NCBI RefSeq assembly: GCF_004402495.1
Contig: NZ_SOFH01000017.1
Location: 62,001-126,000 of the forward strand
Direction of reading: 5' to 3'
Length of the DNA: 64,000 nucleotides
From: Cryobacterium sp. HLT2-28
GTDB lineage: Bacteria > Actinomycetota > Actinomycetes > Actinomycetales > Microbacteriaceae
Shown: piece by piece, positions 1-64,000 of the stretch
How positions within the stretch are numbered: the first letter of the stretch is position 1
How the letters are laid out: each line of letters starts with the position of its first letter
Notes under the pieces: model-generated
The model's input: only the letters and a program-made list of their open reading frames with translations
The model's database searches: none
What the model was told of the DNA's origin: nothing
Program-made: the position numbers and the translations under genes

Positions 1-1
1 C

Positions 2-112
2 GACATCCTGCCGAACCGGCGGCATCCGGCCGACGGCTTCGACCTGCTTCCCTGCCCGGGCACCCCGTTCCTCCTCGCGACCCGCGTTGCCATCGCCACT
101 CCCGCATTTTAA
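2..112 (+). CDS. C-terminal end of an unidentified protein (partial)
   Basis: The frame is open from the window edge to a TAA at 110-112 and gives about 36 residues ending in a hydrophobic tail (LLATRVAIATPAF). It runs towards the aldehyde dehydrogenase gene, about 100 bases upstream of it. No family is recognisable from so short a tail. It may be the end of an upstream catabolic gene or a chance open frame. Confidence 0.35.
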   Translation, partial: DILPNRRHPADGFDLLPCPGTPFLLATRVAIATPAF

Positions 113-115
113 ACA

Positions 116-143
116 TTGCATTCCAGATGATTTAGGGTAACGT
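116..143 (+). promoter_or_regulatory. Putative promoter of the aldehyde dehydrogenase gene
   Basis: A TTGCAT hexamer at 116-121 and TAACGT at 138-143 are separated by 16 bases. They lie about 75 bases before the ATG at 216, which has a GAAAGG ribosome site at about 205-210. The hexamers match the consensus only moderately. Confidence 0.35.
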
Positions 144-215
144 CGTCCACGGCGAGCCACCGGCTCCCGGGCGAGGCAGCACTGCCGGGCTCACCGCACT
201 TCCGAAAGGTCGGCC

Positions 216-1649
216 ATGCCCATCCGCGAACTCCGCAACTTCGTCAACGGAGGGTACGTCGACTCCGCCGCCACCGACCGGCTCGACATCATCAACCCGG
301 CCACCGAAGAGGTCTACGCGCAGACGCCCGTTTCCACCGAGGCGGATGTCGCGGCCGCCTACGGCGCGGCGGCCACGGCCTTCGAGACCTGGGGCGAGAC
401 GACCCCGGGCGAACGCCAGCGGGCGCTGCTGCGGTTCGCCGACGCCCTCGAGGCCCGCACCGAGGAGATCGCGGACCTGGAAAGCGAGAACACGGGCAAG
501 CCGCGCGCCGGAATCGTCGGCGACGAGGTCGAGGTGATGATCGACCAGGTGCGATTCTTCGCCGGGGCCGCCCGCGTGCTCGAAGGCAAGTCGGCCGGGG
601 AGTACCTCAAGGACCACACCTCGATGGTGCGGCGCGAGCCGATCGGCGTGATCGGCCAGGTCACCCCGTGGAACTACCCGATGATGATGGCGATCTGGAA
701 GATCGCCCCCGCCCTCGCGGCCGGCAACACCGTCGTGCTCAAGCCCTCCGACTCGACGCCCGTTTCCACGCTGCTGCTGGCCGAGATCGCCGCCGAGTTC
801 CTGCCCGCCGGAGCCTTCAACGTCGTCGCCGGCAACCGGGAGACCGGCCGCGCCCTGGTCACCGACCGCACGCCGCAGATGGTCTCGATCACCGGTTCGG
901 TGCGCGCCGGCATGGAGGTCGCCGGCACCGCCGCCCTCGACCTCAAGCGCGTGCACCTCGAGCTGGGCGGCAAGGCCCCCGTGATCGTGTTCAACGACGC
1001 GGACATCCAGGCCGCCGTCGAAGGGATCACCGCTGCCGCGTTCTACAACGGCGGCCAGGACTGCACCGCCGCCACCCGGCTGCTCGTCCAGGAGGGCATC
1101 CACGACGAGTTCGTCGCCGCCCTGGCCGCGCACGCCAGGAAGAACGCCCGCACCGGCGGCCCGCGCGAGGAGGGCATCCTCTTCGGCGCCCTCTCCAGCG
1201 CCGACCACCTCGCCCGGATCGAGAGCGTGATCGACCGGCTGCCCGACCACGCCGAGATGATCCTCGGCGGACACCGCCAGGGCAGCGTCGGCTACTTCCA
1301 CGAGGCGACCATCGTCGCCAACCTGCGCCAGGCCGATGAGGCCGTGCAGGAGGAGTTCTTCGGCCCGGTGATCACGGCGCAGAAGTTCACCGATGAGGCC
1401 GAGGCGCTCGCCTGGGCGAACGACGTGCAGTACGGCCTGGCCTCGTCGGTCTGGACGAAGGACCATGCGACCGCGATGCGGATGGCCAAGCGGCTCTCCT
1501 TCGGCTGCGTCTGGATCAACACGCACATCCCGCTCGTCGCCGAGATGCCGCATGGCGGGTTCAAACACTCCGGCTACGGCAAGGATCTCTCGATGTACGG
1601 TCTCGAGGACTACACCCGGATCAAGCACGTGATGAGCTACATCGGCTGA
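216..1649 (+). CDS. NAD(P)-dependent aldehyde dehydrogenase, gamma-aminobutyraldehyde type
   Basis: This 477-residue protein belongs to the aldehyde dehydrogenase superfamily, which oxidises an aldehyde to the acid in the cytoplasm. The visible hallmarks are the PWNYP motif with catalytic Asn153, the LELGGKAP motif with general base Glu249, GQDCTAA with nucleophile Cys283, and EEFFGPV near residue 370. GQDCTAA is typical of gamma-aminobutyraldehyde and related aminoaldehyde dehydrogenases (PatD/PuuC/betaine aldehyde group). That substrate is therefore the best guess and would fit putrescine or amine catabolism. An APC amino acid/amine permease lies just downstream on the same strand, with a VOC protein between them. 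The ATG is preceded by GAAAGG. Length is normal for the family. Confidence 0.9.
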   Translation: MPIRELRNFVNGGYVDSAATDRLDIINPATEEVYAQTPVSTEADVAAAYGAAATAFETWGETTPGERQRALLRFADALEARTEEIADLESENTGKPRAGIVGDEVEVMIDQVRFFAGAARVLEGKSAGEYLKDHTSMVRREPIGVIGQVTPWNYPMMMAIWKIAPALAAGNTVVLKPSDSTPVSTLLLAEIAAEFLPAGAFNVVAGNRETGRALVTDRTPQMVSITGSVRAGMEVAGTAALDLKRVHLELGGKAPVIVFNDADIQAAVEGITAAAFYNGGQDCTAATRLLVQEGIHDEFVAALAAHARKNARTGGPREEGILFGALSSADHLARIESVIDRLPDHAEMILGGHRQGSVGYFHEATIVANLRQADEAVQEEFFGPVITAQKFTDEAEALAWANDVQYGLASSVWTKDHATAMRMAKRLSFGCVWINTHIPLVAEMPHGGFKHSGYGKDLSMYGLEDYTRIKHVMSYIG

Positions 1650-1702
1650 CTGAGTGCCGGCCCCCGTCGGCCCGGGGGTGGACAGGGCGGCCCGGTCAAC
1701 GG

Positions 1703-2101
1703 ATGATCGTGGTGGAGGACACCGTGGAGATCCTGCAGGTTGCCCAGCACGCCGACGATCTCGACCGGGCGTGCGCCTTCTACGAGCTGCTGCTCGGGGG
1801 CCCGCCGGCCGCCCGGTTCGATCCCCCCGGCCTGCTCTTCTTCAACGTGGGCCGGTCCCGCCTGCTGCTCGATCGGGCGGCGCCCCCCGCCCTCGTCTAC
1901 CTGCAGGTCGACGATGTCGCGGCAACGATCGAGCGGCTCCGCGGGTTGCAGGTGGAGATCGTCGACCTGCCGCACATCATCTTCAGCCATACCGACGACT
2001 CACTCGGTCCGGCAGGCACCGACGAGTGGATGGCGTTCATCCGCGACAGCGAGGGCAACACGGTCGGGCTGGTCAGCCACGAGCCGCGCCACGATCCGTA
2101 G
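1703..2101 (+). CDS. VOC-superfamily (glyoxalase/bleomycin-resistance fold) protein
   Basis: This 132-residue protein has the paired beta-alpha-beta-beta-beta layout of vicinal-oxygen-chelate proteins. There is an N-terminal strand and His16 followed by the DLDRACAFYELLLG helix. The second half begins near LVYLQVDDVAATIERL and ends in IRDSEGNTVGLVSH, the usual D-x-x-G-N-x-x-x-L closing strand. Such proteins are metal-dependent lyases, epimerases, dioxygenases or binding proteins. The substrate cannot be read from the sequence. It sits between the aldehyde dehydrogenase and the permease on the same strand and may be co-transcribed with the former (53-base gap). The start is uncertain because in-frame GTG codons follow closely. 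Confidence 0.75.
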   Translation: MIVVEDTVEILQVAQHADDLDRACAFYELLLGGPPAARFDPPGLLFFNVGRSRLLLDRAAPPALVYLQVDDVAATIERLRGLQVEIVDLPHIIFSHTDDSLGPAGTDEWMAFIRDSEGNTVGLVSHEPRHDP

Positions 2102-2251
2102 CCCGCGCTTCGGGCCGCAACACGCCGAAGAGTGAATCATTCGGTTCTATACCTTTTGGCGTTGCCGGTCCAGTATGTTGAGCACACACAATGAGGTGTC
2201 GCGGCCAGGGGGGTGGCTGCCCGTCCCTCCGGCTTGATCGGAAAGGTCATC

Positions 2252-3778
2252 ATGAACGACAACCCGTCCCCGCAGAAGGGGCTCGGCGACAGCGAGCACC
2301 TCAAGGCCCTCGGCTACGAGAACTCCTTCCACCGCTCCATGGGCCTCTGGGCGAACTTCGCCCTCGGCTTCACCTACCTCTCGCCGCTCGTCGGCGTGTA
2401 CTCGCTGTTCGCGCTCGCCCTCAGCACGGGCGGGCCGCCCTCGATCTTCTGGCTGATCATCGTCGGCACCGGCCAGCTGCTGGTGGCGCTCGTCTTCGGC
2501 GAGGTCGTCTCGCAGTACCCGATCGCCGGCGGGATCTACCCGTGGACCCGCAGGCTCTGGGGCAAGCGCTACGCCTGGATGGCGGCCTGGGTCTACGTCT
2601 GGGCGATGATCGTGACCATCACCGCAGTCGCCGAGTTCGGCACGGGCTTCCTGGCCAGCCTGATCAACGCGCCGGTGACCAATGAGGTCACCCTGGGCCT
2701 GTCGGTGCTCTTCCTCGTGGTCGCCTTCGGCCTGAACTTCTCCGGCACGAAGACACTCGGCCGGGTCGCCCGGATCGGCCTCGCCGCGGAACTCGTCGGC
2801 GTCGTCGGGCTCGGCCTCTACCTCTTGATCTTCCAGCGTAAGCAGGAGTTCAGCGTCTTCTTCGACACCATGGGCGTGCAGGGCGACGGCAGCTACGTCG
2901 CCGCGTTCCTCGGCGCGGCCCTCGCCGGGCTGTTCCTGTTCTACGGATTCGAAGCCTGCGGGGACGTGGCCGAGGAGGTCGAGAACCCGGCCAGGGGCAT
3001 CCCCCGGGCGATGATCCTGACCATCCTCGTCGGCGGGGTCTCGGCCCTGTTCTCGTTCGGCGGCTACGTGCTGGCCGCCCCCGATCTCCAGGCCATCGTC
3101 ACCGGGAAGGACATCGACCCGATCCCCGCGATCCTCGACGCCTCGCTCGGCACCGTCGGCGCGAAGATCTTCCTCGTGGTCGCGCTCACCGCGTTCCTGT
3201 CCTGCGTGCTGAGCCTGCAGGCCGCTGCCAGCCGGCTCCTGTTCTCGTTCGCGCGGGACGGGATGATCCCCGGCCACGCCTGGCTCTCCCGGGTGTCCCC
3301 GCGCACCGCGGTGCCGGTGAACGCCCTGATCGTGGCCTGCACGATCCCCCTCCTGCTCTGCCTGCTCATCTACGTGGGCGGCAGCACGCTGCTGGCCCGG
3401 ATCACGGCCTTCGCGGTGATCGGCATCTACGTGGCGTTCCAGGCCGTGGTGCTCGCGGCGCTCCGGCAGCGGCTCAAGGGCTGGCGGCCGGCCGGGCCGT
3501 TCAACCTGGGCCGGTTCGGTTTCGTGGTCAACGTGGTCGCCCTCGCCTACGGGATCTTCGCGATGGTGCTGCTGGCCAGGCCGGGCGCGACCGGGGTGTT
3601 CCTCGACGACTGGATCGTTCTGATCGGACTCGCGGTCGTGATGGGCACCGGGCTGCTCTACCTGTTCATCGCCAAACCGCACAGCGCATCGCACCAGCCG
3701 GAGGGTGATGCGATCGCCGTGGCCGCGATGCTGCGGGCGCACCCTGACAACGCTCGGTCGACATCCGACACCGACTGA
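2252..3778 (+). CDS. APC-superfamily amino acid/amine permease
   Basis: This 508-residue polytopic membrane protein has about 12 hydrophobic segments. The first begins after FHRSMGLWANFALGFTYLSP, which contains the APC-type first helix. GEVVSQYPIAGGIYPW and the FYGFEACGDVAEEVENPARGIPRAM loop are hallmarks of the amino acid/GABA/choline transporter branch of the APC family. It should import amino acids or amines across the plasma membrane. Its position downstream of an aminoaldehyde dehydrogenase suggests an amine substrate, which is inference. The ATG at 2252 is chosen because GGAAAGG lies 5 bases upstream. An upstream in-frame start at 2213 lacks a ribosome site. A strong terminator hairpin follows the gene. 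Confidence 0.88.
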   Translation: MNDNPSPQKGLGDSEHLKALGYENSFHRSMGLWANFALGFTYLSPLVGVYSLFALALSTGGPPSIFWLIIVGTGQLLVALVFGEVVSQYPIAGGIYPWTRRLWGKRYAWMAAWVYVWAMIVTITAVAEFGTGFLASLINAPVTNEVTLGLSVLFLVVAFGLNFSGTKTLGRVARIGLAAELVGVVGLGLYLLIFQRKQEFSVFFDTMGVQGDGSYVAAFLGAALAGLFLFYGFEACGDVAEEVENPARGIPRAMILTILVGGVSALFSFGGYVLAAPDLQAIVTGKDIDPIPAILDASLGTVGAKIFLVVALTAFLSCVLSLQAAASRLLFSFARDGMIPGHAWLSRVSPRTAVPVNALIVACTIPLLLCLLIYVGGSTLLARITAFAVIGIYVAFQAVVLAALRQRLKGWRPAGPFNLGRFGFVVNVVALAYGIFAMVLLARPGATGVFLDDWIVLIGLAVVMGTGLLYLFIAKPHSASHQPEGDAIAVAAMLRAHPDNARSTSDTD

Positions 3779-3823
3779 GCGCCGTTCGACCTGACGCCGT
3801 CCGGCCGAACGCGTCTTAACGAA

Positions 3824-3853
3824 CGAAGGGCCCGTCTCGCGACGGGCCCTTCG
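3824..3853. terminator. Bidirectional Rho-independent-like terminator
   Basis: A perfect 13-bp inverted repeat (CGAAGGGCCCGTC and its complement) surrounds a TCGC loop. It lies between the convergent permease and rplA genes and could stop transcription from both. There is no long T-tract, as is common in high-GC actinomycetes. Confidence 0.85.
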
Positions 3854-3866
3854 TGCTGGTGGGGGT

Positions 3867-4556
3867 TTAGATGCTGTTCACATCGAGCGGGATGCCGGGG
3901 CCGAACGTGGTCGACACGGCGCCCTTCATGATGTAGCGGCCCTTGGAGGAGCTGGGCTTGAGGCGCACGATCTCCTCGAGTGCTGCGGCGATGTTCTCGT
4001 TGAGCTGCTCGGCGGTGAAGGATGCCTTGCCGACGACGAACTGCACGTTGGCGTGCTTGTCGACGCGGAATTCGATCTTTCCGCCCTTGATGTCGGACAC
4101 GGCCTTCGCGACGTCAGGCGTCACGGTGCCGGTCTTCGGGTTCGGCATGAGGCCACGCGGGCCGAGCACCTTTCCGAGACGGCCGACCTTGCCCATCAGC
4201 TCCGGGGTCGAGACGGCGGAGTCGAACGAGGTGTAGCCGGCGGCCACCTTCTCGATCAGCTCGTCGCCACCGACCTCGTCGGCGCCGGCTGCGATGGCCG
4301 CATCGGCGGCCGGGCCGGTTGCGAAGACGATGACGCGGGCGGTGCGACCGGTCCCGTGAGGAAGAATAACGGTTCCACGCACCATCTGGTCCGCCTTGCG
4401 CGGGTCGACGCCGAGCTTGAGGGCAACCTCAACGGTCGAGTTGAAGTTCGCCGAACCGGTCTCGCGGGCCAGCGTGACGGCCTCGACGGGGGTGTAGAAC
4501 TTGTCGGCTTCGATCTTTTCGGCCGCGGCCCGGTAGGCCTTTGACTTCTGTGCCAT
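3867..4556 (-). CDS. rplA: 50S ribosomal protein L1
   Basis: This 229-residue protein is full length for bacterial L1. L1 binds 23S rRNA at the L1 stalk and in many bacteria represses its own operon. Diagnostic segments include [34 protein letters not shown] and the C-terminal [10 protein letters not shown](M)KG stretch. The ATG at 4556 has an AGGAG site about 6 bases upstream. The reading frame stays open far upstream without a stop, but that extension runs through rplK and nusG in other frames and is not real. It is the last gene of the secE-nusG-rplK-rplA block, with 92 bases between rplK and rplA. Confidence 0.98.
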
Positions 4557-4648
4557 TTGAATCTCCTGTACAAAAATTTGAGAGTGTGGTGCGAGCCTGG
4601 CTGGCTCTTCCACGTACTGCTGGGTGGCGGGATGCCGGGGGTTTAGGC

Positions 4649-5080
4649 TCAGGCCTCGACCGTGATGCCCATCGAGCGGGCCGTGCCGGCGATGATCTTC
4701 GACGCAGCGTCGAGGTCGTTCGCGTTGAGGTCGACCATCTTGGCTTCGGCGATTTCGCGAACCTGCGCCTTGGTGAGCTTCGCAACCTTGACGGTGTGCG
4801 GGGTACCGCTGCCCTTGGCGACGCCGGCAGCCTTCTTGATGAGCTCCGCCGCGGGCGGGGTCTTCAGGATGAAAGTGAATGAACGGTCGTCGTAGACGGT
4901 GATCTCCACCGGGATGACGTTGCCGCGCTGGGATTCCGTCTGGGCGTTGTAGGCCTTGCAGAATTCCATGATGTTGACGCCGTGCTGACCAAGCGCCGGC
5001 CCGATGGGCGGTGCGGGGTTGGCGGCGCCGGCCTTGATCTGAAGCTTGATCAGACCAGTTACCTTCTTCTTCGGTGCCAT
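4649..5080 (-). CDS. rplK: 50S ribosomal protein L11
   Basis: This 143-residue protein is the full-length L11. With 23S rRNA helices 43/44 it forms the GTPase-associated centre, and it is needed for RelA-type stringent sensing. The N-terminal domain carries the conserved [19 protein letters not shown] loop, the thiostrepton/micrococcin contact region. The C-terminal RNA-binding domain begins near [13 protein letters not shown] and ends [12 protein letters not shown]. The ATG follows an AAGAAGGAAG ribosome site. The gene lies 84 bases after nusG in the same operon. Confidence 0.98.
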
Positions 5081-5164
5081 TGTTCTTCCTTCTTTGTGAT
5101 GACGAGCAGCCGCGAGGGCCGCTCTCCCGGTGGCCCGGATGGGCCCCGGTGAACTGGAAACTTC

Positions 5165-6118
5165 TTAGAGCTTGGTGACCTGGTCGAAGCTGAGCTCCAC
5201 CGGGGTCTCGCGCTCGAACAGGGACACCAGCACGATGAGCTTGCCGCTCTCCGCCTTGATCTCGCTGATCGATCCGGGCAGACCCGCGAACGAGCCTTCC
5301 TTGATCGTGATGGTCTCGCCGATTTCGTAGTCGATCTCGGCCGGGAGGGCGCGGGTGGGAACCTTGCCGCCGTGGCCTGCGCCGGACTTCGCGGTGGGCA
5401 CTTCCTGGATCTCGACGAGGCTCTTCAGCATGCCGAAGGCCTCTTCGAAGCGCAGGGGGGTCGGGTTGTGGGCGTTGCCGACGAAGCCGGTGACGCCGGG
5501 GGTGTGGCGAACCACGGACCAGCTGTCTTCGTTCAGGTCCATCCGCACCAGCACGTAGCCGGGGATGCGGACGCGAGTGACCATCTTGCGCTGGCCGTTC
5601 TTGATCTCGACGACGTCTTCCATCGGAACCTCGACCTGGTAGATGAAATCTTCCATGGCCATCGACTGCTTGCGGTTCTCGATGTTCGACTTCACGCGGC
5701 GTTCGAAGCCGGCGTAGGAGTGGATGACGAACCACTTGCCCGGCTGGAAGCGCAGTTCCTTGCGGAACTCGGCGTACGGGTCCTCGTCGACGGCTTCCTC
5801 GGCCGCGGCCTCGGTCGCCTCTTCGTCCTGCACGGCCTCGACGGACGCATCCGCTTCGTCGGCGGAGTCGATGTCGAGGGCGTCGTCGACGAGCGCGTCG
5901 GCCTCGGGGTCGACCGATTCGGCGAGCGCGTCAAGCGCGGCGTCGAGATTGTCTTCGACGCCGATGCTCGGGTCGAACACGTGCACGGCTGCCTGCTCGG
6001 CGGCCTCTACGGAGTCTTCTTCGGCGGCGAGGGTGTTGCCCTCCTGCGCCTCGTCTTCGTCTGAGGACTGTTCGGCAGCGGTGGCCCAGTCGACATCGTC
6101 GTGATTCGTCTCAGTCAC
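5165..6118 (-). CDS. nusG: Transcription termination/antitermination factor NusG with long acidic N-terminal extension
   Basis: NusG binds the clamp of RNA polymerase through its NGN domain and Rho or S10 through its KOW domain. The NGN domain starts at about Lys128 ([18 protein letters not shown]) and the KOW domain occupies roughly residues 265-317 ([19 protein letters not shown]). The protein has 317 residues against about 180 in E. coli. The excess is an extension of about 125 residues, very rich in Asp, Glu and Ala and almost free of aromatic residues, which is probably disordered. Acidic extensions are a known actinobacterial feature, though this one is long. The gene is second in secE-nusG-rplK-rplA. 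Confidence 0.97.
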
Positions 6119-6211
6119 TAAATCTCAATCCTTATCTATTGCCTGGGCACGAAAGCGTGACCCGTTCAGCGTTGCCATGAATCCTTGCGGGAGCCGCCTG
6201 GCGGCATCCGT

Positions 6212-6487
6212 TCAGCCGCTTGGCGTTCCGAACACGTATGTCACGACGAGCGCGAACACCCAGTCGAGTGCCGATACCAGGGCCATCATGATCACCACGA
6301 AGACCAGCACGACACCCGTGTAGCTCAGAAGTTCCTTGCGGGTCGGCGTGACGACCTTGCGGAGCTCCGCCATGACCTGCTTGAAGAACAGGGACATCCG
6401 AGCGAAGGGACCGCGCTGGGAATCGCGCGCCATTCTCGCGTTTGCGACGATTTCCTCACTGGGTTCGTCGACAACTTTTCGGGCCAC
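6212..6487 (-). CDS. secE: Preprotein translocase subunit SecE
   Basis: This 91-residue single-pass membrane protein clamps SecY in the SecYEG channel. The conserved amphipathic segment RMSLFFKQVMAELRKVV and the TPTRKELLSYTGVV motif precede one hydrophobic helix (about residues 62-85). I place the start at a GTG (6487) because AGGAAAGG lies about 9 bases before it. The longer ATG start would run into the tRNA-Trp gene. It lies directly downstream of that tRNA and upstream of nusG, the usual actinobacterial order. Confidence 0.93.
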   Translation of the reverse strand: MARKVVDEPSEEIVANARMARDSQRGPFARMSLFFKQVMAELRKVVTPTRKELLSYTGVVLVFVVIMMALVSALDWVFALVVTYVFGTPSG

Positions 6488-6529
6488 CTGTTCACACCTT
6501 TCCTGGGCCGACGGAATGCCACCGACTTG

Positions 6530-6602
6530 CAGGGCGGACAGGACTCGAACCTGCAACCTGCGGTTTTGGAGACCGCTGCTCTACCAATTGAGCCACCACC
6601 CT
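6530..6602 (-). tRNA. tRNA-Trp (CCA anticodon)
   Basis: A 73-nt cloverleaf on the minus strand. The acceptor stem AGGGTGG pairs with CCGCCCT (one G-U), and the D-arm is GCTCAATTGGTAGAGC. The anticodon loop CTCCAAA carries CCA, the T-arm is GCAGGTTCGAGTCCTGT, and the discriminator is G as usual for tRNA-Trp. CCA is not encoded. It lies immediately upstream of secE, a conserved actinobacterial linkage. Confidence 0.95.
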
Positions 6603-6810
6603 ATGCAGAGAATCCTGAGCGCCACTCGTCTTCGCGGCTTTCGGGCGAGTCACTCGGACACACCAAAAAGGGCGCAAAAAAGCATGGCAGAATTCAACTA
6701 CCTCGATCAAGTCTAGGTCACTCCGGGACGAGAGTAAAGCCGGGGCACCGCGGGGGCCGCCCGCTCCGAGATTCACGTCCCCGCGCCTTCGCCGGGATGG
6801 CCTGCCGCCG

Positions 6811-6816
6811 TATGCT
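6811..6816 (+). promoter_or_regulatory. -10 element for a leaderless aminotransferase mRNA
   Basis: TATGCT ends only 6 bases before the GTG start at 6823. Transcription would therefore begin at or next to the start codon. No Shine-Dalgarno sequence is present upstream of the GTG. This is the usual leaderless arrangement of actinobacteria. Confidence 0.6.
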
Positions 6817-6822
6817 CGAAGC

Positions 6823-8052
6823 GTGGCTCACGAACTCAAGCGAATCTCTACTCGGATCGGCTCCATCGCGGAGTCGGCGACCCTCAAGGTCGACGGCAAG
6901 GCCAAGGCGCTCCAGGCGGCCGGCCGGCCGGTGATCAGTTTCGCCGCGGGCGAGCCTGACTTCCCGACCCCTCCGCACATCGTCGAGGCGGCGCTCCTGG
7001 CGGTGTCGGACCCGAAGAACCACCGCTACACCCCGGCGGCCGGGCTGCCCGACCTGCGCGAGGCCATCGCGGCCAAGACCCTCCGGGACAGCGGGCTGGT
7101 GATCTCGCCCAGTCAGGTGGTCGTCACCAACGGCGGCAAGCAGGCGGTCTACCAGGCCTTCGCCACGCTGCTCGACCCGGGGGACGAGGTCATCGTCCCC
7201 ACCCCGTACTGGACCACCTACCCCGAGTCGATCCGGCTGGCCGGCGGCGTGCCGGTCGACGTCTTCGCCGGCGCCGACCAGGGCTACCTCGTCACGGTCG
7301 AGCAGCTCGAGGCCGCGCGTACCCCGCGCACCAAGGTGCTGCTGTTCGTGTCGCCGTCGAACCCGACCGGTGCGGTCTACTCTCCCGAGCAGACGAAGGC
7401 CATCGGCGAATGGGCCGAGGAGCACGGCCTGTGGATCATCAGCGACGAGATCTACCAGAACCTCACCTACGACCCTTCGACGAGCTCAGGGCAAGCGGCG
7501 GAACAGCGCGCCGTGTCGATCGTCGAGGCCGTGCCCGCCCTGGCCGACCGCACCATCCTCGTCAACGGCGTCGCCAAGACGTATGCGATGACCGGCTGGC
7601 GCCTCGGCTGGATGGTGGGCCCGCAGGACGCGATCAAGGCCGCCGCCAACCTGCAGTCGCACCTGACCTCGAACGTCTCGAACATCTCCCAGCGCGCCGG
7701 CATCGCCGCCCTGACCGGGCCGCAGGATGCCGCGCTCGCCATGCGGGACGCCTTCGACCGCCGCCGCACGGTCATCGTCGCCGAGCTGAACAAGATCCCC
7801 GGCATGGTGACCCCGACGCCGCAGGGCGCGTTCTACGTCTACCCTGACGTCACCGGCCTGCTCGGCCGCCCGTGGGGCGGCGTCACGCCGACGACGTCGC
7901 TCGAGCTCGCCGACCTGATCCTCGACCAGGTCGAGGTGGCCGCGGTCCCGGGTGAGGCCTTCGGCCCGAGCGGCTACCTCCGTTTCTCCTATGCGCTCGG
8001 CGACGACGCCCTGCTCGAAGGAGTGCAGCGCCTGCAGCGCCTCTTCGCCTGA
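6823..8052 (+). CDS. aspC: Class I PLP-dependent aminotransferase (aspartate aminotransferase type)
   Basis: This 409-residue fold-type I aminotransferase transfers an amino group, probably between aspartate and 2-oxoglutarate. Visible features are the [11 protein letters not shown] substrate loop, the GGKQAVY segment, [11 protein letters not shown] with the conserved Asn, ISDEIYQNL with Asp208 and Tyr211, the Schiff-base lysine Lys252 in [14 protein letters not shown], and the C-terminal GYLRFSYA with the substrate Arg. Between LTY (216) and AVSIVEAV (230) lies an extra stretch reading [13 protein letters not shown]. Its DNA matches a short dispersed repeat (see the repeat entry). The insertion falls in a surface loop and keeps the frame. 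The GTG start is likely leaderless. Confidence 0.93.
7473..7493. repeat. Short dispersed repeat inserted in the aminotransferase gene
   Basis: The sequence CCCTTCGACGAGCTCAGGGC has CCCT/AGGG ends and encodes the peptide PSTSSGQA within the enzyme. From memory, near-identical 19-21-mers (CCCTTCGACAAGCTCAGGG type) are scattered through many environmental bacterial genomes. I see no second copy in this window. Confidence 0.55.
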
Positions 8053-8138
8053 CCTGGCCGAGAGCCGTCAACAGCCAAACCAGGCCGAGCGGTGGGGCAC
8101 GGTATTCTCACACACGTGCACACGGAGCGATAACCGCG

Positions 8139-8387
8139 CTAGAGACTGACGTACGAGCCGGCGATCATGGAGGCGGCCTTGGTGCCGCTCACGTAGTTTC
8201 CGCGCAGGTCGCGTCCGGAACCGACAGCACGGGATGTCGTCACATAGCTTCCGACCGCGGAGGCCCGGGGCAATCGAGTCGTGACGTAGGTGCCCTCTTC
8301 CTGGGGAGCGAGTCGGGGAGCAGGCCTTTCAGTCTCGCGGGACGTCTCAAAGTCGGTGGAGAGGTCGAGTTCGCTGGTGATCGTCAT
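8139..8387 (-). CDS. Unrecognised 82-residue protein with four G-x-Y-V repeats
   Basis: I do not recognise this family. The protein opens MTITSELDLSTDFETSRETE, has a Pro/Arg-rich linker, then carries four short repeats centred on Tyr34, Tyr48, Tyr65 and Tyr79: GTYVTTR, GSYVTTS, GNYVSGT and the C-terminal GSYVSL. The spacing is 14, 17 and 14 residues. There are no Cys, His or Trp residues, no signal peptide and no membrane segment. The ATG at 8387 follows AAAAGGAC. It lies 127 bases downstream of a furA-type regulator on the same strand, where katG would sit in mycobacteria. A link to peroxide or iron response is therefore possible but unproven. It could be a modified peptide precursor, a scaffold or a degradation-tag substrate. 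Confidence 0.65.
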   Translation of the reverse strand: MTITSELDLSTDFETSRETERPAPRLAPQEEGTYVTTRLPRASAVGSYVTTSRAVGSGRDLRGNYVSGTKAASMIAGSYVSL

Positions 8388-8514
8388 GGTGCAGTCCTTT
8401 TGTTGATTGAGGGATTGGTGGTGGGTAGTGGCGCGCCGAAGACATCCGGACAGCTCCCTGCACGCACTCAGGTCAGAGTTCGCATGCGCTGGGGGCGTTG
8501 CTGCCGGAGTGTTG

Positions 8515-8976
8515 CTAGCTGGCCGCGCCCTCGATCGCGATCTGGCTCCGGCAGGCTCCGCAGAGTCCGGTAAAGGTGACCTCCGCAGCGAGAACCGTAA
8601 AGCCAGAGGTGTCGGACGGGGTGAGGCACGGGGCCGCTCCGATGACGCAGTCGACATCTTTCAGGTCCCCGCAGCGCACGCAGAGAATGTGGTGGTGATT
8701 GTCACCGACACGGTACTCAAACCGTGCGGGTGAGCCGGCGGGGTCAACGCGACGCACAAGACCCGCGGAGGTGAATGCAGCCAGAACTCCGTACACGGCT
8801 TGCACCGAAGTGCCCGGCAGCTCGGGGCGCACACTCGCGAACACTTCATACGCGCTGGAGTGCGGCGCACTCTGCAGTGTCTTCAGGACGGCCAGTCGTG
8901 GAGCGGTGACTTTCAGCCCAGCCGCTCGCACCGCGTCGGCCAGGCTGGCCGAACCGAGGGAATCTGAATGCGTCAT
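8515..8976 (-). CDS. furA: Fur-family transcriptional regulator, FurA/PerR type
   Basis: This 153-residue regulator has an N-terminal winged helix (about 12-80, GLKVTAPRLAVLKTL) and a metal-binding dimerisation domain. Metal-ligand signatures are GDNHHHILC (His94-His96) and the structural zinc pairs Cys99-x2-Cys102 and Cys139-x2-Cys142. The DVDC..GAAPCLTPSD..GF segment resembles mycobacterial FurA, the redox-sensing repressor linked to katG. No catalase gene follows here; the next gene encodes the G-x-Y-V repeat protein. A perfect dyad overlaps its own promoter (8998-9012), so autoregulation is likely. Confidence 0.9.
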   Translation of the reverse strand: MTHSDSLGSASLADAVRAAGLKVTAPRLAVLKTLQSAPHSSAYEVFASVRPELPGTSVQAVYGVLAAFTSAGLVRRVDPAGSPARFEYRVGDNHHHILCVRCGDLKDVDCVIGAAPCLTPSDTSGFTVLAAEVTFTGLCGACRSQIAIEGAAS

Positions 8977-8997
8977 TTCGATAACACTACAGGTTGT

Positions 8998-9012
8998 TTT
9001 GATAATATCAAA
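8998..9012 (-). promoter_or_regulatory. Fur-type operator overlapping the furA promoter
   Basis: TTTGATAATATCAAA is a perfect palindrome (7-bp arms, 1-base centre), AT-rich in a GC-rich background. It lies 22-36 bases upstream of the furA ATG. Read on the minus strand it contains a TATTAT -10-like hexamer, so bound repressor would cover the promoter. Confidence 0.7.
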
Positions 9013-9203
9013 TCTAGTCGGTGATCCGGTGCCTCGTGCCGGTTGGGTCTACCCTGCCAACGGTGCCGCTCAGGCAGCGCACAGGCGGGAATTCCCGCCC
9101 TCGCGGGTGGATATCCCGTAGACGCGTCGGTGACGACGGAGATCCTGGTCGAAGACTTGCCCCAGCCCGGTTGAGCGAATCGCACACGCGGTGGTCCTGG
9201 AGC

Positions 9204-9479
9204 GTCGTCGATCTCCTCGTCAACAACGCGGGGAATGTGCGCGCGGGGAGGCTTGAGTTGAGATGCGGGTGTCCACTCGATGATCGATCTTGATCTCACC
9301 GCCCCTATCCTGTTGACCAAGACCCTGTTATCCACGCTCCTTCGGAATTGGGAGGGGCGCGGCAGCATCCTCTTGAACGTTTCCAGTGGGATTGCGCTCG
9401 TCGGATGCCGTTCTACGCGATCTATGCGGCAACGAAGTCGGGCATCGCGCAGTTTGGCGAGTCGCTTCGAGACATCCGG
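9204..9479 (+). pseudogene. Fragmented short-chain dehydrogenase/reductase gene
   Basis: Three consecutive pieces of one SDR lie in three reading frames: VVDLLVNNAGNVRAGRLEL (from about 9204), then MIDLDLTAPILLTK...GSILLNVSSGIALVG (from 9280), then MPFYAIYAATKSGIAQFGES (from about 9408). They hold the NNAG motif, the catalytic Ser region and the YxxxK catalytic pair in the right order. At least two frameshifts are therefore needed, and both the Rossmann start and the C-terminus are missing. The fragment ends where an antisense photolyase fragment begins. Confidence 0.8.
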
Positions 9480-9752
9480 TGCCGGACCTGCGCCCGCGTT
9501 CCAGACCTCCCGCAACGACAGCAACCCGTGGCGGATGTAGGGCGACAGCCGGGACGCACCGCAAGCCGATTCCGGAAGCACCTGGTTGCGCGTCGCGGCA
9601 TACCCTGCCACGTCGAACGCGTTGAGCGCAGCATCCGCAACGGTTTGGCCACCCCGGATGTCGGGACTCGCCCGGACGCGATCACTCACGGGGTGCGACA
9701 GGTAGCGTTCGACAACGGCCTCCGGCGAGATCCCGGCAAGGGAGATGATCAC
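9468..9752 (-). pseudogene. Truncated deoxyribodipyrimidine photolyase/cryptochrome gene
   Basis: The minus-strand frame gives YLSHPVSDRVR, IRGGQTVADAALNAF, GYAATRNQVLPE and SRLSPYIRHGLLSLREVW. This matches the start of the FAD-binding domain of photolyases, which use light to split pyrimidine dimers. The homology stops abruptly at about 9468. The remaining FAD-binding helices and the N-terminal antenna domain are absent, and the frame runs on through antisense SDR sequence. It is a relic, apparently joined to the SDR relic by a rearrangement. Confidence 0.75.
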
Positions 9753-9987
9753 CGGTCGATTCTCAGTTGCGGAAAGGAAGAAATACCAATGTCGAACCGG
9801 GTTTGCACCTCGACCATCTCGGGTGCACTCCCTGCCCCCGCCCGACTCTCTCCCCCGCCTCGGGACCCATTATTGAGGGTGCGCCAACTTTCTGTGGCCA
9901 TTGATCGTGGCGGCATCCGAAGATTGGCCGGCCGCCCCTAAACCCTCGCGGGCGGCGCTTGCCGCTTCGCCCCCGGGCTGGCACGCT

Positions 9988-10968
9988 ATGGAGATGGAAT
10001 CTTCGTCCGCCGTCGTGCGCGTGCGCGACCTGCACAAGTCTTATGGGAGTTTCGAGGCCGTCAAGGGAATCAACTTCGACATCCACCCAGGTGAAACGTT
10101 CGCTTTGCTCGGCCCGAACGGCGCCGGCAAGAGCACCGTGATCGAGATCCTCGAGGGCTACCGCGACCGCAGTTCCGGCGAGGTGAGCGTGCTCGGCGCA
10201 GACCCGCAACGCGGTGGACTTGACTGGAAGGCGCGCTTGGGCGTCGTGCTGCAGTCCACCGGCGAGAGCGGCGCCGTGACTGTGACCGAGCAGCTCAGCC
10301 ACTTCGCCGGCCTCTACCCCAATCCGCGCGGCGTCGCGGAGGTCATCGCCGCCGTAGGCCTCGAGGAGAAGGCGAAGACCCGCATCAGCCGCCTCTCCGG
10401 CGGGCAACGCCGGCGAGTGGATGTCGCACTCGGCATCATCGGTCGGCCGGAGCTTCTGTTCCTCGACGAACCGACCACGGGGTTCGACCCCGAGGCGCGG
10501 CATCAGTTCTGGGACCTGGTGCGCCGGCTCAAGGCGGAGGGCACCACCATCCTGCTCACCACGCACTATCTCGACGAGGCCGCCCAGCTGGGCGACCGAG
10601 CCGGGGTGATCAACGGCGGACGGCTGATCGACATCGGAGCCATCGACGAGATCGGCGGCGCCGAGGCGCGGGTGCCGCTCGTGCGCTGGCGGGACGCCCA
10701 CGGAGTAATCAAAGAAATTCGCACCGATCGGCCCGGCCAGGTGGTGGCCGAGCTGGTCGGCGCCGCGGGCGCAGAACCTGTCGACCTCGAGGTGATCCGG
10801 CCCAGTCTGGAGGCCGTGTACCTCGGCCTCGTTCGCGGGGCGACCGATCAAATCCGTGGCGAGGAGGATGCCGGCAAGCAGTCGGACGACCGCGATACGG
10901 CCACTGGCCGGGTGGCAGCCGACGAGTTGGCGGCCGACGAGACGACGGTCACGGAGGCGCATTCATGA
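9988..10968 (+). CDS. ABC transporter ATP-binding protein, DrrA-like
   Basis: This 326-residue ATPase energises an ABC-2 exporter with the next gene. It has the Walker A motif GPNGAGKST (42-50), Q-loop Gln89, signature LSGGQ (136-140), Walker B LLFLDE (156-161) with Glu161, and H-loop His193 (TTHYLDEA). The C-terminal domain of about 100 residues is typical of DrrA/daunorubicin-resistance-type ATPases. The start is placed at 9988, but an ATG two codons later is equally possible. Neither has a strong ribosome site. The stop codon overlaps the ATG of the permease gene. Substrate unknown: drugs, lipids or peptides are typical of the family. Confidence 0.9.
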   Translation: MEMESSSAVVRVRDLHKSYGSFEAVKGINFDIHPGETFALLGPNGAGKSTVIEILEGYRDRSSGEVSVLGADPQRGGLDWKARLGVVLQSTGESGAVTVTEQLSHFAGLYPNPRGVAEVIAAVGLEEKAKTRISRLSGGQRRRVDVALGIIGRPELLFLDEPTTGFDPEARHQFWDLVRRLKAEGTTILLTTHYLDEAAQLGDRAGVINGGRLIDIGAIDEIGGAEARVPLVRWRDAHGVIKEIRTDRPGQVVAELVGAAGAEPVDLEVIRPSLEAVYLGLVRGATDQIRGEEDAGKQSDDRDTATGRVAADELAADETTVTEAHS

Positions 10969-11837
10969 GCGACGCCACCACAGCCGCCGCCCGCCGCCCG
11001 GTCGACGGCATGCGGATGCGGCGCCCCGGCCTGCTCGGGCTCGGCGCCTCCCGCGTGGTCTACGAGACCCGGATCTACTTCCGCAGCCCCGACAGCGTTT
11101 TCTTCACCTTCCTGTTCCCGTTCATCATGCTGGGCATCTTCACGGCGGCGTTCGGGGCTCGGGGCAATATCGGCGAGGCGCCGGACGGCACCGGCGGCAT
11201 CAGCGTGGGTGCGTACTACCTGCCAGGAATGCTCGCCGCGGGCATGCTGCTCTCCGGGGTGCAAAACCTCGCGGTGGACATCGCCGGGGAGAAGGGGGAC
11301 GGCACCCTCAAACGCCTCGGCGGCACGCCGTTGTCCCCGCTGAGCTACTTCATCGGCAAGATCGGCATGGTACTGGTCACGGGCACGATTCAGGCGGCGC
11401 TGCTGATGCTCGTTGCACGTTTTGTGCTGAACATCGACCTGCCGACCGACCCGGACACCTGGCTGACCTTCGCCTGGGTCTTCCTGTTCGGAACGATCAC
11501 CTGCGCCTTCCTGGGCATCGCACTGTCTGCGCTCCCACGCTCGGGAAGGAGCGCAACGGCCGTGGTCATCCCAATCGTGCTGATCCTGCAGTTCATCTCC
11601 GGTGTCTACCTGCAGTTCTACCTTCTGCCGGAGTGGATGCAGAACCTGGCGAGCGCGTTTCCCCTGAAGTGGATGGCGCAGGGCATGCGCGCAGTGTTCC
11701 TGCCGGAGAGCTTCGCCAACCTGGAGCAGTCGGGCTCGTTCGACCTCCCTCTGGTGGCGCTCAACCTCGGCATCTGGCTCGTGGTCGGGCTCGTGCTCAG
11801 CAGAGTCACGTTCCGGTGGATCCGGAAGGACGCCTGA
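10965..11837 (+). CDS. ABC-2 type transporter permease
   Basis: This 290-residue membrane protein has six hydrophobic segments in the ABC-2 layout. The first falls near VFFTFLFPFIMLGIFT, and a GEKGDGTLKRLGGTPLS cytoplasmic coupling motif is typical of DrrB-like permeases. The start overlaps the preceding ATPase gene (ATGA), so translation is coupled. The pair probably exports a hydrophobic compound. The adjacent convergent two-component system with PspC domains suggests an envelope-stress role, which is only inference from proximity. Confidence 0.9.
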   Translation: MSDATTAAARRPVDGMRMRRPGLLGLGASRVVYETRIYFRSPDSVFFTFLFPFIMLGIFTAAFGARGNIGEAPDGTGGISVGAYYLPGMLAAGMLLSGVQNLAVDIAGEKGDGTLKRLGGTPLSPLSYFIGKIGMVLVTGTIQAALLMLVARFVLNIDLPTDPDTWLTFAWVFLFGTITCAFLGIALSALPRSGRSATAVVIPIVLILQFISGVYLQFYLLPEWMQNLASAFPLKWMAQGMRAVFLPESFANLEQSGSFDLPLVALNLGIWLVVGLVLSRVTFRWIRKDA

Positions 11838-11875
11838 GCCACGGACGCCCGGCATCCGCGCGCACACGGCGGCGT

Positions 11876-12604
11876 CTACAGCAGCTTGCGCTCGAGCGCC
11901 CAGGCCGTGAGCTCGTAGCGGGAGGACAACTGCAGCTTGCGCAGCACCGCCGACACGTGCGTCTCGACGGTCTTCGGCGAGATGAACAGGGTGCCGGCGA
12001 CCTCCCGGTAGGTGTAGCCGCGGGCGATCAGGCGCATCACCTCCTGCTCGCGGCCGGAGAGCCGGTCGAGCTCCTCCATCGTCTCTGCCATCTCGCCGGC
12101 GACCGCGCCGAAGGCGTCGAGCACGAACCCGGCCAGCTTCGGCGAGAACACGGCGTCGCCGGACGCGACCCGGCGGGCGGCCTCCGACACCTCGGCGCCG
12201 GACGCGCTCTTGGTGATGTAGCCCCGCGCGCCCGCTCGGATCACCCGCACGACGTCGTCGGCGGCGTCCGACACGCTCAGGGCCAGGAAGAGGGTGTGCG
12301 GGGCGCTGGGCGCTGCGTCGAGGATGACCTCGCCGCCGCCGCCGCCGCGACCTCCGGGCAGATGCACGTCAAGCAGCACCACCCGAGGTTGCAGCCGGGC
12401 GACGATCGTGACCGCCTCGTCGACGGTCGCGGCCTCGCCGAGCACCCTGATGCCCGCGTCGAGTTCGGCGCGCAGCCCGGAACGGAAGATCGAATGGTCG
12501 TCGACGATCACGACCGACAGGAGCGCGACATCCGCGCCAGGCCCGTCGAGCGTGGCGGATGCCTCGGCGACCGGATCGCCGGATCGCGCCTCATTGCTCG
12601 TCAT
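11876..12604 (-). CDS. LuxR/NarL-family response regulator
   Basis: This 242-residue regulator has a receiver domain (about 29-145) and a LuxR-type helix-turn-helix (about 175-240). The phospho-acceptor is Asp79 in VVLLDVHLPG, with the acidic pair Asp35-Asp36 and Lys132. The HTH reads LSGREQEVMRLIARGYTYREVA...SPKTVETHVSAVLRKLQ. An unusual glycine run (GGRGGGGGEV) follows the phosphorylation site. It overlaps the 3' end of the upstream kinase gene by 14 bases. The likely target is the dyad at 14118-14135 between kinase and PspC operons. Confidence 0.93.
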   Translation of the reverse strand: MTSNEARSGDPVAEASATLDGPGADVALLSVVIVDDHSIFRSGLRAELDAGIRVLGEAATVDEAVTIVARLQPRVVLLDVHLPGGRGGGGGEVILDAAPSAPHTLFLALSVSDAADDVVRVIRAGARGYITKSASGAEVSEAARRVASGDAVFSPKLAGFVLDAFGAVAGEMAETMEELDRLSGREQEVMRLIARGYTYREVAGTLFISPKTVETHVSAVLRKLQLSSRYELTAWALERKLL

Positions 12605-14057
12605 GGCCCTGATCCTCTGCTCCGGTTCCGGCGCCGGCTGTTGCTGCGCTGGGTGCTCCGGCGTTTGCGGTTGCGGCGCCCACGCCGATAAGCGGGGCGG
12701 ATGTCGCAGTCCCGCCGAGCGGCAGGCTCAGCAGGATCTCGGTGCCCGACCCGCCTGGGCCCGGCCGAACCGCTGCGGATCCACCGATCCGATTCATCCG
12801 CCCGATGATCGACTCGCGCACGCCGTGCCGGTCGGACGGAATGTCGGCGAGTCGGAAGCCAGGTCCCCGATCGGTGACGCTCAACGTGCTGCCGACCTTG
12901 CTCGTCTCGAGGTAGACCGAGACGGTGCCACCAGCGTGCCAGGCCGCGTTCAGCATGGCCTCGCGGGCCGCGGCGATCAGCGCATCCGGCACGACGGCCG
13001 GCGCGGTTCCGACCGTCACCACCTCGAACTGCACCGGGAAGTCGGCCTCGATCTCCCCAACGATGCGCCGAAGCGCGGCCGGCAGATCGATCGGCGCCTC
13101 GGCGGGGGCGAAGGTGCCAGAGGTGTCGGCAGGGTCTGCCGGGCGGGCCCCGCGTGCACCGGCGCCGTGCACTCCGGTGAACAACCACTCCCGCAGCTCC
13201 CGCTCCTGGGCCCGGGCCAGGCGGGCCGCGTCGCTGTGCGGGCCGGCCTTCTGCTGGATCAGCGCGAGGGTCTGCAGCACCGAGTCGTGGAGGTGCGCGG
13301 CGATCTCTGCCCGCTCAGACTCGCGAATCCGCTCCGAGCGTTCATCGGCGAGGTCGCGGGACAGCCTCACCAGCCACGGCGCGATCACGACGATCACGCC
13401 CAGCAGCACCGAAACGGATGCGACGACCACCGTCCATCCGCCCTGTTGGTCACCCGTGACGAAGAACAGCAGGATGCCGACCGCGACCAGCAACAGGGCG
13501 CCGAGCGCCCGCACGAGCAGCGCCGAGGAGTCACTTCGCGCGCCGACCCGGATGTCGGCGAACTGCCGCCAGGCGAGGGCGACGCCCGCGAGCACGACGA
13601 TTCCGGGGATCACGACGGCCAGCGGCACATTCAGGCCGAGTCGACTCGCCGCCAGTGCCGATCCGGCGGCGAGCAGGGCAAGGCCGAGCAGGATTTCGGT
13701 GACCGGGGCCGCACGCGCGGCGGTGGCGTCCGCTGACCCGACGGATGCCGCTCCACCCGAGACCTGCCCGTCGACCAGTGGACCGCCACGGTCCGGAACG
13801 CTCAGCCCACCTACTCGACCAGGTGCGGCCGCCGGCCGAGCCAGGCTCGCCTTCGGCAGGGCGCCGGAGCGCGGCGGAGTGTCGGGGATGGTCACCCAGA
13901 GCCAGGCGTAGAGCAGGGCACCCGCGCCGCCGGCCATGCTGAGCAGCACCGTGCCGACCCGCACCGCGGTCACGGGCAGCCTGGTGTGCTCGGCGAACCC
14001 GGCGCAGACGCCCGCCACCAGCCGCTGCCTCGGCCGCGTCATCCGCTCGGTTCTCAT
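12591..14057 (-). CDS. Sensor histidine kinase with N-terminal PspC domain
   Basis: This roughly 488-residue membrane kinase begins with a PspC domain (RQRLVAGVCAGFAEHTRLP and a following hydrophobic helix). Several membrane segments follow. The HisKA_3 dimerisation domain has the phospho-acceptor His in AHLHDSVLQTLALIQ. The HATPase domain holds EAMLNAAWHAGG (N box) and DRGPGF (G1 box). It should phosphorylate the overlapping LuxR-type regulator in response to envelope stress. The start is set at ATG 14057; an ATG at 14042 (MTRPRQRL) is possible. It is divergent from the PspC/LiaF-like gene. Confidence 0.9.
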   Translation of the reverse strand: MRTERMTRPRQRLVAGVCAGFAEHTRLPVTAVRVGTVLLSMAGGAGALLYAWLWVTIPDTPPRSGALPKASLARPAAAPGRVGGLSVPDRGGPLVDGQVSGGAASVGSADATAARAAPVTEILLGLALLAAGSALAASRLGLNVPLAVVIPGIVVLAGVALAWRQFADIRVGARSDSSALLVRALGALLLVAVGILLFFVTGDQQGGWTVVVASVSVLLGVIVVIAPWLVRLSRDLADERSERIRESERAEIAAHLHDSVLQTLALIQQKAGPHSDAARLARAQERELREWLFTGVHGAGARGARPADPADTSGTFAPAEAPIDLPAALRRIVGEIEADFPVQFEVVTVGTAPAVVPDALIAAAREAMLNAAWHAGGTVSVYLETSKVGSTLSVTDRGPGFRLADIPSDRHGVRESIIGRMNRIGGSAAVRPGPGGSGTEILLSLPLGGTATSAPLIGVGAATANAGAPSAATAGAGTGAEDQGHDEQ

Positions 14058-14117
14058 CTCTTCATCAAAGCACCCTGAACGACGGCTGGGGCCCAGGCAT
14101 CCGGATCTCAGGGTTGA

Positions 14118-14135
14118 ATCAGGGTCGTCCCTGAT
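14118..14135. promoter_or_regulatory. Perfect dyad between divergent kinase and PspC operons
   Basis: ATCAGGG-TCGT-CCCTGAT is a perfect 7-bp inverted repeat. Further AGGG/CCCTG half-sites lie on both sides (TCAGGG at 14108-14113, GGCCCTG at 14137-14142). It sits 35 bases before the PspC ATG and about 60 bases before the kinase start. This is a good position for autoregulation by the LuxR-type regulator. Confidence 0.6.
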
Positions 14136-14169
14136 GGCCCTGTCGCCCCGCCGGTGGTTGAGTCTAAGC

Positions 14170-15864
14170 ATGACAGCAGAGAATCCCGACTACCCCGCGA
14201 AGGGTCAGACCCCCACCAGGCCGGATCAACTCACCCGTTTCTTCGACTGGATCCGGCGCAGCGGACTCGTGCGCGGCAGCGAACGCTGGCTGGCCGGTGT
14301 CTGCGGCTCCGTCGCGGCGATAACGGGCCTCGACCCCATGATCGTGCGCGGAATCGTCGTGGTGCTGGGCGTGCTGGGTGCTCCCGTCGTGTTGCTGTAT
14401 GCGATCGGCTGGGCGCTGCTGCCGAACGTGCTCGGCCGGATCCACGCCGAGGAGGCACTCCGCGGCCGGTTCGAACCCGCGATCATCGCCATCATCGCGC
14501 TCCTCGTGCTGACCATCGCGCCGTTCAACCGCGGATTCTGGTGGGACGGTGCCCCCGGCGCCTGGGGAATGCCCGACTGGATCACCGCGACACTGAGTGT
14601 GGCGTGGGGCCTCGCCGTCGCCGCGGGAATCGTGTGGCTGATCGTCTACCTCGTGCGGCGCCGCCAGGCCGGGACCACGCCGGGCGGGCCGGCGCAGGGC
14701 GGGCCAGCACTGGGCGGGCCGGCGCCATACGGTTCTGCGCCCTATGGATCGACGCCATACGGTTCTGCCCCCTACGGATCGGCTCAGGGCGGGCCGACAC
14801 CCCCGGCGTCGCCGGACGAAACGACGATCACGACGCCACCGCCTCCCGCGGTGCGGCCGGTGCCCGCCGACCTCGGCCCGCTGACGGCCGATTCGGCCGC
14901 CGCAGCGCAGCCGACCGAGGCATTCCCTCAGGGGGCGCCGAACCAGGAGACGCCGAGCGATACGTCACCGCCCGCGGCGTACTCCACCCAGGCACCTTCC
15001 AGTCCGGCATTTTCCAGTCAGGAGTACCCCCCGCAGGGCTCCCCCATTCACGAGCAGGCCGCAGCGTGGGCGGGTCAGGAGGAGCAGAACCGGCTGCGGG
15101 CGGATCAGAACCGGGCCTGGCAGGACCAGAACAGAGTGCGGCGGGAGCAGCAACTCGCCCAGCAGTCCGAGCGTGCCGCCCGGTGGCGCGCACGCCGACC
15201 CAGCGCCGCCACCACCACGATCACGCTGGGCCTCGCTCTCCTGGCCGGCGCGATCGCCTACCTGGGCTACTCGAGCGGCGAGTGGTCGACCGGCGCATTC
15301 GTGTTCGGCCTGGCCATGGCACTCGGCCTGGTCGCCGTCGGAATCATCGTCGCCGGCATCCGCGGTCGGGAGAGCGGCGCGCTGGGCTGGATGGCCCTTC
15401 TCGCCGTGGTGGCGCTCGTGTGGGTCGGGGTTGCGCCCCAGGGAACCCAGTTCACGTTCGCCGGCAACCAGCGCTGGAACGTCGTGTCCTCCGCCGAAGA
15501 CTCCCCAACCGGCTACGCCATGGTCGCCGGCGCTCCGACCGTTGACCTCAGCGACCTGGACACGGCAACGGGACGCCAGACGAACGGTCAAACGGTCGAC
15601 GTGTGGCTCGGGTTCGGGGTCACCACCCTCGTTCTGCCGGCCCGGCGGCCGGTCGAGGTCGAGGTCCATCTTCTCGCCGGGGTGGTCGGCTCTGAATCGA
15701 CCGGCGGCGAGCCCGTGCGGGGCGGTGTGCTCATTCGGGACGTGCGCACCGTCAACGGCACGGATGCCCGGTCCGTTCCCCGCATTCGCGTCTGGTCGCT
15801 CGCCGGCCAGGTCAAATTCATCGGCGGCAGCGATGCCGGCAGCACACTCAGGAGCACCCCATGA
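14170..15864 (+). CDS. PspC-domain membrane protein with LiaF-like C-terminal domain
   Basis: The 564-residue product opens with a PspC domain (about 35-95, GSERWLAGVCGSVAAITGLD). Two more membrane segments follow. A long low-complexity linker comes next (about 165-340): GGPAQGGPALGGPAP, then YGSAPYGSTPYGS repeats, then a Gln/Glu-rich coil (EEQNRLRADQNRAWQDQ). A cluster of hydrophobic helices (about 350-425) and a C-terminal beta domain (VDVWLGFGVTTLVLP, EVEVHLLAGVV) complete it. That beta domain resembles LiaF/DUF2154-type domains of cell-envelope stress systems. It probably senses envelope damage or inhibits the neighbouring kinase. The ATG is 113 bases from the divergent kinase start. Confidence 0.85.
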   Translation: MTAENPDYPAKGQTPTRPDQLTRFFDWIRRSGLVRGSERWLAGVCGSVAAITGLDPMIVRGIVVVLGVLGAPVVLLYAIGWALLPNVLGRIHAEEALRGRFEPAIIAIIALLVLTIAPFNRGFWWDGAPGAWGMPDWITATLSVAWGLAVAAGIVWLIVYLVRRRQAGTTPGGPAQGGPALGGPAPYGSAPYGSTPYGSAPYGSAQGGPTPPASPDETTITTPPPPAVRPVPADLGPLTADSAAAAQPTEAFPQGAPNQETPSDTSPPAAYSTQAPSSPAFSSQEYPPQGSPIHEQAAAWAGQEEQNRLRADQNRAWQDQNRVRREQQLAQQSERAARWRARRPSAATTTITLGLALLAGAIAYLGYSSGEWSTGAFVFGLAMALGLVAVGIIVAGIRGRESGALGWMALLAVVALVWVGVAPQGTQFTFAGNQRWNVVSSAEDSPTGYAMVAGAPTVDLSDLDTATGRQTNGQTVDVWLGFGVTTLVLPARRPVEVEVHLLAGVVGSESTGGEPVRGGVLIRDVRTVNGTDARSVPRIRVWSLAGQVKFIGGSDAGSTLRSTP

Positions 15865-16256
15865 CCGATTCCGAGAACTCGACCCCGACCGTGGATCCGA
15901 CCGTGGATCCAACGCCGACCGCGACCGAGAACCCGACCGTAGACAGTGCGTCCGTGCCGGATGCCGCGACGCTCCCGTTCCAGACCCTGCCTAATGCGTC
16001 AGCGACACTTCCGTTCCCGACGATGCCGGAGGCCGTCGCGCCGCCAGCCGGGTCGTCGACCACGCCCCGACGGAATCCCCTGTTCGGCACCATCCTGTGG
16101 GGAACCCTCGCGCTCGCATTCGCCGGGTTCATGGTGTTTCGCACCCTGGTACCTGGCTCGATGGACCCCTCGCTGTGGCTGCTCGGCGGCGTGATCGCGA
16201 CGGGTCTCGTGCTCGTCGTCGCCGGAGTGGCGGCGGCGATGCGGCACCCGTCCTGA
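15861..16256 (+). CDS. Small two-helix membrane protein of the PspC operon
   Basis: The 131-residue product overlaps the PspC gene by ATGA and so belongs to its operon. The N-terminal 70 residues are Thr/Pro-rich with short repeats (TVDPTVDPTPTATENPTVD; ATLPFQTLP and ATLPFPTMP) and look disordered. Two hydrophobic helices follow (FGTILWGTLALAFAGFMVF and LWLLGGVIATGLVLVVAGVA). No family is recognised. The layout suggests an accessory membrane partner of the PspC/LiaF-like protein. Confidence 0.75.
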   Translation: MTDSENSTPTVDPTVDPTPTATENPTVDSASVPDAATLPFQTLPNASATLPFPTMPEAVAPPAGSSTTPRRNPLFGTILWGTLALAFAGFMVFRTLVPGSMDPSLWLLGGVIATGLVLVVAGVAAAMRHPS

Positions 16257-16280
16257 TCGCACGGCCACCGGCATCCGCCC

Positions 16281-16474
16281 CGCAGGCGCCCGCCGGCGCC
16301 CGCAGGCGCCCGCCGGCATCCCTCACCCGCCGGGCCGAGATGCTCGCGGCGCACCCTGCGGAAGCCGGCGCACGTTCTAACGCGCGCCCGCTTCCTCAAC
16401 CTGCGCCGCGAGCATGTACCGAGACGAGCGAGCCCGCGCGACGAGCGAGCCCGCGCGACGAGCGAGCCCGCGCG
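16281..16474. repeat. Two short GC-rich tandem repeats
   Basis: A 20-bp unit (CGCAGGCGCCCGCCGGCGCC) occurs twice in tandem at 16281-16317. A 17-bp unit (ACGAGCGAGCCCGCGCG) occurs three times head to tail at 16424-16474, ending 4 bases before the murB stop codon. No gene is seen in 16257-16478, which separates convergent operons. Confidence 0.85.
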
Positions 16475-16478
16475 ACGG

Positions 16479-17723
16479 CTAGAGGCCGAGGCCCACCAGC
16501 ATGGGCTCCGGCTGCAGGATCACGCCGAACTCCGACTGCACCCGGCCCTGCACGAAACGGGCGAGCTGGCCGATCTCGTCCGCGGTGGCCCCGCCGCTGT
16601 TGGTGAGCGCGAGGGTGTGCTTGCTGGAGATGGCCGCGCGCGACCCCGGCAGCCGGAAGCCGCGCGAGATCCCGGAGTTCTCGATCAGCCAGGCCGCGCT
16701 GAGCTTGACGAGCCGCACGGGGCTCGGATCCGCGACCGGCCCGACCCCGTAGTACTCGTCCAGCGGGATCACCCGGTCGGGCAGCTCCGCGTCCCCGAGC
16801 GGCCAGCGCGGCGCCGCATCCGGCATCGTGCGGGAGAAGGCCAGCGACACGATCGGGTTGGTGAAGAACGACCCGGCGCTGTGCGTGTCGGGGTCGCCGG
16901 GGTCGAGCACCATTCCCTTGGCCCCGCGCAGGGCGAGCACGGATGCCCGCAGCGCCCCGAGCGGCACCCGGTCGCCCACCTGCACCCCGAGCGCCCCCGC
17001 CAGCTGCGGGTAGGCGACCGGCCGGCTGAGCGCGCCGCCGAGCACGGATGCCTCGGCCTGCGTGTCGTGCAACTCCAGTTCGACCGCGAGCACGAGGCCG
17101 CGCAGCCCCTGCTTGAGCACGGAGGTGCGGTAGCCGAGCTCGAGCTCCGCCGCCTCGATCCGGCGGCGGACGCCGGTCTCGTAGTCGAGGAAGTCGATCG
17201 CGACCAGGCTGTCGGAGAGCTCCTGGCCGTAGGCGCCGATGTTCTGCACGGGCGCGGCCCCGGTCGAACCGGGGATGCCGGAGAGCGCCTCGAGGCCTGA
17301 CCAGCCCCGCTCGACGGTGTGGGCGACGAGATCGTCCCACGGTTCGCCGGCCTGCACGCGCAACCGCACCCGGTCGGCCGCCGCGGCATCGGCCGCCGGG
17401 GCAGCGCCCGCCGTGGCACCGCCCGCCACGGCATGGGCCGCCACGGCATCCAGCACCGTCACTCCACGGGTGAGCACCCGGATCACGGTGCCGTCGAAGC
17501 CGTCGTCGGAGACGACCGTGTTCGAGCCGCCGCCGAGCAGCATCCACTCGTCGCCGGAGCCCCAGGCGGTGAGGGTGGCGTCGACGAGTTCCTGCTCGGT
17601 GGCCGGGGAGAGCAGCCGGGCCGGCAACCCGCCGACCCGCATGGTGGTCAGGTCGGCGAACCGGGGCGCCCGCCCGGCGAGCGCGCCGGAATCGGGCACC
17701 GAATCGTCCACGGAATCAGGCAT
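16479..17723 (-). CDS. murB: UDP-N-acetylenolpyruvoylglucosamine reductase
   Basis: MurB reduces UDP-GlcNAc-enolpyruvate to UDP-MurNAc with NADPH and FAD in peptidoglycan synthesis. FAD-binding signatures LLGGGSNTVVSDDGFDG and GIPGSTGAAPVQNIGAYGQEL are clear. The catalytic Ser lies in HSAGSFFTNP, and AWLIENSG precedes the C-terminal Glu region. At 414 residues it is longer than usual. The excess includes an Ala-rich insertion (AHAVAGGATAGAAPAADAAAA) around residues 95-117, encoded by repetitive GC-rich DNA. The start overlaps the 3' end of the MaoC-like gene, so the three genes form an operon. Confidence 0.95.
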   Translation of the reverse strand: MPDSVDDSVPDSGALAGRAPRFADLTTMRVGGLPARLLSPATEQELVDATLTAWGSGDEWMLLGGGSNTVVSDDGFDGTVIRVLTRGVTVLDAVAAHAVAGGATAGAAPAADAAAADRVRLRVQAGEPWDDLVAHTVERGWSGLEALSGIPGSTGAAPVQNIGAYGQELSDSLVAIDFLDYETGVRRRIEAAELELGYRTSVLKQGLRGLVLAVELELHDTQAEASVLGGALSRPVAYPQLAGALGVQVGDRVPLGALRASVLALRGAKGMVLDPGDPDTHSAGSFFTNPIVSLAFSRTMPDAAPRWPLGDAELPDRVIPLDEYYGVGPVADPSPVRLVKLSAAWLIENSGISRGFRLPGSRAAISSKHTLALTNSGGATADEIGQLARFVQGRVQSEFGVILQPEPMLVGLGL

Positions 17724-18174
17724 CGCTGAGCGGTGCGGCGGCCAGGCGGACGCGCACCTGCGCTTTGCCGAGCACGGTCACCTCGTTGAACGAAACGGTG
17801 AGGTCGATCCGTGCGATTCCGGCATCCGCGTCGATGGCGCCGACCTTGGCGACAACCGTCACGACGGCGCCGGCGACCGGGTCGACGAGCACCGGGCGGG
17901 TAAAGCGCACCTGGTAGTCGACGATGCGGCCCGGGTCGCCGGCCCAGTCGACGACCGGCTGCACGGCCAGGCCCATTGTGAACATGCCGTGCGCGAGCAC
18001 GCCGGGCAGCCCCACCGAGACCGCCACATCGTCGCGGTAGTGGATGGGGTTGAAGTCCCCGGATGCCCCGGCGTAGCGCACGAGGGAATCGCGGGTCAGC
18101 GGGAAGCTCGCTTCGGCGACGACGGCGCCGACGACCAGGTCGTCGAGGCGGGGCGTGGTGCTTTCGATGCTCAT
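17716..18174 (-). CDS. MaoC/HadB-like hot-dog dehydratase
   Basis: This 152-residue single hot-dog protein carries the hydratase-2 motif in GDFNPIHYRDDVA...LPGVLAHGMFTMG, with catalytic Asp and His. In mycobacteria the homologous HadB pairs with HadA or HadC as a (3R)-hydroxyacyl-ACP dehydratase. In other actinobacteria the pair is conserved beside murB and its substrate is unclear. It overlaps the HadA-like gene upstream by 4 bases and murB downstream by 8 bases, which indicates translational coupling. Confidence 0.88.
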   Translation of the reverse strand: MSIESTTPRLDDLVVGAVVAEASFPLTRDSLVRYAGASGDFNPIHYRDDVAVSVGLPGVLAHGMFTMGLAVQPVVDWAGDPGRIVDYQVRFTRPVLVDPVAGAVVTVVAKVGAIDADAGIARIDLTVSFNEVTVLGKAQVRVRLAAAPLSDA

Positions 18175-18617
18175 TCGTCTCCCCTGACGACAAGGGTGGA
18201 GGTCGCGGTCACGACGTGGGCGCCGGCCGCGTCCACGACGCGGGACTCGGCCGTGACCATCGAGTGGCCGCCCAGGCTCTTCACGCTCGCCACGGTCAGG
18301 GTCGCCGTCAGCAGGTCGCCGGCGACGATCGGGCGGCTGAAGCTGAACCGCTGGTCGCCATGGACGACGCGGCTGAAGTCGATGCCGGCATCCGGTTCGG
18401 CCAGCAACTGGGCCAGGGTCGCTTCCTGCACGACCACCGCGAAGGTGGGCGGGGCGACGACGTCGGCGTAGCCCGCTGCGCGCGCGGCCTCCGGGTCGTG
18501 GTTGATCGGGTTGGTCGCGAAGACGGCGCGGGAGAACTCGCGCACCTTCTCCCGGCCGACGAGATAGGAGGCGACCGGCGGGAAGACCCGGCCCTGCAGT
18601 TCGGGGTTGACAGACAC
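18171..18617 (-). CDS. HadA-like (UPF0336) MaoC N-terminal-domain dehydratase subunit
   Basis: This 148-residue protein has the UPF0336/FAS1-dehydratase-like hot-dog fold. FAVVVQEATLAQLLAE, VHGDQRFSFSRPIVAGDLL and SKSLGGHSMV-like segments are visible, and the catalytic Asp/His pair of HadB-type subunits is not. In mycobacterial HadAB this subunit provides the substrate tunnel for its catalytic partner. It overlaps the HadB-like gene by ATGA. The order HadA-HadB-murB is conserved in actinobacteria. Confidence 0.88.
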   Translation of the reverse strand: MSVNPELQGRVFPPVASYLVGREKVREFSRAVFATNPINHDPEAARAAGYADVVAPPTFAVVVQEATLAQLLAEPDAGIDFSRVVHGDQRFSFSRPIVAGDLLTATLTVASVKSLGGHSMVTAESRVVDAAGAHVVTATSTLVVRGDE

Positions 18618-18686
18618 AGGAGGAGTTTACCGGTCGCGCCGGGAAGCGGGCCGATCAGGCAGCCTGAATCGGGCAGACTGAGGGGT

Positions 18687-19151
18687 GTGAAACTTGCCCG
18701 CGTACGCCTGGCCGACCCCGAGGTCGCCCCTCTCCTCGCCGACCTTCGCCGCGAGTACGAGGAACGCTACGGCGACGGCGACTCGGTGCACGACGTGGAG
18801 GCGGACGCCTTCGACCCGCCGCACGGCGGCTTCATCGTGCTCCTCGACGGCGGCAACACCGTGGCGGGCGGCGGCATCCGTCGCCTCGACGACGCCACCT
18901 GCGAGGTCAAGCGGATGTGGACCAACCCGGCCTACCGCCGGGCCGGCCACGCGTCGACGGTGCTCGCCGCCCTCGAGGAGCTGGCCCGCGAACTCGGCTA
19001 CCGGCACGTGCGGCTGGAGACCGGCTACGCCCAGCCGGAGGCGCTTGCCCTCTACCGCCGCCTCGGCTACCGGGAGATCGGCAACTACGGCATCTACGAC
19101 CGGGCGACCGGGTTCGAGCGGTCGTTCCCGGCCGACGACGCCGCCCGCTGA
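18687..19151 (+). CDS. GNAT-family N-acetyltransferase
   Basis: The 154-residue product shows the GNAT acetyl-CoA motif A (CEVKRMWTNPAYRRAGHASTVLAALEELA, with R-x-x-G-x-A) and motif B (LETGYAQPEALALYRRLGYREIGNYG). The substrate is unknown. The start is a GTG at 18687, chosen as the first codon that keeps only the acetyltransferase domain. A GAGGGG stretch lies almost on top of it, so initiation may be leaderless. It is divergent from the dehydratase-murB operon. Confidence 0.85.
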   Translation: MKLARVRLADPEVAPLLADLRREYEERYGDGDSVHDVEADAFDPPHGGFIVLLDGGNTVAGGGIRRLDDATCEVKRMWTNPAYRRAGHASTVLAALEELARELGYRHVRLETGYAQPEALALYRRLGYREIGNYGIYDRATGFERSFPADDAAR

Positions 19152-19223
19152 GCCGCAGCCGTCCCGGCCCGCGATATCCGGCATTGGCCTGCACCGCGCG
19201 CGCTTGCTAGTTTTGGCAGTGCC

Positions 19224-19835
19224 ATGCATAACAAATTAGATCCCCACCCCGACCTTCCCATCGACCTCCCGACGGCCGAGCGCATCCACGCTGCCGTGGA
19301 GCACTATGGCGAACAAGCGGTGATCGACAACTCCATCGCTCTCCTCCGCGCCAAGAACGCCGGCAAAGACTTCCTGCTCTACGCCGGCGGCCGCCACGCG
19401 CTGGGCATCCTCGACGGCGCCCCCGCCCTGTACTGGCCCGAACTGTGGGGCGCCCGCGCCCTGCTCTACGTCTGGAGTGACGCTGCGGCGCCCTACGTCG
19501 TGGTGGGCCTGAACAACCAGGCCTGGCGGGTGCGCGAGATGTGCGCGCGGGTCATCATGCTGCGGGGCCTCGAGGTGGCCCCCAAGCTCGTGCGCCTCAC
19601 CACCGACGAGGTGCCCCGGGTGCGCGCCGCCGCCCTGCACGCCCTGGCCGCGCAGGGGACCGCCGACCACCTCGCCACGATCGTGCAGCGCCTGCGCGAC
19701 CCCGACAAAGAGGTCCGCCGCGCCGCCCAGCAGGCCAGGGACGTGCTCTCCGGCCGCTGGAACCTGCCGAAGGACCCGAGCCAGGGCGTGGAGCAGACCC
19801 ACGGCACCCGGCACACGCACGACGAGAGCGAGTAG
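19224..19835 (+). CDS. HEAT-repeat protein
   Basis: This 203-residue protein has a helical C-terminal half with HEAT-type repeats: AWRVREMCARVIMLRGLEVA, VPRVRAAALHALAAQGTADHL and DKEVRRAAQQARDVL, each a helix pair of about 30 residues. HEAT repeats make protein-binding solenoids. No catalytic domain is seen, so the role is unknown. A TAGTTT -10-like box lies 10 bases upstream of the ATG. Confidence 0.75.
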   Translation: MHNKLDPHPDLPIDLPTAERIHAAVEHYGEQAVIDNSIALLRAKNAGKDFLLYAGGRHALGILDGAPALYWPELWGARALLYVWSDAAAPYVVVGLNNQAWRVREMCARVIMLRGLEVAPKLVRLTTDEVPRVRAAALHALAAQGTADHLATIVQRLRDPDKEVRRAAQQARDVLSGRWNLPKDPSQGVEQTHGTRHTHDESE

Positions 19836-19888
19836 CATCACCTCTCGGCGGATGTCGCCGACGGCATCCGCAGGGTGAGGGGATCCTG

Positions 19889-20638
19889 ATGTTCCAGCGT
19901 TACGTCGCCATCGGCGACAGTTTCACCGAGGGTGTCGGCGACGAGCTGCCGGGCGGCCGGCTCCGCGGCTGGGCCGACCTGGTCGCGCTCGGCCTCGCCG
20001 CGGCCTCCGACGCCCCGGTCTCCTATGCGAACCTCGCCGTGCGCGGGCGCCTGCTCGGCCCGATCGTCGCCGAGCAGCTCGAACCGGCCATCGGCCAGGC
20101 CCCCGACCTGCTATCGATCTGCGGCGGCGGCAACGACCTGATGCGACCCCGGGTCGAGATCGGCTACGTCATCGACCTGATGGACCAGGTCGTCGAGCGC
20201 GGGCTCGACAGCGGCGCCCACGTGCTCGTGCTCAGCGGAGGCAACCCGTCACGCCACCTGCCGATGGGCGCGGTGATGCAGCGCCGCGGCGACCGGCTCG
20301 CCGAGGCCGCCCGGGACGCCTTCGTGCGCCCGGGGGTCACCCTGGTCGACAACTGGGCCGACGCACACCTCGCCGACGCGCGGTTCTGGTCGGTCGACAA
20401 GCTGCACCTGAACGCCCTCGGGCACACCCGCGTCGCCTCCAACGTGCTCGACGCGCTCGGCGTGCGGGTGCCCGCCGAATGGGCCGAGGTCGAGGCATCC
20501 GCCGCCGACCGGGTGCAGGGCACCGCCGCGTACTACCGCGAGTACGTGTTGCCGTGGATCGGGCGCAGGCTCACCGGCCGCTCCTCCGGCGACGGACGGC
20601 CGCCGAAACGCCCCACCCTCGAGCTCGTCGACGCCTGA
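19889..20638 (+). CDS. SGNH/GDSL-family hydrolase
   Basis: The 249-residue product has block I AIGDSFTEGVGDE with catalytic Ser11, block II near NLAVRGRL (Gly/Arg), block III CGGGNDLM (Asn) and block V DKLHLNALGH with the Asp-His pair. It should hydrolyse esters or acyl groups. No signal peptide is seen, so it is probably cytoplasmic. The ATG follows GTGAGGGG. It follows the HEAT-repeat gene by 53 bases and may share its transcript. Confidence 0.9.
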   Translation: MFQRYVAIGDSFTEGVGDELPGGRLRGWADLVALGLAAASDAPVSYANLAVRGRLLGPIVAEQLEPAIGQAPDLLSICGGGNDLMRPRVEIGYVIDLMDQVVERGLDSGAHVLVLSGGNPSRHLPMGAVMQRRGDRLAEAARDAFVRPGVTLVDNWADAHLADARFWSVDKLHLNALGHTRVASNVLDALGVRVPAEWAEVEASAADRVQGTAAYYREYVLPWIGRRLTGRSSGDGRPPKRPTLELVDA

Positions 20639-20712
20639 GCCGGGGTGCCGCCCGTTCCGGCCGGCGACGCCTCGCCCCGGAATCCGGGGTCACGCACGCC
20701 CGCGTCCAGACA

Positions 20713-20759
20713 TTGACGTTCATCAATATATGGTGGATGATTGCATCGACAACGATCAA
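20713..20759 (+). promoter_or_regulatory. Promoter and two dyads upstream of arsM
   Basis: TTGACG (20713-20718) and GATGAT (20736-20741) with 17 bases between form a promoter-like pair. Overlapping it is TCATC-N11-GATGA (20720-20740). Right after it is a second dyad of the form TTGcATCG-ACAA-CGATCAA (20741-20759). The region is AT-rich amid GC-rich DNA. This looks like an ArsR/SmtB-type operator, though no arsR gene is adjacent. Confidence 0.55.
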
Positions 20760-20778
20760 TGCACCGAGGGAGAGCCAC

Positions 20779-21591
20779 ATGAGTGAGCACACCGACACCG
20801 TGCGCGAGGCGGTGCGCGCCCGCTATGCCGGCGCGGCCCTCGCCGTGACCCGGCGGGACGGGACCCCGGCCGCATCCACCGCCTGCTGCGGACCCGGCGA
20901 CGCGGCGGATGCCGCGGCCGACTGCTGCGGACCGGCGTTCGTCGACGAGAGCCTCGTCTTCGGCGCCGCGCTGTACGACCCCGCCTCGACCGACGACCTC
21001 CCCGAGGCGGCGGTGCTGGCCAGCCTCGGCTGCGGCAACCCCACGGCGGTCGCCGATCTCCGCACCGGGGAGACCGTGCTCGACCTCGGCTCCGGTGGCG
21101 GAATCGACGTGCTGCTCTCCGCCCGCCGGGTGGGCCCGACCGGCTTCGCCTACGGTGTCGACATGACCGACGAGATGCTGGACCTGGCCCGGGCCAACGC
21201 CACGGCCGCCCACGCCGAGAACGTCGAGTTCCGGAAGGGCACCATCGAGGACCTCCCGCTGCCCGGGGAGAGCATCGACGTCGTGATCTCCAATTGCGTG
21301 ATCAACCTGTCCACCGACAAGCCGGCCGTGCTGCGGGAGATGTTCCGGGTGCTCGTTCCGGGCGGCCGGGTCGGCGTGTCCGACGTCGTGGCCGAGAACC
21401 AGCTCAGCCCGGCGGACCGCGCCTCACGCGGCTCGCACGTCGGCTGCATCGCCGGTGCCCTCTCGGTGCAGGAGTACACGAACGAACTCGGCCTGGCCGG
21501 CTTCGAGCAGGTGAGCGTCAGCCTCACCCACGAGGTCGCCCCCGGCATGCACGGCGCGATCGTGCGAGCCGTCAAGCCGCTCGCCGCCTGA
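20779..21591 (+). CDS. arsM: Arsenite S-adenosylmethionine methyltransferase
   Basis: ArsM methylates As(III) stepwise with SAM to volatile or less toxic methylarsenicals in the cytoplasm. The 270-residue product has SAM motif [17 protein letters not shown], motif [24 protein letters not shown] with the conserved catalytic Cys, and the second arsenic Cys in GCIAGAL. The N-terminal ACCGPG and DCCGPA Cys pairs are family features that help bind the metalloid. Start ATG 20779 follows GAGGGAGAG. It has its own promoter with ArsR-like dyads. Confidence 0.92.
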
Positions 21592-21596
21592 TCCCG

Positions 21597-22493
21597 TCAG
21601 ACGACGGGCGGCACCCGCAGCAGGGCACCCTCCTCGCGGCAGGTGGCGGCCGCGATGCGCATGGCATCGGCCAGCAGTCGCTGCCAGCCCGCGGCATCGG
21701 CCGGCACGCCCCGGGTCAGGAACGTCTGCACGCTGGAGGCGAGGGTCGCGTCACCCCCGCCCATCGTGTCGACGACCGCGCCGGGCAGCGGGGTGATCGG
21801 CTCGCTCACGAGCAGGCCGTCGTCGGTCTCGATCGTCGCCCCGTCGCGGCCGGCGGTCGCCAGCACGTGGTGGGTTCCGGCGGCCACGAGCCGCGCTCGC
21901 AGCTCGGCCAGGGTGCTGCCGTAGAGCAGCTCGGCGTCGTCATCGCCGACCTTGGTCAGCAGGCTGCGGGCGGCGGCGCGCTCGAAATTGCGCACGAACG
22001 CCTCGCGGTCGGCGAGCATGCCGGCGCGCGGGTTCGGGTCGATCACCAGGCGCGCCTCCGGGTCGGCGACGGCGGACAGGAAGGCATCCGTCTGGGCCGT
22101 GTCGTCGAACGGGAAGCAGCTCACGACGACGAGACGGGCGGCGTCGAGGGCGGCGCGTTCCGCGGGCCCGAACTCGATCCGGCGCTTCTTCGCGGCCTCG
22201 TTGAACGCGTAGCGCGGCTCGCCGTCGGTGCGGTCGGAGGTGGCGCGGGAGCTGCCGTGCGGGCCGGGAGTGGCGATCAGGGTGACGTCGTGAGCGGCGA
22301 GGGCTTCCCGCAGCACCGCGCCGTCCGCGTCGTCGCCGACCATGGCGATGAGCGTCGTCGGAACGCCGAGCACCGCGAGGCCGACGGCCACGTTCAGGGC
22401 CGCGCCACCCGGGAATTCGCGCAGGGACTCGGCGTCGCGGAGTTCGTCGATGAGGGCGTCGCCGACGACGACGACACGGTTGGATTCAGTCAT
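21597..22493 (-). CDS. PfkB-family carbohydrate kinase (fructokinase-like)
   Basis: This 298-residue ribokinase-fold enzyme phosphorylates a sugar or nucleoside. Signature 1 is FPGGAALNVAVGLAVLGVPTTLIAMVGDDADG. Signature 2 is DTMGGGDATLASSV, with the catalytic Asp after the anion-hole glycines; the usual form is DTxGAGD, so a Gly replaces Ala here. The closest group is fructokinase, but the substrate cannot be fixed. It is convergent with arsM and read from the right. A GC-rich terminator lies upstream, at the end of the small membrane gene. Confidence 0.88.
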   Translation of the reverse strand: MTESNRVVVVGDALIDELRDAESLREFPGGAALNVAVGLAVLGVPTTLIAMVGDDADGAVLREALAAHDVTLIATPGPHGSSRATSDRTDGEPRYAFNEAAKKRRIEFGPAERAALDAARLVVVSCFPFDDTAQTDAFLSAVADPEARLVIDPNPRAGMLADREAFVRNFERAAARSLLTKVGDDDAELLYGSTLAELRARLVAAGTHHVLATAGRDGATIETDDGLLVSEPITPLPGAVVDTMGGGDATLASSVQTFLTRGVPADAAGWQRLLADAMRIAAATCREEGALLRVPPVV

Positions 22494-22592
22494 TCGGTCG
22501 TATCTCCCCTGATCCGCGAGTGATCAGCTCGTCCTTGCGCCCAGCCTACGACCCCGGGTCCGCGGACGTAGGACGAAGGACGTACGAGCGAG

Positions 22593-22623
22593 GAAGGGCC
22601 GCCCGATCTCCGGGCGGCCCTTC
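22593..22623. terminator. Rho-independent-like terminator hairpin
   Basis: GAAGGGCCGCCCG and its exact complement form a 13-bp stem with an ATCTC loop. It follows the 53-residue membrane protein gene (minus strand). Read on the plus strand the stem is followed by TTCTGTTGT. Confidence 0.8.
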
Positions 22624-22644
22624 TGTTGTCCAGTGCGGTGTTCG

Positions 22645-22806
22645 TCAGGTGCGCCGGCCCGAGATCGACCGGACCAGGAACATGATCACGGCGATGACGA
22701 GAAGCACGACCCCGACCCAGAGCAGGAACTGCAGGGATTGCACGAAACCGCCGGTGAGGAGAAGCACGACCGCCACGATTGCGATGATGACCAGTAACAG
22801 GTTCAT
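22645..22806 (-). CDS. 53-residue membrane protein
   Basis: This short gene runs from ATG 22806 to TGA 22645 and encodes two hydrophobic helices, about residues 2-18 (NLLLVIIAIVAVVLLLTGG) and 27-45 (FLLWVGVVLLVIAVIMFLV). They are joined by FVQSLQ, with a basic tail RSISGRRT. GAGG lies about 11 bases upstream of the ATG and a strong terminator follows. Small two-helix proteins of this kind are common and poorly characterised in actinobacteria. No function can be given. Confidence 0.75.
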   Translation of the reverse strand: MNLLLVIIAIVAVVLLLTGGFVQSLQFLLWVGVVLLVIAVIMFLVRSISGRRT

Positions 22807-22902
22807 GATTGCCGACCTCACTTTGCTCTACTGCCGGGGGACCTCCCCGGTAACCGGCAGCATAATCCGATCCGGTCGGTTCGGGCAGCAACCGGCTCAG
22901 GA

Positions 22903-22990
22903 ATTTCCGAGCCGGCGTTGTTGACGAGCACGTCGAGGCAGCCGGCCTCCCCGAGGACGGTCGCGATCCCGATCATCCGGTCGACGCGGC
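22903..22990 (-). pseudogene. Short-chain dehydrogenase fragment beside a TetR gene
   Basis: The minus strand encodes DRMIGIATVLGEAGCLDVLVNNAGSE, the NNAG segment of an SDR. Neither an upstream Rossmann glycine motif nor a downstream YxxxK lies in frame. It lies divergently next to a tetR gene. This suggests the regulator's former target was an SDR gene that has been deleted. Confidence 0.6.
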
Positions 22991-22995
22991 ACTCA

Positions 22996-23009
22996 ACCAA
23001 CCAGTTAGT
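22996..23009. promoter_or_regulatory. TetR-type operator over the tetR promoter
   Basis: ACCAAC-CA-GTTAGT is an imperfect palindrome (5 of 6 pairs). It overlaps the first base of a TAAGCT -10-like hexamer (23009-23014) that ends 6 bases before the tetR ATG. Position and form suit autorepression and a leaderless transcript. Confidence 0.55.
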
Positions 23010-23020
23010 AAGCTCGGTGC

Positions 23021-23596
23021 ATGGCACGAGATTCCCAGGGCACCCGGCGGCGCATCCTCGAGGCGGCGACCGCCGAATTCGCCGAGCGGGGCATCGCCGG
23101 TGCGCGGGTCGACCGGATCGCGGCGAGCGCGGGCTGCAACAAGAGCCTGCTTTACACCTATTTCGGCAACAAGGACCGGCTGTTCGAGACGATCTTCGAC
23201 TCCCTTGTCGCCGAGATGGTCACGGCCACCCCCATCGACACGACCGACCTCGCCTGCTACGCCGGCCGGCTCTTCGACCGGTACTGCACCCACCCCGAGG
23301 TCGTGCGCCTGGCGCTCTGGGATCGGCTCGAACGCGACGGCCAGGGGATGCGGGTGGCCGGTATCGTCGCCGCCGAGACCGCCAAGGCGGAGGCTCTCGC
23401 CCGCGCCCAGGACGGCGGCGCCGTCTCGGCACTGCTCTCCCCCGCCGATCTGCTCGCCGCGATCACGCTGGTCACCTCGCTCTGGCCGCTCATGCAGGCC
23501 CATGACGATTCACCGAGCCCGGCCCGGCTCGCCGAGATGCGCACGGCCGTGACCGCAATCGTCTCCCGGCTCACCGACCCCGGCCCCACGCGCTGA
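23021..23596 (+). CDS. TetR-family transcriptional regulator
   Basis: The 191-residue product has the TetR N-terminal HTH (about 8-55: TRRRILEAATAEFAERGIAGARVDRIAASAGCNKSLLYTYFGNKDRLFE split over four helices) and a helical ligand domain. The inducer is unknown. The ATG sits 6 bases after a -10-like hexamer without a ribosome site, so it is probably leaderless. An operator-like palindrome lies just upstream. The fragment of an SDR gene divergent to it is probably the remains of its target. Confidence 0.88.
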   Translation: MARDSQGTRRRILEAATAEFAERGIAGARVDRIAASAGCNKSLLYTYFGNKDRLFETIFDSLVAEMVTATPIDTTDLACYAGRLFDRYCTHPEVVRLALWDRLERDGQGMRVAGIVAAETAKAEALARAQDGGAVSALLSPADLLAAITLVTSLWPLMQAHDDSPSPARLAEMRTAVTAIVSRLTDPGPTR

Positions 23597-23655
23597 GCCC
23601 CTCTGCCCGCTCCCGACGACGGAGGCGAGCCCCACCCACCACGACGGGAGTCTTC

Positions 23656-24585
23656 ATGACCGAAACCACCGGACCACCCTGGATCACCGGGGCCGAGATC
23701 TTCCGCCGGGTCGGCTTCCGAGCCGCGGCGCGCGCGATCGACGAGGCACTCGCGGGTGGGCTCGATCCGGCGCGGGACTTCGACCGCGGCATCCTCGACC
23801 TCGACCATGGCCAGCTGCTGCTGATGCCGGCCCAGGCGGCGCGGTTCGCCGGCGTGAAGGTCGCCACGGTCGCCCCGGGCAACCCGGCCCTCGGCCGGGA
23901 GCGGATCCAGGGTGTCTACCTGCTGCTGGACGCGGCGACGCTCGGCCCGGTGGCGATCCTCGACGGCGCCGCCCTCACCACCCTGCGCACCCCCGCCGTC
24001 TCCGCCGCGGCCGCGAACCACCTCGCGCCCGCCGGAATCGACCGGATGGTCGTGTTCGGTTCCGGGCCGCAGGCCTGGGGTCACATCGAGGCGATGCGCG
24101 GCATCCGCGAGATCGGCCAGGTCACGATCGTCGCCCGAAACCTGGGCCGGGCCGAGGACCTCGCCGCCCAGGTGCGGGAATCCGGTCAGGCCGCGGGCGT
24201 CGGCACGGCCGCCCACGTCGGTGACGCCCAACTGATCGTCTGCGCGACGACCGCGCGCACCCCGCTCTTCGACGGAACCCTGGTGCCGGATGACTCGTGC
24301 ACCGTCGCCGTCGGATCGCACGAACCCGACGCCCGCGAGCTGCCCTCGGCCCTCATCGCCCGCGCACAGGTCGTGGTCGAGGACGCGGCGGTCGCCCTCC
24401 GGGAGGGCGGCGACGTGATCATCCCGATCGAGGAGGGCGTCGTCGCAGCCGGCTCCCTCGTGCCGTTCCGCTCCATCGTGACCGGGCGAATCCCGGTCGA
24501 CCGGGGCCGCCCGCGCGTGTTCACGAGCTCCGGCATGTCCTGGGAGGACCTGGTCGTGGCCACGGCGGTGTTCCAGGCCCGGTGA
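23656..24585 (+). CDS. Ornithine cyclodeaminase/mu-crystallin family protein
   Basis: This 309-residue protein has the family's substrate domain (HGQLLLMPAQAARFAGVKVATVAPGNP, QGVYLLLDAATLGPVAILDGAALTTLRTPAVSA) and an NAD(P) Rossmann domain with GSGPQAWGHIEAM. Members include ornithine cyclodeaminase, alanine dehydrogenase and ketimine reductase. The sequence does not decide between them. It follows tetR by 59 bases on the same strand and may be in its transcript. Confidence 0.87.
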   Translation: MTETTGPPWITGAEIFRRVGFRAAARAIDEALAGGLDPARDFDRGILDLDHGQLLLMPAQAARFAGVKVATVAPGNPALGRERIQGVYLLLDAATLGPVAILDGAALTTLRTPAVSAAAANHLAPAGIDRMVVFGSGPQAWGHIEAMRGIREIGQVTIVARNLGRAEDLAAQVRESGQAAGVGTAAHVGDAQLIVCATTARTPLFDGTLVPDDSCTVAVGSHEPDARELPSALIARAQVVVEDAAVALREGGDVIIPIEEGVVAAGSLVPFRSIVTGRIPVDRGRPRVFTSSGMSWEDLVVATAVFQAR

Positions 24586-24598
24586 CCCGGCCGCCCCG

Positions 24599-26938
24599 TC
24601 ACCTCCCGGGCCCCGCCGCCGTTCCGGCGATGGAGGGCATGCCGCCCGGGTCGAGGACCGCACCCGGGCCGGCCGCGGCCAGTCGGTGTTCGGCCAGCCA
24701 GCCGTCCAGCTCGGCGGCAGGCACGGGGCGGCAGAGGAAGTAGCCCTGGGCCTGGTCGCACCCGTAGCGGGTGAGGTCGTCGCAGGCCACGGCATCCTCA
24801 ACGCCCTCGGCGACCATGATCAGCCCCAGGCTGTGCGCGAGGTCGATGGTGGAGGACACCAGTGCCGCGGCGCGCGGATCGTCGGACATCGGGAAGACGA
24901 AGGCTCGATCGAGCTTGAGCTCGTCGATGGGGAGTTCGCGCAGGTAGGCCAGCGAACTGTACCCGGTGCCGAAGTCGTCGACCGAGACGCGCACACCACT
25001 CCTCCGCAGCCGGCCCAGGATGTCGCGGGCGCGGTCCCGGTCGTCCATCAGGAACTCCTCGGTGATCTCCACCGTCAATACGGAGGAGGGCAGCCCCCTC
25101 GCCTCGAGCATCGCGCCGATGCGTTCGGGCAGGCCGGCGTCGACCAGGGAGCTGGCCGAGAAATTGACCGCGACCGACAGCGGAGTGCCCTGCCGCTGCC
25201 AGGTTGCGGCCTGGTCCAAGGCGAGGCGAAGAACGATTGTCGTCAGATCGCGCATGAGCCCGGTCTCCTCGGCGAGGGCCAGGAACGTGCCCGGGTAGAG
25301 CAGGCCCAACCGCGGGTGGTTCCAGCGCACGAGGGCCTCGACTCCCCGGACCTGGCCCGTGGCAAGCTCGATCTTGGGCTGGTAGTGCAGCACGAGCTGA
25401 TCCTCGGCGAGCGCCACCCGCAGTTCCTGGAGGGTGCGCAACCGTTCCTGGCCTCGGTTGTCATCGGAATCGACGTAGACGTGGTGGCCGCTGCGCGCGG
25501 CCTTGGCCTTGTACATCGCCATGTCGGCCTTGCGCAGCAGGGTGGTCAGGTCATCACCGTGGTCGGGGAACAGGGCGATTCCGACGCTGGCGCTGGCCTG
25601 GAGGGAGATGCCCGCGAGGGTGAACGGTGCCGCCATCGCCGCGCGCAACCGGCCGGCGGCGAGCACGGCCGCGTCGGGCCCGGCGTCGTCCAGGAGCACC
25701 GCGAACTCGTCTCCGCCCAACCGTGCCAGTAGATCGCCGGAGCGCAGCTGCTCCGACAGACGGGTTCCGATCTGAACCAGCAGGAGATCCCCGATGTCAT
25801 GTCCGAGGCTGTCGTTGACCTCCTTGAAACGGTCGAGATCGAGCAGGAGCAGCGCACTCCGCCCGCCCCGGCGGGCGGCCAGCCGCAACGGCACGTCCGA
25901 ATGCAGGGCGCGGCGATTGGGCAGCCCGGTCAGGTCGTCCGTCCTGGCCAGGAGCCGGAGGTCCGCGACCTTGACCACTCGCCGGAAGGCCAGCTGGGTG
26001 CGCACCCCAGCCAGGAGGATCGTCAGCCCGGCCAGGACGACCGCCAGGCCCGGCACACTCCCCTGGCTCGCCAGCAGCAGGATGCCGAGGGCGGCCGCCG
26101 TCGCCACGGTCGGCACGGCAAGCGGGCCGGCCCCTGCGACGGCGGGATTCGCCGGGCCGCCCCCGCGGGGCAGCTCGTTGGCCCAGACCGCGATGAAGGC
26201 GAGCCCCACGGCCCAGCCGGCGTCCAGCGGCGTTCCACCCTCGTAGGCGGCGGAGTGCTGGAGCAGTGCGTAGGCGGCGTCAGTGGCCGCAAAGATCAAC
26301 AGTCCGCCGGCCAGGAGGATCCAGCGACCCGGCGCCAGCCGCGGAGACGCGGCGATCCCCACCACGGCGGCTACCAGGAACAGGTCGGCCAGGGGATAGG
26401 CGACCCCCACGACGGTCGCGGACGACAGCGGCCCGCTGGCCGCGGACTCCAGGATCGGGCTCAGGACCACGGCAAGCACTCCCGCGGCGCCGAAGGAGCC
26501 CACCGTGCTGTCCAGCAGCGCCGACCACGGGAACGTCCTGGCCTGGCGGTGCACGACCGCTGTCAGGCCGGCCAGGATGAGGGGACTGAACAGCAGGTAG
26601 CCGATGTCAGCCGGAGAGGGAAAGGGCGGACTGCCGCCGATCGGAGCGGAGAGGATGTAGTAGCTGTCGCCGAGGGCGTACGATGTCACGCCGGCGGCGC
26701 ACAGGGCGAGCGGGGCGCGCATGAACCGGGACCTGGCCACGGCGGTCCAACAGACGAGGGTGGACATCCACATCGCCAGCGCGGACAACCAGCCGTCCAA
26801 CGACGGGTTGAATCCCTCGCCCGGGATCAGCAGCACCAGGACGTAACAGGCGACGACCAGCCACATGGCCCAGACCAGCCAGCGCCTGGCGCCCGTGGGA
26901 CGCCAGGATTCCCGGCGTCGTGTGGAAATGCTCAACAT
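24599..26938 (-). CDS. Membrane-bound GGDEF-EAL protein (c-di-GMP synthesis/degradation)
   Basis: The 779-residue protein starts with about nine hydrophobic segments (residues 20-310) of a membrane sensor. A GGDEF domain (about 345-500) with an intact RLGGDEF active site follows. An EAL domain (about 515-760) then has EALVRW, NFSASSL, DDFGTGYSSL and AEGVED motifs. Both active sites look complete, so it may be bifunctional. A c-di-GMP-binding-type YajQ and Tad pilus genes lie elsewhere in the window. The ATG is at 26938; the frame shows no other strong start. Confidence 0.92.
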   Translation of the reverse strand: MLSISTRRRESWRPTGARRWLVWAMWLVVACYVLVLLIPGEGFNPSLDGWLSALAMWMSTLVCWTAVARSRFMRAPLALCAAGVTSYALGDSYYILSAPIGGSPPFPSPADIGYLLFSPLILAGLTAVVHRQARTFPWSALLDSTVGSFGAAGVLAVVLSPILESAASGPLSSATVVGVAYPLADLFLVAAVVGIAASPRLAPGRWILLAGGLLIFAATDAAYALLQHSAAYEGGTPLDAGWAVGLAFIAVWANELPRGGGPANPAVAGAGPLAVPTVATAAALGILLLASQGSVPGLAVVLAGLTILLAGVRTQLAFRRVVKVADLRLLARTDDLTGLPNRRALHSDVPLRLAARRGGRSALLLLDLDRFKEVNDSLGHDIGDLLLVQIGTRLSEQLRSGDLLARLGGDEFAVLLDDAGPDAAVLAAGRLRAAMAAPFTLAGISLQASASVGIALFPDHGDDLTTLLRKADMAMYKAKAARSGHHVYVDSDDNRGQERLRTLQELRVALAEDQLVLHYQPKIELATGQVRGVEALVRWNHPRLGLLYPGTFLALAEETGLMRDLTTIVLRLALDQAATWQRQGTPLSVAVNFSASSLVDAGLPERIGAMLEARGLPSSVLTVEITEEFLMDDRDRARDILGRLRRSGVRVSVDDFGTGYSSLAYLRELPIDELKLDRAFVFPMSDDPRAAALVSSTIDLAHSLGLIMVAEGVEDAVACDDLTRYGCDQAQGYFLCRPVPAAELDGWLAEHRLAAAGPGAVLDPGGMPSIAGTAAGPGR

Positions 26939-27133
26939 CTTCGCCCCCCGCGAGTTCCGTTGACCTCACGCTAGCCGACGGGCGACCCCGCACCCTCGTC
27001 GCCGCTCACCCAGAACGGGTGTCAGCCCGTGCACAGAAGTTCGAACCGACACCGATAGTGCGGATAAGTGCGATTATCGGGGCGGGATGCGCGATCCAGT
27101 GGGTGAGCGCCGCCGGCGCCCAGGCGGGACCGG

Positions 27134-28381
27134 CTACGCCGCGCGCAGCGTGCTGAGACCCGTGGCGAAGGACGCCTCGAACCTGGCGATCTGCGACTGC
27201 GGCACGCCGTTGCCTATGGCGACTTCTCTCCACCGGCTGACCTCGTCGGCGACCTCAGCAAGCACTGCCCGTGCTTCGGCTGCGGATAGCCGACAAGGTC
27301 GGGCGAGCTCCATGAGCCCCTCGGACTCATCCGCGGGTGAGTCAGCACCAGCGATCGTGGTCTGCCGCAGCCCTGGATGCGGGTTCGGGTTCACGTCGAA
27401 CGCCGGGCTGAGTGTCCATCCTCCGCGGCCGTGGAGGAACCCGTGATTGCGGAGGTGGTCGTCGGTGTTGTTCAGCCCGACGCTGATTGCGACGCGACGG
27501 AACAGCTGGAGCGAGTCCTCCTTCGCCTGGGCACTGACCTCGGCGAGGATGTCGGCGATGTCGACGTAGTCGGCGCTTTCGCCATCACGGTGCACGAGCA
27601 TGGTCATCACGCTTGAGTAGCCGATTCGGCCGCCGTTCTCTGTGCGGTCGAACCGGTTGAGCAGGAGCACGTGTCGTCCATCGACGCGTACGAGCCGGCG
27701 AGGGGGCACGGGCACTCCGGCCGCGGCCGCGAGGTCCAGCGCGGTCGCCTCCCAAGCCATGACGTCCCATTCGTCTTCCGGGTGTGGGAACTTCGCGATG
27801 AGCTGGCGGCTGTCGTTGTCGAGCACGGCAGCTTTCGGTCGAGCGCCTCCGAGGGAGCCCGTTCCCGCGGCCAGGAGCAGCTTGAGGGCCTCGTAGCCGT
27901 CGTCGCCTGTGTCTCCTGACGCTGTGTCGGCTGCATTGAGAAGTTCGGGAAGGCTGAGCAGCCGGGGCACGGTGTGGTCCGGCTCGAGGAACGCAGAGCC
28001 TGGTTCAGCCCGGTATCGCAGAGAACCTTGCCGGGTGACGTCGCTGACCCCGGCTAAGAAGTCCGCGTCATCGAAGTCTCGCGGCCGGCGAGACTCTGCG
28101 CGCGCGAGGAGTCGCTCGCGTTTCTTGATGAGGTTGCGCCCCCAGCGGTCCGGCGCTGAGTCCGAGAACGCTCCGGGCAGGCCCTGTGTCTGTTGGGTGC
28201 CGGAGACGAGCTGAAGCGCCGGGTCGAGCGGGTATGCGGAGGTGTGAGCAAGGTAGCTCTGGTCGTAGTGGAACGTCGTCGAGGTGAGGTTACCGCGGCT
28301 ACGGTGGAATTGCGCGCGGCCAGCGAGCACCGTCTCTCCGGCGAGTTCGACGTGCACCTCGAGTGCGTCGTAGAGGGTCAT
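27134..28381 (-). CDS. hipA: HipA-family type II toxin (Ser/Thr kinase)
   Basis: The 415-residue product has the HipA N-terminal subdomain (VELAGETVLAGRAQFH...FHYDQSYL) and the kinase core. SLGGARPKAAV is the Gly-rich Ser loop. KFPHPEDEWDVMAWEATALDLA carries the Lys and Glu. ISVGLNNTDDHLRNHGFLH is the catalytic loop. LSPAFDVNPNP is the DFG-like metal motif. HipA kinases phosphorylate tRNA synthetases or other targets and cause persistence. Its start overlaps the antitoxin gene (ATGA), with antitoxin first as usual. No inactivating change is visible. Confidence 0.92.
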   Translation of the reverse strand: MTLYDALEVHVELAGETVLAGRAQFHRSRGNLTSTTFHYDQSYLAHTSAYPLDPALQLVSGTQQTQGLPGAFSDSAPDRWGRNLIKKRERLLARAESRRPRDFDDADFLAGVSDVTRQGSLRYRAEPGSAFLEPDHTVPRLLSLPELLNAADTASGDTGDDGYEALKLLLAAGTGSLGGARPKAAVLDNDSRQLIAKFPHPEDEWDVMAWEATALDLAAAAGVPVPPRRLVRVDGRHVLLLNRFDRTENGGRIGYSSVMTMLVHRDGESADYVDIADILAEVSAQAKEDSLQLFRRVAISVGLNNTDDHLRNHGFLHGRGGWTLSPAFDVNPNPHPGLRQTTIAGADSPADESEGLMELARPCRLSAAEARAVLAEVADEVSRWREVAIGNGVPQSQIARFEASFATGLSTLRAA

Positions 28382-28674
28382 CGAATGCGCTTCCGCTCGA
28401 GCTGGCCTGCTCGTGCTCGGCCGAGATCGGTGTCAAGTGGCTCCAGCGCCTTGGTGAGCGTCTCGAGGATCCCCAGGGCGCGGGCTACGCGAAGCACGAC
28501 GTGGAAGCTCACGCCCGGATCGCCGTGCTCGAGCTTGCGAAGCGTGTCCCGGCTGATGTCGGCTCGGTCTGCGACCTGGGCGGCCGTGAGCCCGAGGATC
28601 TTCCGCCAGCCGGCGAAGTCCTGACCGATCTCGCCGGCGGATCTGAGGATCGCATTGGGCAGGTCTACTACCAT
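28378..28674 (-). CDS. hipB: HipB-like Xre-family antitoxin
   Basis: This 98-residue protein has a Cro/C1-type HTH (about 20-75: FAGWRKILGLTAAQVADRADISRDTLRKLEHGDPG). It should neutralise HipA and repress the operon. The C-terminal tail is basic (GRARAGQLERKRIR). The ATG at 28674 is just downstream of nested inverted repeats (28691-28745). The toxin gene overlaps its stop codon. Confidence 0.9.
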   Translation of the reverse strand: MVVDLPNAILRSAGEIGQDFAGWRKILGLTAAQVADRADISRDTLRKLEHGDPGVSFHVVLRVARALGILETLTKALEPLDTDLGRARAGQLERKRIR

Positions 28675-28690
28675 GGAACGCCTCCGGACT

Positions 28691-28745
28691 TAATGACGAT
28701 TATTACGGCCACTATAGCGGTTAGTGGCTAGCAAAGCGGTCATTA
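28691..28745. promoter_or_regulatory. Nested perfect dyads in the hipBA promoter
   Basis: TAATGAC (28691-28697) pairs with GTCATTA (28739-28745). Inside it, GCCACTA (28708-28714) pairs with TAGTGGC (28722-28728). Both repeats are perfect 7-mers. The block ends 16 bases before the hipB ATG on the minus strand. It is well placed for cooperative autoregulation by HipB or the HipBA complex. Confidence 0.7.
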
Positions 28746-28755
28746 CTAGCGGTAG

Positions 28756-28920
28756 TTCGTGGCGTAATGCTCCTCGGCGACGATGTGCCAGGGCCGCGTT
28801 GAGCTGGAGTTCGGCGTCTTCGGCGCTGAGTTCACCAGTGAGGATTCGCCGGGCGGATTCGAGGGCTTCGACACTCGGGTAGTGGCCCGCGAGCTGCTGA
28901 CCCTCTCGCGTTCGGGGTGG
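28756..28920 (-). pseudogene. Possible small antitoxin-like gene remnant
   Basis: The minus strand gives GQQLAGHYPSVEALESARRIL, then TGELSAEDAELQLNAALAHRRR. This helical pattern recalls VbhA-type or relatives' antitoxin segments (the ARRILTGELSAEDA part). No start codon or ribosome site fits, and the frame runs on into the hipBA operator. It lies between hipBA and the displaced tRNA terminator. A relic is the best reading; it may be a chance frame. Confidence 0.3.
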
Positions 28921-28937
28921 TTCCCGAAAAAAAGAAA

Positions 28938-28973
28938 GACCCCGTGACCGATGGAATTCTGGGTCACAGGGCC
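28938..28973 (-). terminator. Terminator, apparently the displaced tRNA-Met terminator
   Basis: GACCCCGTGACC pairs with GGTCACAGGGCC around a 12-base loop. On the minus strand the stem is followed by a T-rich run (complement of the A-run at 28927-28937). It directly follows the 3' tRNA-Met fragment at 28979-29019. It therefore fits as the original terminator of the tRNA-Met gene now lying 16 kb away. Confidence 0.75.
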
Positions 28974-28978
28974 TTTAT

Positions 28979-29019
28979 GTGTAGCGGGAGCGGGAATTGA
29001 ACCCGCGACACCACGATTA
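28979..29019. repeat. Distal attachment site: 41-bp copy of the tRNA-Met 3' end
   Basis: The 41 bases are identical to 44955-44995 and cover the tRNA-Met 3' half from the anticodon loop to the discriminator plus 3 bases. After base 29019 the two sequences diverge, and no 5' tRNA half is present. From 29020 to 29305 I see no gene. The start of that stretch holds repeated TTCGACC words (29023-29038) that could be recombinase arm sites. Confidence 0.88.
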
Positions 29020-29305
29020 CGTTCGACCCGATTCGACCTGTTGGACCAACAGCGCGAAACCTCGTCAAACCTCGACTGGACTAGAAGTTCCTGGTAAGAG
29101 GTGATCCGATTCTATCCAAATGCTTCTGCCCACTTAGGCCGGTCTCGACGCAATAAACGGTGAATAAAGGTGCGTGCGTCGAGTCCACTTTCAGAGGGCA
29201 CAGTGACCATCGGATCATAGGATCATCGATGGAGCCTTGGCCGCTCACTTCCTGCAAACTTTGACCCGTCTGATCGAGGTCCCCTGGACGATCATCGTGT
29301 GATCG

Positions 29306-30435
29306 TCACTGGGGATAGGTGCGGTGCTCGGACGGCGCGGTCTCGCTCCCCTGCCCGTGCAGAAGCGTGTCTGCGGTGCGGAGGAGGTCGTCGATCAGCG
29401 CACGGGCGCTCCCATACCGGACCAGAGGCGCTCCCTGGCCCGCCCACAGAGACATGAGATCTCCGACTCCGCGGTCTGCGGCCGTGGGACGGAAACGTCC
29501 GGTGAGCCAGTTCTGCACAGGAAACGGTGCGATTCGATCCGAGTCTTCGAGGTCGCGCGTGAGGCGGTTCGGGACCCCCTGGCGAGTCGGCCACTCAACG
29601 CCTTGGTCAGGACCGTGTGGCCGGCGCCCTCGCTGCCAATGGCGGCACGGTGCACGGGTGCGGCCTCGGACTCCTCGGTTGCGAGAAACGCCGTACCGAT
29701 CTGGACCGCGTGGGCACCCAGATTGATCGCCGCCGCCACGCCTCGGCCGTCGGCGATCCCGCCGGCAGCAATGACCGGAACAGAAACGGCGTCCGCAACC
29801 TGGGGCACGAGAGCGAAGGTGCCAACGAGTGAGTCTTCGGGTTTCCGAAGAAAGGACACGCGGTGACCACCAGCTTCCATACCAGTAGCGACGATGGCGT
29901 CCACGCCGGCACTATCGAGAGCAATCGCCTCATCGACGGTCGTGGCCGTGCCAACTGTGAGGATGCACAGCCCCCGCGCGGCGTCGAGGACCTGCGCCGA
30001 CGGGATACCGAAGACAAAACTCAGCACCGCCGGCCGCGCTTCGAGCGCCGCGGCAAGCTGTTCGTCGAAGGGGGGCAGGTAGGCGGCTGGACGCAGCGGG
30101 AACTCCACCTCGAGTTCGTCAAAGTATGGTCGCAACACGTCGAGGTAGTGGCCAAAAGTTTTCTCATCCGGACGGGTCTCGTCGCTTTCCTCGTGCGGTA
30201 GCCAGAGATTGAGCGCGAAGGGTTTCGACGTCGCACGGGCCAGGTCCCGCGCCGTCGTGGTGATTCGGTCGTAGTCGTAGCCATACAGCCCGTAGGACCC
30301 AAGGCCCCCCGCTTCGCTAACCGCGGCGGTGAGCTTAACGGAAGAAAGTCCGCCAAAAGGGCCGAGCACGATCGGCATCTCAATACCGAACAATCGGGTG
30401 GCTGGAGTGTCGCGCCAGGAACTGTCGGGATTCAT
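29306..30435 (-). pseudogene. Nitronate monooxygenase gene with a single frameshift
   Basis: The first 282 residues or so form an NMO/2-nitropropane dioxygenase TIM barrel: ATRLFGIEMPIVLGPFGG, GVDAIVATGMEAGGHRVSFL, VIAAGGIADGRGVAAAINLGAHAVQIGTAFL with the FMN phosphate loop. After SGRLAR the frame goes wrong. The expected continuation (GVPNRLTRDLEDSDRIAPFP, then VQNWLTGRFRP and LWAGQGAPLVRYGSARALID) is in another frame down to a stop at 29306. One missing G in the C-run at 29575-29579 explains it. This is a real mutation or a homopolymer error. If intact it would oxidise nitronates using FMN. Confidence 0.85.
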
Positions 30436-30525
30436 GAGTTCGCTTTCGTCGTATGTCGCGTTCGGAAGTGACTATTTCATGATCGTCTCTGAAGGCCTAC
30501 GATCTCGAATACTGGGAGGTTCTTG

Positions 30526-30675
30526 ATGGCTGGGCAACGCAATCCGGGCGAGATCGTAGCTCGCGGTGAACCCGTCTGCTGGCTTGAACGAGTGTGCCCG
30601 GAATGCGGCGCGCTGGTCGAGGCGGACCTACCGGCATTGTGCTGGCGCTGCGGCGTCGAGGTCCAACCCCCCTGA
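30526..30675 (+). CDS. 49-residue zinc-ribbon protein, copy 1
   Basis: The gene from ATG 30526 to TGA 30673-30675 follows a strong GGGAGGT site 6 bases upstream. It encodes a protein with PVCWLERVCPECGALVEADL, then PALCWRCGVEV. Two Cys pairs (CPEC and CWRC), 15 residues apart, form a compact zinc ribbon, with an additional Cys-Trp before them. A close paralogue lies at 44428-44571 at the other end of the island. It is divergent from the nitronate monooxygenase gene. No family name is recognised. Function unknown: zinc ribbons of this size act in protein or nucleic-acid contacts. Confidence 0.75.
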   Translation: MAGQRNPGEIVARGEPVCWLERVCPECGALVEADLPALCWRCGVEVQPP

Positions 30676-30839
30676 ATCCACCCTCGGCCAGCCTGTGAGG
30701 ATATCCGGACACTCGGGTTCTGACCCTGGTCAGGCCTGTCTGGCAACCTTGGCTCACCGCACCTGTGAGCTGCAAGGGCACTGGCTTGGCGCGCCGACAC
30801 CATTGAGCACCGACCGTGGCCAGTGGGACATCGATGATG

Positions 30840-31211
30840 TCAGGTGCCAGGGTCATTGGCGAGGTATTCGGCCAGAATCCGCGCATGGTTTATCTGCGGG
30901 TCTTTCGCGCCGTAGACGAGGGTGATGGTCGTCGCGCTGCGCGTCCCGAGTGCGCGCAACTCGGCGATGGCACGGACGGACTCAGGGGCGCCGTCAAGTT
31001 CGGCGCGGTACCGAGTGGCGAACTCCTCGAGGCGTTCCGAATCATGATTCCACCACATGCGCAGTCCTGGCGAGGGGGCCACGTCCTTGAGCCACGCATC
31101 GAGGTGAGCACGCTCTTTCGTTATCCCGCGCGGCCACAGACGGTCGACCAACACCCGGTAGCCGTCGTGGTCGGACACTTCGTCATAGACGCGCTTGATC
31201 CCTATGGTCAT
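30840..31211 (-). CDS. DUF488 family protein
   Basis: This 123-residue protein shows the DUF488 core: [66 protein letters not shown] and [22 protein letters not shown]. The family is widespread and its biochemical role is unknown. Its ATG overlaps the stop of the cytochrome oxidase gene (TCA/CAT overlap at 31208-31211), so the two are translationally coupled. From 30676 to 30839 I see no gene. Confidence 0.88.
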
Positions 31212-33064
31212 GAGAGCACTGAGGGCGTCGGACCCGTGACCCCTGGCACTGCGGCGGAAGCGACGCCGGGGAAGACTGCCTGATTCCAGGACCGGCTTGC
31301 GTTTCGACTCATCTCGTTCTCCCTTCTAGAGACTGCGTCATAGGTGGGCGCATCTATCGCGTCCTTACCTGGACCGATTCCGACGGTCATGGCCACCTCT
31401 GGGTGGTTCAGGTCGAACGCGGGCCGTTCGGAGCGGATGCGCGGGATCGAGGTGAAGTTGTGCCGCGGCGGCGGGCAGGACGTCGCCCACTCGAGCGAGG
31501 CGCCGAAGCCCCACGGGTCGTTCACGGTGACCAGCGGAGCCTTCCGCGCCGTGATGTACACGTTCAGGAAGAACGGGATCATCGAGACGGCGAGGATCAT
31601 CGCGCCGATCGTCGACAGCTGGTTCATCCAGGTGAACCCGTCTTCGGGCGAGTACGACGCGTACCGGCGGGGCATCCCGACGACGCCGAGCCAGTGCTGC
31701 ACGAGGAAGGTGGTGTGGAAGCCGATGAAGAGGAGCCAGAAGTGCCACTTGCCCAGGCTCTCGTTGAGCATCTTGCCGGTCCACTTGGGCCACCAGAAGT
31801 AGAAGCCACTGAACATGGCGAAGACGACGGTGCCGAAGATAACGTAGTGGAAGTGCGCCACGACGAAGTAGGTGTCGGAGACGTGGAAGTCCAGCGGCGG
31901 CGACGCGAGGATGACACCGGTCAGCCCACCGAAGGTGAACGTGACGAGGAACCCGAGGGCCCAGAGCATCGGAGTCTCGAAGGTCAGCGACCCGCGCCAC
32001 ATGGTGCCGATCCAGTTGAAGATCTTCACCCCGGTCGGTACCGCGATCAGCATGGTCATCAGGGAGAAGAACGGCAGCAGAACGGAACCGGTGACGTACA
32101 TGTGGTGCGCCCAGACCGCGACGGACAGTGCCGCGATGGAGATGGTCGCGTAGATCAGGGTCTTGTAACCGAAGATCGGCTTGCGGCTGAAGACCGGGAA
32201 CACCTCGGACACGATGCCGAAGAACGGCAGCGCGATGATGTACACCTCGGGGTGGCCGAAGAACCAGAACAGGTGCTGCCACAAAATGGCGCCGCCGTTG
32301 GCCGGGTCATAAATATGGGAAAGGAAGATCCGGTCGGATGCGGCGGCGAGGAGCGCGGCGGCCAGCACCGGGAAGGCCATCAGCACGAGGATGGAGGTGA
32401 CCATCGTGTTCCAGGTGAAGATCGGCATCCGGAACATGGTCATGCCCGGCGCGCGCATGGTGATGATCGTGGTGATGAAGTTCACGGCGCCGAGAATGGT
32501 GCCGAACCCGGACAGGCCAAGGCCCACCATCCACAAGTTGCCGCCGACCCCGGGCGAGAAGGTCGTGCTCGCCAGCGGTTGGTAGGCGAACCAGCCGAAG
32601 GATGCCGCTCCCTGCGGCGTGAGGAACCCGCCCACTGCGATGAGGCTGCCGAAGAAGAACGCCCAGAAGGAGAACGCGTTGAGCCGTGGGAACGCCACAT
32701 CGGGCGCGCCGATCTGGAGCGGCATCAGGGAGTTCGCGAATCCGAAGAACAACGGCGTCGCGAACATCAGCAGCATGATCGTGCCGTGCATGGTGAAGAG
32801 CTGGTTGTACTGCTCTTTCGTCTGCACGACCTGCAGGCCGGGCTCGAACAGCTGGGCCCGGATCACCAGGGCCATCACGCCGGCGAGGCAGAAGTAGACG
32901 AAGGAGGTGATCAGGTACATGTACCCGATGACCTTGTGGTCGGTGGAGGTGATCCACCGCACCAGGACGTTGCCCTTCTGGTCTGAAGACGGCGGGCCCG
33001 GGTGCGGGATACTCGCGGGTTCCGTCACCGTGGCCGATCTCAGATCTTGAATCCGCTCGGTCAT
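31208..33064 (-). CDS. ctaD: Cytochrome c oxidase subunit I (orphan, island-borne)
   Basis: The 618-residue product is a haem-copper oxidase subunit I with 12 membrane helices. Metal ligands are visible: the low-spin haem His in [12 protein letters not shown], CuB and proton channel [15 protein letters not shown] (His-Pro-Glu-Val-Tyr), AHHMYVTG, and [10 protein letters not shown] with the haem ligands. It would reduce oxygen and pump protons. No subunit II, III or haem assembly gene is nearby, so it must use subunits encoded elsewhere or be non-functional. The C-terminal 50 residues after [11 protein letters not shown] are atypical. Start at ATG 33064; an in-frame GTG 15 bases upstream is possible. 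DUF488 overlaps its end. Confidence 0.93.
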
Positions 33065-33406
33065 CTTCTTGCACCCCACTCACCTGTGATAGACAGCCGA
33101 TCGAAGAGAGCGCGGGTGAGCCGTCGACAGCCGTACACGCCCTCGACCTGGCTCGTATGGTGCAAGAATTTCTCCACGCTTCTCCCTCCCGACGGCACCT
33201 TGCGGCTCCGCATCGGCTGTGGGATGCGACGCACACTCCCGACGACTGGGACCAGGTGCACTACATTGTGAGGATATAGCTCATTTTTAAAGCTGGCAAT
33301 GGTTGTGACTCCGCGACCGTTGCGGCCGCACTCAGTGGGTCAGGACGCCTGCGCCCCGCAGGAACGAAGCCTCAATGGAACAGGTTCAGACCCAAACAGG
33401 GATCGG
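33065..33406. other. Intergenic region upstream of ctaD
   Basis: This 342-bp stretch lies between ctaD and the end of ribA, both read leftwards. It should hold the ctaD promoter and the end of the ribA transcript. A TA-rich patch (TTTTTAAAG at about 33283-33291) stands out from the GC-rich surroundings. No gene or strong hairpin is recognised. Confidence 0.4.
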
Positions 33407-34006
33407 TCACGCAGGGGTCGTCGCACCTAGCAGGTGTCCCATTCGTGCCTGCTTGGTCGACAGGTAAGCGGTGTTGAACGGACTTTCTCCGACGACGAGC
33501 GGCACGCGCTCCACGACGATGCCGCCCCGAGCCAATTGGTGAAGCTTGTCAGGGGTATTCGTGATCAACTGCACCGAGTGAATGCCAAGTTCGTCCAAAA
33601 TCGCCACAGCGGCTGAGTAGTCGCGTTCATCGGCAGGGAGTCCGAGCGCGAGGTTGGAATCCAACGTGTCCAAACCAGACTCCTGAAGTCGATATGCCTT
33701 GAGTTTGTTGATGAGACCGATACCGCGCCCCTCGTGGCCGCGCATGTAGATGACGACCCCGCCGCATCGAGCGATCATGTCGAGCGCCGCATCGAGTTGC
33801 GGGCCACACTCACACTTCAGCGACGAAAATGCCTCACCGGTGAGACACTCGGAATGAACGCGGACGAGCCCGCCGTCACCGAGGAGACCCGAGACGATAG
33901 CGAGGTGTTCCGCGCCGGTGACAAGATCCCGATATCCCCGAAACTGAAAGTGCCCATATTTTGTGGGCACTCGGGTTTCGACCTCGAAGACCACCCGCGC
34001 GTTCAC
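33407..34006 (-). CDS. ribA: GTP cyclohydrolase II (stand-alone)
   Basis: The 199-residue enzyme opens the imidazole ring of GTP to start riboflavin synthesis. Zinc ligands Cys54, Cys65 and Cys67 are in [20 protein letters not shown]. The [19 protein letters not shown] segment holds the catalytic Arg and substrate contacts, and [10 protein letters not shown] and LITNTPDKL follow. It lacks the DHBP synthase domain normally fused to it in actinobacteria, so it is probably a second copy. Its ATG overlaps the transaldolase stop codon. The whole tal-ribA-oxidoreductase set reads as one operon. Confidence 0.93.
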
Positions 34007-35133
34007 CGCGCAGCCCGAAGCGCTGCATCGACAGTGTCAGAAAGCTGCCTCCACGAGGCGATGAATTTGTCGACTCCTTCGCGTTCCAGTGTCGCGGTGG
34101 CGTCATCGTAGGAGATACCGAGCGCGGTGATCGCGTCCATAACCGCCTGCGCAGACCGATAGGTGCCGGCAATGGAATTGCCCCGAATATTGCCATGGTC
34201 GAACACTGCCGCGAGTGTCTTTTCCGGCATCGTGTTGACTATTCCGGGCGCGACAAGGTCGACCACGTAGGTCGTGTCAGGTAACGAGGGGTCCTTGACC
34301 CCAGTGGACGCCCACAGCGGCCGTTGAACGTGTGCGCCATCGGCAAGTAGCTCTCTGGCACGGTCGGTTTCGAACTCGTGCTGGAAGATCTGATAGGCGA
34401 GCCGCGCGTTCGCGATACCCGATTTCCCTTTCACAGTCTGCGCCGCGTCGGTGCCGATGGCGGTGAGGAGCTTGTCGAATTCGGTGTCGACGCGGGAGAC
34501 AAAGAATGACGCCACGGAATGGATGCTCCGCAGATCGATGCCTGCGGCGCGCGCGCTCTCCAACCCGCTGAGGTAGGCGAAGATGACTTCCCGATAACGG
34601 ACGAGGCTGAAGATCAGGGTGACATTGACGCTAATCCCGAGCGCGGTCGCCGTGGTGATTGCTTCGAGACCCTCGACTGTGGCAGGGATCTTGATGTAGA
34701 CGTTCGGCCGATCGATTTTCGTCCTGAGCTTTTTGGCCTCGTCAACCGTGCCCGCCGCGTCGTGGGCGACGTTCGGACTTACCTCGATCGAGACCCATCC
34801 GTCGATACCGTCGGTGCTGTCGAGAATGGGGCGCAGGATATCGCACGCCGCGGCAACATCGTCGGTGGTGAGTTCGCATACGGCCTCGGCCAAGGTGGTG
34901 CCGGCTGCGGCCAGGTGAGATATTTGCGCGTCGTACGCGTCGCCGGTGGATAGTGCCGCCGCGAAGATGCTGGGGTTCGTGGTGATGCCGACGACATGGC
35001 GTTCAGCGATGAGCATCCGGAGCCCCCCAGAAAGTATCCGTTCTCTTGAGAGGTCGTCCAGCCAGATGCTGACCCCTTCCTTGGAGAGCGCATCAGTGGG
35101 CGAGCTCGATGGGGTGTCTCGTGTCGCATTCAT
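34003..35133 (-). CDS. tal: Transaldolase
   Basis: The 376-residue product moves a dihydroxyacetone unit between sugar phosphates in the pentose phosphate pathway. [12 protein letters not shown] and [11 protein letters not shown] are the N-terminal signatures. Lys148 in [11 protein letters not shown] is the Schiff-base residue. The length fits the actinobacterial class. A usual housekeeping copy would lie with tkt and zwf, so this is likely an accessory copy. It overlaps ribA by ATGA and lies 2 bases from the oxidoreductase stop. A TTG at 35139 is an alternative start. Confidence 0.92.
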
Positions 35134-35135
35134 GT

Positions 35136-36365
35136 TCAAACCGCGTCCAACGGGATTTCAGTGTTTTCGAGATCCTGAGCTTCCACGTGCTTGCCGCGGC
35201 GAATGAGGCCCTGCAGGGCGTCGTTCACATCCCAGACGTTCACGTTCATTCCAGCAACTACTCGACCGGAAGCTAGCCAGAACGCGATGAACTTGCGTGC
35301 ACGTCGGTCTCCTCGAAAGACGACCTGGGCCCCACGGGTGAGCGGGCCGAACCCCGAGTACTCCATTCCCAGATCGAATTGGTCAGTATAGAAGTACGGA
35401 ATGTCCTCGTACGAGACGTCAGCGCCGAGCATCGCGCGGGCGGCCGTGCGGCCACCGTTCAACGCGTTTGCCCAGTGCTCGCTGCGCAGGCGTATGTCGG
35501 CCAGCGGGTGATATGCGTTCGCAATATCGCCAGCGGCGAAGACGTCCGGATTGCTGGTCCGAAGCGAGGCATCGACGATCACTCCATTGTCGACATCGAG
35601 TCCTGCGCCGACGGCCAGGCCGATGTTCGGAGTCGCGCCGACACCGACAAGGACAAGGTCTGCCGGAACGACTTCTCCGCCGGCTAGCATCACCGCACTC
35701 ACTCGCCCATCTGAGCCCACAATGCTGTCCACCACAACGGAGAGCCGGAGCTTCACCCCGTTCTCCACATGCAGATCGGCGAACATCTGGCCGAGCTCGT
35801 CACCGAGCGCATTCGCCAACGGGACCGGATCGCGTTCGAGGATTGTCACCTCGTTGCCCAGCGACCGTGCGGTCGCCGCGACTTCCATGCCGATCCAGCC
35901 AGACCCGATCAGAACGAGCCTCTTTCCGCCGTCGGCCAGCTGGGCACGCAGCGCGTCTGAGTCCTCAAGCGTGCGAAGGTACCGCACACCGTCGAGCTCC
36001 ACCCCCGGAATCGTCAGCGTCCGCGGCGACGAACCGGTAGCAAGAAGGAGCTTGTCGTACCTGACGACCTCGCCGTTTGCGAGCCCGAGCTCGCGACGAG
36101 CAAAATCAAGCTTCTCCGCCGTCGTGTTGGAAGAGAATTCGATCTCGTTCTCCGAGTACCACGTGTCCGGGTTGACGAACACCGACGCGCGGTCCGACGC
36201 ACCGCTTAGATAGTCCTTCGAAAGCGGCGGACGGATATATGGTCTGTGTGTCTCTGCTCCGATCAGACGCACTCGGCCCGTGAACCCTTCCTCCCGCAAC
36301 GTCCTGGCCGCTGAAGCGCCCGCCAGGCCGGCACCGACGATGACAAAGTTTCTTGAGCCGGACAT
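35136..36365 (-). CDS. FAD-dependent oxidoreductase, ferredoxin reductase type
   Basis: The 409-residue protein has two Rossmann folds, [22 protein letters not shown] for FAD and [22 protein letters not shown] for NAD(P)[17 protein letters not shown] motif near the C-terminus binds the flavin. It resembles putidaredoxin/rhodocoxin-type reductases that feed electrons to ferredoxins. No ferredoxin or P450 gene is adjacent. ATG 36365 is chosen because the FAD motif begins 7 residues in and an AAAAGAG site precedes it. It is first in an operon with tal and ribA. Confidence 0.9.
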
Positions 36366-36417
36366 TGTCGCTCTTTTCGATTTGGGTGTCGAGCGTTCTC
36401 CGCTCTCGGATATCACG

Positions 36418-36447
36418 ACTGTAGAAGCATCCACATTCTTTTGTCAA
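36418..36447 (-). promoter_or_regulatory. Promoter of the oxidoreductase-tal-ribA operon
   Basis: On the minus strand TTGACA (36442-36447, perfect consensus) and TACAGT (36418-36423) are separated by 18 bases. It lies about 53 bases upstream of the ATG at 36365. The divergent regulator starts 31 bases to the right. Confidence 0.7.
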
Positions 36448-36477
36448 GATTAACTATTTTAGAGATAGGCTGACCAC

Positions 36478-37125
36478 ATGAATCCACAAGCCCGGCTCGA
36501 TAACATCGCTGCAGTGGCCTCGATCAACGACCCCGTTCGCAGATCACTCTTCGATTTCGCAGTACGCAGTGAAACGGCGATCGGGCGAGACGAAGCCGCC
36601 ACAGCATTGGGCATCCCGCGCGGAACGGTTGCATTCCACTTGGACCGCCTGGTCGAAAGCGGTCTGCTCACAACTGAGTTCCAGCGCCGAACAGGCCGGA
36701 CCGGTCCCGGCGCGGGACGACCCTCAAAGCTCTACCGACCCACCAGGGCCGAAGTTGTCGTCTCCCTACCGGAGCGACACTACGATCTCGCTGCAGACCT
36801 GCTCAGCTCGGCGATCGAGGAATCGGACCGAACCTCCGAACCCATCCGCCAGGCACTCATTCGGGTATCGACCGCCCGTGGCCGCGCACTGCGAATCAGC
36901 GCAGGGTCGTTCGCCGCGATGCTCTCGGACACAGGCTACGAGCCCCACGACAGGGTTCACGGGGGCAAGGTGCTCACCAACTGTCCCTTTCACCGGCTTG
37001 CCTTGAGCCACACGGAAATAATCTGTCAAGCGAATCTGGCGCTACTGCAAGGTGCGGCGGAAGGCGAAGAGGAAATCCGTTTCGACCCAGGTGAAGGACG
37101 ATGCTGCGTGCAGATCGGCGCATAG
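36478..37125 (+). CDS. HTH regulator of the COG2345/SufR-like group
   Basis: The 215-residue protein has an N-terminal winged helix (about 15-60: DPVRRSLFDFAVRSETAIGRDEAATALGIPRGTVAFHLDRLVESGLL) with the GPGAGRPSKLYRP wing. A C-terminal sensor domain ends NCPFHRLALSHTEIICQANLALL...GRCCVQIGA. That Cys/His pattern is typical of COG2345 regulators, including the Fe-S sensor SufR, so a redox or metal signal is likely. It is divergent from the oxidoreductase operon. A TAGGCT -10-like box 6 bases before the ATG suggests a leaderless mRNA. Confidence 0.87.
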   Translation: MNPQARLDNIAAVASINDPVRRSLFDFAVRSETAIGRDEAATALGIPRGTVAFHLDRLVESGLLTTEFQRRTGRTGPGAGRPSKLYRPTRAEVVVSLPERHYDLAADLLSSAIEESDRTSEPIRQALIRVSTARGRALRISAGSFAAMLSDTGYEPHDRVHGGKVLTNCPFHRLALSHTEIICQANLALLQGAAEGEEEIRFDPGEGRCCVQIGA

Positions 37126-37512
37126 AAGAGAAAATGAAGCTCTGACGAAGATTGCCGGCAAGCAGACGTCGCCCAGGCGCTCGGCACCGCGGCGATCTAC
37201 GCCGGTGCGCGAAACCTCGCCTCCATGCTCAACGCCGCTGAGACCCACACGGGCTCCCACGTGGCCAGCGAAAACCGGCCCGTGACCCCAAGCCACCAGC
37301 GGGTGAGCTGCGATCAGCGCCCCACCCGTCCCCGAGGCTACGGGCAAACTGGAAGAGAGCGTATGCGGCCTGTCTCGTCGACGACGACGCCTGCGCACAC
37401 TGCCTTGGACGCAAGGACCTAGGAATTTGCACGTCGGCCATGGATGACCAGGTGAAAAGGATAGGCCGCCGCCGACGGCACATGGACTGCACAGCCTTAC
37501 GGATCCACAGAC
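37126..37512. other. Gene-poor stretch inside the island
   Basis: No complete gene is recognised here. Short open frames on both strands look like chance or decayed sequence. One plus-strand stretch (ADVAQALGTAAIYAGARNLA at about 37164-37224) looks protein-like but has no start and matches nothing I recognise. Confidence 0.4.
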
Positions 37513-37650
37513 TCAACGAATGGCGGTTAATCCGCCATCGACGACCAAAGCTGCTCCTGTGATGTAGGAGGCGGCGGCGCAGAGGAACACTATCATCGGG
37601 GCGATTTCTGTCGGGCTGGCTTGCCGTTTCAGCGGCACAGGGTCAAGTGG
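37513..37650 (-). pseudogene. C-terminal fragment of a short-chain dehydrogenase
   Basis: The minus strand ends LKRQASPTEIAPMIVFLCAA, then ASYITGAALVVDGGLTAIR and a TGA at 37513-37515. This is the standard SDR C-terminus (E-I-A...FL...A-S-Y-I-T-G...V-D-G-G). Nothing upstream continues the fold, so the N-terminal three quarters are missing. Confidence 0.75.
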
Positions 37651-37747
37651 ACGGCCCTATTTCCACGACAAGGGCATTGAATATTACCGCTACGTTTCAC
37701 CCTCGTCTTCTCGCTGAATCTGGTCTAGCGAGTCAGAGCGTTAGGCT

Positions 37748-38863
37748 GTGAAAATGGCGTCTGAGGGTGGCACGCGCGTGGGTTCCGCTGTCCGTGGGAT
37801 GCCTCCGGGCTACTTCGCGCTGGTCATGGCCACGGGAATCATTTCGGTTGGGATGCACCTGATCGGCGTCCGAACGCTCAGTGTCGCCCTCCTGATCGTG
37901 TGTGCCACGGCCTACCTGGTACTCATCGTGCTGACCGGATGGCGGTTCGTCGCCTATCGGGTCGCCTTCCTCGAAGACTTGCACGATCCGCACCGGGGCT
38001 TTCAGTTCTTCACTTTCGTGGCCGGCACCAACGTCTTGGCCGCGCGCCTGGCCATCGAGGGCTGGTTCGCGGCGGCCGCGACGCTTCTGGGGGCTTCCGG
38101 CCTCACCTGGCTACTACTCGGCTATGTAGTCCCCTGGCTCGCTGTCTTGGGCCATACGGCGCGGCCCGTACTCGGCGCTGCGAACGGCACCTGGTTCATC
38201 TGGGTTGTCGCAAGCCAATCGGTCGCCGTCGTGGCAGCCGCCTTGGAGCCCGCATCTGGGGATGCACGGGCGTTGCTCGCGGTCCTTGCCATCCTGTCCT
38301 GGTCTGTGGGCATCTTCCTCTATGGAGCCGTGGGTGTTTTCGTCGCATTGCGACTGGTGCTGTACGAAATCCGCCCGAAGGACATGGACGCGCCGTACTG
38401 GGTATCCATGGGCGCCTGTGCGATCACGGTGTTGGCGGGCGCACGAATCGTCGAGATGGCAGACGCACCGATGGTGAGCGCGACAAGAGGCCTTGTTGGA
38501 GGTGTCTCCGTCATGTTTTGGGCGTTCGCCACCTGGCTTGTCCCCGTGCTCATCGCGGTCGGGTTCTGGCGTCATGTCAAGCGCCGCCTACCCCTCCGTT
38601 ATGGAGCAACACTCTGGAGTATCGCGTTCCCGGTCGGAATGTACGCCGTCGCCGGCATCTATCTCGGCCAGGCCGACAAACTTCCGCTGGTTGGACAGAT
38701 CGGGACCGCCTCACTCTGGGTGGCCCTGGCCGTCTGGGTGACCGTGTTCACCGCAATGGTCCGTCAGCCGCTCAGGGATGGCGGATACCTTCGTGGAGAA
38801 CGTGAGAAGCCGATTACCCCGACGCGCCGGCTTTCGCCGGCGGATGGAGAGAGTGAGGACTGA
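37748..38863 (+). CDS. TDT-family transporter (tellurite-resistance/dicarboxylate transporter)
   Basis: The 371-residue product has about ten membrane helices and opens with GMPPGYFALVMATGIISVG, the hallmark of TDT family proteins (TehA, Mae1, SLAC1). These are channels or carriers for malate, sulfite, chloride or tellurite-related anions. The substrate here is unknown. The start is a GTG at 37748. The following cupin gene begins 4 bases after the stop, so the pair forms an operon. Confidence 0.87.
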   Translation: MKMASEGGTRVGSAVRGMPPGYFALVMATGIISVGMHLIGVRTLSVALLIVCATAYLVLIVLTGWRFVAYRVAFLEDLHDPHRGFQFFTFVAGTNVLAARLAIEGWFAAAATLLGASGLTWLLLGYVVPWLAVLGHTARPVLGAANGTWFIWVVASQSVAVVAAALEPASGDARALLAVLAILSWSVGIFLYGAVGVFVALRLVLYEIRPKDMDAPYWVSMGACAITVLAGARIVEMADAPMVSATRGLVGGVSVMFWAFATWLVPVLIAVGFWRHVKRRLPLRYGATLWSIAFPVGMYAVAGIYLGQADKLPLVGQIGTASLWVALAVWVTVFTAMVRQPLRDGGYLRGEREKPITPTRRLSPADGESED

Positions 38864-38866
38864 ACA

Positions 38867-39199
38867 GTGCAGAAAATCTCGATCGAGGCGCTCGCCCGCC
38901 AACAGCTCAAGGCCGCCACCAACAGCACGAGTGGTCGCGCAGCCGACACGGTCTTCGGGGGTCACGAGAAGATCATGCGTCAAACGGTCATCGCCCTGCT
39001 CGACGGGAGGTCCCTGAGCGAGCATGAGAATCCGGGCGAGGCAACAATTTACGTCCTCAGCGGGCGGGTACAGCTGAGAATGGACGACGTCGTCTGGGAA
39101 GGCCGCACCGGGGATCTCCTGATCGTTCCTGATGCACGCCATAGCCTCGCCGCGATTGAAGATTCCACGGTCCTGATGACCGTCGCCAAAAAGGGCTAG
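38867..39199 (+). CDS. Small cupin protein
   Basis: The 110-residue single-domain cupin has the first motif in LSEHENPGEATIYVLSGRVQL (His, Glu) and the second in GDLLIVPDARHSLAAIEDS (His). The metal ligands of motif 1 are partly replaced, since the usual G(X)5HXH reads SEHEN. It starts with GTG after AGGAC and is coupled to the transporter. Small cupins of this type often accompany anion transporters or act as sensors. Role unknown. Confidence 0.82.
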   Translation: MQKISIEALARQQLKAATNSTSGRAADTVFGGHEKIMRQTVIALLDGRSLSEHENPGEATIYVLSGRVQLRMDDVVWEGRTGDLLIVPDARHSLAAIEDSTVLMTVAKKG

Positions 39200-39247
39200 G
39201 CCATGGCGCTTGGCTGAACCCGGCCGGTGCGGGAGTGAATAGCTGCC

Positions 39248-39436
39248 TCAGCTGCAGCCACTCGTGCTGCCACAGCTTTCGCAGGCGTAGCACGAATCCA
39301 ACGGTCGCATAGCGGTGCCGCAAGACATGCACAGTGGCGCATCCAGGATGAGCCCTGCTGAGCCTCGAGCAGTTCCGCCGAGAAATGTATCGAGTGAGTC
39401 GCCGAGGAGCCAACAGGCCAGTAGTGGCGATCGTCA
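39248..39436 (-). pseudogene. C-terminal fragment of B12-dependent ribonucleotide reductase
   Basis: The frame gives LLGDSLDTFLGG, then DAPLCMSCGTAMRPLDSCYA, then CESCGSTSGCS and a stop at 39248-39250. The DAPLC..CG...CY.CE.CG.TSGCS tail is the Cys-rich C-terminus of class II NrdJ, which re-reduces the active site. A TGA in frame at about 39437 cuts it off upstream. Only about 60 residues of a roughly 1000-residue enzyme remain. Confidence 0.8.
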
Positions 39437-39479
39437 GGAGTGTCCCAGCGAATACGTGGAGCGTTGCGCGGGCAGTCGT

Positions 39480-40031
39480 TCAGTGCCTTTCCAGGCACGA
39501 GCAACAAGAGGATGCCTCGGCTGACTCCAGTACCGAGGGACTCGGGAGGGCAAGTGAGGACCTGCGCCGGGCTCTCCAGGTCCGACGCCATCCAGCACGG
39601 TCGGGACTCGGCGACCCCTGTGGATTGACAGGCGAAACGCCGCGCGCTCCTGCGGCAGGTGCCGCACCGACGTCGGTGAAGTCGGGAACCTGAATTTCGT
39701 GGTCGACGATCGCTCCGTCTGCGATAAAGGCACCTCGGCCGACCTGCGTGTAGCTGCCCAGGCGCGCTTGGTTGCCGACGACCGCATCAGGTCCAACATG
39801 CACGTTGGCTCCAATGAATACTCCCGCGCCGATGATCGCCCGGTGATCGATCCAACTCCCCTGCCCGATCCACGAGCCCGGCCCGACCTGGGCTCCGCTC
39901 TCTACATAGGCTGCGCTCGAGACAAAGGCGCTGGGGTAGACACGAGCACCGGGGGAAACAAGCCCCTTGCCATTCACGTGACGCCGGTATTTCGACACTT
40001 CACCTGGGTTGAGTTCCACTTCCAGACTCAT
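39480..40031 (-). CDS. Hexapeptide-repeat (left-handed beta-helix) protein
   Basis: The 183-residue frame begins MSLEVELNPGEVSKYRRHV. About ten hexapeptide turns follow (GLVSPGARVYPSAFVSSAAY, VESGAQVGPGSWIGQGSWID, AIIGAGVFIGANVHVGPDAV), as in LpxA/LpxD-like acyltransferases. The region after VPDFTDVGAAP (about 60 residues, Arg/Ser-rich) looks unnatural and may be a frameshifted or truncated end abutting the nrdJ relic. An upstream ATG at 40070 is possible. Substrate unknown. It lies downstream of the dehydrogenase operon on the same strand. Confidence 0.6.
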   Translation of the reverse strand: MSLEVELNPGEVSKYRRHVNGKGLVSPGARVYPSAFVSSAAYVESGAQVGPGSWIGQGSWIDHRAIIGAGVFIGANVHVGPDAVVGNQARLGSYTQVGRGAFIADGAIVDHEIQVPDFTDVGAAPAAGARGVSPVNPQGSPSPDRAGWRRTWRARRRSSLALPSPSVLESAEASSCCSCLERH

Positions 40032-40159
40032 TCTTACCAATTTGTAACTCCTCGTTTCGTCTTGCAACATGGCTCGTTCGATCCCGCCCTCATCTCGAGG
40101 ACTCCCGGGAAATCGCTCCGGGACCGACCCGTCATTCGAGTGGCCGGTCCCATCGGCCG

Positions 40160-41464
40160 TCAGGCGATGATTGTCCACGGAGTCTCGATCAGGCGGGTCA
40201 GGGTCTGCAGGAACTGCGCGGCCACGGCGCCGTCGATGATCCGATGGTCCGCCGACAGGGTGTAGCGCATCCTGTGCCGGACGACGATTTCGCCGCCCAC
40301 CACGACCGCTTCGGGGGTGGTGCCGCCGACAGCCAGGATCGCCCCTTCGGGCGGGTTGATGATCGCGGTGAATTGCTCCACGCCGAACATCCCGAGGTTG
40401 CTGATCGTGAAGGTTCCGCCCGACATCTGGGCCGGCGTGAGCTTCTTGGCGTTGGCCAGCATGACCAGGGCCTTGGCCTCCGTGCCGAGCTGGCTGACCG
40501 TCTTCTGGTCCGCGTCCTCGATGACGGGAACAACGAGGCCATTGCCGGAGGCGACTGCCACACCGATGTTGACGCGGTGGTGCACCAGCATCTCGCCGCT
40601 CGGGTCATCGATATAGGACGCATTCACCTCGGGGTGCTCGCGCAGGGCGAGCGCGCTCGCCCGAATCAGCAGGTCGTTGATGCTCACCCTCGGTCGGCCG
40701 GCCAGAACAAGCTGCGCGTTCAGGTCAGTGCGCAACTGCACCAGATTCTCCGCGTCCGCTGCGGCCGTGACGAAGAAGTGCGGGATGCTGCGGGCGCTCT
40801 CGCCCAGCCGTCGTGCGATGATGCGGCGCATATTACTGAGCGGGACGGCCTCGGATGCACGCTTGTCGTCGGCCTCATGCGCGACTGCGGAAGTTTCCGC
40901 AGCGGGCGCAGCGGTCACCGATGTGCTGAGCGCGCCAGGACCGGGACCCGTCGCCTGCGCGAGCAGTTCGTCGGTATCCGCCCGGATGATTCGACCGCCG
41001 GGCCCCGTGCCGCGCACCTGGCTCAGGTCGAGATGGTGCTCCCGTGCGAGTTTGCGCACCAGCGGCGAGGCAAAGAGGCGATCGCTTCCCCCGGAGGCCT
41101 TTTCGGTGGCCGAAGCAGGTGCCGAGTCGGGGCTCGCGGGGGCATCCTCGGTCAACACGACAGGGGCCGTCGCGGCAGAATCGGCCGCGGCGGCGGGCGT
41201 CGCCCCTGGCGCAGGACCTGTGCTCGGCTTGCCGTCGTCGAGCAGTGCGATGGGCACGCCGATGGAGACCAATTTGCCCTCGGGCACAAGATGCTCGGAC
41301 AGAGTGCCGGCCTCGTAGGCTTCATATTCCATCGTGGCCTTGTCGGTCTCGATCTCGACGAGCAGGTCGCCGACCTCGACTCGGTCGCCGGGCTGCTTGT
41401 GCCAGACGGCGATGGCGCCTTCCTCCATCGTGTCGGAGAGGCGGGGCATGGTGATTTCGATCAT
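40160..41464 (-). CDS. Dihydrolipoamide acyltransferase (E2) of a 2-oxo acid dehydrogenase
   Basis: The 434-residue E2 has one lipoyl domain (about 1-78) with Lys42 in EIETDKATMEYEA. A Pro/Ala-rich linker follows. The E1/E3-binding domain is at about 129-168 (RLFASPLVRKLAREHHLDLS, GTGPGGRI). The catalytic domain ends LSADHRIIDGAVAAQFL with the HxxxDG motif. It forms the core that transfers the acyl group to CoA. It overlaps the E1 beta gene by ATGA. No E3 gene is present in the window. Confidence 0.93.
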   Translation of the reverse strand: MIEITMPRLSDTMEEGAIAVWHKQPGDRVEVGDLLVEIETDKATMEYEAYEAGTLSEHLVPEGKLVSIGVPIALLDDGKPSTGPAPGATPAAAADSAATAPVVLTEDAPASPDSAPASATEKASGGSDRLFASPLVRKLAREHHLDLSQVRGTGPGGRIIRADTDELLAQATGPGPGALSTSVTAAPAAETSAVAHEADDKRASEAVPLSNMRRIIARRLGESARSIPHFFVTAAADAENLVQLRTDLNAQLVLAGRPRVSINDLLIRASALALREHPEVNASYIDDPSGEMLVHHRVNIGVAVASGNGLVVPVIEDADQKTVSQLGTEAKALVMLANAKKLTPAQMSGGTFTISNLGMFGVEQFTAIINPPEGAILAVGGTTPEAVVVGGEIVVRHRMRYTLSADHRIIDGAVAAQFLQTLTRLIETPWTIIA

Positions 41465-42477
41465 GATTGTGCACCCATCGGGTAGCGGCGACGACCGACG
41501 GCATCGAGGGTCTGGCGAATGGCGCCGATGACGTCATCGACCGACGGCAGCGCAGCTGTCTCCAGTGGTTTTGAGTAAGGCAGCGGCACTTCGGCCATCG
41601 CGACGCGTCGAACAGGCGCGTCCAGATAGTCGAAGGCGCCGTCGGAGATGGTCGCCGCGATCTCAGCGCCGATTCCGTAGGTCAGCCAATCATCCTCAAG
41701 GATGACGGCGGCATGCGTCTTCTTCACTGACTCCACGACCGTTTCCCGGTCGAGCGGACGCAGGCTGCGCAGGTCGATGACCTCGATGTCCAGGCCGTCC
41801 GATTCCGCGAGCCGTTCCGCAACCTGAGACGCAACATAGGCCATCCGCGAATAGCCGATCAGGGTGATGTCGCTCCCCCGACGGGTGACGGCTGCTTTAC
41901 CGATCTCAGCCGGCACGTCACCGTCGGGCACCTCCCCCTTGTTGTTGTACAAGGACAGATTCTCCAGGAAGAGAACCGGGTCGTTGTCCCGAATCGCCGC
42001 GATCAGAAGCGCCTTGGCGTCGGCGGGTGTGCTGGGCGCCACGACCTTCATCCCGGGCACGAAGGCATAGAAGAGCTCGATGTTCTGCGAGTGAGTCGCA
42101 CCCAGCTGCTGGCCACCGCCACCCGGCGTACGGATGACCAGGGGAACCCTGGCCTGTCCGCCGAACATGCCGTATATTTTGGCAGCGTGGTTCACGATCT
42201 GGTCGAGGGCTAGCAGGGAGAAGTTGATGGTCATGATCTCGACGACGGGGCGGAGACCAAGCATTGCGGCACCGATGGCGGCACCGGTGAAGCCCTCTTC
42301 GGCGATGGAGGTGTCCCTGACACGCTTCTCACCGAATTCGTCGAGCAGTCCGGCGGTGATCTTGTAGGCGCCTTCGAAGAGGCCGATTTCCTCGCCCATC
42401 AAGAACACGTCCGTGTCCCGGTGCATTTCCGAGCGCAGAGTATCGTGCAGCGCCTGTCGATAGGTCATGATGCTCAC
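41461..42477 (-). CDS. 2-oxo acid dehydrogenase E1 beta subunit
   Basis: This 338-residue beta subunit completes the thiamine-diphosphate site with E1 alpha. Typical segments are MGEEIGLFEGAYKITAGLLDEFG (catalytic Glu region), DTSIAEEGFTGAAIGAAMLGLRPVVEIM and VIDLRSLRPLDRETVVESVKKT. The GTG start overlaps the E1 alpha stop. Together with E2 it forms a pyruvate or acetoin dehydrogenase-type complex. The substrate cannot be fixed from sequence. Confidence 0.92.
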   Translation of the reverse strand: MSIMTYRQALHDTLRSEMHRDTDVFLMGEEIGLFEGAYKITAGLLDEFGEKRVRDTSIAEEGFTGAAIGAAMLGLRPVVEIMTINFSLLALDQIVNHAAKIYGMFGGQARVPLVIRTPGGGGQQLGATHSQNIELFYAFVPGMKVVAPSTPADAKALLIAAIRDNDPVLFLENLSLYNNKGEVPDGDVPAEIGKAAVTRRGSDITLIGYSRMAYVASQVAERLAESDGLDIEVIDLRSLRPLDRETVVESVKKTHAAVILEDDWLTYGIGAEIAATISDGAFDYLDAPVRRVAMAEVPLPYSKPLETAALPSVDDVIGAIRQTLDAVGRRRYPMGAQS

Positions 42478-43622
42478 TGGCTGACTCCGTACTCGGGGAT
42501 TGGTGCAGGTTCGAACAGAGGTTGCCCTGGCAACCGATGGGAGTCGTTTGCGACAGGTGTGGCGTAGGTGTAGTCGAAGAGGGTCGACACGTCGGGGAAT
42601 GGACTGTTTTCGGCAAATGCCGCGGCCGCGGCCGCCTGTGCGATTGCGTCCTGGTCGATGGACGCCAATTCCTGCTCGTCGAGCAGTCCGTCCGCGAGGA
42701 GCGTCGCCGCAAAGGCAGGAACCGGGTCTCGCTCTTTCACCTGGATCATCTCTTCGGCTGAACGGTACTTTGCGGGGTCAACGACGGAGTGTCCTCGGAG
42801 CCGCTCGGTCACGACTTCGAGTAGGAACGGCTTGCCGGCACGAGCCATCGCGACCGCCCGTTCGGTCGCCTCGAACACGGCGAGGGGATCGAGACCATCG
42901 ACGCGTTCGGACGCCATCCGGTAGGCGGATGCCCTCTTGTAGAGATCGGGCTCCGCGGAAGACTTCTCGACCGTCGTGGCCATCCCCAGCGCGTTGTTGA
43001 TGACGACGTACACGATTGGCAGATTCCAGAGTGACGCTATGTTCAGGGATTCGTGGAAGGCCCCGATGTTCGTCGTTCCGTCGCCCATCGTGCACAGGAC
43101 GATCTCATCCCCACTGCGATAGTCGATGGCCAGGGCTGCTCCCGTGGCGAGGGGGATCTGACCGCCGACGATGCCGTAACCGCCCAGCATCCGCTTCTCA
43201 AAATCGAACATGTGCATGGACCCACCCCACCCCTTGGACACGCCATCGGCCCGGCCATACAGCTCCGCCATCACCCGATTGGGATGGATGCCGCGAGTTA
43301 TCGCGTAACCATGCTCGCGATAGTTGGTGAAAAGGTAGTCGCTCGGGCGAAGCGCCGCCATGAGTCCGACGACTGCGGCCTCCTCGCCAAGATTCAGGTG
43401 GCAGTATCCGCCGATCATCGCCTGAGTGTAGGCCCGCGCCGCTCGCTCCTCGAACCGGCGAATGAGCATCATCTGGCGGTAGAAACCGACCCAGCGTTTG
43501 CCGGTTCCCTCTTCGGCCAGTGGCGAGGCTGGGGCACGTTCCACCGACCGCGCGGGCGGTATGGGCACCTGCGGCACCCGGGAGGTCTTGGGGGCCGCTG
43601 TTGTTCGCGGACGCGTGGACAT
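42474..43622 (-). CDS. 2-oxo acid dehydrogenase E1 alpha subunit (pyruvate/acetoin type)
   Basis: The 382-residue subunit binds thiamine diphosphate through GDGTTNIGAFHESLNIASLW...VVINN. QMMLIRRFEERAARAY, GGYCHLNLGEEAAVVG and RLRGHSVVDPAKYRSAEE (phosphorylation-loop region) are PDH/acetoin dehydrogenase E1 alpha markers. ATG 43622 is chosen over an upstream in-frame start because GGGAG lies 8 bases before it. It is first in the E1alpha-E1beta-E2 operon. A divergent TetR gene and a palindrome in between suggest control. Confidence 0.92.
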   Translation of the reverse strand: MSTRPRTTAAPKTSRVPQVPIPPARSVERAPASPLAEEGTGKRWVGFYRQMMLIRRFEERAARAYTQAMIGGYCHLNLGEEAAVVGLMAALRPSDYLFTNYREHGYAITRGIHPNRVMAELYGRADGVSKGWGGSMHMFDFEKRMLGGYGIVGGQIPLATGAALAIDYRSGDEIVLCTMGDGTTNIGAFHESLNIASLWNLPIVYVVINNALGMATTVEKSSAEPDLYKRASAYRMASERVDGLDPLAVFEATERAVAMARAGKPFLLEVVTERLRGHSVVDPAKYRSAEEMIQVKERDPVPAFAATLLADGLLDEQELASIDQDAIAQAAAAAAFAENSPFPDVSTLFDYTYATPVANDSHRLPGQPLFEPAPIPEYGVSQ

Positions 43623-43681
43623 AGGAGCACTCCCTGCTCGGCCTTCGTAAGGTCGGGGATCGACGAGTCGTAGCAATCTTT

Positions 43682-43703
43682 AATGATACGAATTGGTTTC
43701 ATT
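43682..43703. promoter_or_regulatory. Palindromic operator between tetR and the dehydrogenase operon
   Basis: The halves AATGATACGAA and TTGGTTTCATT are inverted repeats matching at 9 of 11 positions around an AATT centre. The site is AT-rich in GC-rich DNA. It lies 60 bases from the E1 alpha ATG and 57 bases from the tetR GTG, suiting repression of both by the TetR protein. Confidence 0.65.
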
Positions 43704-43759
43704 CTACATCGAAGAGTACGTTTGAGGTAAGAATTCTTCCCACATCCGAAGGGCTCACC

Positions 43760-44404
43760 GTGGACCCAGCGACCACAGCGCACACCGTTCGCAGACGCGG
43801 CCGTCCCACAGAGGCGGGGCGCATCGAACGTCGAGGGCAGATCCTGGATGCCGCCCTGCCGATCTTTCTCGGCTACGGCTTCGGCAACGCGACGGTCGAC
43901 CGGATAGCGGTCGCGGCCCGGGTCACCAAACGCACCATCTACAGTTACTTCGGCAACAAGGACGGTCTGTTCACCGAGATGCAACGACGCCTCGCCGCGA
44001 ACGTCAGCGGCGAGTCAATGGTTCCAGAGACCCTGGAATCACTGGCCACGCGCATCGTGTATGGCTTGCACTCAGCCCAGATGATTGGGCTGCACCGGCT
44101 CGTGATCGCCGAATCGCTACGGTTTCCGGAACTCGCTCGAAACCTCCACGACAACGGCGACATGCAGCACATCAGGCGCCTGGCGGACCAACTTCGAGCC
44201 GAGCACGGCCCGGCTGTTGCAACCCGTGCGGAATCGCTCTACGCACTGCTTCTGGGTGAGGACTATCGGCGGCGGCTACTCGGGCTGCTGGGTCCGGTGA
44301 CGGCTGCCGAGGCCACGATCCACGCACAGTCGGCACTAGCGCTCATCTGTCTGACGAACAGCGCGGACGTCGAGCACCCCGCAATCACCGAGAACGATCA
44401 GTGA
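43760..44404 (+). CDS. TetR-family regulator of the dehydrogenase operon
   Basis: The 214-residue product has a TetR HTH (about 22-70: RRGQILDAALPIFLGYGFGNATVDRIAVAARVTKRTIYSYFGNKDGL) and a C-terminal domain of the AcrR_C type. It is divergent from the E1alpha-E1beta-E2 operon, with a 22-bp palindrome in the 137-bp gap. That operon and its own gene are the likely targets. The GTG start is preceded by GAAGGG. The zinc-ribbon gene copy 2 starts 23 bases after its stop. Confidence 0.87.
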   Translation: MDPATTAHTVRRRGRPTEAGRIERRGQILDAALPIFLGYGFGNATVDRIAVAARVTKRTIYSYFGNKDGLFTEMQRRLAANVSGESMVPETLESLATRIVYGLHSAQMIGLHRLVIAESLRFPELARNLHDNGDMQHIRRLADQLRAEHGPAVATRAESLYALLLGEDYRRRLLGLLGPVTAAEATIHAQSALALICLTNSADVEHPAITENDQ

Positions 44405-44427
44405 CCTCGACTATCGGGAGGATCGTG

Positions 44428-44571
44428 ATGGACGGCAACCCGCGTGACGTTCCCGCCCGTGGTGACCCTGTCTGCTGGCTCGAGCGAGTGTGTCCGGAAT
44501 GCGGTGCGCTGGTCGAGGCTGACCTGCCGGCAATGTGCTGGCGCTGCGGCGTTGGGGTCCAGCCTTCCTGA
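44428..44571 (+). CDS. 47-residue zinc-ribbon protein, copy 2
   Basis: The gene follows CGGGAGG about 6 bases upstream and encodes PVCWLERVCPECGALVEADL, then PAMCWRCGVGVQPS. It is nearly identical to copy 1 (30526-30675) from the CWLERVCPECG segment on; the N-terminal 12 residues differ more. Codon third positions vary between copies (GAACCC/GACCCT, CTTGAA/CTCGAG), so the protein sequence is under selection. Its place right after tetR suggests it is co-expressed with that regulator. Function unknown. Confidence 0.75.
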   Translation: MDGNPRDVPARGDPVCWLERVCPECGALVEADLPAMCWRCGVGVQPS

Positions 44572-44579
44572 AACCGAGC

Positions 44580-44786
44580 TCCTGGGCATCACCGTCAGGT
44601 CTGCTCGACGGCCACGGCCATCGGAGACGCGATAGCGGATCTCCCGGCCACTCGGATGCCGGATGGGCCGCGGCCGTCGGTGCGCAGGTCGTAGATGGCC
44701 AGCACGTGCACACCGAGATACTCGGCGAGCTCACTCGTCGTGAGGACTGGCTCGAGGCCGAGCCCAGAGAGGATTTCGGCATTCAT
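44580..44786 (-). pseudogene. Excisionase-like HTH gene with a frameshift
   Basis: From ATG 44786 the frame reads LEPVLTTSELAEYLGVHVLA, then IYDLRTDGRGPSGIRV. This is the MerR/Xis-type HTH of actinobacterial integrative elements. The next expected residues, GREIRYRVSD, are present but in the other frame. A single-base frameshift at about 44646-44650 therefore breaks the gene. The end of the domain is also missing. Its place, about 170 bases from the tRNA attachment site, is where xis-int genes normally lie. Confidence 0.72.
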
Positions 44787-44954
44787 ATACCGTAGGTGTC
44801 CGAGGACACCCCAACTCACTCGAACTGGGTCGTGCACCCTCTCCGCGAACGCCCAAAACAGACTGGCGCCGCGGAATATACGGTGAACAAACGTCGAATG
44901 CATCAAGTCTTGCCCTTCCAATGAGGACAAGAAACCCAGGTCAAACTATTTCTC

Positions 44955-44995
44955 GTGTAGCGGGAGCGGGAATTGAACCCGCGACACCACGATTA
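44955..44995. repeat. Proximal attachment site: 41-bp repeat inside tRNA-Met
   Basis: It is identical to 28979-29019 and covers the tRNA 3' end plus 3 flanking bases. Identity stops at the anticodon loop, the usual crossover zone of tyrosine recombinases. The tRNA 5' half is unique to this side. Confidence 0.88.
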
Positions 44996-45031
44996 TGAGC
45001 CGTGTGCTCTAACCAACTGAGCTACCCCGCC
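44958..45031 (-). tRNA. tRNA-Met (CAT anticodon)
   Basis: A 74-nt cloverleaf with acceptor GGCGGGG/TCCCGCT, D-arm GCTCAGTTGGTTAGAGC and anticodon loop CTCATAA carrying CAT. The T-arm is GCGGGTTCAATTCCCGC and the discriminator is A. The first pair is G-U, not the C-A mismatch of initiators, so it is elongator tRNA-Met; tRNA-Ile2 with a modified C is an alternative. CCA is not encoded. It is the integration target of the island to its left. Confidence 0.93.
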
Positions 45032-45064
45032 ACGGCCTGTCGGCTGCAAGAGCTTCCAAGCCTG

Positions 45065-45136
<72 letters not shown>

Positions 45137-45222
45137 AGAACTTCCAACGGGCAGAAGCTGAGCCTTTGTTTTTCGGCAACCGGTAAAGATTATCACCAAC
45201 TTTGCCTGCCCGTTGACCGCGC

Positions 45223-47094
45223 TCAGTCGATGGGCAGCCGAACCCCCGGAAGCGCCCACGCCGTGAACGATGGGCCGACAACCGTGAAGCGGATGCCGCC
45301 GGCATCCACGCCCAGTTCGGCGTCGCCGAAGAGCCTCGTGGCGGCCTCCGCTCCCGCCACCGCCCAGCCGGGGACCACGGCCTCGCCGGCCGCACGGGCG
45401 GCCACCAGAAGCACCGACTCCCCCGCGGTTTCGCGCAGGTAGACGAGCACGTCCTCGCCGACGTGCAGCCAGCGCATCCCGCCCTCGGTCAGCGCGGGGT
45501 GCCCCGTGCGCAGGTGGATCAGCGCCGAGTACAGCTCGATCGTGTCCGCGACCTGCGGCTCGTCGACGCTCGGCCACGGGATCGGGGTGCGGGAGTGCTC
45601 CCCGTCGACCCCGACGAGGCCGAATTCGTCGCCGGCGAAGATCATCGGGATGCCGGGCAGCGTCACCGACATCCCGAAGGCGACCGGCACGCCGCGGTCG
45701 ATCGCGTGGGTGCGGAACCGGGGGGTGTCGTGGGTGTCGAGGGCGTTCATCGTGGACAGCCGGGTGCGCCACGGGAAGCCGGCGACGAACCGTTGGTGGG
45801 TGGCGACGAACTGGTGCCCGTCGTACTGCGGGATCGAAGAGTAGGGCAGGCCGAAGAACGACGACGACGGGCTGCCCGGCCGCGACAGCCAGCTCCAGAG
45901 CGGCCGGGTGAAGTTCGTGTAGGTCATCGCGCCGTGCCAGCCGTCACCCTGGAAGTCGGCCGACGCGTCGTTGGTCGACTCCCCCAGCAGGAGCGTGTCG
46001 GGGTTGGCCTCGATCATGGTGCGACGGATGGTCTGCCGCACCTCGGCGTTCAGGTCCTCGCCCGCGAGCCGGCCCGTCATGTTGGCCACGTCGATCCGCC
46101 AGCCGTCCAGGTGGAACGGCGCCTGCAGCCACTTCGCGACGACGGACCCGGGGCCCTCGATGAAGCGGGTGCGGAGCTCGGCGGATGCCCAGTTGAACTT
46201 GGGCAGGGTCGGCACCCCGAACCACGAGGTGTAGCTGCCGTGCTCGGCGTCGAGCCAGTAGTAGAAGGAGCTCTCCGCGGCATCCGGGCTCAAATGCGCG
46301 GCCCGGAACCACTCGTGCCGGTCGCCGGAGTGGTTGGAGGTGAGGTCGCCGATCACCTTGAAGCCCCGGTCGTGGGCGGCCTCGACCAGGCGCACGAGGG
46401 CGGCGTCGCCGCCGAGGGCCTCGTCGACCTCGCCGAAACTGGAGGCGTCGTAGCGGTGGTTCGACCCGGCCGGGAAGACCGGCGTGAGGTAGATCAGCGT
46501 GACTCCGAGCCGCTGCAGGTGGTCGAGGTGCAGGACGATGCCGTCGAGGTCGCCGCCGTAGAACTGGTGCGAGCGCCCCGGGCCGACCTGGTCGACCGGG
46601 TCGTCCCAAGCCGCGGGGATGCCCCACTCGGGGGTTTCCCGGGCGTCGGCGGCCGGGGAGCGCCCGAACCGGTCGGGGAAGATCTGGTAGATCACGCTGG
46701 AGGCGGCCCAGTCAGGCGCCGCCGGGTAGGCGAGCAGCTTGAAGTCCTCGGTGTCGAGGGTTTCGATGTCGGACAGGCCGGTGGCGTTCAGCCACCAGTG
46801 GGTCCCGTCGGCCAGGTCGATCAGGAACCGGTAGCCGTGCACCGGGTTCTCCACCACGATGGCGGCCTCCCACCACTGCCAGCCGTCCGCCGCGCCGAGG
46901 AGCCTGGCCGCGTCGAATCGGGGCTCCTTGTCGGGGTTGGACCGGGCATAGACGCTCGCCACGGTCCCGAACGACTCGGGGATGCGCACCCGAACCGTGA
47001 CGCTCTCGCCCAATTCGGGGTTCGGGGTGGAGACGTGAAGCGGCGAGCCGTCGTGGTGGGGCGTCAGGACGGAACGAAACCGCGGATCGGGCAC
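45223..47094 (-). CDS. GH13 alpha-glucan hydrolase (neopullulanase/cyclomaltodextrinase-like)
   Basis: The 623-residue enzyme has an N-terminal beta domain of about 125 residues, then the GH13 barrel from SSVIYQIFPDRFGRS. GH13 regions are DLTSNHSG (I), GWRIDVANM with nucleophile Asp (II), LLLGESTND with the acid Glu (III) and ALDTHDTPRF (IV). The extra N-terminal domain suggests a maltodextrin-degrading cytoplasmic enzyme. No signal peptide is visible. It is last in malE-malF-malG-GH13 on the minus strand. The GTG start is 7 bases after the malG stop. Confidence 0.92.
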   Translation of the reverse strand: MPDPRFRSVLTPHHDGSPLHVSTPNPELGESVTVRVRIPESFGTVASVYARSNPDKEPRFDAARLLGAADGWQWWEAAIVVENPVHGYRFLIDLADGTHWWLNATGLSDIETLDTEDFKLLAYPAAPDWAASSVIYQIFPDRFGRSPAADARETPEWGIPAAWDDPVDQVGPGRSHQFYGGDLDGIVLHLDHLQRLGVTLIYLTPVFPAGSNHRYDASSFGEVDEALGGDAALVRLVEAAHDRGFKVIGDLTSNHSGDRHEWFRAAHLSPDAAESSFYYWLDAEHGSYTSWFGVPTLPKFNWASAELRTRFIEGPGSVVAKWLQAPFHLDGWRIDVANMTGRLAGEDLNAEVRQTIRRTMIEANPDTLLLGESTNDASADFQGDGWHGAMTYTNFTRPLWSWLSRPGSPSSSFFGLPYSSIPQYDGHQFVATHQRFVAGFPWRTRLSTMNALDTHDTPRFRTHAIDRGVPVAFGMSVTLPGIPMIFAGDEFGLVGVDGEHSRTPIPWPSVDEPQVADTIELYSALIHLRTGHPALTEGGMRWLHVGEDVLVYLRETAGESVLLVAARAAGEAVVPGWAVAGAEAATRLFGDAELGVDAGGIRFTVVGPSFTAWALPGVRLPID

Positions 47095-47100
47095 GGACCG

Positions 47101-48009
47101 CTACTTCACGGAGCCGGCGGTCAGGCCGCCGACGATGTACTTCTGCAGCCACAGGAACAGGGCCATCACCGGCAGTGCTGCGAGCACGGCGCCGGCCGCG
47201 AAGACCGAGTAGTTGCTGGAGAATTCCTGCGACACGAACTGGTACAGCCCCACGGCGAGGGTCTGCTTCTCGGGGGTGATCAGCACGATGCTGGCGATCA
47301 CGAACTCGTTGGTGGTGCCCACGAAGGAGAGCAGTCCGACCACGGCGAGGATCGGCGCGACCAGGCGCAGGATGATCGTGAAGAAGATCCGGGCGTGGCC
47401 GGCCCCGTCGATCTTGGCGGCCTCGTCGATCGAGGCCGGGACCGTGTTGAAGAAGCCGTACATCAGGTAGGTGTTCACGCCGAGGGCGCCGCCGAGATAG
47501 ACCATGATCAGGCCGACCTGCGAGTCGAGCCCGATCGCCGGGAAGATGTCGGAGATGCCGTTGAGCAGCAGGAAGATGGCCACCACGGCGAGCAGCTGCG
47601 GGAACATCTGCACCAGCACGAGCATCAGCAGGCCGGGGCGGCGGCCGACGAAGCGCATCCGGGAGAACGAGTAGGCGGCGAGAGCGCCGAGGAACACGGT
47701 GCAGAGCGAGGTGATGCCGCCGATCAGGAGGGTGTTGCCGTACCAGGCCGCGTAGGGCTGCTGGGGCAGGTTGAACAGGGTCTGGTAGCTGCCCAGGTCG
47801 ACCTGGCTGAAGAGGCCGTTCGCCGTGATCAGGGTGCCACCGGGGTGCAGTGACGCGGAGAGCACGTAGAGCAGCGGGAACGCGGAGAAGACGACCATGA
47901 TCGCGCCGACCAGGTGGCGCCAGCCGGTGCGGGAGAACCACCGGCCGAAGTTGAACGGTCGTTTCGTCGGGATGTACAGGTCGCTGGTTTCGGGGGCTGC
48001 AATCCGCAT
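47101..48009 (-). CDS. malG: Maltose/maltodextrin ABC transporter permease MalG
   Basis: This 302-residue inner-membrane permease has six helices. The EAA loop DEAAKIDGAGHARIFFTIILRLVAPI contacts the ATPase. It pairs with MalF and starts 1 base before the malF stop region. The N-terminus contains a polar stretch (DLYIPTKRPFNFGRWFSRTG). No malK-type ATPase lies in the window, so a shared MsiK-like ATPase elsewhere is expected, as in other actinobacteria. Confidence 0.93.
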   Translation of the reverse strand: MRIAAPETSDLYIPTKRPFNFGRWFSRTGWRHLVGAIMVVFSAFPLLYVLSASLHPGGTLITANGLFSQVDLGSYQTLFNLPQQPYAAWYGNTLLIGGITSLCTVFLGALAAYSFSRMRFVGRRPGLLMLVLVQMFPQLLAVVAIFLLLNGISDIFPAIGLDSQVGLIMVYLGGALGVNTYLMYGFFNTVPASIDEAAKIDGAGHARIFFTIILRLVAPILAVVGLLSFVGTTNEFVIASIVLITPEKQTLAVGLYQFVSQEFSSNYSVFAAGAVLAALPVMALFLWLQKYIVGGLTAGSVK

Positions 48010-48010
48010 C

Positions 48011-49633
48011 TCAGTTCAACTCCTCTAGCGCCTTGGTCTGTTTGAAGCTGATGACCGACACGAGGGCCACCAGCAGGAAGATGATGATCGAGAACGCGCT
48101 GGCGAGGCCGTAGTCGCGGTTGGCGCCGACGAACGCGACCTTGTAGACCATCGAGATCAGGATGTCGGTGGAGCCGACGTTCACTCCGGCCGTGACGTCG
48201 CGGGGGCCGCCGTTGGTCAGCATGTAGATCAGGTTGAAGTTGTTGAAGTTGAACGCGAACGAGGAGATCAACAGCGGGGCGACGGAGACCAGCAGCAGGG
48301 GCAGCTTGATCAGCCGGAACACCTGGAACGGCCTGGCGCCGTCGACCGTGGCAGCCTCCTGGATCTCGTCCGGGATCGACTGGAGCGCCCCGGTGCAGAC
48401 CAGGAACATGTACGGGAAGCCGAGCCACAGGTTGACGAAGATGATGCTGAACTTGGCCAGCCATTCGTTCGTCAGCCACGGGATGTCGGCGCCGCCGAAC
48501 AGCACCTGGTTGACGAAGCCGAACTGCGGGTTCAGCATCCCGGCCCAGACCAGCGCGGAGAGGAAGGCGGGGAACGCGTACGGCAGGATCAGGACCACCC
48601 GGTAGACGTTCCGGCCGCGCATCCGCAGGTCGTTGAACACGATCGCGAGGAACAGGCCCAGGCCGAAGGTGGTCAACACGGAGAGGAAGGCGAACGCGAA
48701 GGTCCACAGGGTCACGCTGATCAGCGGGCCGCGGATCGACTCGGAACCGAACGCCTTGGCGAAGTTGGCGAGGCCGACCTCGACCTTCCAGCCGGGCAGC
48801 AGTTCGGTGCCGTCGGCGGCGACGAACGAGCCGGTCTTGCCGTTGTCGGCGTAGACCGTGTTCGCCTTGGTGTCGGTCATCGTGCCGGCGGCCTCGTCGT
48901 AGACGAGGTCGGACAGGTAGAGGTAGGCCTTGGACCCGTCCGGGGTGCGGAGGGTCCCGTCGTTCGGGTCGTCCGAGAGCGGCACGGACAGCGCCGCGAT
49001 CTTCTCCTGGTTGCCGACGATGTCGTTGAACTTGAGGCTGGCGTAACCGGGGAGCGCGACCGCCTTGCCGGTGGCGTCGAGGGTGGCGTCGGTGACCGGG
49101 CGGAGCGGGGCATCCGTTCCGCCGAGGCTGACGGTTCCGTCGGGTTCGGTGACCAGGAAACTGTAGTTGCCGAGTTGTTCGACGACGGTGAGCTTGTAGG
49201 TGGCCGAGTCGGGCACGCGCTGCTGGGAGGAGACGATCAGGGCGTTGATCGCGTCCTGCTTGGTGCTGTTGTGACCGGTTCCGTAGTTGGTGAACGCGAT
49301 GTAGCCGGAGTAGCCGACCACGAAGATCTGGAAGATGAGCAGGAAGATCAGCCCGGGGGTGAGGTACTTGGCCGGCAGTTTCTGCTTGCTGAAGTAGATC
49401 CAGTTGACGATGAGGGTGACCAGGAGCACCGCGCCGAAGACGACCCAGTCGGCTCGGAGGAGGAGCACGAAGAGGGCATACACGCTGATCGCGTCGACGA
49501 TGCCGAGCAGGAAGATCTTGACCAGGAGCGTCTTCACCCCGGCGGATGCCGCTTCGGCGATGCGGGCGGCCTGTCGTGAGCGCTTCGACTCTCTGACCTG
49601 CGCCTCGTCGCGCTCGGTGCCTGGGTGGGTCAT
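48011..49633 (-). CDS. malF: Maltose/maltodextrin ABC transporter permease MalF
   Basis: The 540-residue permease is long because of an N-terminal membrane part plus a large extracytoplasmic domain (about 120-290). That domain follows FQIFVVGYSGYIAFTNYGTG and is typical of MalF. The EAA loop DEIQEAATVDGARPFQVFRLIKLPLL is intact. It forms the channel with MalG for sugar delivered by MalE. A 165-bp gap separates it from malE. Confidence 0.93.
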   Translation of the reverse strand: MTHPGTERDEAQVRESKRSRQAARIAEAASAGVKTLLVKIFLLGIVDAISVYALFVLLLRADWVVFGAVLLVTLIVNWIYFSKQKLPAKYLTPGLIFLLIFQIFVVGYSGYIAFTNYGTGHNSTKQDAINALIVSSQQRVPDSATYKLTVVEQLGNYSFLVTEPDGTVSLGGTDAPLRPVTDATLDATGKAVALPGYASLKFNDIVGNQEKIAALSVPLSDDPNDGTLRTPDGSKAYLYLSDLVYDEAAGTMTDTKANTVYADNGKTGSFVAADGTELLPGWKVEVGLANFAKAFGSESIRGPLISVTLWTFAFAFLSVLTTFGLGLFLAIVFNDLRMRGRNVYRVVLILPYAFPAFLSALVWAGMLNPQFGFVNQVLFGGADIPWLTNEWLAKFSIIFVNLWLGFPYMFLVCTGALQSIPDEIQEAATVDGARPFQVFRLIKLPLLLVSVAPLLISSFAFNFNNFNLIYMLTNGGPRDVTAGVNVGSTDILISMVYKVAFVGANRDYGLASAFSIIIFLLVALVSVISFKQTKALEELN

Positions 49634-49798
49634 CTTCGTCCGCTCTCTGCCGCTATGCGTTGTGGATCTGTTCGCCTGCCGGTGCCGGACAGGGGACTAC
49701 GTGGGCCGGGCCGCGTGACGCGGCGGGGCCGGTTGTCGCCCGGCTGCCCCCGGCCTCGAGTCAGAGGCCGGGGGCAGCCGGGTAACGGGGTGGTGCGC

Positions 49799-51031
49799 CT
49801 ACTTGATGGCGGTCTGGATGTCGGCCGTCATCTTCTGCCACAGCGCCGTGGGGTCACCCTGGCCGCTGATGATCGCGGCCTCGGTGACGCCCCAGAACTG
49901 CCAGACCTTGCCCATCTGCGGGATGCTGGGCATCGGGACGGCCTTGGCCGCGACCGCGCCGAAGCCGGCGGTGATCGGGTCGGCGCTGGCTGCCTCGAAG
50001 GCCGAGGTCAGTGCCGGTGCACGGCCGCCGACCTTGTACAGCTCGGTCTGGACCTTTTCGCTGCCGATGTAGTTCACCAGGAACTCGTTGGCTGCGATGG
50101 CGTTCTTGGACTTGGCGGAGACGACGAAGCCCTGCACGCCGACGAACGGCTGCGCGGTTTCGCCACCGGCGGACGGGATCGGGTCGACGGCCACGTTGAT
50201 TCCGGCCTTCTGGGCGTCCGGCACGTTCCACGGGCCGGTGATCAGGAACGGCGAGGCGCCGGCGTTGAACTTCTCCTTGGCGATGTCGCCGGTGACGTTC
50301 ACGCTGAGGTGTCCGGCGGCGCCTTCCTTGGCGAGCCAGGCTGCGTAGGCCTCACCACCGGCGTTGCCGATGGACAGGTCGCCGGCGTTGTAGCTGCCGT
50401 CGGCGTTGGTGCCGAAGACGGGGGCGCCGAACGAGGTCTGGAACGGGTACAGGTGGTACGGGTCGGACTCCGGGCCGACCTGCACGAGGTACGGGAATTC
50501 GGTTCCGGCTGCTGTGCCGGCCGCGATCATGTCGTCGTAGGTGGCCGGCGCGGTGGGCGCGAGGGCCGTGTTGCGCAGGAGGGCGATGTTCTCGATCGAG
50601 TACGGCACGCCGTAGGTCTTGCCCTCGACGCTCATGGCGGTGACGGCGACCTTCTGGAAGTCCTTGGCCGTGTCGCCGAGCTCAACCGGCTGCACGACGC
50701 CGTTGCCGACGAAGTTGCCGAGCCAGTCGTGGGCGGCGATGGTCACGTCGGGGCCCTTTCCGGTGGGAACCTGGGCGATGAACTGCTCCTGGATCTTCCC
50801 GAAGTCCTTCTGGACGAGCTTGACCGTGACGCCGGATTCCTTGGTGAAGGCCGCTGCCGCGTCCTTCAGCACGGCCGCGCGGTCGGCGTCGACCCAGACC
50901 GTGAGCGTGCTGGAGGCCGCATCGGAGCTGCCGCTCTTGGAGGACGAGGCGCCGGAGCATCCGGCCAGGGCGAGGGAAGCGGCGACCGCGACTGCGCCGG
51001 CAGCCAGCAGGCCTTTCTTATTCACCATCAT
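49799..51031 (-). CDS. malE: Maltose/maltodextrin-binding lipoprotein MalE
   Basis: The 410-residue solute-binding protein has a lipoprotein signal (MMVNKKGLLAAGAVAVAASL then ALAGCSG with the lipid-anchored Cys). Typical family-1 SBP motifs follow: LTVWVDADRAAVLKDAAAAF, DVTIAAHDWLGNFV and FLITGPWNVPD. It captures maltodextrins outside the membrane. The start ATG-ATG pair is ambiguous by one codon. A consensus-like promoter and a LacI-type palindrome lie just upstream, and the divergent glucosidase gene is beyond. Confidence 0.93.
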   Translation of the reverse strand: MMVNKKGLLAAGAVAVAASLALAGCSGASSSKSGSSDAASSTLTVWVDADRAAVLKDAAAAFTKESGVTVKLVQKDFGKIQEQFIAQVPTGKGPDVTIAAHDWLGNFVGNGVVQPVELGDTAKDFQKVAVTAMSVEGKTYGVPYSIENIALLRNTALAPTAPATYDDMIAAGTAAGTEFPYLVQVGPESDPYHLYPFQTSFGAPVFGTNADGSYNAGDLSIGNAGGEAYAAWLAKEGAAGHLSVNVTGDIAKEKFNAGASPFLITGPWNVPDAQKAGINVAVDPIPSAGGETAQPFVGVQGFVVSAKSKNAIAANEFLVNYIGSEKVQTELYKVGGRAPALTSAFEAASADPITAGFGAVAAKAVPMPSIPQMGKVWQFWGVTEAAIISGQGDPTALWQKMTADIQTAIK

Positions 51032-51065
51032 TGGTGTGTGCCTTTCGTAAGGACATTGACAATTG

Positions 51066-51079
51066 TGCAAGCGTTTACA
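51066..51079. promoter_or_regulatory. LacI/CcpA-type operator 1 (malE side)
   Basis: TGCAAGCGTTTACA fits the consensus TGNAANCGNTTNCA at all fixed positions. It sits directly downstream of the malE -10 box, over the transcription start, so bound repressor would block malE. Confidence 0.8.
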
Positions 51080-51108
51080 TGTATAGCTTCTCGCAGATCG
51101 ATTGACAA
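51080..51108 (-). promoter_or_regulatory. malE promoter
   Basis: On the minus strand TTGTCA (51103-51108) and TATACA (51080-51085) are 17 bases apart. It ends 49 bases upstream of the malE start, and the operator at 51066-51079 overlaps the start site. Confidence 0.75.
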
Positions 51109-51163
51109 CTCAAGAGCTTGAGCCGACGAATTTATTTGTTGAGTTCGTTTAACGGGAATGCCA

Positions 51164-51177
51164 TGCAAGCGCTTCCA
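51164..51177. promoter_or_regulatory. LacI/CcpA-type operator 2 (glucosidase side)
   Basis: TGCAAGCGCTTCCA fits TGNAANCGNTTNCA fully and contains the perfect AAGCGCTT palindrome. It is 32 bases before the glucosidase ATG and 98 bases from operator 1 (start to start), so looping between the two is possible. The LacI gene at 57734 is a candidate regulator. Confidence 0.8.
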
Positions 51178-51208
51178 TGTTGTGGAGAATGCCGTAAGGT
51201 TTTCTTTC

Positions 51209-52876
51209 ATGACAGGCACTGAGTGGTGGCGAACCGCAGTTATTTACCAGATCTATCCCCGTTCCTTTGCGGACGCCAACGGTGATGGGATGGGTGATCT
51301 CGCCGGCATCACCGGGCGTCTCCCGGCCCTCCGCGACCTCGGGATCGACGCCATCTGGCTGTCCCCGTTCTACACGTCTCCCCAGCACGACGCCGGCTAC
51401 GACGTGGCCGACTACTGCGACGTCGACCCGATCTTCGGTTCCCTCGCCGACTTCGACACCCTGGTGCGCACCGCCCACGAGCTGGCCATCCGGGTGATCG
51501 TCGACCTGGTGCCCAACCACTCCTCGAGCGATCACCCGTGGTTCCAGGCCGCACTCGCCGCCCCGGAGGGCAGCGCCGAGCGGGCGCACTACATCTTCCG
51601 CGAGGGCAAGGGCGAGATGGGCGAGCTTCCGCCGAACAACTGGGAATCCGTCTTCGGCGGCAACGCCTGGACCCGCGTCACAAACCCCGACGGCACGCCC
51701 GGCCAGTGGTACCTGCACCTCTTCGACACCACCCAGCCCGACTTCGACTGGGACAACGAGTGGGTGCGGGCGCAGTTCCGCGGCGTGCTCCGGTTCTGGC
51801 TCGACCGCGGTGCCGACGGCTTCCGGGTGGACGTCGCGCACGGCATGATCAAGGCGGCCGGGCTTCCCGACTACACCGCTCCCGTCGAGGGCGGCAGCAT
51901 GGGCGGCGCCTCGGTGCTCGAGCCGGGCATCATCGCCGAGTGGGCCGAGACGGCGCCGTATTGGGCGCAGGGCGGTGTGCACGAGATCTACCGGGACTGG
52001 CGCCTCGTGCTCGACGAGTACCCCGGGCAGCGCATCCTCGCCGCCGAGGCGTGGGTCGACCCGCTGCGCCGCGTCGCCGAATGGGTGCGCCCCGACGAAA
52101 TGCACCAGGCCTTCAACTTCGCCTACCTCGAGACGCCGTGGAGCGGCCCGGCCCTGCGCCGGGTCGTCGACGACTCCCTCGAGGCGTTCAGCGCCGTCGG
52201 CGCCCCGAGCACCTGGGTGCTGTCCAACCATGACGTCGTGCGCCACGCCTCCCGGCTGGCCCTCACCGCGGAGAACCTGCAGGGCCACGGCATCGGCCCG
52301 AAGACGGCGGGCCTGCCCGACCCCGTGGTGGGCCTGCAGCGCGCCCGCGCGGCGACCGCGCTGATGCTCGCCCTGCCGGGCTCCAGCTACCTCTACCAGG
52401 GCGAGGAACTCGGGCTGCCCGAGGTCATCGACCTGCCGGACGCCTCCCGCGAGGACCCAACCTGGTTCCGCACCAACGGTGAACGGTACGGCCGCGACGG
52501 ATGCCGGGTGCCCCTGCCCTGGGAGGGTTCAGCGCCCTCCTATGGTTTCGGCCCGACCTCGGCCAGCTGGCTGCCGCAGCCCGCGGGCTGGGGCGCCCTC
52601 GCCCGCGACGCCCAGGACGGCGTCGCCGGGTCGACCCTCGAACTGTACAAGCTCGCACTGCGCCTGCGCCGGGAGCACGCCCTCGGGCTGGGCTCGGTGG
52701 AGTGGCGGGGCGGGTTCGGCGACGAGGTCGTGCACTTCCGGAACGGCGGAGTGGTGGTCGTCGCGAACACGGGCACCGAGCCGATCGAGCTGCCGGCCGG
52801 GGAACTGCTGCTGGACAGTGAGCCGATCGCCGGACGCACCCTGCCCGGCGACACGACGGCCTGGCTGCGCGCCTAG
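51209..52876 (+). CDS. GH13 alpha-glucosidase (oligo-1,6-/maltose-active type)
   Basis: The 555-residue enzyme lacks a signal peptide and starts WWRTAVIYQIYPRSFADANG, the usual GH13 subfamily 30/31-like start. Regions are DLVPNHSSSDHPWF (I), GFRVDVAHGM with nucleophile Asp (II), ILAAEAWVD with the acid Glu (III) and VLSNHDVVRH (IV). It should release glucose from imported maltodextrins. ATG 51209 is chosen because AAGGT lies 9 bases upstream. It is divergent from malE and shares the LacI-type operators. Confidence 0.93.
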   Translation: MTGTEWWRTAVIYQIYPRSFADANGDGMGDLAGITGRLPALRDLGIDAIWLSPFYTSPQHDAGYDVADYCDVDPIFGSLADFDTLVRTAHELAIRVIVDLVPNHSSSDHPWFQAALAAPEGSAERAHYIFREGKGEMGELPPNNWESVFGGNAWTRVTNPDGTPGQWYLHLFDTTQPDFDWDNEWVRAQFRGVLRFWLDRGADGFRVDVAHGMIKAAGLPDYTAPVEGGSMGGASVLEPGIIAEWAETAPYWAQGGVHEIYRDWRLVLDEYPGQRILAAEAWVDPLRRVAEWVRPDEMHQAFNFAYLETPWSGPALRRVVDDSLEAFSAVGAPSTWVLSNHDVVRHASRLALTAENLQGHGIGPKTAGLPDPVVGLQRARAATALMLALPGSSYLYQGEELGLPEVIDLPDASREDPTWFRTNGERYGRDGCRVPLPWEGSAPSYGFGPTSASWLPQPAGWGALARDAQDGVAGSTLELYKLALRLRREHALGLGSVEWRGGFGDEVVHFRNGGVVVVANTGTEPIELPAGELLLDSEPIAGRTLPGDTTAWLRA

Positions 52877-52890
52877 GCTCCACCGCGCGC

Positions 52891-53022
52891 CGCGGCAACC
52901 GCGGCAACGCGGCAGCCGCGGCAACGGGGTAACGCGCTGGCGCCGACGTCTGCTCGCGAATGCAGGATGCCACGCCGGGCGGGGCCCTGCCCGGCCTTGC
53001 CCGGCCGGCGCATCCTGCATTC
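52891..53022. repeat. Tandem CGCGGCAAC words and a long hairpin after the glucosidase
   Basis: Four copies of CGCGGCAAC-like words occupy 52891-52925. Next comes a perfect 13-bp inverted repeat, GAATGCAGGATGC (52958-52970) and GCATCCTGCATTC (53010-53022), with a GC-rich 39-base interior. It may terminate both flanking genes. A second, imperfect copy lies at 54011-54076 on the other side of the next gene. Confidence 0.8.
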
Positions 53023-53929
53023 ACCTGCCGGGGGTCGGCCGGACCCTGGCGGTGCGCCAGCGGTGCTCATCGCGGCGCACGAGTGCCAGGATGCCGTCCA
53101 TTACCCGCTGCCAGTCCTGCATGATCATTCGGTAGGTGATTCTCAGCACAAGGTAGCCCTGCTGGACGAGCGCGAAGTCCCGGCGACGGTCCTCCTCGAA
53201 GGCGAGCCCGGTGTGAAACTCCTCGCCGTCGAGTTCGAGCACGAGACGATCGCCGACGAGCAGGTCGACGTGGCCGACGCCCGCCACCCTGACCTGGCTG
53301 CGGACCCGGATGCGCTGCCTGATCAGGAACAAGCGCACGAGGGTCTCCAGGCCGGACTGGCTGCGGCCGTCGCAGAGCGCGAGCAACGGCCGGCGGTGCG
53401 GAACCATGGCGTCCGCGAGATCGGCCAACTGGTGCGGTCGCAACTCGCCCCGGTTGAGCGCCGAATCCACCGCGACCAGCGCGGAATCCCCCGGGCCGCA
53501 GGTGAACATCTCGGCGAGGGCTCGCATCAGGGGGTCACGGGCCGCATCCGTCCCGCCCGCTCTGCTGTAGTGCACGCAGACGCCGTGCCGGGCTGCGTCG
53601 AGCCGGGTCGCCCGGTTCGCCGGTGACGCCAGCCGGCTCGCCGTGGACGCCACCCGCACATGCAGGAGCGGGTCGGCCAGCAGCCACAGCCCGTGCAACC
53701 GGGCGACGGATGCCCCGGTGAGGCTTCCGCCGACGCGCGCGGACCGCACGACGTCCGCCGGTGTCTCCGGGACCGCGAACCAGCCGTTGCGCACCCGCCA
53801 GACGCTCCCCGAGAGGCACGCGAGGGCCACCTGGGACCGGGGCACCCCCGCGGACTCCAACTGCCGGTAGTTCGCGACCCCGCCGCGCCGGGTGATCGCT
53901 GCCGCAGCATCCGTCATCGCCATCGCCAT
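53021..53929 (-). CDS. DUF559-domain protein with AbiEi-like N-terminal HTH
   Basis: The 302-residue product begins with a winged-helix segment like AbiEi-type antitoxins (ITRRGGVANYRQLESAGVPR, RVRNGWFAVP). It ends with a DUF559/Vsr-like nuclease-fold domain: VGHVDLLVGDRLVLELDGEE, EEDRRRDFALVQQGYLVLRI. The D..ELDG pattern fits a PD-(D/E)XK core. Such proteins are common in actinobacteria and uncharacterised. The start lies in a 6-bp repeat that gives four in-frame ATGs (53917, 53923, 53929, 53935). I chose 53929 for its 8-base spacing to GAGG. Hairpin copies flank the gene on both sides. Confidence 0.78.
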   Translation of the reverse strand: MAMAMTDAAAAITRRGGVANYRQLESAGVPRSQVALACLSGSVWRVRNGWFAVPETPADVVRSARVGGSLTGASVARLHGLWLLADPLLHVRVASTASRLASPANRATRLDAARHGVCVHYSRAGGTDAARDPLMRALAEMFTCGPGDSALVAVDSALNRGELRPHQLADLADAMVPHRRPLLALCDGRSQSGLETLVRLFLIRQRIRVRSQVRVAGVGHVDLLVGDRLVLELDGEEFHTGLAFEEDRRRDFALVQQGYLVLRITYRMIMQDWQRVMDGILALVRRDEHRWRTARVRPTPGR

Positions 53930-54010
53930 CGCCATCGCCTCAGGATGCCGCGTGCCGGCCCCCCTGGCGCTCCGGCCGCGGAATCTGTGCACTCTCCACC
54001 TCTGCGGGCC

Positions 54011-54076
54011 GGTTTGCAGGATACTGGCGAGGAACGAGGCCCCAGGCGCCCCGCGCCGCCCCGGCATCCTGCATTC
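54011..54076. repeat. Second copy of the hairpin repeat
   Basis: The arms GGTTTGCAGGATAC (54011-54024) and GCATCCTGCATTC (54064-54076) share the TGCAGGAT core with the repeat at 52958-53022. The right arm is identical. It lies between the DUF559 start and the alarmone synthetase gene, so both sides of the DUF559 gene carry the same element. Confidence 0.7.
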
Positions 54077-54158
54077 ACGCCCTGCCAGCCCACCCGCAAC
54101 CCCGAGTGGGAGAATCGACCTGCGGCGCCGGTAAGTTGAGCGCCCAGGAGGAGTCAAC

Positions 54159-54953
54159 GTGGCCGTCAGAGGCATCGACAAGGGGTTCGACACCGCCGGG
54201 AGCGTCGCCGAGCGCCGGGAGCTGAAGACCGAGCTCACCCGATTCATGATGTCGTACAAGTTCGCGACCGACGAGATGATGACCAAGATCAACATCCTCA
54301 AGGAAGAGTTCAGCTCGATCCACGACTACAGCCCGATCGAGCACGTGAACTTCCGGCTCAAGTCGCCGGAGGGCATCCTGAAGAAGGCCGTCCGCAAGGG
54401 CTGCCCGCTCGTGCTCGATGACATCCGCGCCCAGATCCAGGACATCGCCGGCATCCGGATCACCTGCAGTTTCATCTCCGACACGTACCGCATCCTGGAC
54501 ATGCTCACGAGCCAGCAGGACATCACCGTGCTCGAGGTCAAGGACTACATCGCGGCGCCGAAGCCCAACGGCTACAAGAGCCTGCACCTCATCGCCGCGA
54601 TCCCGGTCTTCATGTCGGACCGGGTCGAACCGGTCACGGTCGAGATTCAGATCCGCACCGTCGCGATGGACTTCTGGGCCAGCCTCGAACACAAGATCTT
54701 CTACAAGTACCAGGGCGAGGTGCCGGTCGACCTCGTGCACGACCTGAAACAGGCGGCGGATGTCGCCAACCGCCTCGACGTGAAGATGGAACGCCTGCAC
54801 GACCAGGTCGTCGCCCTCGAGCCCGACGACCGGGCGGAGACCGACATCCTCAGCATCGCCGGACTATCGCAGTACGCGCTGCCTGAGGGGTTCCTCAGCG
54901 CCATCAGCCGTTCCCGCGCGGACGACGAGCAGCCCGAACGCGACCGCGCCTGA
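54159..54953 (+). CDS. Small alarmone synthetase (RelA/SpoT-domain GTP pyrophosphokinase)
   Basis: The 264-residue protein has only the synthetase domain. Key segments are VNFRLKSPEGILKKAVRKG (ATP contacts), DDIRAQIQDIAGIRITC with the catalytic Asp, KDYIAAPKPNGYKSLHLIA with the Tyr/G-loop, and VEIQIRTVAMDFWASLEHKI with the Glu. It makes (p)ppGpp without a hydrolase or ACT domain, like RelQ/YjbM proteins. The GTG start has a perfect AGGAGG-like site 6 bases upstream. Confidence 0.92.
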   Translation: MAVRGIDKGFDTAGSVAERRELKTELTRFMMSYKFATDEMMTKINILKEEFSSIHDYSPIEHVNFRLKSPEGILKKAVRKGCPLVLDDIRAQIQDIAGIRITCSFISDTYRILDMLTSQQDITVLEVKDYIAAPKPNGYKSLHLIAAIPVFMSDRVEPVTVEIQIRTVAMDFWASLEHKIFYKYQGEVPVDLVHDLKQAADVANRLDVKMERLHDQVVALEPDDRAETDILSIAGLSQYALPEGFLSAISRSRADDEQPERDRA

Positions 54954-54987
54954 GCCGCGGCGGATTGAGCCGCGGAGGCCGGTGCCG

Positions 54988-56403
54988 CTAGTTCGTGTTG
55001 GCGTACAGCCAGGCGAGCGGGTCTACCTTGGTGCCGTCCTTGCCACCGAGCCGAATATCGAGGTGCAGGTGCGGCCCGGTCGACATGCCCGTGTTCCCGA
55101 CCTTGCCGATGACCTGTCCGACCTTGACGACGTCGCCGGTCTTGAACAGCATCGAACCCTTGATCATGTGCGCGTAGACGCTGGAGACGAGCTTGCCGTC
55201 GATCATGTGGTCGATGATCATGTGCGTGCCCAGGCTGCCCTCACCGTCTTCGCTGAAGCTGACAACTCCGTCGGCGATCGACTGGATGGGGGCACCCAGG
55301 CCCGGATTGAAGTCCTGGCCGCCATGATTGGACGAGCAGCCGGCGCAGTCGCGGAAACCGAAGCGGTCCCCGATGTGCACGCCGACGGCGAACGGCCACT
55401 GGATCGTGCCATTCGGGTTGTTCGTGAACGTGGCTTCCATCCGGATGCCGCTGGCCGCGGCGACCTCGGCGATGGTCTTCGACTCGTAGCCGTCGCGCTG
55501 CACGGAGATGACGTCGGTGCCGCCGCTCATCGTGAGCGTCTGGGCCGGTTCGGTTTTGGTCGTGCGCAGGGCGGCGTGGGCCGCGGCCTGCACATCGGCG
55601 GAGGAGAGCAACGCCTCGGCCGGCAGGGAGGTGGAGACGGCCATCAGGGCGACGAACGCCATCGCCACGAACGTGACGCCGGTCGTCGCGAGCCGCCGGG
55701 CGAGTCCGCTGGCCGGGGTGGCCGTCCGGGGTGACCGGGGGGCAGCGGGTGGCGTTACGGAAGCCCGGAGTCGAGGGGCCTCCGTGATGCCCACAACGGG
55801 CGCGGATGCCTCGGGGAGCGACGCTGCGTGCGGCGGCGCCTCGGGACGTGAAGCGGCCGACCGCGGGGCGGGCTGGCCGGAGCGCGAGGCGGCCTGCCTG
55901 GCGCGGGCCTGGGCCCGGGTGGGGAATTGGATCGGGGTCGAGGTCGTGACCGGCGAGACGTCCGTCTGGAGCTGCTCCAGGTCGGAGACCGGAGCCTCGG
56001 CTGCCGCGGGGGCGGCGATGAGCCGGTCCGTGTCGGCGATCGTGACCGTGTCGAGCTCGGGCAGACGCAGGTCCGCGTCGGCGAGGGCTTCGGCGAGCGG
56101 CATGAACACCGGCGCGGGTTCGAGCGGCGCGGGTTCGAGCGGCCCTGGCTGGATCGCGGTCGGCTCGACGGGTGCGGGCTCGACGGGTGCCGCGGCGACC
56201 GGCTCAGCAGCCTTCGGCGGTGCGACAACGCCCGAGTCGTGGCGGCTCGTGTGGCGCGCGTCGGCGACCTCCACGGGTGCGCGTGCAGCACGCTCGCGCT
56301 CACGCAGCTCGCGACGGGTCAGGGATGCTCCTGGGGAAGGCTGTCCTGCCGGGTCACTCGCATCGGGCACAGAGGCAGCCGATGAAGGGGAGTGAGAGGG
56401 CAA
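54988..56403 (-). CDS. M23-family metallopeptidase with long Pro/Ala-rich N-terminus
   Basis: The C-terminal domain (about 340-471) is a LytM/M23 peptidase that cuts peptidoglycan cross-bridges. HGGQDFNPG gives the zinc His and Asp, and GPHLHLDIRLG gives the HxH pair. A membrane segment lies near 243-262 (GVTFVAMAFVALMAVSTSLP). The first 240 residues are Ala/Pro-rich with EPAPVEP and GPLEPAPLEPAP repeats and look disordered and cytoplasmic. The frame opens at a TTG (56403) without a clear ribosome site, so the true start may be downstream. Confidence 0.88.
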   Translation of the reverse strand: MPSHSPSSAASVPDASDPAGQPSPGASLTRRELRERERAARAPVEVADARHTSRHDSGVVAPPKAAEPVAAAPVEPAPVEPTAIQPGPLEPAPLEPAPVFMPLAEALADADLRLPELDTVTIADTDRLIAAPAAAEAPVSDLEQLQTDVSPVTTSTPIQFPTRAQARARQAASRSGQPAPRSAASRPEAPPHAASLPEASAPVVGITEAPRLRASVTPPAAPRSPRTATPASGLARRLATTGVTFVAMAFVALMAVSTSLPAEALLSSADVQAAAHAALRTTKTEPAQTLTMSGGTDVISVQRDGYESKTIAEVAAASGIRMEATFTNNPNGTIQWPFAVGVHIGDRFGFRDCAGCSSNHGGQDFNPGLGAPIQSIADGVVSFSEDGEGSLGTHMIIDHMIDGKLVSSVYAHMIKGSMLFKTGDVVKVGQVIGKVGNTGMSTGPHLHLDIRLGGKDGTKVDPLAWLYANTN

Positions 56404-56631
56404 AGGAGAGGTTCTTTCGGTGCGTTGGACAGGGAGCCAGAACGGTCGTCTTGGCCAGTGCCAAAGTAACGAATCAGTACAGGGTAACCCGGGAAGCCCC
56501 GATTTCCCATTCGGCGGGGCCGAATGACACCCGAAAACGGGGGTGCCCGGGCCTCCCGACGGAGCCTCCCGACAGCGCGGGCCGGCCGGCGACTCGCCCG
56601 GGATTCCGCGGATGCGCTCGGCGTGGCGGCC

Positions 56632-57465
56632 CTACCGACCGCCCTCATCCATGTGACGGTCGAAAAGATCGGAAAGTATCGGCGCGAACACCTCATAGAG
56701 GTCGGGCGCGCCCGCAATCAGCAGATCGTTCCCTTCGCGGTCGTCGCCGAACGCGCCGACCCGGGCCCCGGCCTCGCGCGCGATCAGCGCTCCTGCCGCC
56801 TGGTCCCACGGGTTCAGGCCGCGCTCGTAGTAGAGGTTCAACCGGCCGGCCGCCACCGAACACAGGTCGAGGGCGGCAGAACCGATCCGGCGGATGTCCC
56901 GAACCTGGCCGACCAGGCCGCGCACGACGTCGGCCTGCCGCTCCCGGCGCGCGGCCTGATAGGAGAAACCGGTGCCGAGCAGGGCGAGGGACAGGGGCAC
57001 GCCGGCGGGAACCTGGAGTCTGCGCTTGCCGAGGAATGAGCCCTGCCCGGCCGCGGCGGTGAAGAGCTCGTCGGCGGCGGGGTTCCGCACCGCGCCGGCC
57101 AGGGTCGTCCAGGTCGCCGGGTCGGGCTCACCCTCGACGACGGCGATGCTGACGCCCCAGGCCGGGATCCCGTAGAGGTAGTTGACGGTGCCGTCGATCG
57201 GGTCGACTACCCAGGTCAGCCCGGAGCTGCCGCCCGTGGCGTCGGATTCCTCGCCGAAGAAACCGTCATGCGGACGGGCGTCGGCCAGGCGGCGGCGGAT
57301 GAGCGCCTCGGTCTCGCGGTCGGCATCCGTGACCACGTCCTCGGGCGAGGATTTGGACGCCGCGACGTGAACGCCCTCGGCCCGCCGGGTCAGGGCGAGC
57401 TCGCCCGCTTCGAGGGCGATCTCCCGGGCGAGGCGGAGTAGTTCGGTCGAAGCGGGAGCAGTCAT
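56632..57465 (-). CDS. Inositol monophosphatase family protein
   Basis: The 277-residue enzyme holds the three metal-site motifs: GFFGEESDA (Glu), WVVDPIDGTVNYLYG (Asp-x-Ile-Asp-Gly-Thr) and GLNPWDQAAGALI (Trp-Asp). It hydrolyses a phosphate monoester such as inositol-1-phosphate or histidinol phosphate. The exact substrate is not readable. ATG 57465 lies 33 bases from the tRNA-Tyr gene. From 56404 to 56631 I see no gene. Confidence 0.9.
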   Translation of the reverse strand: MTAPASTELLRLAREIALEAGELALTRRAEGVHVAASKSSPEDVVTDADRETEALIRRRLADARPHDGFFGEESDATGGSSGLTWVVDPIDGTVNYLYGIPAWGVSIAVVEGEPDPATWTTLAGAVRNPAADELFTAAAGQGSFLGKRRLQVPAGVPLSLALLGTGFSYQAARRERQADVVRGLVGQVRDIRRIGSAALDLCSVAAGRLNLYYERGLNPWDQAAGALIAREAGARVGAFGDDREGNDLLIAGAPDLYEVFAPILSDLFDRHMDEGGR

Positions 57466-57497
57466 GCTCCAACGCTACGGGACACGCAAAGAGTGAG

Positions 57498-57579
57498 TGG
57501 CAAGTGAGGGATTCGAACCCCCGAAGTCTAAGACGGCTGATTTACAGTCAGATCCCTTTGGCCACTTGGGTAACTTGCC
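57498..57579 (-). tRNA. tRNA-Tyr (GTA anticodon)
   Basis: An 82-nt class II tRNA with acceptor GGCAAGT/ACTTGCC. The anticodon stem CTGACTGTAAATCAG carries GTA. There is a long variable arm (CCGTCTTAGACTTCGG region) and a T-arm with GGTTCGAATCC. The discriminator is A. Confidence 0.94.
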
Positions 57580-57733
57580 AATACGCACCCGACCATATGT
57601 GAACACGTGACCGGAGACGCTCAGACAGAATACAAGAGTTTTGGCCCCAGTGAGAAATCAAGGCCGGGATCGGCGCACATCCGCCGGTCGATATGATCGA
57701 TGAAGGCTCAAATTCACCGCCGTTAGGAACCCC

Positions 57734-58750
57734 ATGGTCGGCATCGACGAGGTCGCCCGTCACGCGGGCGTGTCCACCGCCACGGTTTCGCGCGCCCTGA
57801 GCGGCAACGGCCATGTCTCCCCCGCCACCCGGCTGAAGGTGGAAGCGGCGGCCGACGAACTGGGCTACGTCGTCTCGTCGACGGCGTCGAGCCTGGCCTC
57901 CGGGCGGATGAAGAACATCGGCGTCGTCGTTCCGTTCCTCGACCGCTGGTTCTTCTCCAGCGTGGTCGAGGGCGCCCAGAAGTCCCTGCTCAACAACGGC
58001 TACGACCTCACCCTGTACAGCCTCACCGGCGGCGGTGCCGAGCGCCGCAGCGTGTTCGACCATTTCCTGCTTCGCCAGCGAGTGGATGCCGTGATCGCCA
58101 TTTCGCTCGAGCTGACGGCGACCGAGGTGACCAGCCTGCATGCGCTCGGCAAGCCCCTCGTCGGCGTCGGCGGCCCGATCGAGGGAGTGCGCACCCTCAC
58201 CATCGACGACGTCGCCGTCGCCCGGCTGGCCACCGAGCACCTCCTGTCGCTCGGCCACACCCGGATCGCGCACATCGGCGGCAACAAGGACCTCGACCTG
58301 GACTTCCACCTGCCGACGAACCGGCGGGTCGGCTACGAGAACGCGCTCGACGCGGCCGGGATCACCCCGGCCGCCGAACTGTTCATGACGGCCGACTTCA
58401 CGATGCGCGGCGGCTACCAGGCGGCGAAGCAGCTCCTCGGCAACCCGCACGACCGGCCGACCGCCATCTTCGCCGCCTCCGACGAGATGGCGATCGGTGC
58501 CATCCTGGCGGCCAAGGACCTCGGCCTGGTCGTGCCGCGGGACGTCTCCGTGATCGGCGTGGACGACCACGAACTGGCCGACTTCTTCGGGCTGAGCACG
58601 ATCGCCCAATTCCCCCAGGGGCAGGGCGCAAAGGCGGTCGAGATCCTGCTCGACCAGCTCAGCCCGGGCAAGCACCTCACGCCGAACCTGAACACGCCGA
58701 TGCCGTTCGAGCTGATCGTGCGCTCGAGCACCGCTCAGACGCCCCGCTGA
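57734..58750 (+). CDS. LacI-family transcriptional regulator
   Basis: The 338-residue protein has the LacI HTH (2-50: IDEVARHAGVSTATVSRALSGNG and the hinge SSTASSLASGRMKNIG) and a periplasmic-binding-like sensor domain. It probably binds a sugar effector. The window's LacI-type palindromes at 51066 and 51164 make the mal operon a likely target, though it is 6 kb away with other genes between. The ATG follows AGGAA. Its own promoter shows TATGAT at 57692-57697. Confidence 0.9.
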   Translation: MVGIDEVARHAGVSTATVSRALSGNGHVSPATRLKVEAAADELGYVVSSTASSLASGRMKNIGVVVPFLDRWFFSSVVEGAQKSLLNNGYDLTLYSLTGGGAERRSVFDHFLLRQRVDAVIAISLELTATEVTSLHALGKPLVGVGGPIEGVRTLTIDDVAVARLATEHLLSLGHTRIAHIGGNKDLDLDFHLPTNRRVGYENALDAAGITPAAELFMTADFTMRGGYQAAKQLLGNPHDRPTAIFAASDEMAIGAILAAKDLGLVVPRDVSVIGVDDHELADFFGLSTIAQFPQGQGAKAVEILLDQLSPGKHLTPNLNTPMPFELIVRSSTAQTPR

Positions 58751-58818
58751 CCGGGCCCGGCCGACCGGGTTCCGCCGCCGGGCGGTGTACGGCTGTCGTG
58801 ATGGGGCGTCCCACTCGA

Positions 58819-58824
58819 TAACAT
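58819..58824 (+). promoter_or_regulatory. -10 element for a leaderless yajQ mRNA
   Basis: TAACAT ends 7 bases before the yajQ ATG and no ribosome site lies between. The spacing implies transcription starting at the ATG. Confidence 0.5.
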
Positions 58825-58831
58825 TGCAGGC

Positions 58832-59320
58832 ATGGCAGACTCAACGTTCGACATCGTCAGCAAGGTCGACCCGATGGAGGTCGACAACGCCCTCAACCAG
58901 GCCCACAAGGAAGTCGCCCAGCGCTACGACTTCAAGAACGTCGGCGCCTCGATCGAGATGAGCGGCGAGAAGGTGCTCATGAAGGCCAACTCCGAGGAGC
59001 GCGTCAAGGCGATCCTCGAGGTGTTCGAATCGAAGCTGATCAAGCGCGGCATCTCCCTGCGCAGCCTCGACGCCGGCGAACCCTTCGCCTCCGGCAAGGA
59101 GTTCCGGATCGAGGCCGGGGTGAAGGCCGGCATCGACCAGGAGAACGCGAAGAAAATCAACAAGATCATCCGCGACGAGGGGCCCAAGGGCGTCAAGAGC
59201 CAGATCCAGGGCGACGAACTGCGCGTCAGCTCGAAGAGCCGCGACGACCTGCAGGCCACGATGGCCCTGCTCAAGGGCAAGGATCTCGAGGTCGCCCTGC
59301 AGTTCGTGAACTTCCGCTAG
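58832..59320 (+). CDS. yajQ: YajQ-family nucleotide-binding protein
   Basis: The 162-residue protein is full length for YajQ, a two-domain ferredoxin-like fold. Family segments are [34 protein letters not shown] and [20 protein letters not shown]. YajQ of Xanthomonas binds c-di-GMP and controls virulence genes; the role in actinobacteria is uncertain. It has its own leaderless-type promoter. Confidence 0.93.
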
Positions 59321-59380
59321 CCGGGACATCGACCGACCGGCGTCTCCGCCACTATGTTCACAGCACGTGCGTGAGTTTCA

Positions 59381-59513
59381 ATGACGCGTGCCATCATCGA
59401 CCGCGACCGGATAGCCCAACTGCACCAGGGTGAGCTGGAATCCTTTGCCTGGCGCAATCCTCGGCGTGTTCGAGCAGGCGATCTCGGAGTTGCTCGGCCC
59501 TGACCTCGAGTAG
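59381..59513 (+). pseudogene. Possible remnant of a class III aminotransferase-like gene
   Basis: A frame from ATG 59381 gives MTRAIIDRDRIAQLHQGELE, reminiscent of the N-terminus of aminomutase/aminotransferase class III proteins. A second frame (59466-59513) ends VFEQAISELLGPDLE plus stop, like such a protein's C-terminus. Together they suggest a gene whose middle was deleted. The resemblance is weak and may be chance. Confidence 0.3.
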
Positions 59514-59557
59514 GGACCGACTGATCTGCGATCTACCGGCCCCGTATCCCCAGCGAC

Positions 59558-60418
59558 CTAGGTGAACGCCTTGGTGATGCTGATCACCGCGGGCGTGAGC
59601 AGCACGATGAAGAGCACCGGCAGGATGCAGAATACCAGCGGGAAGATGACCTTTACCGGCACTTTCATGGCCTGTTCCTCGGCGCGCTGGCGGCGACGCA
59701 TCCGCATCTCCCCTGCCTGCACGCGCAACACGTCGGCGATCGCGATTCCGTAGGTGTCGGCTTGGATGACCGAGCGGGTGAACCGGCGCAGGTCGGCCGA
59801 GGAGGTGCGGGCGCTGAGCTCCTGGTAGGCGTCTTTGCGCGAGCGGCCGATGCTCATGTCCTGAAGGGTTCGAATGAACTCCTCGGCCAGCGGGCCCTTG
59901 CCGTTCGTGGCCGCCTTCGCCATCGCCGCCTCGAAGCCGAGGCCGGCCTCCACAGCGATGGTCATCTGGTCGAGGGTGTCGGCGAGCGCGTTCTGGATCT
60001 GCTCCTGCCGTTCCTGGCCCCGGCTGTAGATGAGAAGGTCAGGGACGAAGAAGCACAGCAGCACGAGGGCGGCACCGAGCACGATCCGCACCGGTGAGGT
60101 GTCACCGCCGATCCACAATCCCGCCAGCAGCACGCCGCCTGCCGCCACGAGTGGTTTGGCGATCAGGATCTTGTCCACGGTCCAGGCGGGCGGGCGCCCC
60201 GCCAGCACGACGTTCCGTTCGAGCCGGGCGAGATAGCCTCGGGGCACGCGGGTCCTGGCCCGGAGGGAGAGCGGGCCCCGGGACGCACGCCCCTGCGCCG
60301 GCGCGTCACCCGGCTCGGTGGCCGGTGACGGAGCGCGCCCGCCGACCAGGATCCCGATCAGGGCGCCGAGCCCGCCGGCGACGGCCAGGGCGGCCAGGAT
60401 GGCAGTGAGTGATGGCAT
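59558..60418 (-). CDS. tadC: Tad pilus inner-membrane protein TadC-like
   Basis: The 286-residue protein is a type II secretion F-domain protein with hydrophobic segments at the N-terminus, at about 85-130 and at the C-terminus. The F domain (ADTLDQMTIAVEAGLGFEAA, MAKAATNGKGPLAEEFIRTL, FTRSVIQADTYGIAIADVLR) is typical of TadC. It forms the platform of the Flp pilus machine with TadB. It starts 9 bases after the tadB stop in the same operon. Confidence 0.9.
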   Translation of the reverse strand: MPSLTAILAALAVAGGLGALIGILVGGRAPSPATEPGDAPAQGRASRGPLSLRARTRVPRGYLARLERNVVLAGRPPAWTVDKILIAKPLVAAGGVLLAGLWIGGDTSPVRIVLGAALVLLCFFVPDLLIYSRGQERQEQIQNALADTLDQMTIAVEAGLGFEAAMAKAATNGKGPLAEEFIRTLQDMSIGRSRKDAYQELSARTSSADLRRFTRSVIQADTYGIAIADVLRVQAGEMRMRRRQRAEEQAMKVPVKVIFPLVFCILPVLFIVLLTPAVISITKAFT

Positions 60419-60427
60419 CGAATTCTC

Positions 60428-61384
60428 CTAGAACTTCACCTTGACGACGGCCATCATCCAGATCGAGCCGACGATGAGCAGGATGGCGGCGACCACCAGG
60501 GCCAAGGTTCCCCAGATGTTGCCGAGGAAGCCGTTGAAATAGGACGGCTGGGTCATCAGCAGGAAGGAGAAGACCCCGATCGGAAGGGCGATGAGCACGT
60601 AGGCGGACATCTTTCCTTCCGCGGCGAGCGCCTTCACCTGGCGGCGCAGCTGGTTGCGCTCCCGGATGGTGTGCCCCACCTGGTCGAGCACCTGGGACAG
60701 GTTGCCGCCCACCTCCCGGTTGATGGCAATGGCCTGGGCAACCCACTGGAAATCGTCGCTACGCATGCGCAGCGCGGTGTTGTCCAGCGCGTCGCTGAGG
60801 TCACGACCGATCCGGGTTTCGTTGACGACCCGGGCGAACTCCTCGGTCGTCGGCGATTCCGTTTCCTGGGAGACGGCGTCGACCGCGCGGAGCAGACCGT
60901 GGCCGGCGCGCAGGGCGCCGGCGAGCAGGCCCAGTGACTCGTCAAGCTGATCGGCGAACTTCGCGCGGCGCCGGGCGGTGCGGATCCGCAATACGACCAG
61001 GGCGCCGATCGGAGCGCAGGCCACACCGGCGACCATGAGCGGCACCGTCCAGCCGGTGCCCGCACCGAGCAGAAGGCCGACCAGCGCCAGCACCGTCGCC
61101 GCCGAGAAGACCATGAGCACGAACCCGGATGGCTGCATGCGAATGCCGGCTTGTTCCAGTTCCGCCGCACCGAACGGTATCGACGCGCGGCGGCGGATCA
61201 CCACGTCGATGGCTTCCACCGTGCGATCGGTCATCCTGGTCAGGGTCGACGCCTCCGCGACGGTTCCGGGGGCACGACGACGTTCGAGCGGAACCTTCGG
61301 CCCGCTCGGCGCGATGACCAGGAACACGAGCACGAGCAGGGCCAACAGCCCGGCCGCGATGCCGGCGTACAGCACGGGGCTCAT
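60428..61384 (-). CDS. tadB: Tad pilus inner-membrane protein TadB-like
   Basis: The 318-residue protein shares the F domain (QLDESLGLLAGALRAGHGLL, FARVVNETRIGRDLSDALDN). It has a hydrophobic N-terminus (YAGIAAGLLALLVLVFLVIAP) and C-terminal helices. It pairs with TadC. The start overlaps tadA by 4 bases. Confidence 0.9.
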   Translation of the reverse strand: MSPVLYAGIAAGLLALLVLVFLVIAPSGPKVPLERRRAPGTVAEASTLTRMTDRTVEAIDVVIRRRASIPFGAAELEQAGIRMQPSGFVLMVFSAATVLALVGLLLGAGTGWTVPLMVAGVACAPIGALVVLRIRTARRRAKFADQLDESLGLLAGALRAGHGLLRAVDAVSQETESPTTEEFARVVNETRIGRDLSDALDNTALRMRSDDFQWVAQAIAINREVGGNLSQVLDQVGHTIRERNQLRRQVKALAAEGKMSAYVLIALPIGVFSFLLMTQPSYFNGFLGNIWGTLALVVAAILLIVGSIWMMAVVKVKF

Positions 61385-62835
61385 CGCCGACCCCGCGTCA
61401 CCAGGTCGGCCTGGAAAATTCCGGGCGACAGGGGGATGCCCATCTCGCGGAACTTGTCTGCGAATCGAGGCCTCACCCCGGTCGCTGCCGCATGGCCTAG
61501 GACGCGGCCGTCCTCATCGACTCCGGCGGAGAAGTCGAACACGAAGGCATCCTGCAGCGTCACGATATCACCCTCCATGCCCTGCACCTCGGTCACGTGC
61601 GTGATCCGGCGGGTGCCGTCTCTCAGTCGGCTGATCTGCACGATCACGTCAATGGCCGACGAGATCTGCTCCCGGATGGCCCGCAACGGGAGGTCCATCC
61701 CGGCCATCAGGACCAGCGTTTCAAGCCTCGAGATCGCATCCCTGGGCGAGTTGGAGTGCACCGTCGAAATGGATCCCTCGTGGCCGGTGTTCATGGCCTG
61801 GAGCATGTCGAGGCTCTCCCCGCCGCGGCACTCGCCGATCACGATGCGGTCTGGACGCATCCGGAGCGAGTTCCGCACCAGGTCGCGAATGGTCACCTCA
61901 CCCTTGCCCTCGATATTGGCCGGCCTGGATTCGAGCCGGATGACGTGATCCTGCTGCAGTTGGAGCTCGACGGCATCCTCAATGGTGATGATGCGCTCAT
62001 TGGCGGGGATGAATCCGGAGAGCACGTTCAGCAGCGTCGTCTTCCCGGTGCCGGTGCCGCCCGAGACGATGATGTTGAGCCGGGCGTTCACGCACGCCTC
62101 GAGGACTTCGGCTATCCCCGGGCTCAACGTGCCGAGCCTGATCAAGTCGGCGGCGGTGAGTGGTTCGCGCGCGAATTTGCGAATTGTGAGAGAGGATCCG
62201 TCGACCGCGAGCGGAGGGATGATGGCGTTCACCCGCGACCCGTCGGCCAGGCGGGCATCGACCAGGGGTGAGGACTCGTCGATCCGACGACCGACCTTGG
62301 CAACGATCCGCTCGATGACCCGCCGGAGCTGGGCTTCACTGGTGAAGCTGGCGTCGCTGAGGGTCAGCTGGCCGTGGCGCTCGACGAAGATCTGTTCGTG
62401 GCCGTTGACCATGATCTCGGTCACGCTCTCGTCGCCCAGCAGGCGCTCGAGCGGACCGTATCCGAGCACGTCGGCGCCGATCTCAGCGATGAGCCTGTTT
62501 CGCTCCACTGGGCTGAGGGGAACCTGCTCGGCGGAGACGATCTTCACCAGTTCAACCCTGGCGAGGGCATGCAGCTGCTCCTCGTCGAGACTCGAATCGG
62601 TGAGCCGTGTGCCGATCCGGCCAAAGAGTTCCTGGGCCGCCCGCTCCTTGAGCTCGGCGAGGGGATCGACCGGGGCGACCACCGCCGTGGGAAGCGGGAA
62701 CGGCCCCGGATCGGCGGGTCTTGCCCTGTCCGCCTCGGAATCCCCTTCCGCCGCCGGGAGGGTGCCGCCTCTCTTGACGGAGGAAGGCGGGGAACCAGCG
62801 CCTCGCGCTGCGTCCACTCTTTCGTTCAGTTTCAT
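61381..62835 (-). CDS. tadA: Tad pilus assembly ATPase TadA/CpaF
   Basis: The 484-residue secretion ATPase drives pilus assembly. Walker A is GGTGTGKTT. The Asp box IITIEDAVELQLQQ, Walker B DRIVIGECRGGE and the His box NTGHEGSISTVHSNS follow. CpaF N-terminal signatures EIMVNGHEQIFVERHG and RIDESSPLVDARLADGSRVN are present. ATG 62835 is chosen because it overlaps the cpaE stop by ATGA. The N-terminal 60 residues are poorly conserved. Confidence 0.93.
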   Translation of the reverse strand: MKLNERVDAARGAGSPPSSVKRGGTLPAAEGDSEADRARPADPGPFPLPTAVVAPVDPLAELKERAAQELFGRIGTRLTDSSLDEEQLHALARVELVKIVSAEQVPLSPVERNRLIAEIGADVLGYGPLERLLGDESVTEIMVNGHEQIFVERHGQLTLSDASFTSEAQLRRVIERIVAKVGRRIDESSPLVDARLADGSRVNAIIPPLAVDGSSLTIRKFAREPLTAADLIRLGTLSPGIAEVLEACVNARLNIIVSGGTGTGKTTLLNVLSGFIPANERIITIEDAVELQLQQDHVIRLESRPANIEGKGEVTIRDLVRNSLRMRPDRIVIGECRGGESLDMLQAMNTGHEGSISTVHSNSPRDAISRLETLVLMAGMDLPLRAIREQISSAIDVIVQISRLRDGTRRITHVTEVQGMEGDIVTLQDAFVFDFSAGVDEDGRVLGHAAATGVRPRFADKFREMGIPLSPGIFQADLVTRGRR

Positions 62836-64000
62836 GCGACAACCACCCTTCGATGCAGATGACCACGTTTCAGAAAAGCGCTGGGCTCGAACCGGTGCAC
62901 CAGGGCCGTGAGGGCCTTCGACGCGGGGCTTCTCCCCTTGGCCTGGAGGACGGGAATGCCGCGGTTGGTCGACAGCGCGACGAGGATGGAGCGCGGAATG
63001 GCCACGTCGACGGGGACTCCGATCGTCGCCTCGATGTCGCGCACGCTGAGCCCGCTCGTGCGGTCGGCCAGGTTCAGCACCACGTGCCGAACGGGAGGCA
63101 ACATGCCGATGCTGGCGAGCACCGCCAGCTCCTTGCGCAGTCCGCGCGCGCTGGGCACCGACATATCGCACAGGAACACGGCGTCCGTTGCCAGTTCGAG
63201 AGCGGCGAGCGCATGGTCCCCCAGCCCGGGGGCCGTGTCGACGATGACGAACCGGAAGATGGACGAGAGCTGCCGAAGCAGGTGGCTGAGCTGATCCCCG
63301 GTGACCCGGTCGCCCTCGGCCGGGAGGTCCGCGCCGCAGACGGTGTAGAAGCCGCTCGGGTGAGCGGTGAGGAGGGTCTTCATCACCAGGGTGTCCTCCG
63401 GGGCGACGCCCGTGACCAGGTCCGGCAGGGTGTGCGTGGGGGCCAGCGACAGGGCCGTGGCGACATCCCCGAACTGCGTGTCGGCATCCACGATCACGAC
63501 CGACAACGGCGCCAGTTTGGCGAGGCCGACCGCCAGGTTGGTGGCGACCGTGGTCTTGCCGAGGCCGCCCTTGGGCGCCACCACCGCGATGATCTGGCTG
63601 CGCACACCGTCCGGCGCCGGCACGGTGTCGACGGCGGCCTGCCCGAGGTCCCAGGGGACGAACGATTCGGGCTCCCCGGCGGGCTCATGGAGAAACTCGG
63701 GCTCGAGGACAGGAACCAGCGCAGGTTCAAGCACGGGTTCGAGTTCCACCACGGATGCCAGAACCTCGCCGTACATCGGGGCCGGCCGGCCGAGCCGGCT
63801 CGCCTGGCCGCCGGCAGAGACGACGGCCGTGCGCTCCGCGCTCCGGCTCAGTACCGGGTGAACGGTCCCTTCGGCCACCCAGCCGTTCCGCGGGCCTCGG
63901 TTCTCGCCAACGGTCACGATGCCGATGCCCGGGTAGAGCCTGGTCAGGCCCGCCGAGAGTTCCCGCACCCCGTCCCGGGAGAGGAACGAACCCAGAAGCG
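62832..64000 (-). CDS. cpaE: CpaE/TadZ-like ATPase (5' end beyond the window)
   Basis: The reading frame is open to the window edge and gives at least 389 residues. The C-terminal half is a MinD/ParA-like ATPase: deviant Walker A APKGGLGKTTVATNLA, VDADTQFGD (A-prime) and DTAPGLGDHAL. CpaE/TadZ proteins place the Tad machine at its site on the membrane. A Glu/Pro-rich linker (VLEPALVPVLEPEFL) precedes the ATPase. A GTG at 63968 could serve as start, but the codons beyond it (LLGSFLSRDG) look coding, so the gene probably begins outside the window. Confidence 0.88.
   Translation of the reverse strand, partial: LLGSFLSRDGVRELSAGLTRLYPGIGIVTVGENRGPRNGWVAEGTVHPVLSRSAERTAVVSAGGQASRLGRPAPMYGEVLASVVELEPVLEPALVPVLEPEFLHEPAGEPESFVPWDLGQAAVDTVPAPDGVRSQIIAVVAPKGGLGKTTVATNLAVGLAKLAPLSVVIVDADTQFGDVATALSLAPTHTLPDLVTGVAPEDTLVMKTLLTAHPSGFYTVCGADLPAEGDRVTGDQLSHLLRQLSSIFRFVIVDTAPGLGDHALAALELATDAVFLCDMSVPSARGLRKELAVLASIGMLPPVRHVVLNLADRTSGLSVRDIEATIGVPVDVAIPRSILVALSTNRGIPVLQAKGRSPASKALTALVHRFEPSAFLKRGHLHRRVVVA

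Follow-up and report, generated by a model that had tools for sequence, protein, structure and literature searches.

A small G-x-Y-V repeat protein predicted to share FurA-type control with catalase

Actinobacterial FurA regulons have so far been described around catalases and catalase-peroxidases. The closest described systems are the furA-katG, furA-catC and furS-cpeB operons of Mycobacterium and Streptomyces, which belong to FurA group A (PMC2464607). The mycobacterial FurA box has the form TCTTGACT-N-ATTCCAGA (PMC4218801; also PMC4319475). The locus presented here lies in a window of 64,000 nucleotides, the whole stretch of DNA analysed, and shares with these operons a group A-like Fur encoded first, a putatively autoregulatory operator before fur and one downstream effector. 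The effector of the known operons is a haem enzyme, whereas that of the present locus is a repeat protein of 80-100 amino acids, here termed the GxYV protein; catalase is a second, parallel target in several of the genomes possessing it. This small protein has few Cys, His and Trp residues; its gene lies under the operator of this type, and several genomes contain no predicted target besides it or just one other.

The window's Fur (P0002) matched the Pfam family FUR with 71.5 bits (gathering score 23.1). It keeps the HHHxxCxxC motif as NHHHILCVRC and the C-terminal CxxC as CGAC, and both are conserved across the Fur set. PerR of B. subtilis (PDB 2fe3), although a distant sequence, gave a near full-length match (E 1.3e-12). 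The HxH motif and both CxxC motifs of PerR are kept in the window's Fur. At the positions which we take to correspond to D104 and D85 of PerR, Asp and Glu were found, respectively. The operator of the window is of the FurA type and differs from the PerR box TTATAATnATTATAA. The regulator is of a known kind, and the family of its GxYV effector appears to be undescribed. The gene downstream of fur encodes the GxYV protein and not a catalase, so that the locus departs from the furA-katG/katA arrangement.

Upstream of fur, TTTGATAATATCAAA at 8998-9012 forms a perfect 7-1-7 dyad, and no second site was present in the 3.7 Mb genome when up to two mismatches were allowed. It is placed as expected for an autoregulatory FurA box, just outside the stretch 8139-8976 covered by the initial annotation. 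That annotation had proposed a FurA-type regulator with a perfect Fur-type dyad in its promoter, and both readings were confirmed, the former by the Pfam match and the latter by this site. The core of the operator, TTTTGA-N5-TCAAAA, precedes fur both in the GxYV pairs and at most fur-katA loci, and its layout is that of the mycobacterial FurA box (PMC4218801). In the measured fur-GxYV pairs, the operator lies 19-21 nt upstream of fur. The gaps between fur and the GxYV gene of linked pairs contain no operator, and within 400 nt upstream of the window's GxYV gene the best score was 5 mismatches. All of these sites are sequence matches and thus predicted sites; they make FurA-type control of fur together with the GxYV gene very probable. 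A conserved RNA hairpin was suspected in the gap of the window but was dropped, as the fold was ordinary (z-score -0.42). On the other side, a decayed short-chain dehydrogenase gene adjoins the fur promoter (VNNAG, LLNVSSG and YAATKSG in different frames; window 9200-9500, +).

Table 1. Features of the fur-GxYV locus in the window.
Feature	Position	Strand	Basis
GxYV-repeat protein gene	8139..8387	-	82 aa + stop; translation, dN<dS versus relatives, family by motif search
Repeat 1 GTYVT, residues 32-36	8280..8294	-	Translation and motif search
Repeat 2 GSYVT, residues 46-50	8238..8252	-	Translation and motif search
Repeat 3 GNYVS, residues 63-67	8187..8201	-	Translation and motif search
Repeat 4 GSYVS, residues 77-81, C-terminus	8145..8159	-	Translation and motif search
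Shine-Dalgarno AAAGGA, 7 nt 5' of the GxYV ATG	8395..8400	-	Direct reading of the sequence
fur-GxYV gap, 127 nt	8388..8514	-	Without own Fur operator; RNA fold ordinary
FurA-type regulator, 153 aa	8515..8976	-	Pfam FUR (E 8.8e-20), PerR/Fur structures, tree
Predicted FurA operator TTTTGATAATATCAAAT, 20 nt before fur	8997..9013	.	Operator scans; layout of the mycobacterial FurA box

The four G[TSN]YV[TS] repeats and the absence of Cys, His and Trp, both noted initially for the 82-aa product, were recovered by translation of 8139-8387 (-). The repeats follow each other at distances of 14, 17 and 14 residues, and a single Leu separates the last motif from the stop codon. When the composition of the protein was shuffled, two or more such motifs occurred in 0 of 200,000 shuffles.

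Relatives were searched by a DNA scan for two or three spaced G-x-Y-V-[ST] codon motifs, as BLAST-type searches miss them because only the motif is conserved; a single-sequence search of 100 relatives gave chance-level matches only. With the reversed pattern as control, almost no matches were obtained in the two family-level scans. Of 300 genomes from the window's family, 5 yielded members, as did 20 of the 245 genomes scanned from another family in that order. Two further members were reached via their Fur; these counts depend on the motif pattern and are lower bounds. The members comprise 17 fur-GxYV pairs in 16 genomes, distributed over the two families, as well as 12 GxYV genes away from fur. 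Outside the order, 1 of about 355 genomes in a class-wide sample matched the pattern, and this match looks unrelated. No relative was found in plasmids and phages. Further matches were rejected: one is a chance match out of frame inside dnaE (L021, from the contig search), six are unrelated (L026, L028, L035-L037, L083), and those in G951 and G017 look like unrelated tandem repeats or chance. Within the window's genus, the motif search detected the gene in 1 of 57 genomes, that of the window itself, and because of this patchy occurrence the GxYV gene is dispensable.

The family is characterized by proteins of 78-108 amino acids with three to four G-x-Y-V-[ST] motifs 13-20 residues apart and by a Fur-type operator upstream of the GxYV gene or of a co-directional fur. 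By the pattern used, 19 of 25 members have four repeats and 6 have three, so the variation in repeat number for which a survey had been suggested is almost lacking. The conservation of the furA-GxYV pair in relatives, the other subject of that survey, is documented by the 17 pairs, and the initial reading withstands this check of its own. Motif spacing is mostly 14-17, with 14 in 34 of 69 cases and 17-18 in 20 of 69. Within the motif, Tyr, Gly and Val are conserved without exception or almost so, and the spacers vary. Almost all Tyr residues of the family (105 of 116) lie inside the motif. The N-terminal blocks are conserved within subgroups (e.g. MTxTxE[IL][DN][IL]S or [HP]xIRF[FL]). In all pairs distant enough to tell, dS exceeded dN (e.g. 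dS 1.24 versus dN 0.27; for the window and L031, dS 1.09 and dN 0.51). This coding selection indicates that the frame is translated, which the initial annotation had named as a point on which its reading could fail.

Searches of Pfam, NCBIfam and PDB sequences revealed no relative of the GxYV protein, in agreement with the initial statement that no family was recognised, and no paper with the motif letters or a description of the protein was found in the literature. Neither ordinary homology searches nor the current family libraries reveal the gene, and the present case illustrates that searching by operator plus motif can define a small-protein family. For two members, AlphaFold2 predicted no secondary structure (pLDDT 53 and 55, pTM 0.13), which supports disorder without proving it, as the alignments were shallow (19-25 divergent rows). 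A hydrophobic segment for export or membrane insertion was not found. Disordered proteins with Tyr repeats, such as resilin- or FUS-like proteins, likewise have regularly spaced Tyr flanked by Gly or Ser in an unfolded chain; this is an analogy only, since the GxYV protein has merely four motifs and no sequence homology to them was found.

Beside fur, no gene was consistently linked to the GxYV gene, and only fur recurs widely in the neighbourhoods. The initial annotation had suggested a precursor, scaffold or sensor peptide. The neighbourhoods bear on the first of these, a precursor from whose four core repeats a ribosomally synthesised and modified peptide would arise. The repeated core-like motif and the N-terminal blocks conserved within subgroups would suit a precursor, but no maturation, protease or export gene is shared among the neighbourhoods, there is no common leader, the repeat number is nearly fixed, and copies move without their neighbours yet keep the operator. 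A precursor function seems improbable on these grounds. Individual neighbourhoods show other associations. A conserved pair encoding a small Cys-containing membrane-like protein and a CueP-like lipoprotein, which is presumably copper-related, lies downstream of fur-GxYV in three loci (L052 7382-8525, L122, L123). Two fur-GxYV pairs (L031, L117), belonging to different families, are located within a few kb of rhamnose catabolism-like (mutarotase-like) genes.

All 12 GxYV genes away from fur have an operator-like dyad upstream (≤1 mismatch in five, 2 in three and 3 in four), so that some of these sites, those with 3 mismatches, are weak. In random 400-nt control windows, sites with ≤1 mismatch were found in 0 of 4000, with 2 mismatches in 0.8% and with 3 mismatches in 4.6%. 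For two of the 12 genes, L129 and L095, the scan covered 900 nt and placed the sites at 180 and 54 nt. In unlinked genes, the outer operator bases (TTA..TAA or GTTG..) resemble those of the katA operators in the same genomes (G663, G680, G940, G389), and those of the fur-linked operators are mostly GTTG..CAAC. This pattern would fit unlinked copies having switched from their own Fur to the Fur of catalase.

The initial annotation had placed the repeat protein in the position of a catalase. This holds for the operon and fails for the cell, since katA is retained elsewhere in this genome, directly behind a second fur with an operator of that type. By pattern search with at most 1 mismatch, the window's genome contains two operator sites, namely that of the fur-GxYV pair in the window and that of the second fur with katA. 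Likewise, G331 has two sites (fur-GxYV and fur-katA) and G680 has two (unlinked GxYV and fur-katA), and in G389, G828, G918 and G369 the single site is the one at GxYV. In G184, katA has its own operator and a 2-mismatch copy precedes fur-GxYV; in G233, a second site precedes a fur with a katG-like gene downstream. A monofunctional catalase was kept in 15 of the 16 GxYV genomes searched. By their predicted operators, the GxYV gene and catalase are co-regulated, parallel targets. The second FurA paralogue of the window's genome stands directly before katA (L113 3933-6061, G000:C24) with the operator TTATTTTGAGCAATTCAAAATAA; its outer bases differ from those of the window operator, and the two Fur proteins may be insulated from each other. 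The katA loci L155 and L156 (G783, G608) have a fur upstream and no recognisable FurA operator (best 4 mismatches), and the fur-GxYV operators of these two genomes are strong despite this.

Since the GxYV gene and catalase appear to have a peroxide-type repressor in common throughout many related bacteria, the protein looks like an undescribed part of their oxidative-stress response; beyond co-regulation, a role towards peroxide would follow from the known biology of FurA. By analogy with that biology, FurA would bind TTTTGA-N5-TCAAAA over the fur promoter and thereby repress both fur and the GxYV gene. Once FurA is oxidised by peroxide or loses its metal, both genes would be released, and the paralogous fur-katA operon would release catalase at the same time. 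The product would be a small, soluble and probably disordered cytosolic protein whose working parts are the four spaced G-[STN]-Y-V-[TS] segments, in which Tyr would be the decisive residue and possibly redox-reactive. The proposal as a whole, a FurA-autoregulated operon with a disordered multivalent Tyr-motif product, has in our judgement about an even chance of being correct; the patchy occurrence of the gene, the lack of a consistently linked partner gene other than fur and the weak operators of some unlinked copies count against it.

The composition of the family (Tyr 4.9%, Cys 0.2%, Trp 0.1% and 13 internal Met in 2368 residues) could point to a sacrificial or cross-linking antioxidant, in which Tyr takes up oxidising equivalents as tyrosyl radical or dityrosine and the protein is consumed or polymerised as a buffer. 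Co-regulation with catalase and the predicted unfolded chain would suit such a function. However, a protein contains no more than about four Tyr, the conservation of Gly, Val and Thr/Ser around them would be superfluous for plain scavenging, and low Cys and Trp contents are also usual in disordered proteins, and we regard a scavenger as unlikely. The same four conserved Tyr might serve as tyrosinate ligands for Fe(III), Mn or haem, so that the protein feeds or protects catalase or metal pools. Metal- and redox-dependent control of the FurA type and the haem enzyme in the same regulon are in line with this idea, but conserved His, Cys or acidic residues near the Tyr are missing and no fold is predicted, which makes a metal or haem binder very improbable. 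A docking or substrate peptide is favoured instead, because a disordered chain with fixed Gly, Tyr, Val and Thr/Ser and drifting spacers resembles multivalent motifs or repeated modification sites. It is possible, and no more than tentatively proposed, that the four motifs are multivalent short linear motifs which dock on, or are modified by, a partner of the catalase or peroxide response, with Tyr being decisive. The broader reading is somewhat better placed, if still short of even confidence: the FurA regulon may include a new class of effectors, represented by the GxYV protein. Such a disordered peptide with multivalent Tyr motifs would act alongside catalase in the defence against peroxide, for instance through controlled oxidation of its Tyr or by docking to an enzyme of the peroxide response, and would pass from one Fur paralogue to another without ever leaving Fur control. 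The system can easily be tested, because its operator is known and so are the probable inducer and phenotype.

In the Fur tree, most of the proteins linked to GxYV belong to two supported groups, separate from the catalase-linked ones. This grouping would suit a feedback partner, in which case the GxYV protein would bind FurA and either keep it off DNA or restore repression, and so would the finding that the GxYV gene commonly accompanies fur and has a Fur-type operator in every case. The 12 genes away from any fur argue against such a partnership, as does one Fur of the GxYV clade without an adjacent GxYV gene (L056, G242), and a feedback function is hardly probable. At L056, a carboxylate-amine ligase-like gene faces fur instead. 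As to the origin of the pair, the window's Fur clusters with Fur proteins of other genera, and the second Fur of the same genome clusters with katA-linked Fur of its own genus. The local G+C content is 0.62-0.64 at the locus versus about 0.70 on both sides. The tree position, the patchy occurrence in the genus and the lower local G+C content suggest that the fur-GxYV pair was acquired horizontally. Two genomes carry two GxYV genes each (L124 and L125 in G866, L128 and L129 in G940), and in G866 each of them has its own fur.

Follow-up and report, generated by a model that had tools for sequence, protein, structure and literature searches.

A broken, putative excisionase gene adjoins a tRNA-Met gene

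The window, i.e., the whole stretch of 64,000 nucleotides of Cryobacterium sp. HLT2-28 DNA analysed here (part of contig C21), contains an intact tRNA-Met gene (cat), found with ARAGORN at 44957..45031 on the minus strand. On the same strand lies an open reading frame at 44595..44786, whose ATG occupies 44786-44784 and whose stop codon is located at 44595. This frame matches a family of predicted excisionases (xis) to about 44650 (TTSELAEYLGV...YDLRTDGRGPSGIRV, ending ...SGIRV) and then runs out of the family frame to the stop. The initial annotation had described an Xis-type helix-turn-helix (HTH) whose conserved ending, GREIRYRVSD, is present one base out of frame, and the latter observation proved correct. 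The wing part of xis, GREIRYRVSD, is encoded at 44620..44649 on the minus strand, in a frame different from that of the HTH part, and alignment to the intact paralogue on contig C22 of the same genome places one missing base between 44649 and 44650, outside any homopolymer run. In the 135 nt preceding the break, the relic and the paralogue differ at 21 positions, distributed 3/4/14 over the three codon positions, which is consistent with a gene that had been conserved before it was broken.

The search of excisionase families that the initial annotation had suggested gave a divided answer. The relic, of which the first two residues were left out as the scan began at 44780, scored below the cut-offs of both HTH_17 (24.7 bits, cut-off 27) and TIGR01764 (21.7, cut-off 28.8), whereas the C22 excisionase was clearly above the former (46.0 bits vs 27) and just below the latter (28.5 vs 28.8). 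The second wing strand is not in frame in the relic itself. The encoded protein is predicted to keep the HTH helices, and since the frameshift removes the second wing strand and the last helix, it should be inactive.

Two other readings of the open frame were also considered. A longer xis starting from TTG (44930) was ruled out, as the upstream frame contains stops in many relatives. A programmed frameshift was dropped: most relatives have an open xis (45 of 52), and in Cryobacterium sp. MP_M3 (L056:5001-5240) the gene carries a different frameshift near the same place, next to an open int.

The remainder of xis and the whole integrase gene are missing

Homology to xis ends at a junction of about 10 bases, 44611..44620. 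On the xis side it starts at 44619 (in comparison with the relative G040:C6) or at 44621 (with the C22 copy), while on the other side the sequence matches another genome (G039:C109) up to 44610. A few matches from genus genomes reach 44616, and in the other 56 genomes of the genus no match spans the junction. On its far side, neither the remainder of xis nor any part of the integrase gene (int) is present. These alignments indicate that int and the C-terminus of xis were lost in an event of their own, a deletion or rearrangement at about 44611-44620. Since both are absent past the junction, the gene would count as a relic even without the one-base shift. An error could account for the shift, but hardly for the absence of int.

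That no integrase follows had been noted from the open reading frames, and database searches agree with it. A whole-genome search with PF00589 (Pfam) gave 6 matches, none of them on C21, and a search of the genome with a family integrase as the query found no open integrase of the family, the matches being limited to the three fragments of the broken C22 gene and to a distant protein on C13. Three open integrases of other kinds are encoded in this genome, on C8, C18 and C13.

The other neighbor of the junction is a reading frame for a zinc-ribbon-like mini-protein (44401..44571, plus strand), for which all zinc-ribbon matches are weak and below cut-off. This mini-gene is duplicated in the island described below, at 44455-44572 and 30559-30676 (86% identity, same orientation), so that one of the copies abuts the xis junction. 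The matches of the second copy's reading frame (30526-30675) are likewise below cut-off.

Related sequences occur at two other places in the genome

When the segment 44560-44960 was compared with its own genome, three places were found, i.e., the segment itself, a region of C22 (81% identity over 324 bases, E 3.6e-85) and a region of C18 (82 bases). The likeness between the relic and the C22 paralogue, judged by this alignment, is not due to chance. The C22 copy encodes an intact predicted excisionase (...GIRVGREIHYRVSDVRQWLDGL...) beside another tRNA-Met gene, and in its integrase gene (L004:6706-7890) two frameshifts leave three separate pieces; no other family integrase was found in the genome. 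The C18 sequence (L005:7742-7832) is a solitary left end of the family adjoining tRNA-Arg, at which own-genome searches detected neither a family xis nor a family int. The right-end motif described below was not found at the C22 and C18 copies.

The xis gene belongs to a family located between tRNA genes and int

The C22 excisionase was used as the query of a scan of 84,980 species, each represented by one genome. Out of 340 pattern matches, 52 encode a relative, nearly all in Microbacteriaceae and mostly in Cryobacterium and Agromyces. The common layout is the 3' end of a tRNA gene, about 170 nt, xis and int. A tRNA gene lies upstream of xis in 39 of the 52 relatives (28 Met, 9 Arg and 2 Thr), and the distance from its end to xis codon 2 is 168-174 nt in 36 of these 39, compared with 173 nt in the window. 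Both genes are open in 29 of the 52 relatives, xis in 45 and int, in one piece, in 31; these counts are approximate, as the calls were made by a script that uses a short pattern and may misjudge L039, where the start was taken from an offset. No locus was cut before the expected end of int, with at least 1,586 bases available after the xis start. In the 31 relatives with an open int, xis lies between int and either a tRNA gene (28) or a tRNA 3' fragment (3). Thus, the initial annotation was right to place the HTH gene where xis-int cassettes usually sit: in the relatives, xis is found between the tRNA and a tyrosine integrase gene.

Matches to integrases in plasmid and phage collections (39 and 394 records) were all less than 60% identical. 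The best plasmid match was that of Microbacterium sp. No. 7 (41.6%, with a 49% identical xis beside it) and the best one in the phage collection was Gordonia phage DumpsterDude (37.8%); both differ from the island family by an identity below 50% and by their plasmid or phage context. A viral origin was not supported, as 20 stretches in viral contigs matched a pattern and none of them encoded a relative. Among the papers listed in the literature searches, which touched Cryobacterium only slightly, none described this family.

The predicted proteins resemble RdfS-type excisionases and tyrosine integrases

A profile built from 23 excisionases of the family had RdfS (8dgl) as its best match in the PDB (E 5.8e-5). 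Modelled with a mean pLDDT of 82.9, the intact paralogue has the winged-HTH fold of solved excisionases, and its best Foldseek match was again 8dgl (E 6.3e-4). Superposition on 8dgl aligned 63 residues with an rmsd of 4.1 and a Z of 8.2, a score close to the best Z of 7-8 that the tool gives as usual when a model has no clear match. BldC (6ama) and MerR-type structures match the excisionase model as well. The initial annotation had asked whether a non-excisionase family would fit the HTH better; RdfS remained the best match, and with the HTH_17 score of the paralogue the Xis-type assignment was upheld.

A role of the HTH protein as a BldC/AlpA/MerR-like regulator of island transcription, instead of as an excisionase, is unlikely in our view. 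Such a role would agree with the BldC and MerR-type matches, and some excisionases double as regulators, e.g., Apl of phage 186 (PMC7498355). However, an excisionase, RdfS, gives the best match in both sequence and structure, and in 31 of 31 relatives with an open int the gene has int on one side and a tRNA gene, or a 3' fragment of one, on the other.

The family integrases scored 73.6-78.7 bits with PF00589 in three relatives (cut-off 27.1), and in 26 integrases the R, H-x-x-R, H and Y columns, which we take to be the catalytic ones, are invariant. The best Foldseek match of the integrase model was lambda Int (1z1g, E 5.8e-11), with a loose superposition (TM 0.45, rmsd 16.2). The N-terminal part of the model (17-65) consists of three strands and a helix, and no Pfam arm-binding domain was matched in the three family integrases.

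The relic lies at the end of a 16-kb island with retained attachment sites

The 3' part of the tRNA-Met gene plus 2 bp (44955..44995) is repeated exactly, 41/41 bases and in direct orientation, at 28979..29019. We refer to these repeats as the attL core and the attR core, respectively, the latter being a displaced copy of the tRNA 3' part. They delimit an island at 28979..44995, with a repeat-to-repeat unit of 15,976 bp. The 3' core end of the tRNA occurs at only two places in the genome when up to 3 mismatches are allowed. In relatives, the sequence that flanks attR on the outside (28929-28978) directly adjoins tRNA-Met. Of nine distinct places examined (L080-L088), eight show the empty site, in which tRNA-Thr, tRNA-Met and this outer flank are contiguous. 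At the ninth, L080, the core and the flank are present without the tRNA. The GC content is 0.61-0.66 in the nine 2-kb bins covering 28001-46000 and 0.64-0.74 elsewhere in the window, ranges that touch each other. Just outside attR, at 27134-28674, lie genes for a HipA-like protein and an XRE-type HTH protein, likely a toxin-antitoxin pair.

The cargo appears to be metabolic and regulatory. Among the 17 island reading frames scanned, 15 had metabolic, regulatory or zinc-ribbon matches, 2 had none at all, and no replication, transfer or phage structural gene was detected. Next to the zinc-ribbon-like frame a TetR-family regulator is encoded (43760..44404, plus strand; PF00440, PF14246), followed, as assigned by domain matches, by a three-gene 2-oxoacid dehydrogenase cluster (E1 alpha, E1 beta and E2; 40160..43676, minus strand) and by an HTH_20 regulator, a SLAC1/TDT-type transporter and a cupin protein (36478..39199, plus strand). 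Within 29395..36434, on the minus strand, domain matches indicate a nitronate monooxygenase-like protein, a DUF488 protein, cytochrome oxidase subunit I, GTP cyclohydrolase II, transaldolase and a ferredoxin-reductase-like protein. The oxidase subunit I gene, located at 31208-33079, is of the aa3 type. Adjoining the right end, at 29211-29297, there is an inverted fragment resembling (82%) the 3' end of the E2 gene (40165-40251). In comparison with the relative G040, 6,021 bp of the cargo show 93-94% identity and no indel.

Both ends of the island share a conserved 19-bp motif

Conserved blocks were recognized at both ends of the island, at 44865..44943 on the left (consensus of 50 left ends, with five loci left out) and at 29130..29205 on the right (consensus of 21 right ends). 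Each contains a tandem motif, at 44875-44893 and 29152-29170, respectively, in the same orientation, and the 19-bp core common to left and right ends is AATAAACG-N-TGAATAAACG. In the 3.7-Mb genome this motif has four matches at up to 3 mismatches, i.e., both ends of the island and the left ends on C22 and C18. In 57 genomes of the genus we counted 85 matches, distributed over 33 genomes, at up to 2 mismatches, and none with a reversed control; 24 of the 57 had no motif at 2 mismatches and 20 had no left-end match. The motif precedes xis in 42 of the 52 relatives at up to 4 mismatches (reversed control, 1 of 52), always 88-91 nt before xis codon 2, and is missing at this threshold in the other 10. 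A left end is also found close to 7 of 20 right-end stretches, as in tandem arrays; five of these seven were chosen because the pair of ends had already been seen close together, thus 7/20 is not a rate.

The motif is likely an integrase-arm or excisionase site, and as such a candidate for binding by one of the two proteins. Its presence at both ends speaks for arms. It may equally serve the excisionase or belong to the xis promoter; for excisionase sites, direct repeats spaced by one helical turn are described as typical (PMC7498355). As a marker, the motif offers a cheap means of finding such islands genome-wide.

The island is probably stranded by decay of its recombination module

We conclude, with a probability of about 0.88, that the locus is the decayed recombination module of a genomic island integrated into tRNA-Met, with a predicted RdfS-like xis, and that the island would be mobile only with a supplied integrase. 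In the intact form of such an element, a lambda-like tyrosine integrase would bind sites in both element ends and exchange strands within the 41-bp tRNA core, and a winged-HTH excisionase resembling RdfS, encoded between attL and int, would bind the att region and drive excision. In the island studied here, xis presumably lost one base and a rearrangement removed the xis C-terminus together with all of int. The island would then be fixed unless a family integrase comes from elsewhere.

The initial annotation had called the element trapped through loss of its recombination genes. This holds in so far as no open family integrase was found in the genome; however, the att sites and the end motifs are kept, and the term, as far as the sequence tells, applies to this genome alone. 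Here a different explanation has to be weighed, namely that the island is still mobile, as a non-autonomous passenger moved in trans by the integrase of a related element. We consider it possible, though doubtful. Both att cores are identical and both end motifs are retained, left and right family ends lie side by side in other genomes, and it is common for relatives to have both genes open (29 of 52). However, this genome yielded no open integrase of the family, and since the tRNA 3' core occurs just twice in it (at up to 3 mismatches), there is no second island in this tRNA gene. A much less probable explanation is an assembly error, with xis truly intact and int nearby but mis-assembled: the assembly is a draft of 32 contigs, the shift is of one base only and the C22 integrase shows two frameshifts too, but no more than 30 bp separate the shift from the end of xis homology, where a sequence known from G039:C109 up to 44610 adjoins, no family int was found on C21, the 6,021 bp of cargo are free of indels relative to G040, and the gap lies outside a homopolymer run.

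With decay of the recombination module as the preferred reading, what began as one frameshifted peptide is now an island whose limits are known exactly and whose att sites are mapped, and which can be compared with an empty site in relatives, an intact paralogue and 52 relatives. This makes it possible to track and test gene flow in these actinobacteria, which belong mostly to Cryobacterium and Agromyces. The 23 of 52 members that do not have both genes open show islands that lose mobility yet keep their ends.

The island resembles cis-mobilizable elements

Cis-mobilizable elements (CIMEs) are defined (PMC5704250, PMC3146451) as elements without integration and transfer genes that keep attL and attR. 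Because attL, attR and the end motifs are retained, the island is like an element of this type, and in its sequence features it fits one that has lost its recombination genes while retaining the attachment sites. CIMEs share with it the lost recombination genes, the kept attL and attR, intact relatives with conserved ends, and elements lying side by side in sister genomes. They differ in that the 17 island reading frames scanned here show no sign of transfer genes and that the island is not in tandem with a helper in this genome. It is thus a further example of an already known kind of stranded element.

For the recombination proteins, the closest comparison is RdfS/IntS of ICEMlSymR7A, a Mesorhizobium element that depends on RdfS for its excision (PMC11963761). 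RdfS is the nearest solved relative of the family excisionase, and a tyrosine integrase is common to both systems; an attP of 283 bp containing five arm motifs may be listed among the likenesses (PMC11963761). In contrast, rdfS is apparently not beside intS there (PMC11963761), whereas here xis lies between att and int, and the hosts and cargo are other ones. Bacteriophage lambda is a more distant model. Its Int is the best Foldseek match, with 376 alignment columns for the 395-residue integrase model, and the structures matched by the excisionase model include that of its Xis (2ief, Z 5.3). However, the Int superposition is loose, the family integrases have no match to the Pfam arm domain, and the island has a tRNA target, metabolic cargo and no phage genes seen among its scanned frames.

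Elements inserted in tRNA-Arg genes keep the same end motif as those in tRNA-Met genes of two kinds. In a tree of the left ends, from which 8 of 54 rows are omitted (L013, L022, L026, L033, L035, L054, L055 and L057), the end from the window groups with tRNA-Arg elements with a support of 90/87. Since this support is below the starred level, target switching, i.e., a tRNA-Arg-like end in tRNA-Met, stays a hint. If true, one arm code may serve several cores, and relatives could swap targets and cargo.
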